Shown here: positions 1 through 35,951 of the stretch, in pieces
Layout of the letters: every line of letters starts with the position of its first letter
How positions within the stretch are numbered: the stretch's first letter is position 1
NCBI GenBank assembly: GCA_022791255.1
Contig: JAAVYR010000021.1
Coordinates: 1 to 35,951, forward strand
Reading direction: 5' to 3'
DNA from: Peptococcaceae bacterium
GTDB taxonomy: Bacteria > Bacillota > Dehalobacteriia > UBA4068 > JAAVYR01
DNA: 35,951 bases
The notes under the pieces: model-generated
Seen by the model: only the letters and a program-made list of their open reading frames with translations
What the model was told of the DNA's origin: nothing
The model's database searches: none
Made by a program: the position numbers and the translations under genes

Positions 1-1376
1 CTGGCGGAACGCTAACGCTGGCAAATGGTGGGGATTACACACTGACGACAACGGGAACGCTGACTAATGCACAGATTGTGGTACCAAATGGTGTTACGGC
101 AACGCTTCGAGTGCCGGGAAACCTGACCATTGACGACTATGCCAACGAAAAGTCACCGATTGTGCTACAGGGGAATGCAAAGCTGACATTAATCGTTGAT
201 GGAACCTTGAAGGTGTATGGTGGTGCTGGTAAAGAAAAGGGGAAGCAATATGCGGCTAACTCTGCTGGGTTTGCGGGGATTAATGTACCCGTGGGCACTA
301 CCTTAACGGTACGAGGTAGTGGTAAGTTGTATGCTTATGGCGGGGACGCTAGTCCTGGTTCGGAGGCATATTTCTGGGCCGTATATGATAATACTGTTGG
401 TTCTAAACGAGAAATCGGCGGCGGTAGCGGTGGTGGTGGTGCCGGGGCTGGTATTGGTGGTAATGGTGGCGCTGGCGGTAAAGGTGGCGGTATCATAGAA
501 CTGAATGAAATCTCTAGTAAATGCGGGGATGATGGTGGTGCTGGTGTTTCTGCCGGTACTGTACATATTTATGACACAGTAAATGTTTATGTTTATGGTG
601 GTGGCGGTGCTTCTGGGGGCAGAGGCGGTAACGGTGTTTATGGTGATGCCGGCGGTGGTGGTGGATATCCTGCTGCAGGGGTCGGCGGTGGTGGCGCCGG
701 TGGCGGTGGTGGTTCTAATGGTGCTGGTGGCGGTGGCTTTTCCGGTGGTGGGGCAGAAGCTTACTTTAATGATACTACTGGCGGTTGGCAGCAGTATGAA
801 CCTGGTGGGATAAACGGGAATATCCCTACTGGTGGCGACCGTAACCAAGACCGTGGTTCTGGTGGTGCGTATTATAGTAATGGTACTTTGAGTACTAGCA
901 CGACTGCTGCCAGTGATACCTTCCCCAAAAGAGCTTATATTGGCGGTGGTTTTGGAGCTTGGATGGTTAATCAGTATAACGGTGGTTCTGGTGGTACCGC
1001 AGGCTCCGGTGGTACTGTATACCAGGCTAATACGGCAAAGCTATACGCTTACAACGGTAGTACTACGACAACGGTAGCCAAACAATGGGGAGTAAACCAA
1101 ACGCCGATTTATTGGCAAAACGGTCATTCTTTGGCAGCTGGACGTAAGACAGCTACTACTAAAGCCCAAATGGAAAGTGGTAGTTATTACAATGCATCCC
1201 GAGTACTGAGTTACCAAAATCCAGCCAACAGCAATAGTCGATTAGGGATTGGCTCTGGGGCTGGGTATACAGAAATATCCAATGGTTCCTTTACCATCCA
1301 AAAGGTTCCGGAACGGGTGGATAGTGCCACGTTGTACATGGGCATTACCGAGTACTTCCGGCAGAGGGGAAGGTAA
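1..1376 (+). CDS. Glycine-rich surface protein, 5' end cut by the window
   Basis: The reading frame is open from base 3, so the real start lies before the window; the GTG at 78 is internal. The protein begins with a beta-rich segment (motif LTLIVDGTLKVYGG) that also occurs in the next gene. A long glycine-rich core follows, with runs such as GGGSGGGGAGAGIGGNGG and GGGGGYPAAGVGGGGAGG. The C-terminal block reads GIGSGAGYTEISNGSFTIQK. No catalytic motif is visible. The glycine pattern could fold as a polyglycine-II bundle or a beta-solenoid. It is inferred to be a secreted or cell-surface structural protein or adhesin. It forms a tandem paralogous pair with the gene at 1436-2818. Confidence 0.7.
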   Translation, partial: GGTLTLANGGDYTLTTTGTLTNAQIVVPNGVTATLRVPGNLTIDDYANEKSPIVLQGNAKLTLIVDGTLKVYGGAGKEKGKQYAANSAGFAGINVPVGTTLTVRGSGKLYAYGGDASPGSEAYFWAVYDNTVGSKREIGGGSGGGGAGAGIGGNGGAGGKGGGIIELNEISSKCGDDGGAGVSAGTVHIYDTVNVYVYGGGGASGGRGGNGVYGDAGGGGGYPAAGVGGGGAGGGGGSNGAGGGGFSGGGAEAYFNDTTGGWQQYEPGGINGNIPTGGDRNQDRGSGGAYYSNGTLSTSTTAASDTFPKRAYIGGGFGAWMVNQYNGGSGGTAGSGGTVYQANTAKLYAYNGSTTTTVAKQWGVNQTPIYWQNGHSLAAGRKTATTKAQMESGSYYNASRVLSYQNPANSNSRLGIGSGAGYTEISNGSFTIQKVPERVDSATLYMGITEYFRQRGR

Positions 1377-1395
1377 TTGTCGGTAGTAGAAAATA

Positions 1396-1435
1396 ATGCT
1401 TTCGTAAAAAGTGGCATCATTCCCTGCTGCTCTCC
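1396..1435 (+). other. Out-of-frame signal-peptide start
   Basis: ATG at 1396 reads ATG CTT TCG TAA and stops. The downstream frame, one base away, encodes a convincing n-region and hydrophobic core (KKWHHSLLLS). Removing one base between 1399 and 1408 would give M-L-S-K-K-W-H-H-S-L-L-L, a normal signal peptide joined to the glycine-rich protein. Changing the length of the A5 run alone would leave an in-frame TAA, so simple homopolymer slippage does not explain it. Confidence 0.5.
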
Positions 1436-2818
1436 ATGGTTCCCCCTATCCCACAGGCGGCATGGGCGGCGCCAAGCAGTACCGGGACGCTCGCTGGGAG
1501 CTTTGCACCGCAAAGCAACAAAATCTACAACCTAGCAAATGGCGGCGATTATAGCCTGCAGTCAGCGGATATCAGCAACACTACTTTTGTGCTGTCAAGT
1601 GGTTCTGCTACTTTGCGGGTGCCGGCAAATCAAACGGTGAAGATTGACGACTACGAAAATGGTTGCAGTCCGATTAGCTTGGGCGGTAATGGAAAATTGA
1701 CTTTAATCGTTGATGGTACACTGGTGGTGACAGGTGGCAAAGCTGAAAAAGGCGGTGATGTAACCAGGTCTACTGCTTCTGGCAGTACTGTTATTTCCCC
1801 TGGTAAAGCTGGTGCTAATGGCTATGCAGGGATAGGAGTACCGGTTGGTACGAGTCTTACTATTAGCGGTAGTGGTAGTCTGACTGCCCGCGGCGGTGAT
1901 GCCGGCAGAGGTGGTGACTCTATTAGCGGTATTGGTGGTAACAATGTTGGCGGTGGTGGTGGCGGCGGAGCCGGTGCCGGTATCGGCGGGAATGGCGGTG
2001 GCGGTGGTGTAGGTGGTACCGCTAGCAAAGATGGCGGTAATGGTATGGCTGGCCAAGGTATGGGTACTGTTGCAGTTTATGGAACTGTAACTGTAAATGC
2101 TTATGGTGGTGGCGGTGGTTCTGGTAGTATAAACCAAACACATGATACTGGTGGTGCTGGTGGTTACCCGGCTGCTGGTATTGGCGGTGGGGGTGCTGGT
2201 GGTGGCGGCGGTGAATGGGATAATCCTGGTGGTGGTTTTACAGCTGGTCGAGGCCAAGGTAATACAGATAATTCTTATCTGCCCATAGATGGGGAGGGTA
2301 GTGGTAATGCTGCCTGGGGGATTGCAGGTGGTTATTTTAAAGCCGATTATACCACAGAACATCCAGTTAGCTATGCTATTGTACAGGGATTAGGTGGTAT
2401 TGGTTCTACTTATACCAATCATGGCGCAGGAGACGCTAGCAGAACGAAAGCTGGTGATGGCGGCCAGGGTGGTGCTGGTGGTACTGTAGTAAAAGGGGAA
2501 CTGGCAACTTTGCAAGTAGCTAATGGTAGTTACCAGACCACTATTCCACAAAATTATGGAAAGGCTCCAACGCCTATTTATGCGCAAAGTGGTTTTAACT
2601 TAACAAATATTCGCTCTGCAAATCTAACTGCAGTAACGGCTAGAACCAAAGCTGCATTAGAAACAGAATTAAGCGGCAAAGTATCTAAAACAATTGCTGT
2701 TACTAATGTTGCGGGTATTGGTTCTGGTGCTGGGGCTTATGAAGTATCCAATGGTTCCTTTACTATCCAAAAGGTTCCGGAACGGGTGGCTTTGGCTGGG
2801 GAACATTTTAAAAGATAA
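1436..2818 (+). CDS. Glycine-rich surface protein, paralogue of the upstream gene; start region looks frameshifted
   Basis: Same layout as the upstream gene: N-terminal beta segment (IDDYENGCSPISLGGNGKLT, then LIVDGTLVVTGG), glycine-rich core, and C-terminal GIGSGAG-SNGSFTIQKVPERV block. The first in-frame ATG (1436) lies inside what looks like a signal peptide: the open frame upstream reads FRKKWHHSLLLSMVPPIPQA then AWAAPSS, a basic n-region, a hydrophobic stretch and an AxA-type cleavage site. No ATG, GTG or TTG opens that frame after the TAA at 1394-1396. The nearby ATG at 1396 is one frame off. The gene is therefore either inactivated by a small indel, read with an error in the window, or expressed from an unusual start. 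Presumed exported if the start is repaired. Confidence 0.72.
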   Translation: MVPPIPQAAWAAPSSTGTLAGSFAPQSNKIYNLANGGDYSLQSADISNTTFVLSSGSATLRVPANQTVKIDDYENGCSPISLGGNGKLTLIVDGTLVVTGGKAEKGGDVTRSTASGSTVISPGKAGANGYAGIGVPVGTSLTISGSGSLTARGGDAGRGGDSISGIGGNNVGGGGGGGAGAGIGGNGGGGGVGGTASKDGGNGMAGQGMGTVAVYGTVTVNAYGGGGGSGSINQTHDTGGAGGYPAAGIGGGGAGGGGGEWDNPGGGFTAGRGQGNTDNSYLPIDGEGSGNAAWGIAGGYFKADYTTEHPVSYAIVQGLGGIGSTYTNHGAGDASRTKAGDGGQGGAGGTVVKGELATLQVANGSYQTTIPQNYGKAPTPIYAQSGFNLTNIRSANLTAVTARTKAALETELSGKVSKTIAVTNVAGIGSGAGAYEVSNGSFTIQKVPERVALAGEHFKR

Positions 2819-2873
2819 ATTCGTCTATAAAATATAGAAGCAATTTCAATACTTTGTAAAGGACTGAGTAACG

Positions 2874-4316
2874 ATGTGGCAAAATAAACAGAAGCGAAAA
2901 TGGTCTTTCTTGCGATGTGGAATATTAATCGGCATGCTTGCTGTTATACTATGTGCCTGCGGCAAGGAAGTAGAGCCACCTGCGGTGGATGATCAGACAT
3001 TGGCTTTCGGCGAGACTCGTACTTATTGGGAGGACTTTGTTTTAACGGGGGAAATCAAAGATTGGGACCAGCCTGTAGTCTTTGAAGAAAATGGTGGCTG
3101 GGGCTTTAAGAATAACAAAACTGGTGAAGTGGTGGTACCGCCTATCTATGATAACTATGATGCTTTTCATAATGGTCATGGTCGAGTAAGAGGCACTGTC
3201 AATGGTGAATATGGCTGGTACGATGTGGATATTCATGGTAATATTTTGGATTTTGATATTGTAAGTAATTTTTATGTTGGAACTGCCATTGTGCGGAAAG
3301 ACAATAAATATGGTGTGATTAACAGTGAAAGTCAGCTGATCGTGCCTCTTGTTTATGATGAAATCTACCCCTCTTATGTCTATGATGAGGAGATCGGCAA
3401 GGAAGAGCGTTCCACTTATGCAGTGCGAGACGGCAAGTGGGTAAGACTAGATTTGACAGAAGGCTATGAGGCCGCCTATGAAATGGTATCGGAAGGCAAA
3501 GAATATGACGCGACCTATGCTTTAGCGGACTATCAAATCTTAGTTGTTGACGATATGCTGCTGGTCAATGGGGAAGCCCGGGCAAACGGTGCTGGTTTTC
3601 CTATCTGCGCTTTAGAAGGGATAGAATTTGATTGCTATAACCAGGAGGGAAAAATTGGTCGCTATCCTTGTAAATTAAAAGGCGGTCTTTATGAAGGGGA
3701 TATCATGATTTCTTTCGAGGGTGATGATTATGAGCAGGTGGAGGACCCTGGATATTTTGCTGTTCTTGCTTCTGACCAAGCGCCTTTAAAACCTATCCAA
3801 GAGATTACGGATATCGACCGATTTATGCCGGCAGTAAATCAATATTTAGTAGCGAATGGTATTGAGAATACGAAAATCGAGGTAACCAAATGTCTCTCTG
3901 GGGATTTCTTGGGTGATGGTAAAACCGGGGTTCTGCTGGAAATCCGGGATGCTTATCGTAATCCGGAAGATTATCATATGCCCGGAACGGAACTTGGAAA
4001 AATGGAAAATTGGACAGAAAAAGATTTTCAGCGGGAAAAAATTGCTTTCCTGAATATGATATTCTATTTCCCAGATGTGGAAAATCCGGAAGGGGCATTT
4101 GCCCTGAAAGCAAATCTCTGGCAATATCCTTATGATGACCATGAAATGACGGAGCATATTGATTTTGTTGCCGATGTGGACGGGGATGGTGCCATGGAAA
4201 TTATTATTGCTAACCAGTATTATGAATATTTAGACTATGCTGTTAGCGATATTTACTATGTGCAGAGCCACCCGATGCAACAGGAATTTGGGAAAAGCCA
4301 TAGAATGATAGAATAG
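2874..4316 (+). CDS. WG-repeat lipoprotein
   Basis: A 480-aa protein with a basic n-region (KQKRK), a hydrophobic stretch and a lipobox ending in LCAC at about residues 27-30, so it is predicted to be lipidated and anchored outside the membrane. Residues about 70-150 carry WG-type repeats, short beta units of the form GxWGFxNxxTGEVVVPPIYD and NKYGVINSESQLIVPLVYD. The C-terminal third contains two acidic loops typical of VCBS/FG-GAP calcium-binding repeats (GDFLGDGKTG and DVDGDGAMEI). WG-repeat lipoproteins are common in spore-formers and their role is mostly unknown. It has a modest RBS (AAAGGACTGAG) and ends just before a shared terminator with the convergent ypeB. Confidence 0.8.
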   Translation: MWQNKQKRKWSFLRCGILIGMLAVILCACGKEVEPPAVDDQTLAFGETRTYWEDFVLTGEIKDWDQPVVFEENGGWGFKNNKTGEVVVPPIYDNYDAFHNGHGRVRGTVNGEYGWYDVDIHGNILDFDIVSNFYVGTAIVRKDNKYGVINSESQLIVPLVYDEIYPSYVYDEEIGKEERSTYAVRDGKWVRLDLTEGYEAAYEMVSEGKEYDATYALADYQILVVDDMLLVNGEARANGAGFPICALEGIEFDCYNQEGKIGRYPCKLKGGLYEGDIMISFEGDDYEQVEDPGYFAVLASDQAPLKPIQEITDIDRFMPAVNQYLVANGIENTKIEVTKCLSGDFLGDGKTGVLLEIRDAYRNPEDYHMPGTELGKMENWTEKDFQREKIAFLNMIFYFPDVENPEGAFALKANLWQYPYDDHEMTEHIDFVADVDGDGAMEIIIANQYYEYLDYAVSDIYYVQSHPMQQEFGKSHRMIE

Positions 4317-4325
4317 TCATAAAAT

Positions 4326-4362
4326 AAAAAGAGATTGCAAGTTGTCTTGCAATCTCTTTTTT
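4326..4362. terminator. Bidirectional intrinsic terminator
   Basis: A perfect 16-bp inverted repeat (arms 4326-4341 and 4346-4361, loop TTGT) is flanked by an A run on the left and a T run on the right. It serves both the rightward lipoprotein gene and the leftward sleB-ypeB unit, which converge here. Confidence 0.9.
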
Positions 4363-4377
4363 GCTTTTGGTGGGGCG

Positions 4378-5871
4378 TTACATAGCCCAGTTGCCGCCAG
4401 GAGTGGAGATGATTTTTACCACATTGCGTTCTTCACCTGTATTTGCGTCTACATAGACTACATAGTCTTCGTTGTTGTAGATGCCTTTATATTCCCAACA
4501 GAGGTATTCTTTGTCTCCGTCTAAGGGAATGATTGTTAGCTGTTCTCCAGTTACTTGCAGCTTAGTAGGAACTTGTTCCTTTGCCTGTTCAACGGAAACA
4601 GCAGGCGTTGCTAAATTTCTTTCTTTGTGGTTCATGAAATACTGGGCTGCTTCTAAGGCGATGATACGGCCGTCATCCATCGCTACTTGGACTTTGATTT
4701 GGTCTGGGTAATACAAGATGTTATTTTCTTTGTAAGCGAAGGCAATGGTCAGCACATTATTTTGGTTAATGGTGTAGGTTTCCTGCATGTTTTTATAGCC
4801 CAATTTTTCTAAGAATTCATGAGCTTTGGTGATACCTTCATCTGTGGAAAGATTGGTAGTCTCTGGTCTTGCATAATCCATGAACATGATATTGTGACCG
4901 CCGGTTTTGCTGATATCAATATGCAGTTGGTGTTGATTTTCTTCTTCACTGCTCATGACATCAAAGCAATAGACGGGGATGGTAGCTTCATTACCGCTTT
5001 CTGCTTCGGTGATTTCATAGTTTTTCTTAGGATCTAAGGCAGGGAATTTCATGGCGATTTCTTTTGCTTGGGCCATGGAAATTGCTTCCCCCGTTAAGCC
5101 TTCTGGCTTTTTATTCACCATGTGGTCGGAGAAGGGGCCGTCATAGATGAGGGTAGGGTATTCGATGCTGTCAGTTTTCATATCGTTAAAATTAGAGACG
5201 GCAGCCTCTGCTTGGTTTTCCTCTGTATCGGTTTCTGGTGCTGCAGCTGTGGCGGTAGCTTTGTTGTCATTTTGGTTGCTGTTGTCAGCGGTGGTGTTTT
5301 TGCCCATTCTGATATCGTTATGGGCAGAGACAAAACGGATTTCTCCAGAATTTACTTGTGCTTCGATTTGGTGCAGTTCATCACTGACAGCGGCAATATT
5401 TTGTCCCAGTGTGATGATATTTTGCTGCTGTTCTTCCGTAAGAGGGGTTCCTGCCATGGCTTGTTTAGACATGGCACGGCAATAATCTCCAGTATGATTT
5501 AAGAGGCTTTCCAATTTATCAAAGGCCTCATGAGAAAGAGGCAGGGCAGAGAGATTATTCTCAGCCATATTTGCCTGCCACCAGATATCGGATAACAGTT
5601 GCCCTGCTTGCGCTGGAGAAGTGGTCATATCTATCTTGCTAGTGGAGACGGATATATCTTCTACATTGGCTAATAGCTGATAAAAGCTTTGTTGGTATTC
5701 GTTTTCTAAAAGTGTCTGATAGGTGCGGGTCTCCCGTTCTTTTGTCGTGCCCCAGAAGATAGCGATGGCGAATAGGGCAACAGCTAGTACCATCATAATC
5801 TTGCTGGTATGGCTGGTTTCCTGTGTGGTGTGCATAGGTTTTTCTATTTGAGTATCAATGTTTGTTTCCAT
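4378..5871 (-). CDS. ypeB: Germination protein YpeB
   Basis: A 497-aa protein with one N-terminal membrane anchor (about residues 24-42, MMVLAVALFAIAIFWG), a helical middle domain and PepSY-like repeats in the C-terminal half (TKAHEFLEKLGYKNMQ, then EAAQYFMNHKER). Length and layout match YpeB. In spore-formers YpeB is needed for the stability and placement of the cortex-lytic enzyme SleB in the dormant spore. It lies 30 nt downstream of sleB in the same direction, the usual order. A clear RBS (AAAGGAGG) precedes the ATG. The middle contains a low-complexity linker rich in N, T, A and E (about residues 195-225). Confidence 0.93.
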   Translation of the reverse strand: METNIDTQIEKPMHTTQETSHTSKIMMVLAVALFAIAIFWGTTKERETRTYQTLLENEYQQSFYQLLANVEDISVSTSKIDMTTSPAQAGQLLSDIWWQANMAENNLSALPLSHEAFDKLESLLNHTGDYCRAMSKQAMAGTPLTEEQQQNIITLGQNIAAVSDELHQIEAQVNSGEIRFVSAHNDIRMGKNTTADNSNQNDNKATATAAAPETDTEENQAEAAVSNFNDMKTDSIEYPTLIYDGPFSDHMVNKKPEGLTGEAISMAQAKEIAMKFPALDPKKNYEITEAESGNEATIPVYCFDVMSSEEENQHQLHIDISKTGGHNIMFMDYARPETTNLSTDEGITKAHEFLEKLGYKNMQETYTINQNNVLTIAFAYKENNILYYPDQIKVQVAMDDGRIIALEAAQYFMNHKERNLATPAVSVEQAKEQVPTKLQVTGEQLTIIPLDGDKEYLCWEYKGIYNNEDYVVYVDANTGEERNVVKIISTPGGNWAM

Positions 5872-5901
5872 GGCTTTGATGGCCTCCTTTTGTTAGGTTT
5901 T

Positions 5902-6810
5902 TTATTTACTGAATACATGTTTCCCAAAGCGCATGATAGGGGTGAGTCTTTGTATCCAAGCACTGGTAGAGGTATCCGGGTTCCAAAAATATAGACAGCC
6001 ATAGGTGGGGTCCCAGCCGTTTAGTGCGTCATTAGCGGCTTTTACAGAGTCAGAACCAGGGGTGTTGTTCATTCTGCCATTATATACAGAGGAGATGGCA
6101 TTTTTCTGGTAAATGACGCCGCTTAAGCTATTGGGGAATTGAGGGCTTTCAATACGATTTAAAAGCACTGCTGCTACGGCAACCTTGCCAATATATGGCT
6201 CGCCTTCTGCCTCGGCATGGATGACGCGAGCCAGTAAGTCAGAGTCGTCCTTATTAGAGACTCCTGCTGTGTTGGTCTTTTTATCAGCCGCACCTGGAGC
6301 GATACCAAGGGCGGCAAAGGTTTTTGTACCGACGATACCATCAGCAGGTAGATTATTATTTTTCTGGAATTTGATAACGGCTTCTTTGGTGCCTTGTCCA
6401 AAGATACTGTCGGCATTACCGCTATAATATCCCCAGGTTTTTAACTTTTGTTGTACTTCTTTTACTTTATTTCCCTGGTCTCCTTGGCGTAAGGTAGCGC
6501 TAGATGTCTGATTGCCAATACCTAGTGCAGAAAGGGTAGCGGAACCAGCTACGCCGTCGGCAGTGAGCCCCTTAGCTTTTTGAAACTTTATCACGGCCTT
6601 TTTGGTGTTTTCACCGAAAACTCCATCTACACTGCCAGAATAATAGCCTAAATCTTTTAATTTTTGTTGGACTTGTTTTACGGTGGTGCCGCTTGAGCCT
6701 TGTTTGACGGTCTCGCTAACGGCGGTAACGGCAGGGAAGAGGGTGGCGGCGCCAAGACTAAAAAGTAGGCAGCTGCAAAGTATCAAGATGATTTTTTTAT
6801 TTCTCTTCAT
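5902..6810 (-). CDS. sleB: Spore cortex-lytic enzyme SleB
   Basis: A 302-aa protein starting at the ATG at 6810 (MKRNKK), which has AGGAGG nine bases upstream; the longer reading from 6849 lacks an RBS. It has a signal peptide, two PG_binding_1 domains (each with a GDxGxxVKxVQQKLKxxGYY-type start) and a C-terminal Hydrolase_2 domain. The catalytic glutamate is probably in the motif LARVIHAEAEGEP. SleB is a lytic transglycosylase-type enzyme that degrades muramic-delta-lactam cortex peptidoglycan during germination. Most Bacillus SleB proteins have a single binding domain, so two is a lineage feature seen in Clostridia. The partner ypeB follows directly. Confidence 0.95.
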   Translation of the reverse strand: MKRNKKIILILCSCLLFSLGAATLFPAVTAVSETVKQGSSGTTVKQVQQKLKDLGYYSGSVDGVFGENTKKAVIKFQKAKGLTADGVAGSATLSALGIGNQTSSATLRQGDQGNKVKEVQQKLKTWGYYSGNADSIFGQGTKEAVIKFQKNNNLPADGIVGTKTFAALGIAPGAADKKTNTAGVSNKDDSDLLARVIHAEAEGEPYIGKVAVAAVLLNRIESPQFPNSLSGVIYQKNAISSVYNGRMNNTPGSDSVKAANDALNGWDPTYGCLYFWNPDTSTSAWIQRLTPIMRFGKHVFSK

Positions 6811-7015
6811 AAGGTGAACCTCCTGATTTTGTTTTTTTATGACAAGCATTGTAGGGATATTTTTCCCAGGGTGGAAAAATTTATACAGAATAAATCAGGA
6901 GTTTGCAAAAAAGACTGGATTTTTTTTCGATGGTTTAGTATAATTTAGGGGTAGTCCATGGCACCTTTTGCGAAATATGACATATAATAATTTTGTAAAA
7001 GTTAAAAAACAGCTC

Positions 7016-7044
7016 TTGCAAAAATAGGGAAATAGTGATATACT
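7016..7044 (+). promoter_or_regulatory. Promoter of the tRNA-Cys/tRNA-Leu unit
   Basis: TTGCAA at 7016-7021, 17-bp spacer, TATACT at 7039-7044. The predicted start near 7051 lies about 7 bases before tRNA-Cys, as expected for a tRNA operon promoter. Confidence 0.75.
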
Positions 7045-7057
7045 ATCCTAGCAATCA

Positions 7058-7131
7058 GGCGCCATAGCCAAGTGGTAAGGCAGAGGACTGCAACTCCTTT
7101 ACCCCCAGTTCAAATCTGGGTGGCGCCTCCA
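7058..7131 (+). tRNA. tRNA-Cys (anticodon GCA)
   Basis: Acceptor GGCGCCA pairs with TGGCGCC. The D arm GCC/GGC, the anticodon stem GAGGA/TCCTT with loop CTGCAAC (anticodon GCA) and the T arm with TTCAAAT are all present. The discriminator is U, as expected for cysteine, and the 3' CCA is encoded. Confidence 0.95.
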
Positions 7132-7135
7132 ATAT

Positions 7136-7223
7136 GCCGGAGTGGCGGAATAGGCAGACGCACAGGACTTAAAATCCTGCGGGAGATGATCCCGTACCGG
7201 TTCGACCCCGGTTTCCGGCACCA
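7136..7223 (+). tRNA. tRNA-Leu (anticodon UAA); probable phage attachment target
   Basis: Acceptor GCCGGAG pairs with TTCCGGC. The anticodon stem CAGGA/TCCTG encloses loop CTTAAAA (anticodon TAA). A long variable arm (CGGGAGATGATCCCG) marks a class II tRNA. The T loop is TTCGACC, the discriminator is A and CCA is encoded. Four bases separate it from tRNA-Cys, so they are co-transcribed. The phage integrase ends about 70 bp beyond its 3' end and points toward it. Confidence 0.95.
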
Positions 7224-7224
7224 A

Positions 7225-7267
7225 AAGAACCCCTGGTATCTTGCTAGATACGAGGGGTTCTTTTTTT
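7225..7267 (+). terminator. Terminator of the tRNA unit
   Basis: A 10-bp stem AAGAACCCCT/AGGGGTTCTT is extended by GTATC/GATAC across one G-G mismatch and followed by seven T. It ends the tRNA transcript just before the prophage. Confidence 0.88.
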
Positions 7268-7271
7268 ATTT

Positions 7272-7290
7272 GGTACACAGTGGGGTACAC
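7272..7290. repeat. Direct repeat GGTACAC x2 beside attL
   Basis: GGTACAC occurs at 7272-7278 and 7284-7290, 12 bp apart, between the tRNA terminator and the integrase stop. Position and spacing fit integrase arm-type or accessory-factor sites, though this is not proven. Confidence 0.45.
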
Positions 7291-7293
7291 ACT

Positions 7294-8394
7294 TTAGTTT
7301 ATTAATTTTTGGATTGTCATATTTATGATTTGAGCGGCTTCCTCTTTCTCTCCATCTACCTCATGTCCATATACACCGAAGGTATCCATTGACTTTGAAT
7401 GTCCAACCACCTGCTTTAATAATTGCTCCGGCATATTGTTCTTTTGCAGGGAAATCATTGTATGGCGGAGTTCGTGAAGAGTGCATTTTGTTCCCTTTTG
7501 ATTTCGATAAAATTCCCATTCTCTCCCTAAGCGATTAGGGACAGTCATAAAACCTTCTTCGTCGGGAAACAGCCATTTGGAAATAATACCTTCCCTTTTT
7601 AACATTGCTTCTTGTTCTTCTAATATAGCAATGGCAATTTCCGGTAAAATCATAACCCGTTTGGCGTTTTTGTTTTTACCTTGCGTGATTTCATTAAAAC
7701 GGTTTACGGAACGATTTATAGTAAGAATATTTCCTTCTGCAATATCTGTCTTTTGCAGCCCGCATAATTCGCCACGGCGTAATCCTAAAACCAAAATAAG
7801 GCGAATAGCATAGATATAGAAAAATTCTCTTTCTTTTCCGTTTTTAATAACCGTTTTTTCCGAAAAGACCATTTTTAATTGATTTGGCTGTAATATTCGT
7901 TTTTCTTTTACTGGCGCATCATTGGGTATTTCTAAAAACTCTGGTTTTGTTAGGGGAATTTTGTTTTTCCGTGCATAACTGTAAAGGGCCGAGAGAGAAC
8001 TCCTGATATTCTGACAGGTTTTCTTAGATAGGCCTTTTTTATAGGCTGCATAAATACAGTCTTGATAGTTCTGAATATTAATAGCGGTTACCTTTTTATG
8101 TCCAATAAGAGGCAGAATGTATAATCTACCATTTTGTTCATGCTGGTTTATGCAGCTTTTGCTTTTGGTTTTTGTTACTTCTTCTAAAAATCTGTTATAT
8201 AGCTTTTCAAATCTAATATTCTCATTCTGGGTATTTTCGGTTAGCCATTTATCAGCTTTTTTTTCTGCTTCGATTTTTCCTTTTTTGCCGGGGATGGAGG
8301 AGGTGAAGGTGCGGCGTTTACCATCGTTTTGTACATTGATTTGCCATCTCCCACGGTTTTCAATCCATTTCGCTTCATTTTTTCTTTCTGCCAT
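7294..8394 (-). CDS. int: Phage tyrosine integrase
   Basis: A 366-aa site-specific recombinase. It has an N-terminal AP2-like arm-binding domain (IENRGRWQINVQNDGKRRTF), a SAM-like core-binding domain (about 55-150) and a C-terminal catalytic domain. Catalytic residues seen: R in LGLRRGELCGL, H and R in HELRHTMISL, H in VVGHS, and the nucleophile Y in DTFGVYGH. It integrates and excises the prophage at tRNA-Leu, which lies next to its 3' end. The ATG at 8394 (MAERKNEAKW) is chosen because GGGAG sits 11 bases upstream. The GTG at 8406 overlaps that RBS. The RBS lies in one arm of an inverted repeat, which suggests translational control. Confidence 0.95.
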   Translation of the reverse strand: MAERKNEAKWIENRGRWQINVQNDGKRRTFTSSIPGKKGKIEAEKKADKWLTENTQNENIRFEKLYNRFLEEVTKTKSKSCINQHEQNGRLYILPLIGHKKVTAINIQNYQDCIYAAYKKGLSKKTCQNIRSSLSALYSYARKNKIPLTKPEFLEIPNDAPVKEKRILQPNQLKMVFSEKTVIKNGKEREFFYIYAIRLILVLGLRRGELCGLQKTDIAEGNILTINRSVNRFNEITQGKNKNAKRVMILPEIAIAILEEQEAMLKREGIISKWLFPDEEGFMTVPNRLGREWEFYRNQKGTKCTLHELRHTMISLQKNNMPEQLLKQVVGHSKSMDTFGVYGHEVDGEKEEAAQIINMTIQKLIN

Positions 8395-8400
8395 AATAAA

Positions 8401-8454
8401 AAGCACTCCCTTCTAAAAATACCTTGAAAAAGGCGTCTTGAATTAAGAGTGCTT
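8401..8454 (-). promoter_or_regulatory. Inverted repeat covering the integrase RBS
   Basis: AAGCACTC (8401-8408) and GAGTGCTT (8447-8454) are perfect 8-base complements. In the leftward integrase mRNA the proximal arm overlaps GGGAG of the RBS, so pairing would hide the site. The distal arm is also part of a second, larger inverted repeat (8447-8503), which makes the two foldings mutually exclusive. Confidence 0.5.
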
Positions 8455-8466
8455 ATCTGATATACT
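8438..8466 (+). promoter_or_regulatory. Rightward promoter in the int leader region
   Basis: TTGAAT at 8438-8443, exactly 17 bp, TATACT at 8461-8466; predicted start near 8473. No gene begins downstream on this strand before the terminator at 8510-8556, so the product would be a small RNA. Confidence 0.5.
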
Positions 8467-8503
8467 ACTAATTGCACTTAGGGTGTATATCTTATATGCA
8501 CTC
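8447..8503. repeat. Long imperfect palindrome upstream of int
   Basis: Arms of 19 bp (8447-8465 and 8485-8503) match at 16 of 19 positions around a 19-bp centre. It overlaps the rightward -10 box and probably the integrase promoter, so it could be a regulator or excisionase binding site or an RNA hairpin. Confidence 0.6.
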
Positions 8504-8557
8504 TTTTGAAATCTCCTTATCCTGTTGGCGCAGGGTAGGGGGATTTTTTTTATTTTT
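8473..8557 (+). ncRNA. Predicted small RNA of about 85 nt
   Basis: Bounded by a sigma-A-like promoter (8438-8466) and an intrinsic terminator (8510-8556). The RNA would fold a small hairpin GUGUAUAU/AUAUGCAC (8483-8501, loop CUU), then the 15-bp terminator stem. It contains no good RBS or short ORF. If a leftward int transcript starts to the right of it, the two would be antisense. Predicted from signals alone. Confidence 0.4.
8510..8556 (+). terminator. Intrinsic terminator, rightward
   Basis: A 15-bp stem (8510-8524 with 8531-8545; three U-G pairs, loop TTGGCG) is followed by a T-rich tract to 8556. The wobble pairs only form in the rightward RNA (they become A-C mismatches leftward), and the leftward side has no T run, so it is direction-specific. 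Confidence 0.7.
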
Positions 8558-8598
8558 ACCATTTTGCCGAGGTCGGGAAAATGGGGTTATGCTGAAGA

Positions 8599-9756
8599 TT
8601 AAATCCAATTAACTAAATCGCTTTCCCTTAAAATAACAATCGGAAAACCCTTTTCTTGAAACTCAAGAGCTTTGGCTACTTTGCCGCCGTAATTTCCGAA
8701 TTTCCAGTTGTCGCTGCCGGCACCTCCAACAATAAGAAAGTCTGTTTTTGATGTTAAACCGTCCTTGCATTGTCCGCCTTTAGCTATAATTTTTTCAGCA
8801 ATTTCCTTTTTGCTTCCTGTTTCAAAATTACCAGTGAGAACAAAGAGCTTGTCTATAAAAGTGATTTCTGGCTTGTTTTCTTCGCAATCAACTGGGTTTG
8901 TAAATTGCTTCAACAAGGAAAGCATGTTGTCTTTTTCTTCTTGCGTAATGATATTATCTTTTAGAATATCATTACATAACCCTGATATTTTATCAAAAGG
9001 GTAGTAGCCAGTTAAATGTAAATGCTTGTCAAGCCAGTCTTTGAGGGCTAATACTTCAGCTGTTTCTACTGAATTATCAGCAATGATTTCTTCTGCAAGA
9101 TTTTTTAGGTGTTGCATATCAATCGTGTCGTTTGTGTAGTTGGTTACAAAATGGTGGGGAATAAAGGTTCGGGTTACCTTCAGCTCGCTAAACAATTTAG
9201 TCGTTACATCTTTTTTAGCGATAAAATCGTATAGGTCATCGCAATCATTTCTTTTAAGTATCTCTATGACGATTTCAGCAACTGCTAAGGCATCGTCCAA
9301 AGCGTTATGATGATTTTTTATATCCACATTGTAATATTCGGCTGCTACTTCTAAATTATTGCCTATAAAGGCTTCTTTTGCCCCTCTGTGGGCAAGATGA
9401 ATGTTATCTATGTAAACAAAATCCTGTATGGTTCTATCATCATATGCTTCGAGAGAACACATAAGTGCCGACATATCAAATTGGGCATTGTGAGCAATTA
9501 CATAGTCAGACTCATCGAAGTATTTCTCTAGTACATTTTCCCAAATTTTATCAAAGGTATCAGCATCTTTTACCATTTCACTTGTGATGCCGTGAATGGC
9601 GATATTTGCTGAGGAAAATTCATCGGTAGGTGGCTTAACCAAAAAATATTCTTGCTTTTCAATCGTTTGGTTGGTTACGGCAACAATCCCGACAGCGCAT
9701 ACGCTATCCATATTTCTATTTGCTGTCTCAAAGTCAATTGTAATAAAATCGTACAT
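8599..9756 (-). CDS. DnaQ-like 3'-5' exonuclease fused to a BRCT domain
   Basis: A 385-aa protein. Residues 1-170 are a DEDDh exonuclease: ExoI D8 and E10 (TIDFETAN), ExoII D94 (AHNAQFDMS), ExoIII H150 with D155 (HHNALDDA). Residues about 302-385 form a BRCT domain (KLFVLTGNF, IAEKIIAKGGQCKDGLTSKT, DFLIVG). The linker is helical. The fold implies single-strand or DNA-end trimming, with the BRCT domain binding nicked or 5'-phosphorylated ends or another protein. It is read leftward with repressor and protease, so it is probably expressed in the lysogen as an accessory gene (repair, defence or immunity) and not as replication machinery. RBS AAAGGAG precedes the ATG. Confidence 0.88.
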   Translation of the reverse strand: MYDFITIDFETANRNMDSVCAVGIVAVTNQTIEKQEYFLVKPPTDEFSSANIAIHGITSEMVKDADTFDKIWENVLEKYFDESDYVIAHNAQFDMSALMCSLEAYDDRTIQDFVYIDNIHLAHRGAKEAFIGNNLEVAAEYYNVDIKNHHNALDDALAVAEIVIEILKRNDCDDLYDFIAKKDVTTKLFSELKVTRTFIPHHFVTNYTNDTIDMQHLKNLAEEIIADNSVETAEVLALKDWLDKHLHLTGYYPFDKISGLCNDILKDNIITQEEKDNMLSLLKQFTNPVDCEENKPEITFIDKLFVLTGNFETGSKKEIAEKIIAKGGQCKDGLTSKTDFLIVGGAGSDNWKFGNYGGKVAKALEFQEKGFPIVILRESDLVNWI

Positions 9757-9823
9757 CGTCTAGTCTCCTTTGCATTTTGGTTCTAATAACCAGTATAATG
9801 CAAATGCTTAAAAGATTGGTGTT

Positions 9824-9831
9824 TTCGACAA
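9824..9831. repeat. TTCGACAA box downstream of the ImmA-like gene
   Basis: One copy of an octamer that recurs three times upstream of the same gene (see 10505-10558). This copy lies 3 bp past the gene's stop codon. Confidence 0.45.
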
Positions 9832-9833
9832 AA

Positions 9834-10505
9834 TTAGACATCGGAATTTTTATATTCTTCTGGAATGCATTTTTTGCAAGGGGAATATCCTTTATCTTTA
9901 GCTTCTTTGATGGTGAGCCAAACAATACCTTCATTATCTTTTAAATAGTCACAACCAATATGATAACGGTAGCCGGTAGCGGTGATGAAGCATTCAGTAT
10001 TATCAATTTTCGTTGCTTCTAAATTACTTATATGGTTTATCAAAAAATAGGTCGAGCCTATTAATGCAAAACCGGCTAAGATGCTGGTTAGCAGGATGTT
10101 TCTTTTGATTAGTTTGTTTTTATCGTATTTATAAATAGATGAGGCAAAAAAATTGGCCTCTTGCTCTTGTTCTAATGTGATGGCAAAGTATGTATCTTGG
10201 TTTTTATGATGTTCCAATACCAGATGGCCAATTTCATGTAAAGCCAAAAAGACCTTTTCCTCATAATCAAGATTTTCTCTAATAAAAATGAGTCGTTGTC
10301 CCTTTCTTTCAAAAGAGAAGGAATTTACTGTTTTTGCGTATTCAGCTTCATCAATAGAAGATAGAATGCTGTCATCATTCAGATTTTCATCATTATAAAA
10401 ATAGATGATGTAGTCCGTTTGTTTTAGTAGATTTGTAAGGAAAATAGGGTAGTCAATTTGCTGTAAGAATTTCTTGACTTCCTTTTTAATTTTTGTTTTG
10501 TTCAT
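9834..10505 (-). CDS. ImmA/IrrE-like metallopeptidase with membrane segment and C-terminal zinc module
   Basis: A 223-aa protein. Residues about 30-125 are a gluzincin domain with H90-E91-x2-H94 (HEIGH) and a probable third ligand, E117 (QEANFF). A transmembrane helix spans about 136-156. Residues 175-215 form a small Ada-like metal-binding module with H182, C185, C210 and C213 (YHxxC and GYSPCKKC). ImmA-family proteases cleave XRE/CI-type repressors to trigger induction. The gene lies 55 nt downstream of the repressor, the classic immR-immA arrangement, so the repressor is the likely substrate. The membrane helix and zinc module are unusual additions and could make it sense the envelope or the outside. 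RBS AGGAGG. Confidence 0.85.
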   Translation of the reverse strand: MNKTKIKKEVKKFLQQIDYPIFLTNLLKQTDYIIYFYNDENLNDDSILSSIDEAEYAKTVNSFSFERKGQRLIFIRENLDYEEKVFLALHEIGHLVLEHHKNQDTYFAITLEQEQEANFFASSIYKYDKNKLIKRNILLTSILAGFALIGSTYFLINHISNLEATKIDNTECFITATGYRYHIGCDYLKDNEGIVWLTIKEAKDKGYSPCKKCIPEEYKNSDV

Positions 10506-10558
10506 TGTCGAACCTCCTAAATAACATAGTTACTTAGCGTTTCGACAATATTCGACAA
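10505..10558. repeat. Three TTCGACAA boxes upstream of the ImmA-like gene
   Basis: Copies lie at 10505-10512 (inverted, between RBS and start codon), 10541-10548 and 10551-10558 (direct, exactly 10 bp apart, one helical turn). With the copy at 9824 they bracket the protease gene. They differ from the CI operators, so a second regulator may bind them. Confidence 0.5.
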
Positions 10559-10560
10559 AA

Positions 10561-11067
10561 TCATTTTGGTAATTTCTGGGATTTCTGTTCCTCTATCCAT
10601 TTATCTAGCTTAGCAAGTTCCTCATCTGTAAACTCATGGATTTTATTTTTACCGCCATAAGCAATAAGAAGAGCTTGCCGTTGGGCCTTTTCCTTGACCT
10701 CTTGTAATGCTGCTTCAAACTTTTCATCTTGAATTTTTTGTTTTTCAGATAAATCGTCGATGAGATTATTGACGGTTTGCTGGTTGTCGGGAGAAAGTTT
10801 TTGATATTTTTGGAAATGCTTATTTAGAAAAATAGTATCATTGGTTTTGTTTCTTTCTTCTACTAAGTCTGATTTGGAAATACCAAAATAATTCGCCATA
10901 AGTTCTATTTTATCAATTCGAGGGTAGGTTTTTGCATTTACCCAGTCAGAAAAAGTAGGCATTTTTATTTTTAAGGTATTACATATTTCTGTTTGTGTTA
11001 CATCATGTAAAGCCATATAGTAGCGTATATTTTCTGCCATGATTTTTTTATTGCCTAAATCACTCAT
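10561..11067 (-). CDS. CI-like XRE repressor
   Basis: A 168-aa protein from the ATG at 11067, which has AGGAGG eight bases upstream; the longer frame to 11187 runs through the operator region and is not used. N-terminal HTH_XRE at about 10-65 (DVTQTEICNTLKIKMPTFSDWVNAKTYPRI). The rest is charged and helical (probable dimerisation region). No Ser-Lys LexA-type autoprotease is seen. Inactivation is therefore likely by the ImmA-like protease encoded next, or by the antirepressor at 18091. It is divergent from the Cro-like gene, and its own promoter carries an operator in the spacer, implying autoregulation. Confidence 0.9.
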   Translation of the reverse strand: MSDLGNKKIMAENIRYYMALHDVTQTEICNTLKIKMPTFSDWVNAKTYPRIDKIELMANYFGISKSDLVEERNKTNDTIFLNKHFQKYQKLSPDNQQTVNNLIDDLSEKQKIQDEKFEAALQEVKEKAQRQALLIAYGGKNKIHEFTDEELAKLDKWIEEQKSQKLPK

Positions 11068-11088
11068 TTCCCCACCTCCTATGATTGT

Positions 11089-11117
11089 ATTATACGGTAT
11101 ATCCGAAAAAAAATCAA
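11089..11117 (-). promoter_or_regulatory. Leftward repressor promoter
   Basis: On the minus strand: TTGATT (11117-11112), 17-bp spacer, TATAAT (11094-11089). Operator 11093-11107 lies inside the spacer, so repressor binding would occlude RNA polymerase. Confidence 0.75.
11093..11107. promoter_or_regulatory. Operator O1
   Basis: TACGGTATATCCGAA fits the 15-bp pattern TTCGGT-N3-ACCGAA with two mismatches; it lies in the repressor promoter. Confidence 0.65.
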
Positions 11118-11133
11118 TAGAAAAATAAAAAAA

Positions 11134-11148
11134 TTCGGAAAAACCGTT
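11134..11148. promoter_or_regulatory. Operator O2
   Basis: TTCGGAAAAACCGTT, three mismatches to the pattern. It overlaps the first two bases of the -35 box of the rightward promoter. Confidence 0.65.
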
Positions 11149-11175
11149 GACATTTCGGTAAAACCGAATTACAAT
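11147..11175 (+). promoter_or_regulatory. Rightward early promoter
   Basis: TTGACA (11147-11152), 17 bp, TACAAT (11170-11175). It drives the Cro-like gene and the early genes. Operators O2 and O3 overlap it. Confidence 0.8.
11154..11168. promoter_or_regulatory. Operator O3, perfect palindrome
   Basis: TTCGGTAAAACCGAA is a perfect 6-3-6 palindrome located in the spacer of the rightward promoter. Confidence 0.75.
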
Positions 11176-11203
11176 ATAATTGAGCAAAGGAGGTGAATGT
11201 GTT

Positions 11204-11452
11204 TTGAACGAAAAACGAATTTTACCTAAAACTAGAATGACACTAAAAATGGCGAGGGAGATTTCGGGTTATACCCAAAAAGAAGCAGCTGACCTCATAG
11301 GGGTAAGAGCTGATACTCTTGGCAATTACGAAAGAGGAAAAACCTATCCCGATATACCAATATTGCGTAAAATAGAGGAAGTATATGGTATTCCTTATGA
11401 CCAGATTATTTTTTTACCCCTTGACTTCGGTTTAACCGAATATGGTGCGTAA
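11204..11452 (+). CDS. Cro-like XRE regulator
   Basis: An 82-aa protein that is almost entirely one HTH_XRE domain (SGYTQKEAADLIGVRADTLGNYERGKTYPDIPIL). The TTG at 11204 is preferred, as AAAGGAGG lies about 10 bases upstream and the frame has no ATG there. It is first in the rightward transcript and is expected to repress the CI-like gene during lytic growth. Its last codons contain a perfect copy of the CI/Cro operator (11426-11440), so coding sequence doubles as a regulatory site. Confidence 0.88.
   Translation: MNEKRILPKTRMTLKMAREISGYTQKEAADLIGVRADTLGNYERGKTYPDIPILRKIEEVYGIPYDQIIFLPLDFGLTEYGA
11426..11440. promoter_or_regulatory. Operator O4 inside the Cro-like gene
   Basis: TTCGGTTTAACCGAA is a perfect 6-3-6 palindrome identical in both arms to O3, 272 bp downstream of it. 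It could support DNA looping, act as a roadblock, or control the small gene at 11487. Confidence 0.7.
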
Positions 11453-11486
11453 TCTATTTGATTAAATAGAGCTAGGAGGTGAGCAT

Positions 11487-11678
11487 ATGGACGATGTTCG
11501 AGATATTAGCAAAAAAATCAAACAGCAAGAAAAAGAGATAGAAAACCTTCAATGGTCTGTTGGTAATCTAAGAAGTGAAAATGAGAAGCAGCAAAGAGAA
11601 ATAAATAATCTGTATTGCGGTGGGATTTTGCTAGCGGCATCTTCTATTATCGCAGCGCTAAATATTGCATCACGTTGA
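11487..11678 (+). CDS. Small coiled-coil membrane protein
   Basis: A 63-aa protein: residues 1-41 form a heptad-patterned charged helix (KKIKQQEKEIENLQWSVGNL) and residues 43-60 a C-terminal membrane segment (CGGILLAASSIIAALNI). It has a strong RBS (AGGAGGTG). The last 32 bp overlap the 3' end of the leftward gene at 11647-11967, so the two membrane-segment codings are antisense to each other. The function is unknown; tail-anchored proteins in this position may act in immunity or superinfection exclusion, but nothing in the sequence proves it. Confidence 0.7.
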   Translation: MDDVRDISKKIKQQEKEIENLQWSVGNLRSENEKQQREINNLYCGGILLAASSIIAALNIASR

Positions 11679-11967
11679 AAAAGAGGGAGGTTGCGGTGGC
11701 GATTGCCCAGAGTATATCTTTTTTGCTCCATTTGGGATAAAGCCAGTTTAACCCATCTAGGGTTAATTTAGGATTACTAACATCCATAACAATTCTTCCG
11801 GATGCCATTTTGGTGACTTTTATTCCTGTGATGTATTTTTTCTCATTTGCAGCGAAATAGATACACTCTCGACCCAAGTCGTCTAATTCTGGTATTTCTT
11901 GGTTGATGAGAATATATTTCATAATTCTTTTCATTTCTTTTTCTGAAGTTTGTCGTTGATTGGCCAT
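11647..11967 (-). CDS. Small protein with winged-helix-like body and C-terminal membrane segment
   Basis: A 106-aa protein from the ATG at 11967 (MANQRQTSEKEMKRIMKYIL). Residues about 10-75 alternate helix and strand and end in a KLTLDGLNWL motif, recalling YjcQ-type phage winged-helix proteins; the match is weak. Residues 85-105 are a C-terminal hydrophobic segment (ILWAIATATSLFFNVMQYLA). It has its own extended -10 promoter and opposes the early transcript, so it may be expressed in the lysogen. RBS AAAGGA. Confidence 0.6.
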   Translation of the reverse strand: MANQRQTSEKEMKRIMKYILINQEIPELDDLGRECIYFAANEKKYITGIKVTKMASGRIVMDVSNPKLTLDGLNWLYPKWSKKDILWAIATATSLFFNVMQYLALR

Positions 11968-11991
11968 AATTAAAAATCCTTTTTGATTTTT

Positions 11992-12000
11992 ATTATACCA
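11992..12000 (-). promoter_or_regulatory. Extended -10 promoter for the leftward small gene
   Basis: On the minus strand TGGTATAAT gives the TGN-TATAAT extended -10 (TATAAT at 11997-11992); no good -35 box is seen. It lies about 25 bp upstream of the start at 11967. Confidence 0.5.
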
Positions 12001-12024
12001 CAAACGGTTAGGAGGTGAGACAAG

Positions 12025-12342
12025 ATGAAAAAGACCTATATAGAAATCATTAAAAAAATGGTAGAGATGGGTATTGATAGACAATATCTTGCAGAGAGAC
12101 TTGGCAAAAGTATTACTTATGTTAATGCTCGATTTGACGGTTCTTTTAGCTGGACACTAGATGATATGTATCAGTTGGCTGTTCTATTTCAAATTCCAGT
12201 GGAACAAATAATTGACTATTTCCCACCGCGGCCGGCATTACGGAAGGCAAAGGATTTAGATAAAAATCTTATCTTTATAACTCCATTAAAGAAACCAGAA
12301 CCGGTAATCGAAAGCGGGGTGTCTTGGCGGTATGATGCGTGA
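12025..12342 (+). CDS. XRE-like small regulator
   Basis: A 105-aa protein with an N-terminal helix-turn-helix (VEMGIDRQYLAERLGKSITY then VNARFDG) and an extended helix bundle ending near residue 65 (LAVLFQIPVEQIIDYFP), typical of small XRE proteins. The C-terminal 40 residues are proline-rich and appear unstructured. RBS AGGAGGTG. It is probably an early regulator or accessory Cro-like protein; the target is unknown. Confidence 0.75.
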   Translation: MKKTYIEIIKKMVEMGIDRQYLAERLGKSITYVNARFDGSFSWTLDDMYQLAVLFQIPVEQIIDYFPPRPALRKAKDLDKNLIFITPLKKPEPVIESGVSWRYDA

Positions 12343-12381
12343 TAAAAAGAAACAGCCCTAACCAATGGCCAGGACTGTTTC
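12342..12381 (-). terminator. Leftward intrinsic terminator
   Basis: Inverted repeat GAAACAG/CTGTTTC with inner CCT/AGG pairing (12349-12381) is followed, on the minus strand, by TTTTTATC. It faces against the early genes and may stop antisense transcripts before they enter the switch region. Confidence 0.5.
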
Positions 12382-12475
12382 AAAAGAAAATTGTTTGCGG
12401 GTAAAGATTAACATACCAAAGCGGTATTCGTCAAGGTAACAATGTCTGATTTTATTGAAAGGGGGTAAGGATTAG

Positions 12476-12580
12476 ATGGAATTTAAAAGAAAAGTAGCTC
12501 CGGCTGTTCCAGAACCGAAGCTACACGGAAAAAGTAAGAAAAACTATTTCACTGAAAGTGTACCACGAAAGGAAGGGTAA
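12476..12580 (+). CDS. Small hypothetical protein, 34 aa
   Basis: MEFKRKVAPAVPEPKLHGKS begins this short basic, proline-containing ORF. It has a purine-rich RBS (GAAAGGGGG) and ends 6 bp before the next start. An internal imperfect stem (GTAGCT/AGCTAC) is present. The function is unknown and coding is uncertain. Confidence 0.4.
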   Translation: MEFKRKVAPAVPEPKLHGKSKKNYFTESVPRKEG

Positions 12581-12586
12581 AGTCAA

Positions 12587-12826
12587 ATGGAAGATAAAGA
12601 AATGGATTTCCAAAGGACAGTTGCTGATTTTAATCGGGCTGTAGACGAATATACTCAATTTCTCCGGCAGCGCATAGAATACTGGGAGCGCAATAAGAAA
12701 GCTGCAGCGTTTCTATCAACTAGCGGTCAAGAAAAAATATCATTAGATGTATTAGATACGGCCATTATCGTGTTTGGCGGCGGTATGGTAGCGCTTGCGG
12801 CCTTTATGGTTATGATATTGAGGTAA
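12587..12826 (+). CDS. Small tail-anchored membrane protein
   Basis: A 79-aa protein: amphipathic, charged N-terminal helix (DFNRAVDEYTQFLRQRIEYW) and a C-terminal membrane helix (IIVFGGGMVALAAFMVMIL, about residues 59-78). The layout matches other phage early tail-anchored proteins of unknown role. Good RBS (GAAAGGAAGG) and close spacing to the next gene support it being real. Confidence 0.65.
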   Translation: MEDKEMDFQRTVADFNRAVDEYTQFLRQRIEYWERNKKAAAFLSTSGQEKISLDVLDTAIIVFGGGMVALAAFMVMILR

Positions 12827-12842
12827 AAGGAGAGACGCGTAT

Positions 12843-13088
12843 ATGACAGATGAAGAAAAAAGACAGTTTGAAATTCTCAAGGAGGAGCTTATCAAGTATA
12901 TCTTTTTGTGCCGTAAGCTGGAGCAAGAATTGCAAGGCTCTCGGCAAGGCACAACATATTGGTATGAACAACACGGCATAAAGGCTGAAAGATTAAAGAA
13001 AACGATGGCGCTTTTAAGAGCATTTGGTTGTGATATTGCCAATGAAGATGATTTGGATAAGGGGGACGCAGCATGTCCTACCGCTTAA
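12843..13088 (+). CDS. Small hypothetical helical protein
   Basis: An 81-aa charged helical protein (MTDEEKRQFEILKEELIKYI) without a recognisable domain. RBS AAAAGGAGAG. It overlaps the next start by 16 bp, as in a tightly packed early operon. Confidence 0.65.
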   Translation: MTDEEKRQFEILKEELIKYIFLCRKLEQELQGSRQGTTYWYEQHGIKAERLKKTMALLRAFGCDIANEDDLDKGDAACPTA

Positions 13089-13309
13089 ATAGGTTTCAGC
13101 CGCCTGAAGACCTAACGGACCAGGCTATCAAGCTGAATAATCTCTACTATAAGCGCCTAGATATGCTGGAAGAAATCCGGAAGCTAGAAAATAGCCTGGA
13201 TGAAGCGAACCAGACAGAGGCTCGGAAAATCCGGGAAGAAATAGCGGTATTGCAGGAAGAAGCCTGGCAGTTAGAAAGACGAATGGATGATATGGGGTGT
13301 TCACCATGA
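13073..13309 (+). CDS. Small coiled-coil protein
   Basis: A 78-aa protein, almost all predicted coiled coil (LEEIRKLENSLDEANQTEAR followed by KIREEIAVLQEEAWQLERRM). RBS GGGGGACG. The stop overlaps the next ATG by 4 bp (ATGA). Unknown function; possibly an oligomeric accessory of the recombination proteins encoded after it. Confidence 0.65.
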   Translation: MSYRLNRFQPPEDLTDQAIKLNNLYYKRLDMLEEIRKLENSLDEANQTEARKIREEIAVLQEEAWQLERRMDDMGCSP

Positions 13310-13521
13310 ATAAAAGCTTAGGCGGCTGTACCAGATACCGTAAAGGTTGGCTGAATATAGAGGTGGGGCTCCCGGAAAAAGAGCCGGTTTGTCATTGGTG
13401 CCGGTTTATGAAATGGGAAAGCGGCGTTGGCAGGGGCTATTGCGCCGTTACCCATGAGTATTTGGTGGCGCCGGAAAGAAGAATAGGGGACAAGTGTCCC
13501 ATAGAATGGGAGGAAGCATAA
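13306..13521 (+). CDS. Small cysteine-containing phage protein
   Basis: A 71-aa protein with C-x2-C (VCHWCRFMKW) followed by C at GYCAVTHEY and a final C in GDKCPIEWEE, suggesting a zinc-binding fold. The ATG at 13306 is chosen because it forms the ATGA overlap with the previous stop and has GGGGTG upstream. It lies directly before the replication gene at 13522, a common place for such proteins in Bacillota phages. No named family recognised with certainty. Confidence 0.65.
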   Translation: MNKSLGGCTRYRKGWLNIEVGLPEKEPVCHWCRFMKWESGVGRGYCAVTHEYLVAPERRIGDKCPIEWEEA

Positions 13522-14106
13522 ATGAGCTTAGTTGTAAAAGAAAGCGGAAACACGGAATTTGAAATTATCCCGGAAGGGACATTTATTGCGACTTGCGTGG
13601 GCCTTTATGACATTGGCGCTCAATACAGCGAGAAATACGACAAATCCACGGATAGAGTCATTATTTCCTGGGAATTGCCGGAGGAGACTTATGAAAACGG
13701 CGCCGGAGAAGAATTACCAAGGATTATTTCTAATACCTACACGGCCTCTTTAGGGGAAAAGGCGAACTTGCGCAGGGATTTAGAGGCTTGGCGTGGACGA
13801 GCTTTTACAGAAGATGAATTAGCCGGCTTTGACCTGAAAAATATTCTTGGGAAACCCTGCATGATACAAGTGGTACATAAAAAGAACGGCGAGCGTACCT
13901 ATGCCAATATTAAAGCCATTATGAAGCTGCACGCTAGCGTTCCGGCGCCGGAAATTGCCAATGAACCAATCTACTTCGACATGGATGAAGAAGGCTGGGA
14001 AATGAAACTGGAAAGGCTGCCGGAATGGGTGCAAAACAAAGTGAAGGAAAGCCTTACTTACAAAGAAAAAATGGGACTTGTTGAAGAAAAACCGTTTACA
14101 GAATAG
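13522..14106 (+). CDS. Phage replication-associated protein (NGO0469/DUF669-like)
   Basis: A 194-aa protein with the pattern PEGTFIATCVGLYDIGAQYS, DRVIISWELPEE, NTYTASLGEKANLRRDLEAW and GFDLKNILGKPCMIQVVH, an OB-like beta-rich fold. Members of this phage family sit in replication modules and are annotated as replication-initiation or ssDNA-binding proteins. The C-terminal 30 residues are acidic and helical, as in ssDNA-binding tails. It precedes the HNHc nuclease and the replisome organiser. The family name is recalled from pattern, not searched. Confidence 0.72.
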   Translation: MSLVVKESGNTEFEIIPEGTFIATCVGLYDIGAQYSEKYDKSTDRVIISWELPEETYENGAGEELPRIISNTYTASLGEKANLRRDLEAWRGRAFTEDELAGFDLKNILGKPCMIQVVHKKNGERTYANIKAIMKLHASVPAPEIANEPIYFDMDEEGWEMKLERLPEWVQNKVKESLTYKEKMGLVEEKPFTE

Positions 14107-14117
14107 GCGGTGACATA

Positions 14118-14783
14118 ATGGTAGAAATAAAATGTAATATTTCCGGATATACGGCAGGAAAACGAGGGGGAAAGTTAGTTTTCTCCCTCGACGTAGACCA
14201 GGCAAAGCGGCTGGAGAGCGTTTTTGCCAACTTCCGGGACAAGCCTTTGAGGGTGCAAATAGATGTAGACGCGAAAGAACGGCTGAAGCAGCTGGGAACG
14301 ATTACCGAAGACCAACGCAAAAAGGTATATGCCCTCTTAAAAGAGATTAGCGTTCATTTCGGGGAGACAGTGGAAAGCTGCAAGGAAAGTATTAAGCAGG
14401 TCTATTGCAGTACCAGAGAACGGCAAATGTTTAGTCTCTCAGATTGCAGCAAGGAAGATGCAACGGACTTTATCGAGTTTTTAGTGAATTTCTGTCTGGA
14501 ATACGGTGTGCAGTTACAGGTAAATCCAAGCCAGTATATGACGGACTTACAGAAATACCAGCTAATGTGTATCTCTAATAAAGTTTGCTGTATTTGTGGG
14601 AAAACAGGGGAAATTCACCATTATGACGCCATTGGTTTATCTCATAAAAGGGGAGACCCGGAAGATGAAGCCACGCTCCGCAAGATATGTCTTTGTCGGA
14701 TACATCATACGGAAGCCCATAATTACAGCAGTAAAGAGGACTTTTGTCGGGATTACCATATAGAGCCGGTCCTTGTTGGTTAG
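14118..14783 (+). CDS. HNHc-type nuclease (HNHc_6-like)
   Basis: A 221-aa protein. The N-terminal half (1-100) resembles NinB/recombination-linked phage proteins (FSLDVDQAKRLESVFANFRD). The C-terminal half holds an HNH-like zinc nuclease: CCICG, then EIHHYDAIG, HKRGDP and CRIHHTEAH. The paired C-x2-C and the His clusters supply metal and catalytic sites. This two-part layout matches the putative HNHc nuclease family found next to phage SSB and replication genes, where it is thought to act in recombination-dependent replication. RBS GGCGGTGAC. Confidence 0.8.
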   Translation: MVEIKCNISGYTAGKRGGKLVFSLDVDQAKRLESVFANFRDKPLRVQIDVDAKERLKQLGTITEDQRKKVYALLKEISVHFGETVESCKESIKQVYCSTRERQMFSLSDCSKEDATDFIEFLVNFCLEYGVQLQVNPSQYMTDLQKYQLMCISNKVCCICGKTGEIHHYDAIGLSHKRGDPEDEATLRKICLCRIHHTEAHNYSSKEDFCRDYHIEPVLVG

Positions 14784-14794
14784 GCGGTGGTCTT

Positions 14795-15586
14795 TTGGAA
14801 TATTTAAAAGAGATTAATGCGTTTTACGATTGGGTCAGGTCAGATGCCAGGGTAAAATCATCTGCAATTAGTCTATGGCACGGATTGATGAACATAGCTA
14901 ATAAGGCAGGATGGCCCACGGAAATCACGGTATCCATATCCACGCTACAATCCACCACAGGAATGGGTAAAAATTCCATATACGCCGCAAGAAATATCCT
15001 ACAGCAAGTAGGCCGCATCCAATTTAAGGAACGGAGAGGCAGTCAGTCTGCTAAATATACGATTATTCCCTTTGCGTTTGAAATTAGGACACAAACCGGT
15101 ACACAAAGCGGTACGCAAACCGTGACACAAACAGGTACACAAAGTGGGTCACAAACCGGGAACATATATAGACTAGACAATACAAGACTAAACAAGAATA
15201 ATATACCCCCTTTATCCCCCAAAGGGGGAGAGGGGAAAACCAAATCCTCTAAATCTAAAAATAAAAAAATATATCCCTCTATCGAGGCACAAATTGTCTC
15301 TTACACAGATAGCGGGGTTTTGCAAAATGCCTTGGAGCAATTTGTGGCGGCGCGCAAGAAAATGAAAAAAACGCTGACAGAGTATGCCTTTTACTGCTTA
15401 TTGCGAGACTTGGATAGACTGGCAGAAAAAGGCTATGACAAGTTATCTTGTGTAAATATGGCAGTATCCAGAGGATGGCAGGGGTTTTATGAACCGTATA
15501 AGCAAAAGCAGATAGCAAAACAAGAGCAAAAAGACGGTTTTATTAATACACTTAATGGGATTTTAAAAGAAGAAGGTGAGTTGTAG
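14795..15586 (+). CDS. DnaD-type replisome organiser with in-gene iterons
   Basis: A 263-aa protein. The TTG at 14795 (LEYLKEINAFYDW) is preferred over the TTG at 14744, which overlaps the previous gene. Residues about 1-90 form a winged-helix replication-initiation domain (ISLWHGLMNIANKAGWPTEI then STTGMGKNSIYAARN). A Thr/Gln/Gly-rich linker (TQTGTQSGTQTVTQTG) is encoded by six 12-bp repeats. The C-terminal half is basic then helical. Such proteins bind the phage origin, often inside their own gene, and recruit the helicase through a loader; the next gene is the probable loader. Confidence 0.82.
   Translation: MEYLKEINAFYDWVRSDARVKSSAISLWHGLMNIANKAGWPTEITVSISTLQSTTGMGKNSIYAARNILQQVGRIQFKERRGSQSAKYTIIPFAFEIRTQTGTQSGTQTVTQTGTQSGSQTGNIYRLDNTRLNKNNIPPLSPKGGEGKTKSSKSKNKKIYPSIEAQIVSYTDSGVLQNALEQFVAARKKMKKTLTEYAFYCLLRDLDRLAEKGYDKLSCVNMAVSRGWQGFYEPYKQKQIAKQEQKDGFINTLNGILKEEGEL
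15086..15157. repeat. Six 12-bp iterons; probable replication origin
   Basis: Six head-to-tail 12-bp units with consensus GGTACACAAACC start at 15086, 15098, 15110, 15122, 15134 and 15146. They are followed by an AT-rich stretch (15162-15210). Location inside the replisome organiser gene is the standard place for an origin in such phages. Because 12 bp is four codons, the repeats also keep the frame open. Confidence 0.75.
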
Positions 15587-16212
15587 TGCAAAAAAAGGAA
15601 GTGGCCGTACTTCTTGCTATGAATAAGGCGAATTTTCCTAACTTTTACAAAGATATGGGGGAGTTGGAAACGAAGGGCCTGCTTGATAGCTGGTATTTAC
15701 AGTTTCAGAATTACGATAAAAATATCATCCAGGCGGCTTTCATGGAAGCGCTGAAAGTTTGTAGATTTCCTGTAACCATTGCGGATATTTTTGAACGACT
15801 GGGAAAGATTGGCGCGTTGCACCAAGTGCCGGTAGATAGCCTATGGCAGCAGTTTTTACATGCTGCAGAGGATGCCTATTTATTATCTTATGGCTTTGGT
15901 TATACAGCGCCAGGACGGACGGAAGGTAAGACCCAAGGCCAGGAAAACCGGGAAAAGGCAGAGCGAATTTTTGCAGCCTTGGAACCAGAAATTCAGCAAT
16001 ATGTGGGTACTTTGGAACGGTTAGTTGATTTTGGCAAAATGGATAAAGATAAGCTGGAGCAGATTATTCAACCAGCCTTTAGACGGTCTATTGATAGTAT
16101 GCGGGAACGGCATGGCTTAGAGAAAATGTTAAACCAGGAAACCAAGGAGTTGTTGCTTTCTGATGCGGTTGTGGACAAGCCATTGCTGGAGGACTGCAGT
16201 AATGAGAGATAG
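15586..16212 (+). CDS. Probable replicative helicase loader (G39P-like)
   Basis: A 208-aa helical protein starting with GTG at 15586, which shares a base with the previous stop (TAGTG); RBS AAGAAGGTGAG. The N-terminal domain (EVAVLLAMNKANFPNFYKDM, then LLDSWYLQFQNYDKN and FMEALKVCRFPVTIADI) has the pattern of SPP1 G39P-like helicase loader/inhibitor proteins. The C-terminal half is charged. Expected role: bind the host or phage DnaB-type helicase and deliver it to the organiser at the origin. No AAA+ Walker motifs are present, so it is not a DnaC/DnaI-type loader. Confidence 0.7.
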   Translation: MQKKEVAVLLAMNKANFPNFYKDMGELETKGLLDSWYLQFQNYDKNIIQAAFMEALKVCRFPVTIADIFERLGKIGALHQVPVDSLWQQFLHAAEDAYLLSYGFGYTAPGRTEGKTQGQENREKAERIFAALEPEIQQYVGTLERLVDFGKMDKDKLEQIIQPAFRRSIDSMRERHGLEKMLNQETKELLLSDAVVDKPLLEDCSNER

Positions 16213-16552
16213 CTTATATTTTGTCATTCCTGGCCATCCTATCCCGGCGGTAAGAATGACCCAGAAGTCTAAATGGGTAAATCCGCGGGCTATTGCTTAC
16301 CTAGACTATAAGCGGACCATCGGTATGATTGCGAGAGCTAGCGCCAAGGGACAGCAGTTTGAAAATGCTGTGGTAGACATGAAAGTTTACTTTATGGGGA
16401 GCGGCGGAGATGTAGATAACTACATAAAGTCTGTGTTAGATGGCTGCAATGGGGTGCTGTGGAAAGACGATAGGCTGGTTGTTGATGCTCATTGTCGTAA
16501 ATATAAGGTGGACAATGTAAACCTGGAACGGATAGAGGTGGAAGTATGCTAA
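16202..16552 (+). CDS. rusA: RusA-family Holliday junction resolvase
   Basis: A 116-aa protein; ATG at 16202 with GGAGG upstream, overlapping the previous stop by 11 bp. RusA features: N-terminal IPGHPIPAVRMTQK, then the catalytic aspartates D70 and D72 (GGDVDNYIKSVLDG), D80, and D89/D90 (WKDDRLV), with K76 in the NYIK motif. It resolves four-way junctions formed during recombination-dependent replication and clears branched DNA before packaging. Length is normal for the family. Confidence 0.92.
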   Translation: MRDSLYFVIPGHPIPAVRMTQKSKWVNPRAIAYLDYKRTIGMIARASAKGQQFENAVVDMKVYFMGSGGDVDNYIKSVLDGCNGVLWKDDRLVVDAHCRKYKVDNVNLERIEVEVC

Positions 16553-16779
16553 CAAAAGACGAGATTATAGAACGGTATAACGCTGGTAATACCGTAGATT
16601 ACCTGGTGAAGCTTTGCACCTATGAAGATTATACGGAGCGGCAAAAGGCGAAAAAGAAAAATAAAAAGGAGCAAAAGAAAAAGTTGACAAAGGATGATGC
16701 CAGACTGTTTGTAGAGCAAACCATTTGCGAATACATACGGCAGGGGGCTATTTTTGATAAGGCGGTGTCGCAATGCTAA
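16546..16779 (+). CDS. Small basic hypothetical protein
   Basis: A 77-aa protein with a very lysine-rich middle (RQKAKKKNKKEQKKKLTK, about residues 32-50), consistent with nucleic-acid binding. RBS GAGGTGG, 7-bp overlaps with both neighbours. No family recognised. Confidence 0.6.
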   Translation: MLTKDEIIERYNAGNTVDYLVKLCTYEDYTERQKAKKKNKKEQKKKLTKDDARLFVEQTICEYIRQGAIFDKAVSQC

Positions 16780-17237
16780 AAACCTGTATTGTTTGCGGGA
16801 AAGAATTTGAAACCAACCGCCCTAATCAGGTGACTTGTGGTAAGAGATGTCGCAGAGCGCGGATGATTGAACGTAGCAGAAAATACCGTCAAGAGCATCA
16901 GAAAGAAAAACTAATATGTTTATCTTGTGGTAAAGAGTTTAAGGGAAATAAAGGCCAGAAATATTGCAGCCGGGGTTGTGCCAGTAAGGAAAATATAAAA
17001 AATAAAAAAAGCGTTAGTGAAAGCCTCTGTTGGACTTGTATCCATGCCGTACCAAGCCCAGAACAGGGAACAGGCTGCAGTTGGAGCAGAAGTGTTGGGA
17101 AAATCCCGGTGGAAGGCAGTGAGTACAAAGAGAAAATTACTTTTCCCTGGGATAACAATGTTAGAAGAAAAGTAGTATTAAAAATAATAACTAAGTGTCC
17201 TAAGTATCAGTGGGATACAAAAGCGAGGCGGAAATAA
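16773..17237 (+). CDS. Multi-zinc-finger phage protein
   Basis: A 154-aa protein with three cysteine modules. Finger 1 (CIVCGKEFETNRPNQVTCGKRC, four cysteines) and finger 2 (CLSCGKEFKGNKGQKYCSRGC, four cysteines) are paralogous treble-clef-like units. The third begins CWTCIHAVP, then GTGCSW and KCPKYQWD, and resembles a stand-alone family of small phage proteins. It looks like a fusion of a two-finger protein with that family. Role unknown, perhaps DNA or RNA binding. RBS AAGGCGGTG. Confidence 0.65.
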   Translation: MLKTCIVCGKEFETNRPNQVTCGKRCRRARMIERSRKYRQEHQKEKLICLSCGKEFKGNKGQKYCSRGCASKENIKNKKSVSESLCWTCIHAVPSPEQGTGCSWSRSVGKIPVEGSEYKEKITFPWDNNVRRKVVLKIITKCPKYQWDTKARRK

Positions 17238-17266
17238 TGGTCCTAATGGAAAAGGAGGACGAATAA

Positions 17267-17779
17267 ATGAAAAATAAAGACGACTTAATCAGCCGGGGAG
17301 CGGTGTTAGATATACTTTCTGAGATAGACAGAGCAACCAATCCTGTTCATTTTCTAGGATGGGAACCGCAGCTTGTAGCAGCTAAACAGATAAAAAAATT
17401 GCCCGGCCAAATGACAGCAGCGGAAGCCTGGGAGATTGCGAGAAAGATTTGGTTGTATGAAGACGATGGTGGAATGTCTCTTGATGACACAAATCAAGTG
17501 TTTGGAACTACAGATATTGATTATATTATACGAGCCTTTACTCCCGAAGAAGCTAAGGCAAAGATAGAAGCCTGGGGAAACAGGTTAAGGGTTGGAGATG
17601 TGGTGGAAAAACACGCGGGAAAGGAAACCAAGGCTATCATAACAAAGCTACATTCTGACAATAAATTTTGCGAGGCTATTACGGTATCAGGTGCGACAGG
17701 TGTATATGAAATTAGTGATTTACGAAAGACAGGCAAGACCATAGATATTCAAAGTGTGTTGGAGCAATTGGAGGAGTGA
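17267..17779 (+). CDS. Phage hypothetical protein with a duplicated AEEAWEIARKI domain
   Basis: A 170-aa protein. N-terminal DLISRGAVLDILSEIDRA is a motif common in small phage proteins. Residues about 50-105 (AAEAWEIARKIW to TPEEAKAKIEAW) are a helical domain repeated in the next gene. The C-terminal part is beta-rich (RVGDVVEKHAGKETKAIITK, then EISDLRKTGKTID). RBS AAAAGGAGG. No biochemical function can be assigned. Confidence 0.65.
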   Translation: MKNKDDLISRGAVLDILSEIDRATNPVHFLGWEPQLVAAKQIKKLPGQMTAAEAWEIARKIWLYEDDGGMSLDDTNQVFGTTDIDYIIRAFTPEEAKAKIEAWGNRLRVGDVVEKHAGKETKAIITKLHSDNKFCEAITVSGATGVYEISDLRKTGKTIDIQSVLEQLEE

Positions 17780-17783
17780 GAAA

Positions 17784-18065
17784 ATGAAGAATTTATACAA
17801 TACAAAAATAACAGCCGAAGAAGCTTGGGAGATTGCGAGAAAGATTACCCGTGATGAAGTATTAGGCGGTTTCTCTAATGAGGAACTAAGTGAAATATTT
17901 GGCACCATGTATCCAGATGAGATATTCAGCAGATATACGCCTGAGGAAGCAAAGGCAAAGATAGTAGAGTGGGAAAAGGGACTCGCCATACATAAGGACC
18001 CGGCAGAAGTAATGGAGTCATGGAGAGTTGTTTTAAAAGACTTTATGAAATCCAGCAGGGTGTAA
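17784..18065 (+). CDS. Paralogue of the upstream domain, stand-alone
   Basis: A 93-aa protein: residues 8-66 (TAEEAWEIARKI to TPEEAKAKIVEW) closely match residues 50-105 of the preceding protein, and parts are near-identical at DNA level (gggagattgcgagaaagatt at both). The GGAGG RBS lies four bases before the previous stop. It is a recent tandem duplication of one domain. Function unknown. Confidence 0.65.
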   Translation: MKNLYNTKITAEEAWEIARKITRDEVLGGFSNEELSEIFGTMYPDEIFSRYTPEEAKAKIVEWEKGLAIHKDPAEVMESWRVVLKDFMKSSRV

Positions 18066-18090
18066 CAGGATAGGAAAGGGGAGCGGAAAG

Positions 18091-18837
18091 ATGAACGATT
18101 TTGCAATGGTAACAATAAATCAGGAAAATGATAGAATAACAGTCTCAGCAAGGGAATTACATGAATTTCTGCAAGTAAAAACAGCTTTTAAGGACTGGTT
18201 TCCACGGATGTGTGAATATGGGTTTGAAGAAGGTGTGGAGTTTTGCTCATTTTTGAGCGAAACCTCTGAACAGGGTGGAAGACCAGCAAAGGATGCGCAA
18301 CTAACCATTGAAATGGCGAAGGAAATCTGCATGCTGCAGCGAAACGAAAGAGGCAAAGCAGCTCGGCAATATTTCATTCAGCTGGAAAAGGACTGGAATA
18401 GTCCAGAAAAGGTAATGGCCAGAGCCTTAAAGATAGCAGATGAAAAGATTATTCTTTTGAACCAAAAGAACTTACAGTTGGAACAACAAATTGCTGAATA
18501 TGAACCGAAGATACAATACCTAGATGAAATCTTAGCTTGCAAGGAAACCGTGACCATTACTCAGATTGCAGCAGATTATGACTTGACGGCATACAAGCTA
18601 AATAAAATCCTTTATGAGGAAGGGGTGCAGCGAAAAGTAGGCGGGCAATGGCTGCTGTATAAAGAACATATGGGAAAAGGTTATACCAAATCTGAAACGG
18701 TTACCTTTACCGGGAGAGATGGTAGAGATAGGGTAACCATGAATACAAAATGGACTCAAAAAGGCCGGCTGTTTATTCACAATATATTAACTGCTAGGGG
18801 GATTGTGGCCGTCATGGATAGAGAGTGTATTGCTTAG
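18091..18837 (+). CDS. Phage antirepressor, AntA plus KilA-C domains
   Basis: A 248-aa protein. Residues about 10-110 are an AntA/AntB domain (VSARELHEFLQVKTAFKDWF, NERGKAARQYFIQLEKDW). A coiled linker follows (about 120-150). The C-terminal KilA-C/ANT domain spans about 155-245 (TITQIAADYDLTAYKLNKIL, YEEGVQRKVGGQWLLY, TQKGRLFIHN). Antirepressors of this type inactivate CI-like repressors or modulate lytic commitment. This gives the phage a second route to lift repression beside the ImmA-like protease. RBS AAAGGGGAG. Confidence 0.9.
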   Translation: MNDFAMVTINQENDRITVSARELHEFLQVKTAFKDWFPRMCEYGFEEGVEFCSFLSETSEQGGRPAKDAQLTIEMAKEICMLQRNERGKAARQYFIQLEKDWNSPEKVMARALKIADEKIILLNQKNLQLEQQIAEYEPKIQYLDEILACKETVTITQIAADYDLTAYKLNKILYEEGVQRKVGGQWLLYKEHMGKGYTKSETVTFTGRDGRDRVTMNTKWTQKGRLFIHNILTARGIVAVMDRECIA

Positions 18838-18847
18838 GTGGTGGGAC

Positions 18848-19240
18848 ATGGATAAGCAGACATTAAGACAATACATACCTCTTTGCAAAGAGATAGAAAG
18901 TCTACAGGCAGAGAAAGAAGCTATCTTAAAGGATTTAGGCGGGGTAAAGCCGTCTGACGGTATGCCCCATGGAACAGGAACCGGAGACCCAACCGGAAAT
19001 ATTGCTGTAAAAATCAATGAACTGGAGCAGATGATAAATGAAAGTATCAATAAGCGAGTTGAGTTAAGAAGAATGATAGAGGCTGCTATTGATAGCCTTT
19101 CTCCTAAGGATGGCTTGCTGATGCGGAAGCGGTATCTGGAAGGGAAGAAATGGGAGCAGGTGGCGGTAGAAATGAATTATGATTATAGACATGTTACTAA
19201 AATTCATGGTTTCATTCTAAAGAAAATAGAAAGCCTTTAG
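18848..19240 (+). CDS. ArpU/DUF1492-type late transcription regulator
   Basis: A 131-aa, sigma-factor-like protein; ATG at 18848 with GGTGGTGG upstream. The N-terminal half is a coiled region with a flexible Gly-rich insert (GTGTGDPTGN). The C-terminal half ends in a helix-turn-helix resembling sigma region 4 (MRKRYLEGKKWEQVAVEMNY then DYRHVTKIHGFILKKIE). Proteins of this family close the early region of many Bacillota phages and switch on late genes. The promoter with tandem 10-mers begins only 3 bp after the stop and is the likely target. Confidence 0.82.
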   Translation: MDKQTLRQYIPLCKEIESLQAEKEAILKDLGGVKPSDGMPHGTGTGDPTGNIAVKINELEQMINESINKRVELRRMIEAAIDSLSPKDGLLMRKRYLEGKKWEQVAVEMNYDYRHVTKIHGFILKKIESL

Positions 19241-19242
19241 AT

Positions 19243-19278
19243 AATGCCCCTAAATGCCCCTATTTTCTATGTTATAAT
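19243..19278 (+). promoter_or_regulatory. Late promoter with tandem 10-mer activator sites
   Basis: Two exact copies of AATGCCCCTA (19243-19252 and 19253-19262) occupy the -35 region, followed by an extended -10 box TGT-TATAAT (TATAAT 19273-19278). There is no sigma-A -35 box. One-helical-turn spacing fits binding of a dimer or two monomers of the ArpU-like regulator encoded just upstream. Confidence 0.75.
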
Positions 19279-19312
19279 GTAAATGGCGAAAGATGAAAAA
19301 TGCGTAAGCAGA

Positions 19313-19355
19313 GAAAAAGCACTTACCAACAGTAAATGGTAGGTGCTTTTTCTAT
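19313..19355 (+). terminator. Strong intrinsic terminator just downstream of the late promoter
   Basis: A 15-bp stem (19313-19327 with 19338-19352, one U-G pair) with a T5 run built into the end of the 3' arm. It lies about 30 nt after the predicted late start, so late RNA would stop unless antiterminated. It may also simply end the early transcript. Confidence 0.82.
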
Positions 19356-19439
19356 ATCTGGAGTCTGGGCGGCAATGAACACTATATAAGAAAGTCGGGG
19401 TGGGGACTGGTAGTGTAAAAAAAGAAAGGGAGCGGGTGT

Positions 19440-19757
19440 GTGGTAAAGGCATATGCAAAAAAGTTTTACAACTCCAAAGAATGGAAGCAAATAAGGCAAT
19501 TCGTTCTTATGAGAGACAATTATTTATGTCAACAATGCGGAGCGGTCGCAGAGGAAGTACATCATATTAACCATGTTACACAAGAGAATATCAACTTAAA
19601 GGAAACACATTGCCAAGGAAACCTAATAAGTCTTTGTAGAAATTGCCACTGTCGTATCCACGACAAGGATAGGGAAAGAGGAGAAGGGAGCGGGGCTTAT
19701 TATTTTGATGAGGATGGTTTTCCACAAGAGGGAAGTCCCCCTGGTCTGAAAAAATAA
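19440..19757 (+). CDS. HNH endonuclease of the packaging module
   Basis: A 105-aa HNH protein; GTG at 19440 with GGGAG upstream. Zinc-binding cysteine pairs C-x2-C (LCQQCGA) and C-x2-C (LCRNCHCRIH) flank the HNH core (EEVHHINHV, then N in QGNLISL and final H in CHCRIHD). HNH proteins encoded just before terminase stimulate cos cleavage by the terminase complex in HK97-like phages. The cytosine-rich cos candidate lies 50 bp downstream. Confidence 0.9.
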   Translation: MVKAYAKKFYNSKEWKQIRQFVLMRDNYLCQQCGAVAEEVHHINHVTQENINLKETHCQGNLISLCRNCHCRIHDKDRERGEGSGAYYFDEDGFPQEGSPPGLKK

Positions 19758-19800
19758 TAATACCCCCTTGAGACCGAAGTGCAGCCCTTTTTTAATACTG

Positions 19801-19830
19801 ACTAACGCACGCGACCCCCCCCTACCCATA
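19801..19830. other. Probable cos site
   Basis: CGCACGCGACCCCCCCCTA lies at 19806-19824 between HNH and terminase small subunit, a GC-rich island (C8 run) in a region of otherwise moderate GC. This is the usual location of cos in HNH-containing cos-type siphoviruses. The cut positions cannot be read. Confidence 0.5.
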
Positions 19831-19844
19831 AGAGAGGTGATAAG

Positions 19845-20198
19845 ATGACCGAAATTATAAGTGTCGAAGAGGAAATAAACAGACTTGAAGAGATTTATGT
19901 AGATATTCCAGAAAACAAGAAAAAGTTAATTGATGGATTGATAGAACAGGCTGCAAGGTTGCGTGTATCTTTAACGCTTCTTTGGAAAGACATTTGCGAA
20001 AAGGGTGATGTGGAGCTATTTACCCAAAGTGATAAAACAGCTCCATATGAAAGAGAACGGCCCGCAGCAAGATTATTTAACGCAAGGGATAAAAACTATC
20101 AATCTATTATCAAGCAATTAAATGAACTATTGCCCGAAGGTCAGGCAACGGATGAGGGTGAAGCTCTAATGAATTTCGTTGCTGGTGGTAAAGGATGA
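19845..20198 (+). CDS. terS: Terminase small subunit, P27 family
   Basis: A 117-aa protein of P27-type: N-terminal helices (EEINRLEEIYVDIPENKKKL), a central oligomerisation helix (LIEQAARLRVSLTLLWKDI) and a C-terminal block (ERPAARLFNARDKNYQSIIK, QLNELLP). It recognises cos DNA and recruits the large subunit. RBS GAGAGGTG; overlaps terL by 4 bp. Confidence 0.88.
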   Translation: MTEIISVEEEINRLEEIYVDIPENKKKLIDGLIEQAARLRVSLTLLWKDICEKGDVELFTQSDKTAPYERERPAARLFNARDKNYQSIIKQLNELLPEGQATDEGEALMNFVAGGKG

Positions 20199-21865
20199 AC
20201 TATGTAAAAGAGTATTATGAAGCAATAGAGGCAGGGCAGGAGGTCGTTCCTCAAAAGATAAAAGCATTATATCAAAGGGAAGTCCAGTGGATGAATAATC
20301 CACCTGATGACTTTCCTTTTTATTTTGACGAAGACCAAGGGGAGCGGCCAATTTATTTCATTGAAACATTTTGCCGTCACTCCAAAGGAAAGCAAGCGCG
20401 GCAAACCATTAGATTAGAGTTGTTTCAAAAGGCAAAACTACAGTTGGCCTTTGGCTGGTTGGAAAAAGAGACGAACAAACGCCGTTTTCATGAGGTTGTG
20501 GATTTACGAGCTAGAAAATGCGGCAAATCAACAGAGACAGCCGGGGTTGGATGGTATTGCTTAGTTGGAGACGGCGAAAGTGGTGCTGAGATATATTGTG
20601 CTGCTAATAAATTAGACCAAGCAAAAGTAATTTTTGACGAAGCTGTAAACATGAGAACCCAGTCAAAAGCGTTAAGAAGCGTTACGAAGAAACGGCAAAG
20701 TGATATTTATTTTCCAACAACCTTTTCTGTAATGAAACCATTAGCTGCTGATAGCAAAACAATGGACGGGTTGAATGCCCATTTTTTTGCATTAGATGAA
20801 TTTCATGAAGCCAGAAATAGAAAGGTTTATGATGTTTTAAAACAAAGTCAATCAGCAAGAGAACAGCCCCTTGCTTGGTTAATTAGTACCAATGGATTTG
20901 TGAGAGAATTATTTTTTGATAATATATACGATTATGCGTCATCTGTAGCCCTTTGGGATGATGGGTATCATGATTATCGATTACTGCCGTTAATATACGA
21001 GCTAGATAAGCGCGAGGAATGGACAAACCCAAAATGTTGGGCAAAGGCAAATCCAGGGTTAGGTGTGATTAAATCCATTAAGACATTAGCTGAAAATGTG
21101 GAAAGAGCCAAAAGGGACCCAGAATTTTTAGCAACTGTACTTACTAAAGATTTTAATATTCCAGAGAATACCGCAGATACCTGGCTTAGCTTTGCTGAAG
21201 CCGTGAATGAAGAAAGTATTGATATGGAATATTTAAGAAATTCTTATGCCATTGGTGGTTGCGACTTATCAGCGACTACAGATTTAACTTGTGCAACTCT
21301 GCTAATTCGTAAACCAAATGATAAAAATTTCTATGTGCTGCAAAAATATTTTCTTCCTCAAATGAGGGTTGATGAAGTAGAAATGAAAAAGGAAAAAGAA
21401 GCCCCATATAAAACCTGGTATGAAAAAGGATGGCTAGAAATTTGCGAAGGTGCAACGGTAGATTATAAAAAGGTAACAGAATGGTTTGTTTCTATGGTAA
21501 AAGAATATAATATTCGTCCTTTATGGATAGGATATGATGCGGCCTTATCGGGTTACTGGAGAGAGGAAATGGAAGAAAGTGGCTTTGATATGGAGAAAAT
21601 AAGGCAGGGGGCATTTACTTGGACTTACCCCATGAAGCAACTAAAAGGTTTGTTTGAAGAGCATAAGATTATTTATGATAATAATCCTATGTTGCGTTGG
21701 TGCCTACTCAATACGGGGAAGAAAACATTAAACAAAGATGGTATCGAAAGTATTCAGCCGGTAAAATGCAGTCAGTCTAAACGCATTGACGGCATGGTAA
21801 GCCTATTAAATGCGGTAGTTAGCTATTATAACCATGAGGATGATTATTTGAGATATGTAAAATAG
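20195..21865 (+). CDS. terL: Terminase large subunit
   Basis: A 556-aa packaging ATPase-nuclease of the Terminase_1/HK97 type. Walker A-like RARKCGKST at residues 105-113, Walker B with ALDEFHEA (D201, E202), a coupling motif STNG (231-234), and RNase H-like nuclease aspartates D357 (GGCDLSATTDLT), D in IGYDAAL (about 447) and D in RIDGMVSLL near the C-terminus. It pumps DNA into the procapsid and cuts genome ends. Length is normal for the family. Translationally coupled to terS. Confidence 0.96.
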   Translation: MNYVKEYYEAIEAGQEVVPQKIKALYQREVQWMNNPPDDFPFYFDEDQGERPIYFIETFCRHSKGKQARQTIRLELFQKAKLQLAFGWLEKETNKRRFHEVVDLRARKCGKSTETAGVGWYCLVGDGESGAEIYCAANKLDQAKVIFDEAVNMRTQSKALRSVTKKRQSDIYFPTTFSVMKPLAADSKTMDGLNAHFFALDEFHEARNRKVYDVLKQSQSAREQPLAWLISTNGFVRELFFDNIYDYASSVALWDDGYHDYRLLPLIYELDKREEWTNPKCWAKANPGLGVIKSIKTLAENVERAKRDPEFLATVLTKDFNIPENTADTWLSFAEAVNEESIDMEYLRNSYAIGGCDLSATTDLTCATLLIRKPNDKNFYVLQKYFLPQMRVDEVEMKKEKEAPYKTWYEKGWLEICEGATVDYKKVTEWFVSMVKEYNIRPLWIGYDAALSGYWREEMEESGFDMEKIRQGAFTWTYPMKQLKGLFEEHKIIYDNNPMLRWCLLNTGKKTLNKDGIESIQPVKCSQSKRIDGMVSLLNAVVSYYNHEDDYLRYVK

Positions 21866-21876
21866 GGGGTGGAAAT

Positions 21877-23148
21877 TTGCAAATAGGCAGTGCGATAAAA
21901 GCATTATTGGGAAATGTAAAACAGGTCGTAAAATATGGTAGTTGGCGGGAAATTGGTACATATAATGCTATGTTTTCTTCCTTTGGAAAGGATATTTATC
22001 AAAGTGAGATTATTCGTAGTTGCATCCGAGCCATAGCGGAGAATACGAGCAAAGCCAATGTAAAATGTATCCGGCGTGTTGAGGCTGGTAAAATAGTTGG
22101 AGAAAATCAGCTGCAACGGTTAATACAATATCGTCCGAATTTATACATGAATGGAAAAGATTTTCTATATAAAGTGAGGGCCTTGTTGGAAATTTACAAT
22201 ACGGTATTTATTTTCATAAAAAGAGATGATAAAGGTCGTTGCGTTGGTTTGTATCCTGTTCCACAAGCTAATTGTGAGGCGTTAGATGTTCAGGGCCGTT
22301 TATATATCAAGTTTCTGTTTGCGACGGGTGATAATCTTATTGCTGGTTGGGAAGACTTGGCTGCATTACGAAAAGATTATGTTAAAAGTGATATTTTTGG
22401 AGATGAAAACACTGCAATTTATGGAACATTAAATTTGCTGCATACCTTAAACCAAGGACAGCAAAATGCTATTAAATCTACTGCTAATTTGCGGGGTATT
22501 TTAAAATCTACCAAAGCGATGTTAGATGGGAAGGACCTTAAGAAGAGTCAAGAACAATTTATTCGGGATTATATGAACTCAGCAAACGAAGGAGGTATTG
22601 CAAGTCTTGATGCTACCCAAGATTTTATACCAATTACGATGCAGCCAGCAGTAGCCAATTATAAGCATTTTGAGGAACAGCGTAATAATATCTATCGTTA
22701 CTATGGTGTAAATGAAAATATCTTGACCAGTAAGGCATATGGAGATGAGTGGGAAGCTTTCTATGAGTCTCGCATAGAGCCTTTTTTAATTGCTCTAGGG
22801 TTGGAATTAACTAACAAGATATTTACAGAGAGAGAGCGTGGTTTTGGAAATGAGATTATTTTTGAAGCAAATCGTTTAGCTTATGCTTCTACTTCTGCAA
22901 AAATGAACATGGTTAATCTGATTGATAGAGGGGTTCTGACTATTAACGAGTATCGGGAAATATTAAACTTGTCACCTGTGGAAGGCGGTGATGTTCGGGT
23001 TATTCGTAAGGAATACACGGAAGCACAAAATTTAAATGCTGTGCAAGGAATTAGAGAGGAAGGAGGTGATGTGACAGATGAACTCCAACAGGGAGTGTTG
23101 GGCGCTGGAAATGCCCTTGGTAGCGATATCCAGCGCGAGGAGGATTGA
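21877..23148 (+). CDS. HK97-family portal protein
   Basis: A 423-aa portal; TTG at 21877 with GGGGGTGG upstream. Typical stretches are SEIIRSCIRAIAENTSKANV, NLYMNGKDFLYKVRALLEIY, KSTANLRGILKS and YYGVNENILTSK followed by WEAFYESRIEPFLIALGLEL. It forms the dodecameric vertex ring through which DNA is packaged. The last 71 bp overlap the protease gene in another frame. Confidence 0.94.
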   Translation: MQIGSAIKALLGNVKQVVKYGSWREIGTYNAMFSSFGKDIYQSEIIRSCIRAIAENTSKANVKCIRRVEAGKIVGENQLQRLIQYRPNLYMNGKDFLYKVRALLEIYNTVFIFIKRDDKGRCVGLYPVPQANCEALDVQGRLYIKFLFATGDNLIAGWEDLAALRKDYVKSDIFGDENTAIYGTLNLLHTLNQGQQNAIKSTANLRGILKSTKAMLDGKDLKKSQEQFIRDYMNSANEGGIASLDATQDFIPITMQPAVANYKHFEEQRNNIYRYYGVNENILTSKAYGDEWEAFYESRIEPFLIALGLELTNKIFTERERGFGNEIIFEANRLAYASTSAKMNMVNLIDRGVLTINEYREILNLSPVEGGDVRVIRKEYTEAQNLNAVQGIREEGGDVTDELQQGVLGAGNALGSDIQREED

Positions 23149-23692
23149 TACTGATTTCTATATAGAAGGATATGCAACTACATTCAATAAACCGTATTTA
23201 CTGTACGAGGACAGAAACAACAAATATTTCGAGATGATTGACCGCAATGCATTGGCAAATGCTGATTTATCCGATGTAATTATGCAGTTTGACCATCGTG
23301 GCAAAGTATTAGCAAGACGGTCTAATGGAACGCTAGGAATAGAGCCTGATGATAAAGGGCTTTTTATTTTTGCCGATTTAAGTAAATCCAATGAGGCAAG
23401 AAATCTTCACGAGGAAATTGTTAACGGCCTGACAACTAAGATGAGCTGGAAGTTTACAGTTGCTAAAGATGTATACAACAGAGAAACCAGAACAAGAACA
23501 ATCTTGGAAATTAAAAAGGTTTATGATGTATCGGCGGTATCATTGCCGGCAAATGCCGACACTGAAATAAATGCTCGTTCCTATTTTGACGGAGTGATTG
23601 AAATGGAAAAGCAGGAGTTGCTTGAGCAGAAAAAAGCCTTAGAACTCGAAAAACTAAAGTATGAAGTATTAGGAGGTATATCATGGAATTAA
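23078..23692 (+). CDS. Prohead maturation protease (HK97 family, U35-like)
   Basis: A 204-aa protein starting within the portal gene (RBS GGAAGGAGGTG). Motifs: FYIEGYATTFNKPYLLY, the catalytic His in MQFDHRGKVLARRSNGTL, and the catalytic Ser in TTKMSWKFTV, followed by VYDVSAVSLPANADTEI. It cleaves the delta domain of the capsid protein during procapsid maturation. The C-terminal tail is coiled and charged. It overlaps the capsid gene by 10 bp. Confidence 0.93.
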   Translation: MNSNRECWALEMPLVAISSARRIDTDFYIEGYATTFNKPYLLYEDRNNKYFEMIDRNALANADLSDVIMQFDHRGKVLARRSNGTLGIEPDDKGLFIFADLSKSNEARNLHEEIVNGLTTKMSWKFTVAKDVYNRETRTRTILEIKKVYDVSAVSLPANADTEINARSYFDGVIEMEKQELLEQKKALELEKLKYEVLGGISWN

Positions 23693-24834
23693 AAGACATG
23701 AATTTGAACGATGTGGAAAGCCGGTTATTTGACCTGGACAAGCAAGTGAAAGAAAGTAATAGTGTGGATTTTGTGAAAGATGCCCAAAAGGAAAAGGAAC
23801 AGCTTTTACAAAGAAAAGCAGAATTGCAGGAACTAGAACAGCGAAAAAAGGATATTTTTTCAATCGAAAATGGCGCAGGGCAAAAGAAAGAGGAACGAAT
23901 GGGAGGATATAAAGTGGAAGAAAAAACATATGGAGTTAATACCCCAGAATACCGCATGGCTTTTTTAAAACAAATGCAAGGTAAAGAATTGGATGTAGAA
24001 GAAAGAACAGCATTAACCGCTGCATCTGCCGTAATTCCTACTACTACAATGAACCAAATTATTGGACAGTTAGAACTAGCGCCAATGATTGCAGCAGTAG
24101 ATGTATCCTATATTCCCGGCAATGTTTCTTTTCCAGTTGAAAATGTCATTAATGATGCCAATTGGGTAGAAATGGCAACAGCAGCAACGGATGCAGCAGA
24201 TAGTTTGTCCATGATTACCTTAGGAGCATATAAACTAATTAAAACCATAGAAATTACTGCTGATGTACAAGCAATGGGGATTGATGCTTTTGAAAGATGG
24301 TTGGTTGCCCGTCTTGTGAATAAACTTGAAAAAGCGATTAGCAATGCAATTCTCAATGGTACTGGGAAAAACCAGCCTACTGGATTATTAAAAAGTGGTG
24401 AAATTACAAATACTGGTACTTTTACAAAAGATGGTCTTACTTACGAGGATATCTTGGGGATTATTGCATCAATCCCAAGCCAATATATGCCAGAAGCGCA
24501 GTTTGTTTTGCATCGTACTTTATTTTACAGGGAAGTGTTAGGTTTAACAGATACTAATGGCAAACCTGTTATTGTAAGAGACCCGCAAAGCCCTGCTAAA
24601 TTAAATATTTTGGGATACCCGGTGCTTGTAGACGATAATTGTCCTGCTGACACAATTATTTTTGGGCGAACAAAAGGGTATAAATTTAATTTTGCAAGTA
24701 TGCCTACAGTAAAATCTGATGAGTCGGTTGGTTTCCGGTCTGGTACTACTGTTTACCGTGGTATGGTTTTATGTGATGGTAAATTGGGGGATAAAAATGG
24801 TCTATGTGTTTATAAAAGAGCAACGGCAGCATAG
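23683..24834 (+). CDS. Major capsid protein, HK97 fold, with N-terminal delta domain
   Basis: A 383-aa protein. Residues 1-65 are a charged coiled coil (internal scaffold or delta domain, removed by the protease). The mature shell begins near KTYGVNTPEYRMAFL. HK97-fold stretches include AASAVIPTTTMNQIIGQLEL, INDANWVEMATAA, KLEKAISNAILNGTGKNQPT and the C-terminal FGRTKGYKFNFAS. RBS GGAGG. No separate scaffold gene exists, as expected. Confidence 0.95.
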   Translation: MELKDMNLNDVESRLFDLDKQVKESNSVDFVKDAQKEKEQLLQRKAELQELEQRKKDIFSIENGAGQKKEERMGGYKVEEKTYGVNTPEYRMAFLKQMQGKELDVEERTALTAASAVIPTTTMNQIIGQLELAPMIAAVDVSYIPGNVSFPVENVINDANWVEMATAATDAADSLSMITLGAYKLIKTIEITADVQAMGIDAFERWLVARLVNKLEKAISNAILNGTGKNQPTGLLKSGEITNTGTFTKDGLTYEDILGIIASIPSQYMPEAQFVLHRTLFYREVLGLTDTNGKPVIVRDPQSPAKLNILGYPVLVDDNCPADTIIFGRTKGYKFNFASMPTVKSDESVGFRSGTTVYRGMVLCDGKLGDKNGLCVYKRATAA

Positions 24835-24838
24835 TGTA

Positions 24839-24863
24839 AAGGAAGGAGCCAACCTTCCTTTTT
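24839..24863 (+). terminator. Weak hairpin-T terminator after the capsid gene
   Basis: AAGGAAGG/CCTTCCTT stem (24839-24860, loop AGCCAA) with a short T run. Probably a partial terminator that lowers expression of the connector and tail genes relative to capsid, or an mRNA-stabilising 3' end. Confidence 0.65.
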
Positions 24864-24881
24864 AGTTAGGAGGGAAATTAC

Positions 24882-25157
24882 ATGCTGGAAGCTGTAAAGC
24901 TTGCTTTACGCATTAGCCACAATAAATTAGATGGTGAAATTCAAGATTATATAATTGTAGCGCAGAGAGAATTAATGCGGCTAGGGGTATCGGAAGCTAT
25001 GGCAACAAGTGAAGTTGAGCCGCTAATTGTGGAGGCTGTAAAAACCTATTGCAAATATGCCTATGCTACAGATGAAAAACAGCGAGATGGTTATTTTAAC
25101 AGTTGGCAATATCAGGCGGACTGTTTGAGTAAGACTGCCTTTTATAGAGGGGGATAG
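24882..25157 (+). CDS. Head-tail connector, gp6-like
   Basis: A 91-aa helical protein (LEAVKLALRISHNKLDGEIQ, then IIVAQRELMRLGVSEA) matching the HK97 gp6/SPP1 gp15-type adaptor that sits under the portal. RBS AGGAGGG; position after the capsid gene is standard. Confidence 0.85.
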   Translation: MLEAVKLALRISHNKLDGEIQDYIIVAQRELMRLGVSEAMATSEVEPLIVEAVKTYCKYAYATDEKQRDGYFNSWQYQADCLSKTAFYRGG

Positions 25158-25161
25158 GCTA

Positions 25162-25467
25162 ATGTATAACGATATCATTACATTGCTTTCCGTTGAACAT
25201 ACTGTAAGTGATGCAGGCGACACCATGGAAACCATTACAGGAAAAGAGGTTTTTGCCAGAGTAAAAAGCATCAGCATGAAAGAAACATATGAAGGGATTG
25301 CCGTTGGGTTAAAGCCGGAATGTGTTTTTGTTCTTGCTGATTATTATGACTATGACGGTCAAAAGGATATTGAATATAACGGTGTTCGTTATTCCGTTTT
25401 GCGGCATTATCGCAGACCTGGAAGTATTGAATTGGAATTGGTGGTGGTTGCTGATGCCAGTACCTAA
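25162..25467 (+). CDS. Head closure/head-tail adaptor protein
   Basis: A 101-aa beta-barrel-like protein (TITGKEVFARVKSISMKETY, LADYYDYDGQKDIEYNGVRY then SVLRHYRRPG), the pattern of SPP1 gp16-type stoppers. RBS GAGGGGG. It overlaps the next gene by 14 bp. It seals the portal channel and docks the tail. Confidence 0.8.
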   Translation: MYNDIITLLSVEHTVSDAGDTMETITGKEVFARVKSISMKETYEGIAVGLKPECVFVLADYYDYDGQKDIEYNGVRYSVLRHYRRPGSIELELVVVADAST

Positions 25468-25954
25468 GTCAGTGACTAAGATAAATAAGGATGGGGTGCA
25501 ATTTATTTCTAGCGTGGATAGAGTAAGTTATACCATTGAGGAGTTAACCAGAGCGGCTTTACGAGATGCGGGCAGATATTTATCAAAAGAGGTTAGAAAA
25601 ATGGTTCCTGTTTTTCGCGGTGTCTTAAAAAGATGCGTTGGCGTATGGGTAAAAAAGGACCGTTCTACCGGGCAAGTGCTATTGCAAATGGGTATATATA
25701 GCAATAAAAAGGCAAAGGAAAAGGGGTTAACACCTGCATATCATGCCCACTTGGTACAGTTTGGTTATGAACATGTCGGGAGCGGTCATGTGAATGGGGT
25801 TAATTATTTGGATTTCCCTGTCTATAAAAACATCCAGACAATACAACAAATAGAAAGTCAGTATCTTTCCGCATTAAATGATGAAAACGAGGCGTTGTCT
25901 CTGATACAAAGCACAATGGACAAGGATGGGGAAGTTGATGAAAACAAATACTAA
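25454..25954 (+). CDS. HK97 gp10-like tail-joining protein
   Basis: A 166-aa protein; ATG at 25454 (MPVPKSVTKINKDGVQFISS) with GGTGGTGG upstream. The frame before it is a shadow of the previous gene. Contains AALRDAGRYLSKEVRKMVPV (helix then basic KMVPV motif) and GLTPAYHAHLVQFGYEHVGS, the gp10 family signature. Joins head and tail or completes the tail. Normal length. Confidence 0.85.
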   Translation: MPVPKSVTKINKDGVQFISSVDRVSYTIEELTRAALRDAGRYLSKEVRKMVPVFRGVLKRCVGVWVKKDRSTGQVLLQMGIYSNKKAKEKGLTPAYHAHLVQFGYEHVGSGHVNGVNYLDFPVYKNIQTIQQIESQYLSALNDENEALSLIQSTMDKDGEVDENKY

Positions 25955-26315
25955 AGAATTACGCATACAGCTAAAGAAGTTATTAGAGACACTATGTAGT
26001 AGAGTATACTTTAATCAAACAGAGTTCCCTATTGCTTATCCATACTGTATCTTTTCTTTGATTTCGCTACTTGATGATTATGGTAAAAGGTCTTATCAAT
26101 TGGAGATAAACCTTATTGATTTAGGTAAATCTACAGAAAAGATAGAGGAGATTGCAGATGAAATGCAAGACCTATTGGACCATTACAATTTTTCTAATCA
26201 GCTGATTTCATTTTTTTCTTATATGGGGCAAAGAAATGTGGTTTCAGAAGCAAACAAAGAAATAAAAAGAGTAAGATTATTGTTTAACTTATATGTTTAT
26301 TCAAGGGAGGAATAA
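25938..26315 (+). CDS. Tail terminator protein
   Basis: A 125-aa alpha/beta protein (KLLETLCSRVYFNQTEFPIA, YPYCIFSLISLLDDYGKRSY, LEINLIDLGKSTEKIEEIAD) of the gpU/gp17-like tail terminator class. ATG at 25938 (MKTNTKELR) is chosen for its GGGGAAG spacing; ATG at 25926 is possible. It caps the tail tube and fixes its length with the tape measure. Confidence 0.75.
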   Translation: MKTNTKELRIQLKKLLETLCSRVYFNQTEFPIAYPYCIFSLISLLDDYGKRSYQLEINLIDLGKSTEKIEEIADEMQDLLDHYNFSNQLISFFSYMGQRNVVSEANKEIKRVRLLFNLYVYSREE

Positions 26316-26318
26316 AGA

Positions 26319-26903
26319 ATGCCAAGAATTACGGGATTGACAGCTAAAACGCCAGAAAATCTTCTTCTGGATGTGGGAGCATTTTTTCTAAATTATGATG
26401 TAAAAACTGATACCCCTAAAACAGCAGCCAGTAAGTTAATTGGCGCAACACAAGGGGGTGGGTCATTTTCTGCTGTTCCCACTACACGGAGAATAGAGAT
26501 AGACGGGGTTAAGGGAGCGGCAAAAGGACTTGAAACTATAGACGAATGGGCAGTCACAATGGTTTCTAATGTGAAAGAAATAACAGCTGCAAATCTTGCG
26601 CTTGCGTTGGGTGCTGCCTCTATTTCAAACGAGACAACTCCTGCTAATTATAAAAAAATTATAGCTAAGGAAGATTTTGAAGATGCGGACTATGCTGAAA
26701 ATATTACTTGGATTGGAAATCTAAAAGGGAACTCTTTACCCATTATCATTATCATGAAAAACGCTATTAGTCTTAATGGATTGACCTTAACTGTAGCCGA
26801 TAAAAGTGAAGCTGTTATTCCTATTACGCTAACAGGTCATTATAGCTTAGATGATTTAGAAACACCGCCATTTGAGATTTACTATCCAACGAAAGAAAAT
26901 TAG
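26319..26903 (+). CDS. Major tail tube protein
   Basis: A 194-aa protein (TAKTPENLLLDVGAFFLNYD, IGATQGGGSFSAVPTTRRIE, IDGVKGAAKGLETIDEW and TLTGHYSLDDLETPPFEIYY) typical of phage tail tube subunits of Bacillota siphoviruses. Each ring of the tail tube is a hexamer. RBS AGGGAGGA. It is followed by the gpG/gpGT chaperone region, the expected order. Confidence 0.9.
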   Translation: MPRITGLTAKTPENLLLDVGAFFLNYDVKTDTPKTAASKLIGATQGGGSFSAVPTTRRIEIDGVKGAAKGLETIDEWAVTMVSNVKEITAANLALALGAASISNETTPANYKKIIAKEDFEDADYAENITWIGNLKGNSLPIIIIMKNAISLNGLTLTVADKSEAVIPITLTGHYSLDDLETPPFEIYYPTKEN

Positions 26904-26920
26904 TAAAAGAGGGTGAGATA

Positions 26921-27262
26921 ATGCGTAAATTGCAAACAATAGATGTTTTTAATGCGTTACGGGTGGTAAAAAGAGCGGGGATTAAAGAACAATTAATGCC
27001 CTATATAAAGGAATTGACAAAAAAAGAAAAGTCCATAGAAAATCTAGGCATTGCCAGCGTGTTAACACTGGTTGAAATATTGTCAGAACAAAAAGCAGAA
27101 ATGGCCATTTATGAGGTTTTATCCGGTCCTTTTGAGGTGTCTGCCGATGATGTTGCTAAGATGAACCTAGATGTATTTACTGAAAATTTAGAAGTTTTAA
27201 GCAGGGAAAATAATTTGCCTGCTTTTTTTACTGCATTAGCAGGTATGATTACGAAGAAATAA
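26921..27262 (+). CDS. Tail assembly chaperone gpG-like (zero frame)
   Basis: A 113-aa helical protein (VFNALRVVKRAGIKEQLMPY, SIENLGIASVLTLVEILSEQ). It lies between tube and tape measure, which is the position of gpG. Near its end the codons GCT TTT TTT contain T TTT TTT, and a -1 slip there joins it to the frame at 27229-27522. The short form and the fusion together fold and assemble the tape measure and tube. Confidence 0.88.
   Translation: MRKLQTIDVFNALRVVKRAGIKEQLMPYIKELTKKEKSIENLGIASVLTLVEILSEQKAEMAIYEVLSGPFEVSADDVAKMNLDVFTENLEVLSRENNLPAFFTALAGMITKK
27223..27229 (+). promoter_or_regulatory. -1 ribosomal frameshift site T TTT TTT
   Basis: T7 heptamer in the register X XXY YYZ relative to the gpG frame (GCT TTT TTT ACT). 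After a -1 slip the next codon is TAC at 27229 and the frame is open to 27522. Confidence 0.85.
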
Positions 27263-27522
27263 TTGACCTGCTATTAAAAAGGTACTCTTCTCTAGAGTGC
27301 CTTTTTTCTTTTGATTTAGAGGATGCAATAACTATTATTAATTACGCTTGCCGGCAACAGGAAGAGGAACAGATATTTTTACGCTGGATTGTTGGGGCAC
27401 AATATGAAATGTCGTTTGATGATTTTAAGTACAGACTGCAGTCACCAAAATTGAAAGCAGAAGAGGCAATTTTAGAAAATGTATATGGAATTATTGCCTC
27501 TATCCAGAAAGAAGGTGAGTAG
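27229..27522 (+). CDS. gpT part of the gpGT frameshift product
   Basis: 97 codons after the shift, without a good start or RBS of its own, so reached only by -1 frameshifting from gpG (gpGT about 200 aa). The segment reads LEDAITIINYACRQQEEEQI, RWIVGAQYEMSFDDFKYRL, LKAEEAILENVYGIIASIQK, the same pattern as Bacillota gpT proteins. It stops one base before the tape measure TTG. Confidence 0.85.
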   Translation, partial: YCISRYDYEEIIDLLLKRYSSLECLFSFDLEDAITIINYACRQQEEEQIFLRWIVGAQYEMSFDDFKYRLQSPKLKAEEAILENVYGIIASIQKEGE

Positions 27523-28977
27523 TTGGAAATATTTAAGCTCTTTGGCAGTATTTTTGTGGACTCTGATAAGGCCCAGGAGTCTATTTCTAAAACAGATAAA
27601 AAGGCTGCCGGGCTGGCTGACCGGTTTAAGAGTGGCATTAAAACTGCTGCAAAATGGGGAGCTGCATTAACAGGAGCTGCTGTTGCTGTAGGTGCTGCAT
27701 TGTTAGGCGTTGATAAGGCTACAAAAGAATATCGGGAAAATTTGGCTAAACTAAATACTGCATTTGAAGTAAATGGAATGTCAGCTGAAAATGCCAAGAT
27801 GGCGTATTCTGGATTGTATAAAATTATTGGGGATAATGATACTGCAACAGAAGCAGCACAATTATTAGCCAATTTAGCGCAAAATGAGGAAGACTTAGCT
27901 AATTGGACGGAAATATCTGCTGGAGTGATGGGGACCTTTGGCGATGCGTTACCTATCAATAGTTTGATTGAGGCGGCAAATGAAACAGCAAAAACCGGAC
28001 AAGTTACTGGAGCATTAGCAGATGCTTTAAATTGGGCTGGTATCAGTGAAGACGCATTTAATGCTCGACTTGCTCAATGTGGCTCGGAGCAAGAACGAAA
28101 TGCATTGATTACGCAGACCTTAACAGCAACTTATCAAGATGCGGCTATCGCCTTCAATGAGAACAACAAAGAAATTTCCGCCGCTAGAGAAGCACAAATG
28201 CAATTAGACGAAACAATGGCTAAATTGGGGGAAGCCGTTGGAAATGTAAAAAATCAGTTAATGATTGATTTTTTGCCAGCAATATCCAGCGTTATATCAG
28301 CTTTTATTGATTTTGTAGAAGGCGTAGATGGAGCAGATGAAGCCCTTAGAAATGCTGTAAAAAACATGGTTGGCGTTATAATGGAAAAACTTCCAGATTT
28401 TTTAAATTTTGGGGTAGAGGTTATAGCTTCAATTGCATCTGGAGTAATTTCTAATCTGCCATATTTGTTGAAAAAAGTGCCTGGAATTGTGTTTGAAATA
28501 GTGAAAGCCTTTGGGGCTTTGGGAGTTGAACTTTTTAACTGTGGTAAACAATTATTTATGCAGTTATGGGATGGTTTAAAATCAATCTGGACAAATGTTT
28601 CTAATTGGGTATCTAGTAAAGTGAATTGGTTAAAAGATAAATTGATGTTTTGGAGGTCCTCTACAAAAGAGATAGAAGATACCACCTTTGATAATATTGG
28701 TAGTATTGATGGTTCGCATGCTAGCGGTCTTGCTTTTGTTCCATATGATGGGTATCGTGCGGAGTTACATAGAGGGGAACGCATTATGACCGCAGAGGAA
28801 AATAATAGCCTATATGAGCAAATTGTTAATGGAATTATCACTGCTTTTGGTGGAATGTCTGGTTGTGTAGGACAAAATATTAATTTAACAGTAAACTTGG
28901 ATAGTAAGCAAATAGCCGAAGTCGTTTTTGACCCCTTACGGAATGTGGCCAAGCAAAAGGGGGTTGCATTTGGATAA
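27523..28977 (+). CDS. Tail tape measure protein (short)
   Basis: A 484-aa protein starting with TTG at 27523 (RBS GAAGGTGAG). N-terminal MEIFKLFGSIFVDSDKAQES is the usual tape-measure start. A hydrophobic region follows (about 44-66, AAKWGAALTGAAVAVGAALL), then long helices, then membrane-like segments (about 250-350, with SVISAFIDFVEGVDGADEAL and VIASIASGVISNLPYL), and a C-terminal module with AFVPYDGYRAELHRGERIM, widespread in tape measures. At 484 aa it predicts a short tail, roughly 70 nm by the usual 0.15 nm per residue. Confidence 0.92.
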   Translation: MEIFKLFGSIFVDSDKAQESISKTDKKAAGLADRFKSGIKTAAKWGAALTGAAVAVGAALLGVDKATKEYRENLAKLNTAFEVNGMSAENAKMAYSGLYKIIGDNDTATEAAQLLANLAQNEEDLANWTEISAGVMGTFGDALPINSLIEAANETAKTGQVTGALADALNWAGISEDAFNARLAQCGSEQERNALITQTLTATYQDAAIAFNENNKEISAAREAQMQLDETMAKLGEAVGNVKNQLMIDFLPAISSVISAFIDFVEGVDGADEALRNAVKNMVGVIMEKLPDFLNFGVEVIASIASGVISNLPYLLKKVPGIVFEIVKAFGALGVELFNCGKQLFMQLWDGLKSIWTNVSNWVSSKVNWLKDKLMFWRSSTKEIEDTTFDNIGSIDGSHASGLAFVPYDGYRAELHRGERIMTAEENNSLYEQIVNGIITAFGGMSGCVGQNINLTVNLDSKQIAEVVFDPLRNVAKQKGVAFG

Positions 28978-29329
28978 GCTATTAATTGAAGGCATTGAGA
29001 TGCCGCGGACAAGAACTTTGGAAGTGGGGGGCTCCTATCTTGCCAAAGAAACAACCATGGCCAGCGGTAAAATTGTCCGGGATATTATTGGTTATCGAAA
29101 AGAGCTAACAGCCGAATGGGAATGGGTGCCAGATGGTCTTTTGCAGCAATTACTACCTATTATTCGTTCTGGGAATTTCATACTCATTGAATATCCTGAC
29201 CCGGCACAAGGCGATACTTTTGGATTTTTTACCATTGAAATAGACCCACAAAAAATATTCAAATTCAAAAATGGGGTGCCTTATTGGTATGGGGTAAAGA
29301 TAAAGGCCGTTGCCCAGGAGGTGGAATAA
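28970..29329 (+). CDS. DUF6711-like tail protein
   Basis: A 120-aa protein. TTG at 28970 (LDKLLIEGIEMP) has GGGGG six bases upstream and overlaps the tape measure by 8 bp. Core: ASGKIVRDIIGYRKELTAEW, IEYPDPAQGDTFGFFTIEI and NGVPYWYGVKIKA, which recalls the DUF6711 proteins found after the tape measure in Clostridia phages. Probably part of the tail tip or baseplate. Confidence 0.72.
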   Translation: MDKLLIEGIEMPRTRTLEVGGSYLAKETTMASGKIVRDIIGYRKELTAEWEWVPDGLLQQLLPIIRSGNFILIEYPDPAQGDTFGFFTIEIDPQKIFKFKNGVPYWYGVKIKAVAQEVE

Positions 29330-30870
29330 TGCAGTGGGTTAGTGGAAGTTACCAGCCTTTTTCTGATAGCCGCCGTGTTGGCTTAGGTTTTTCCTTTGGT
29401 GTCATTGCGCCAGAAGCGGCGGCCATAGCCCAGCCTACATCTTCCCCTCAAGCAGAATATTCTCAAATAGAACAAACCCATGATGGGATTGAAAAACCTT
29501 TTGCTAAATATGCAACTCTAGAGGGCGATGGTTTTCTTCTTGATAACTCTTTTCGTCTCTATCCTAAAGCAGACGCCATCAGCGGCTTACAAACTGGGTG
29601 GATTTCATCTCCATTATCAGATGGAAATGGTGTATTTGGAGAGGACCCATATCTCATGTTTTCTTTTGCAGCAGACCAATCAAGTTATGGGTTTACGCTT
29701 ATTTTTGATGAACATCTTCCAGATATATTTGCAACGGAAATACGGATTACAGCATTGGATGCCTCTGAAAATGTGTTAAGCCAAAAGACTTTTTATCCTG
29801 ATAATTGGAAGTTTATAGCAGATATGGCTGTTATGAACTACAGGAAAATAAGGATTGATTTCTTAAAGACCAGTAAGCCTTTTTACCGGGTTAAAATTTC
29901 CGAAGTGGTCTTTGGTATTACCTATGAATATAGCAGTCGGAATATTGTTAGTGCCGATAGCAAACATGCTGTCTCTCCTTGGTCTGAGACTTTACCTAGT
30001 GGGGAAGTAACGGTAACTATTGATAATAGTAATCAGCTATATAATATGGTTAACCCTACCGGTCTTTATGCCTATTTACAGGATGGGCAAACCATGGACT
30101 GGTTTATTGAAATAAATGGTGAAAAGGTATCTATGGGCAAACAGCATTTTACAGATGCCAAGTCTAATGATGGGGGCTTGACGGCAACGATTACCTTTAA
30201 TGATTGGCTATTTCTTTTAGATAATGTGAAATATGACCAAGGCACGACGGGAACATGGACCCTGCAAGAGGCCGTTACTTCTATTCTTGGTGTTTCGGGG
30301 TTAGGGGTAACAGCTGTATTTGATGCTGGTTGTGGGGAAACCGTCATAAATAGATGTGTTCCAGTGGGAACAAGCTGTCGCGAGGCTATTCGTTTGGCGG
30401 CACAAGCCGCTAAAACTTGCTGTTATGTTGATAGATACAATCATCTTCATTTCATAAAGCCTATTTTAGGAGAAAAAGAAAAGGAAATTACCCAAGATGA
30501 ATTGGCAGCAGATGCCCAAATCAAGGTTGGTCAGCTATATAATATGGTAAAAATAAGCGTATTGGACAGCTTCACAGAGGCAAAGGACGAAACAGTTTAT
30601 ACCGCAGGAACGGTAGGAAGTGAAGAAATTGCTAGGATTTATGAAATATCTAACCCTTTGGTGAGAGATGGTAGTTGTGCTGATTGGATTTTAGCAATGT
30701 TGCAGCGGCGGGTTTCCTATGAGTTTACTTATCGGGGCGACCCTTCCCTTGATTTGCTTGATGTATTACAGGTTAATGATATATATGGGGTAAATGATAC
30801 CTCTATTCTCATTGAACATAATTTCAAATATGACGGGGGGCTTGAAGCAGATGGAACAACCATTAAGTAA
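29329..30870 (+). CDS. Tail tip/minor tail protein
   Basis: A 513-aa protein; ATG at 29329 overlaps the previous stop (TAATG) with GGAGGTGG upstream. The N-terminal 200 residues are beta-rich with a carbohydrate-binding-like jelly roll (LMFSFAADQSSYGFTLIFDE then TEIRITALDASE). The middle (about 225-340) repeats a phage tail pattern (KHAVSPWSETLPSGEVTVTI, MDWFIEINGEKVSMGKQHFT). The C-terminal part (TWTLQEAVTSILGVSGLGVT and following) resembles tail-associated hub segments. Likely the distal tail hub linking tape measure to fibres. Exact family uncertain. Confidence 0.7.
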   Translation: MQWVSGSYQPFSDSRRVGLGFSFGVIAPEAAAIAQPTSSPQAEYSQIEQTHDGIEKPFAKYATLEGDGFLLDNSFRLYPKADAISGLQTGWISSPLSDGNGVFGEDPYLMFSFAADQSSYGFTLIFDEHLPDIFATEIRITALDASENVLSQKTFYPDNWKFIADMAVMNYRKIRIDFLKTSKPFYRVKISEVVFGITYEYSSRNIVSADSKHAVSPWSETLPSGEVTVTIDNSNQLYNMVNPTGLYAYLQDGQTMDWFIEINGEKVSMGKQHFTDAKSNDGGLTATITFNDWLFLLDNVKYDQGTTGTWTLQEAVTSILGVSGLGVTAVFDAGCGETVINRCVPVGTSCREAIRLAAQAAKTCCYVDRYNHLHFIKPILGEKEKEITQDELAADAQIKVGQLYNMVKISVLDSFTEAKDETVYTAGTVGSEEIARIYEISNPLVRDGSCADWILAMLQRRVSYEFTYRGDPSLDLLDVLQVNDIYGVNDTSILIEHNFKYDGGLEADGTTIK

Positions 30871-32074
30871 TCTCATTTATGACCGAACCCTAGTAGATGT
30901 AGATAATAAGACTCTAAAAGGTCATTGGGCGGCAGAAGATTTAAACCGTATTGAGGAATGGACTTTGTTCTTAAAGGAAAAACTGGCAGAATGTGGATAT
31001 CTTGTTAAATATACGCCTCCTACAAGGCAACAGAGAACAAGTAGGATGAATTTTACTTATACGGGCAAGGTAGAAAAGTTTGTAACACCTGGCGAGGCGG
31101 CATACACTTTTACTCTTTGGGGGGCCGGTGGCGGTCGGGGTTCTTGTACATCATCAGCTGATACCAATATAGGAGGCCGCGGCGCTAAGATGGTCTACAC
31201 CAGAGAGTTGCCAGGTGGGACAGTTTTACATATTTTAGCCGGTGGTAAAGGAACTATTACCAATAATGGTATTGTAGCTGATGGTATTGTAGATGCTTGT
31301 GCCGGCGGCGGTGGTGGTATGTCTGCCGTATTCCGAGAAATCCCCAAAATCACAGATGAGAGATATCAGTTTGAAAAAGACGGTATCTATCTAGAGCCTC
31401 TAGTAATAGCAGCTGGTGGTGGCGGTGGTAACGATAGTATTGCTCAAGGTGTCTTTACACCAGGCATTGATGGTAAGGCTAGTCATTACATTCATCCAAA
31501 CAACTTTAGGCCCTATGATACTGCTGCTTTTGATCCTAAATATTCTAAAACAACGACATCAACCTTAGGAATAATGCAATTTATAAAGTACGATGGATCT
31601 GGTATTTTTTTTACGAGACACCTGACAGGCCAAGGTGGTTTTGGTTGTGGTGGTGCTAAAAATAACGGTCCATCGGCTGGTGGCGGCTGGTGTTTTGACA
31701 TAGATGTCGGCGGTGTTAATAGTTGGTGTGTTGATGATACTGCAGTTGGTTCAGATGGTATACGCGGTGCTGCTGTCAATGGCGCGGTGAGGATTGATTT
31801 TGTAAATAATTTTTGGACAAGAGAAGATTTCCCTATTAAGCCGGAAATAGATAGGATACGCTCGAATATCTTTAGGCTAAAAACGGGGTTTTATAATATC
31901 CCAACTTATAAAGCGTTCCCAACAGTTGCAACTTTTGTAAATTGGCAACATGCGAATGCTATGGAATGGAATTTAGACCAGATATATCAATGGCTAGAAG
32001 CTATGGTGAAAGGCTTTCAATTTCGAGAAGCCAATACAATTTTTATGGAAGCGGGAGGTGTGTTTAACCGATGA
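30851..32074 (+). CDS. Tail fibre/receptor-binding protein with ALK/LTK-like glycine-rich domain
   Basis: A 407-aa protein; ATG at 30851 (MEQPLSNLIYDRT) overlaps the previous gene. Residues 1-60 are a helical tail-attachment segment. Residues about 66-315 form a glycine-rich domain: YTFTLWGAGGGRGSC, GAKMVYTRELPGGTVLHILA, GGKG, DACAGGGGGMSAVF, PLVIAAGGGGG, GQGGFGCGGA and SAGGGW. The same order of motifs (AAGGKG, ILVGQ-EDACPGG, GGGGATYVF, LLVAAGGGG) is known from the extracellular domain of vertebrate ALK/LTK receptors. The C-terminus is helical and aromatic. It probably binds a cell-surface ligand. Confidence 0.78.
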   Translation: MEQPLSNLIYDRTLVDVDNKTLKGHWAAEDLNRIEEWTLFLKEKLAECGYLVKYTPPTRQQRTSRMNFTYTGKVEKFVTPGEAAYTFTLWGAGGGRGSCTSSADTNIGGRGAKMVYTRELPGGTVLHILAGGKGTITNNGIVADGIVDACAGGGGGMSAVFREIPKITDERYQFEKDGIYLEPLVIAAGGGGGNDSIAQGVFTPGIDGKASHYIHPNNFRPYDTAAFDPKYSKTTTSTLGIMQFIKYDGSGIFFTRHLTGQGGFGCGGAKNNGPSAGGGWCFDIDVGGVNSWCVDDTAVGSDGIRGAAVNGAVRIDFVNNFWTREDFPIKPEIDRIRSNIFRLKTGFYNIPTYKAFPTVATFVNWQHANAMEWNLDQIYQWLEAMVKGFQFREANTIFMEAGGVFNR

Positions 32075-33432
32075 AAGATAGATTACCAACACCGGGAAAA
32101 GAAAATCGAGTACGCATTCGACAAGATGATGGACAGGTGGTAGAAGGTGTTTTAGAATGTGCAGATGAGGCAACACAATCAGGAAGCACTTACTGTAAGG
32201 CAAATGTGTTGCCGGATGATGTTTGCGATTACCTGACGCTGGATAAAAAAGAAGCAGAGCCAAAGGACGCCTTTTTATCGTTGGAACCGGCAAAAATTCA
32301 ATTTACCAATGTAACAACAACAGACCGGGTAAAAAAAGATAATATTGCAACACCGTTAAGTGCAGCGAGATATGAATTGGCTGCTGCAACTGTGGGAAAT
32401 TATGCGCTATTTGCGGGCGGAATAAACAGTGCGTATTCACGGGTGAATACGCTTGATATCTACAACGCTAGCTTAGTAAGAAATAGTTCAAAAATCATAT
32501 ATGATAGTTGTTCGGGTTTGTGCGGTGTATCTTCAGACAATTATGCCTTATTTGCAGGGGGGCGAGGGGAAAATGATAGTAATGGGCACGCCGTCTATAT
32601 AGATACTGTTAACGCCTTTGATGCTAGCTTGACCAGAACGCTGGCAGCTGATTTAACTAAAGCGAGAGAGAATGCAGCAGGGGCAAGTATAGGCGGCTAT
32701 ATCCTATTTGCTGGTGGTGAGAGCTCAACAGATATAGTAGAAGCATATAATGCTAACCTGACTAAGGTCTCTGTACCGTCCTTAAGTAGTAAAAGGCGCC
32801 GTGCTTCGGGGGGAAGTAATCATAATTATGCTTTATTTTCTGGCAGTTCTACAGTAGATACTTATAATAGCAGTCTTACTAGGGGGGTAGCAGAGCCATT
32901 AAGAATAGCAACAGATGATAAATTACCTACTGCAACGATTGGTGGCTATGTACTGCTCTGTAATGGTCATACATCCACTATGAACATTGACGCCTATGAT
33001 GGGAACTTAACTAAGACACTTCCTACAGAGTTAAGCCAGGCAAGAACTAGGCTTACAGCAACGGCTATAAATAATTATGCTTTATTTGGCGGCGGTGCCA
33101 CCTATGCTACTGTAGATGCTTATAATGCTAGTTTAGTAAGAAGTATGCCAACAGCATTAAGTCAAGCAAGAAGGGATTTGGCGGCGGCAGCTGTTGGAAA
33201 ATATGGTTTATTTGCCGGTGGTTCAAACGGCAATAGTATTTTTGATACCGTAGATGTATATGAAGCGGTTGTATCCGAAATCTCCATCCCGCCATATAGC
33301 AAATACTACTTTGCCGGTGTGACCAATGGAGAAGAACAAACCATCAAGGGGAAGGATATTGTCAGTGGTGTCCCTTTGACCGGATATATTAAGAAAATAA
33401 CGGAACTAAGCGGTAGAATAACCGTAAATTAA
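32071..33432 (+). CDS. Kelch-like beta-propeller tail protein
   Basis: A 453-aa protein. After a 110-residue N-terminal part it carries seven repeats of about 45 residues with core (V/I)GxYxLFAGG followed by VDAYNASLxR: repeats begin near VGNYALFAGG, SDNYALFAGG, IGGYILFAGG, NHNYALFSGS, IGGYVLLCNG, INNYALFGGG and VGKYGLFAGG. Seven is the count for a closed beta-propeller. The C-terminal 60 residues (SKYYFAGVTNGEEQTIKGKD) close the domain. Likely a tail-associated adhesion protein binding glycans or proteins. It shares an ATGA overlap with the previous gene. Confidence 0.8.
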   Translation: MKDRLPTPGKENRVRIRQDDGQVVEGVLECADEATQSGSTYCKANVLPDDVCDYLTLDKKEAEPKDAFLSLEPAKIQFTNVTTTDRVKKDNIATPLSAARYELAAATVGNYALFAGGINSAYSRVNTLDIYNASLVRNSSKIIYDSCSGLCGVSSDNYALFAGGRGENDSNGHAVYIDTVNAFDASLTRTLAADLTKARENAAGASIGGYILFAGGESSTDIVEAYNANLTKVSVPSLSSKRRRASGGSNHNYALFSGSSTVDTYNSSLTRGVAEPLRIATDDKLPTATIGGYVLLCNGHTSTMNIDAYDGNLTKTLPTELSQARTRLTATAINNYALFGGGATYATVDAYNASLVRSMPTALSQARRDLAAAAVGKYGLFAGGSNGNSIFDTVDVYEAVVSEISIPPYSKYYFAGVTNGEEQTIKGKDIVSGVPLTGYIKKITELSGRITVN

Positions 33433-33445
33433 GGAGGAAATAAAC

Positions 33446-33802
33446 ATGAGTAGATATGCAATTTGGAACAAACAAGACCCAATTATTACCCCAATCGGGG
33501 AAGTATTAACAGCAGCGCAATGGAAGGAACGATACCCGGTAGCGGCACTGGACAGCATCAAAGTGGTATGTGCCGGCGGGGAGATTAATGGTGCATTCTT
33601 TGGTACCCTTGGCCAAATGGTAGAAATGTATAGTAATCAAGGTTGCGATTTCTCTAGTTGCGTAACAGATGAAGAAAAGCTGGCAGCCATTGAAGCATTT
33701 GAAGAGGAAATGAATAAGCCCAATGATATGCCATCTGCAGAAGAACGCATTGCTGCAGCGATGGAATACCAAGTGATGGCAAGTTTGCCGGATGCTGAAT
33801 AA
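33446..33802 (+). CDS. Tail-region accessory protein
   Basis: A 118-aa protein (MSRYAIWNKQDPIITPIGEV, then TAAQWKERYPVA and FGTLGQMVEMYSNQGCDFS) with an acidic helical C-terminus, of a type often seen beside XkdX in Clostridia prophages. Strong RBS AAGGAGG. Function unknown. Confidence 0.65.
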   Translation: MSRYAIWNKQDPIITPIGEVLTAAQWKERYPVAALDSIKVVCAGGEINGAFFGTLGQMVEMYSNQGCDFSSCVTDEEKLAAIEAFEEEMNKPNDMPSAEERIAAAMEYQVMASLPDAE

Positions 33803-33818
33803 GAAAGGAGAAATAGAA

Positions 33819-33953
33819 ATGAATTTTGCAACCATTAAACGAAACTATGATAAAGGCTTATGGTCTCTGGCTATGGTGAAAATGGCGGTAAGAAAAGGAA
33901 TACTTACCCAAAAGGAATACAAGGAGATTACGAGCAAAACCTATACGAACTAA
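33819..33953 (+). CDS. XkdX-like small tail protein
   Basis: A 44-aa protein (MNFATIKRNYDKGLWSLAMV then KMAVRKGILTQKEYKEITSK) matching the short XkdX family encoded at the end of tail modules in Bacillota phages. RBS AAAGGAG. Its role is not defined. Confidence 0.8.
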   Translation: MNFATIKRNYDKGLWSLAMVKMAVRKGILTQKEYKEITSKTYTN

Positions 33954-34039
33954 AAATTTCAGGGAAAATCTGGAAAATAGGACTATAATAAAATTGTTAC
34001 TCGGTTATTTTTTGACAGAATAAGAAAGGGGACTTTAAG

Positions 34040-35188
34040 ATGAAAGAAAAACAAGATGTAACGATGGAAAATGTAACAACTGAAGCAGCACAAGTACATA
34101 CATTAGATGGGGCTGGTAACGCTTGGTTTGCCGGTGATGTATCTGCTGGGGCTGACCATAATCCTTTGGCTATGGCCAATCTAACCAATGTAGGAAATGC
34201 CACATTTAAGGCAAAGGCAGATGAGGCCGGTGTTGGCGGCGGTGGAGTGCGCACTTGCAGATTTGTTATTGGTACCTCTACTGCTGGTTGGACGGCTGCA
34301 GATTGCGATTATCTTTGTGATGGTGTAGATGACCAGGTAGAAATTCAAGCGGCTATTGACGCGTTGCCAGATGGTGGTGGTGAAATTGTTATTTTGGGTG
34401 GGACATATAATACCACGAATGAAATTATTATTAATAGAGATAATGTTGCTTTGATTGGAAATGGAAATGCTACCGTTTTAAAAAGAATTACTATAGACAA
34501 TGAAGATGATGAGGCTACTTTAATAAAAATTGATAATGGAAAAAATAATATTATAAAAAGGCTAACAATAGATGGCTATTCTTTGGGAGATGGAAGATAT
34601 ACTGGAGGAATTGCAATTTTAAATAATAGTTCCAAAAATATCATCACAGAAAATATTGTTCTTAACAATAAGGGCAGCGATATAATGATAAAAAATAGTA
34701 GTAATAATATTATTGAAAAGAACCTTTGCTATAGAAATCTTGATCCCTTCCGTGGCTATAATATTCAGGTGTATTTAAGTGAAGATAATATAATTGCAAA
34801 TAATATTATTGAGGGTGCTGCAGTAGGTATTGCGCTAGAGGCAAAATCAAAGACAAATAATATTTCAGGAAATTCCTGCATCAATAATACGATGTATGGT
34901 ATATGTTCATATTATGCTTCACTAAACACTATTTCCAATAATACTGTTAAGAATTGTAGCGGTGTTGCCATAGACATAAAGGGTGTGAGTGAAAAAAATA
35001 TCATAATTGGAAATAATTGTATAAAGGGATCAGGAGTCTCATCCGATTACGATAGCACTCAATACACAATTTTATTAGAAGTTTCTGTTAAATTTAATTT
35101 AATTTCTAATAATATAATTATGGGCAAAAATTATGTAGATAAAAGTACAAATAGTACCAATGAATTTATTGGCAACAAGTTTGAATAA
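34040..35188 (+). CDS. Right-handed beta-helix tail spike-like protein
   Basis: A 382-aa protein. Residues 1-70 include VHTLDGAGNAWFAGDVSAGA, a virion-attachment motif common in phage fibres. Residues about 85-120 begin the fold (CDGVDDQVEIQAAIDALPDG and GGEIVILGGTYNT). After residue 130 there are many PbH1/NosD-type coils of about 22 residues with N-x-I and NNxI ladders (SSKNIITENIVLNN, SSNNIIEKNLC, SEDNIIANNII). The coding region is much more AT-rich than its neighbours, suggesting recent acquisition. It may bind or degrade surface polysaccharide, but no catalytic residues can be pointed to. RBS AAGAAAGGGG. Confidence 0.82.
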   Translation: MKEKQDVTMENVTTEAAQVHTLDGAGNAWFAGDVSAGADHNPLAMANLTNVGNATFKAKADEAGVGGGGVRTCRFVIGTSTAGWTAADCDYLCDGVDDQVEIQAAIDALPDGGGEIVILGGTYNTTNEIIINRDNVALIGNGNATVLKRITIDNEDDEATLIKIDNGKNNIIKRLTIDGYSLGDGRYTGGIAILNNSSKNIITENIVLNNKGSDIMIKNSSNNIIEKNLCYRNLDPFRGYNIQVYLSEDNIIANNIIEGAAVGIALEAKSKTNNISGNSCINNTMYGICSYYASLNTISNNTVKNCSGVAIDIKGVSEKNIIIGNNCIKGSGVSSDYDSTQYTILLEVSVKFNLISNNIIMGKNYVDKSTNSTNEFIGNKFE

Positions 35189-35270
35189 TAGTTAATTTGT
35201 TATGGTCCTTGAGAGAGCCCATGCAAATAAACCAATTTGTTTTACAAAAACATAGAAAAACAGGTAAAAG

Positions 35271-35343
35271 AAAACACCTGCTATCCCGGCTAAAATAAAG
35301 CGTTCTAAGCATTGTATTTTAGGGATGGCAGGTGTTTTTATAT
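35271..35343 (+). terminator. Large hairpin terminator before the holin
   Basis: Arms 35271-35287 and 35322-35338 pair over 17 bp (including one U-G), then TAAAATA/TATTTTA after a GGC bulge, with a 17-base loop, followed by a T run. The holin RBS comes after it. The lysis genes therefore need readthrough or another promoter. Confidence 0.75.
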
Positions 35344-35364
35344 GGAGAAAAGGAGAGGATTTTA

Positions 35365-35781
35365 TTGAGAGAAGGATTTTGTAGTTTATTCGGAGCAGCA
35401 GGCGCTGTTATTTCTTATTTATTTGGAGGGTGGGATACTGCTATGATTACCTTACTTATCTTTATGGGCATTGATTATGTTTGCGGCTTGACTGTAGCCG
35501 GTATCTTTAAAAATTCTCCTAAAACAGAAAGCGGTGCCTTGGAGTCCCGCGCCGGCTGGAAAGGGTTATGCCGAAAAGGTGTCACCCTTTTAATTGTCTT
35601 AGTAGCCTATCGGTTAGATTTAGTTATGGGGACGACGGTGGTGAAGGATGGCGTTGTCATTGCCTTCCTGGTGAATGAGGTTATCAGTATTATTGAAAAC
35701 GCTGGCCTAATGGGCGTTCCCATTCCTGCCGTTGTTACCAACGCTATCGATATGTTAAATAAAAAGGCAGGTGATAAATAA
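35365..35781 (+). CDS. Phage holin, toxin-secretion/phage-lysis family
   Basis: A 138-aa protein from the TTG at 35365 (REGFCSLFGAAGAVISYLFG), with AAAGGAGAGG upstream; the longer GTG start at 35332 falls inside the terminator hairpin. Hydrophobic segments at about residues 7-22, 26-50 and 73-95 or beyond, with the family motif GIDYVCGLTVAGIFKNSPKT and ESRAGWKGLCRKG. Makes the membrane lesion that releases or activates the endolysin. Its stop shares one base with the next ATG. Confidence 0.9.
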   Translation: MREGFCSLFGAAGAVISYLFGGWDTAMITLLIFMGIDYVCGLTVAGIFKNSPKTESGALESRAGWKGLCRKGVTLLIVLVAYRLDLVMGTTVVKDGVVIAFLVNEVISIIENAGLMGVPIPAVVTNAIDMLNKKAGDK

Positions 35782-35951
35782 TGACTTTACCATATGAAGG
35801 GAAAATCCGAGTCACCAAACTCTATGGCACACCACCGCCCAAAGGCTTTACCTATGCGGCCGGCAAGCATAGCGGTATGGACCTGGTAGGAGTGAATAAC
35901 AAGAATGTGCGAGCCATTGCAGCAGGGACGGTTATCCGTTCCGGTTATGAC
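35781..35951 (+). CDS. M23-type endolysin, 3' end beyond the window
   Basis: 57 codons are visible. The opening MTLPYEGKIRVTKLYGTPPP, then GKHSGMDLVG (H and D of the LytM/M23 zinc site) and AIAAGTVIRSGYD, is the classic start of an M23 peptidase domain. The gene would encode the phage lysin, cutting peptidoglycan cross-bridges. It overlaps the holin stop by one base (TAATG). Confidence 0.85.
   Translation, partial: MTLPYEGKIRVTKLYGTPPPKGFTYAAGKHSGMDLVGVNNKNVRAIAAGTVIRSGYD

Follow-up and report, generated by a model that had tools for sequence, protein, structure and literature searches.

How does RNA polymerase reach the late genes of a temperate phage when a strong terminator stands directly behind the late promoter? 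For most temperate phages with Gram-positive hosts, late control has so far been explained by Ltr activation alone. We examined this question in the window, meaning the whole stretch of 35,951 nt that was analysed (Peptococcaceae bacterium, contig JAAVYR010000021.1), for which a sequence-only reading had proposed a late promoter with a terminator immediately behind it, as in lambda PR'-tR'. Our favoured reading, to which we give a probability of roughly 45%, is that the window contains a temperate phage's switch from early to late transcription, at which the Ltr protein would activate the late promoter and would also carry polymerase past the leader terminator.

The genes around the proposed switch lie in the order 130-aa regulator, HNH, phrog_1066 protein and TerL, and promoter and terminator occupy the interval between the regulator gene and HNH-TerL:

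18848..19240, + strand: late transcriptional regulator of the Ltr type, 130 aa, with a sigma-region-4-like C-terminal domain (phrog_36)
19440..19757, + strand: HNH endonuclease, first late gene (phrog_144, 3.6e-21)
19845..20198, + strand: packaging-region gene of unassigned function in the small-terminase position, i.e. the HNH-TerL interval (phrog_1066, 7.4e-40)
20195..21865, + strand: terminase large subunit, TerL (PF20441, 1e-37; PF03354, 1.7e-30)

Elsewhere in the window, two tRNA genes (7058-7220) adjoin a reverse-strand integrase gene (7294-8406) at what is probably the attachment side of the prophage, and the genes at 4378-6849 resemble host spore-germination genes by eye.

The regulator had been described as an ArpU-like protein of 131 aa. 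The gene codes for 130 aa plus the stop, and the assignment agrees with a match to phrog_36 ('transcriptional regulator', E=1.7e-25), which is of the Ltr/RinA/ArpU/DUF1492 type. The protein itself missed the Pfam and NCBIfam cut-offs, and its matches to sigma70-ECF TIGR02937 (1.6e-7), DUF1492 (0.0017) and RinA TIGR01636 (0.006) are all below the curated values. Among 15 aligned family members, DUF1492 was found in 13, the NCBIfam models RinA and ArpU in seven and six, respectively, and Phage_antitermQ was touched by one (E=0.021). An AlphaFold2 model (pLDDT 90.5) consists of two long helices and then a compact helical domain, for which Foldseek returned sigma region 4 structures, including some bound to -35 DNA, at probabilities of 0.99-1.00 but with E>0.1. 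A sequence profile of 91 relatives likewise led to PDB sigma region 4 chains (SigF, 5e-6). The nearest predicted viral folds were DUF1492 proteins (2e-6), and 21Q was absent among the 50 PDB fold matches listed. The whole protein has a pI of 7.8 and its HTH region one of 9.6; the median over the 91 relatives is 6.1. Judged by these sequence and fold matches, the regulator is a member of the Ltr superfamily (RinA/ArpU/DUF1492 late regulators), located at the early/late boundary.

Its gene ends (19240) two bases 5' of the first of the following elements:

19243..19252, + strand: direct repeat 1, AATGCCCCTA, predicted Ltr site at about -42 to -33 (from sequence; position kept in relatives)
19253..19262, + strand: direct repeat 2, AATGCCCCTA, predicted Ltr site at about -32 to -23, where a -35 element would be (from sequence; position kept in relatives)
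19270..19278, + strand: extended -10, TGTTATAAT (TG-T-TATAAT, perfect)
19285..19352, + strand: predicted short leader RNA of about 65-70 nt, from the inferred start to the terminator (fold -27.8 kcal/mol against -11.7 in shuffles, z = -6.0)
19312..19353, + strand: intrinsic terminator hairpin with U-tract (inverted repeat of 17 nt, 94%; core -17.5 kcal/mol)

The AATGCCCCTA pair is the sole perfect 10-bp tandem pair in the 36-kb window (average of 60 shuffles: 0.13), and the extended -10 begins seven bases 3' of the second repeat. The two perfect repeats and the extended -10 of the sequence-only reading are thus in place, and we predict the same transcription start, ~19285, because of the position of the extended -10. 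By eye, no -35 element was found at 16-18 bp spacing; the best candidate, CTAAAT at 17-bp spacing, agreed in 2/6 positions. A scan of the + strand from 10000 to 25000 gave no sigma-70-like promoter call between 18137 and 21654, and therefore no other late promoter is evident. The octamer TTTTCTAT occurs directly 5' of the extended -10 (19263-19270) and again at the terminator end (19348-19355), which may be chance.

The hairpin arms (19312-19328 and 19337-19353) form 17 bp at 94% complementarity around an 8-nt gap, and the end reads UUUUUCU. A stem about 30 nt past the start had been expected and was found, with onset at about +28; its length, given earlier as 15 bp, had been underestimated. 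One pattern-based terminator scan missed the hairpin, probably by counting the U-tract into the stem, and an independent scan provided the energy listed above. A classical attenuator in the leader was considered and rejected: by eye, a 5-bp GUAAG/CUUAC pairing is the only alternative to the 17-bp stem. An Rfam scan of the window returned two tRNAs only, with no described RNA family or riboswitch at the leader.

We then compared this arrangement among relatives drawn from whole genomes, viral contigs and phage records. Scans with the single protein were too weak (no relatives in viral contigs, one in genome contigs), and a first alignment of relatives was too diverse for the pattern scan, so that tighter alignments were used instead. 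Removal of near-duplicates left 140 non-redundant Ltr loci. We counted a terminator where a hairpin with U-tract, at -9 kcal/mol or better, began no more than 300 nt from the regulator stop; this applied to 82% of the 140 loci compared with 23% of dinucleotide shuffles. Such hairpins lie on the coding strand at 113/140 loci and on the other strand at 66. This strand bias argues against the hairpin being a DNA site, for example part of a cos region. Cos sites are often located directly before HNH and terminase genes, and the window hairpin is directly 5' of such genes; the G-U and compensatory pairs in related leader RNAs (see below) nevertheless point to RNA. We consider it very improbable that the hairpin has nothing to do with the late promoter, be it as such a site or as the mere end of the early operon.

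A confident repeat promoter, defined by a combined score of 10-bp repeats and -10 above the 95th percentile of shuffles, was present at 75 loci (54%). In the 58 of these with a terminator behind the promoter, TG occurs at 81-93% together with a TATAAT-like hexamer, percentages that partly reflect selection by the -10 criterion itself. When these 58 loci were aligned on the -10, the 10-bp self-match peaked at 66-84% at hexamer columns -29 to -23 over a background near 25%; these loci were partly picked by such features, so that the percentages describe the class and the tests are the shuffles and the fixed register. Relative to the start, the repeats occupy a fixed place at about -41 to -24 and have an exact 10-bp period. 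Their sequence varies by phage at constant spacing (AATGTCAGT, AAAGCGACT, AAAAAGTAGT, AAGCCCC and others), as expected if each regulator HTH reads its own repeat. A -10-like pause element at +1 to +16 was not enriched, as a high-scoring hexamer occurred in 22% of the 58 loci and 30% of shuffles.

At 58 of the 75 confident loci a terminator lies no more than 200 nt downstream of the promoter, and 56 of these have none before it. 'After only' thus outnumbers 'before only' by 56 to 6 (p=3e-11 under equal odds), an excess that we do not take as proof: in most cases the promoter starts directly behind the regulator gene, with no space for a terminator in front of it. This crowding is compatible with a reading in which Ltr is only an activator: the terminator would insulate the late genes from early-operon readthrough and weak basal starts, and strong activation would let enough polymerase leak through. 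That the window promoter lacks a -35 element and that a Q-like pause motif was not found fit this reading as well, and we regard it as a realistic possibility, at somewhat under even odds. It has more difficulty with four non-redundant loci (L108, L118, L126 and L136), at which a terminator right after the regulator gene is followed by an extended -10 and then by a second terminator; 10-bp repeats were found at three of the four. Since another terminator already precedes the promoter, the second is superfluous as an early-operon end, which also speaks against that explanation of the hairpin. Furthermore, a strong terminator behind its own promoter would waste most starts, and even Ltr subfamilies that differ greatly keep the promoter-terminator order.

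Related systems have been studied experimentally. In phi13, Ltr controls the late genes and its P23 promoter has been tested (PMC13123087), and RinA of phi11 is cited in the same paper as controlling late genes. A phi13 reporter that extended to +50 depended entirely on Ltr (PMC13123087), which supports the activator-only explanation. By our present coordinates, this reporter includes the whole hairpin and only part of the U-tract. Judging from this dependence, Ltr is probably required for initiation itself in phi13, and a second role is still compatible with it. Termination is never mentioned in the phi13 paper (PMC13123087).

RinA of phi11, Ltr/P23 of phi13 and Alt of TP901-1 resemble the window in that the regulator gene closes the early cluster, the -10 is of the TATA type and the late operon follows, with repeats at the regulator gene 3' end or just past it. 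The rinA-terS gap of phi11 contains TGGCAG repeats 11 bp apart, GATATTAT, and then a GGUUGGCU/AGCCAAUCC hairpin with U6. In phi13, a ACUCUCAC/GUGAGGGU hairpin with U-tract lies downstream of the P23 -10, at about +27 to +50. By this sequence evidence both phages, like the window, have a hairpin with U-tract before the late genes. In TP901-1, a GGUUGUCC/GGCAGCC hairpin with U-tract lies directly 5' of terS. The window has two 10-bp repeats at -42 to -23, in contrast to four repeats at -107 to -42 in phi13 and at -76 to -32 in TP901-1 (PMC13123087). tRNA genes were also seen 3' of predicted late promoters in TP901-1 (L064, 3137-3207), between the promoter and the pre-terS hairpin, and in phiRM10 (L067, 3277-3349), 3' of the hairpin.

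The Ltr late promoter is thus of a known kind, and the conserved leader terminator is undescribed as far as our literature search shows, in which no paper describing leader terminators in Ltr phages was found. The comparison across Ltr phages gives good support to a predicted arrangement of late promoter, regulator sites and leader terminator. This part of the lambda analogy has held up. A strict copy of lambda is not what we see, since the repeats stand in for the -35 element and not within the spacer, and a -10-like pause element is not enriched in the first transcribed bases.

A close parallel may be Q of phage 21, whose fold is reported to be sigma-R4-like; it recognises a direct-repeat site and overcomes the terminator in its leader (PMC6606751). 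Like the window, the PR'-tR' region of phage 21 combines a small regulator carrying a sigma-R4-like HTH with a direct-repeat site at the promoter and a leader terminator (PMC6606751). The 21Q site, however, is nearer the start and acts together with a -10-like pause element, whereas the window repeats occupy the -35 slot and a pause element was not found. AlpA of Pseudomonas aeruginosa, earlier taken for an activator, acts on terminators that begin at +54 and +26, i.e. 54 and 26 nt past the start, compared with +28 in the window (PMC7969949). AlpA differs in being another protein with a predicted winged-helix motif, in its site between -35 and -10 and in the presence of a -35 element (PMC7969949). 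GafY/GafZ of the Caulobacter gene transfer agent place a late-type phage cluster under activation plus antitermination, but the tasks are split over two proteins and the tested terminator lies after the first gene (PMC11150451). Two traits of the Q/AlpA type are present in the window: a leader terminator 5' of the first late gene and a predicted regulator site inside the promoter, in the -35 slot and not in the spacer.

Our favoured reading, activation together with antitermination, would work as follows. The Ltr-type protein, product of the last gene of the early cluster, would bind the two repeats through its sigma-R4-like HTH and, placed in the -35 slot, would let RNA polymerase use the extended -10 promoter that lacks a -35; both binding and activation are inferred from relatives. 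The transcript would meet the intrinsic terminator at once and, without further help, would end as a leader of only ~65-70 nt. Polymerase started under Ltr would also be made to read through the terminator, and Ltr would thereby be one protein for the tasks that elsewhere fall to an activator plus an antiterminator.

The anatomy of the locus, its conservation at fixed spacing and the terminator kept behind the promoter were observed directly. Antitermination is slightly favoured because of the second terminator kept in four loci, the sigma-R4-like domain that the regulator would share with 21Q and the AlpA terminators at +26/+54. We also counted in its favour the promoter-terminator layout, including that of phi11 and phi13, the lack of any other late promoter call and further terminator-like hairpins within the late operon:

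24838..24861, + strand: hairpin with U-tract 3' of the likely capsid gene (-11.1 kcal/mol), a possible attenuator or antitermination target
27276..27306, + strand: hairpin with U-tract 5' of a tape-measure-like gene (-16.0 kcal/mol)

Counted against it were that described Ltrs are called activators, that the phi13 reporter needed Ltr, that the repeats replace the -35, that no pause element is enriched and that 21Q did not appear among the PDB fold matches listed. Sequence alone cannot separate antitermination from activation strong enough to read through.

A third explanation is that the leader RNA itself is functional, either as a small RNA produced by termination or through a put-RNA-like action on polymerase, so that the RNA and not Ltr would control readthrough. 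Clostridial relatives (L048-L058, L069-L096, L310-L326) offer some support, as their leader, downstream of the ltr repeats/-10 and upstream of the late genes, is conserved and covarying. It spans about 120-150 nt from the -10 to the terminator end, with strong conservation. The 5' end of the transcript (GGYAUAGAAAA) forms pairs with UUUUUCUAURCC, i.e. the terminator U-tract plus bases beyond, and this closing stem encloses one stem-loop domain and the terminator hairpin. The outer stem would be fully formed only in readthrough RNA, since it uses bases past the U-tract. Of 639 pair cells 92.6% are standard, and 29 are double-change cells, compared with 12 in shuffles; the pairing fell to about half when the partners were shifted by one to three columns. 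A covariance model found the structure in 15/398 genomes of the phylum, at the same spot, directly downstream of the regulator gene, wherever that gene was in reach. No described family in Rfam 15 exceeded its threshold; an SR1 match at the L051 leader fell below the Rfam gathering score and was rejected.

These relatives carry a covarying multi-branched leader RNA of about 130-150 nt. The window leader, in contrast, lacks the structured domain: tested as a member of the family it scored 10.5 bits (E=1.1) and was rejected, being a short form. In many relatives, moreover, the 10-30 nt between -10 and hairpin are too short for much structure. We therefore consider control by the leader RNA unlikely. 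Between leader terminator and packaging genes, L315, L316, L318 and L323 carry accessory genes (by eye HTH/ImmA-like, Abi-like and toxin-antitoxin-like), arranged as if at an insertion hotspot. L316 and L325, on the same contig, are two structured-leader copies ~2.2 kb apart with equal model scores, and no ltr relative was found within the retrieved stretch.

Since one Ltr phage after another has a terminator directly behind the late promoter, either some factor must take polymerase past it or late output is held down there deliberately. The example of AlpA illustrates how a reporter that includes the leader terminator can make an antiterminator look like an activator. We tentatively propose, at rather less than even odds, that the Ltr superfamily may consist of one-protein activator-antiterminators, a Gram-positive counterpart of Q acting by a different promoter geometry. 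If true, regulators known as simple activators would also move RNA polymerase past a stop signal. The conserved leader terminator turns 'activator or antiterminator?' into a direct experimental question, one with consequences for packaging, lysis and gene transfer in these phages.
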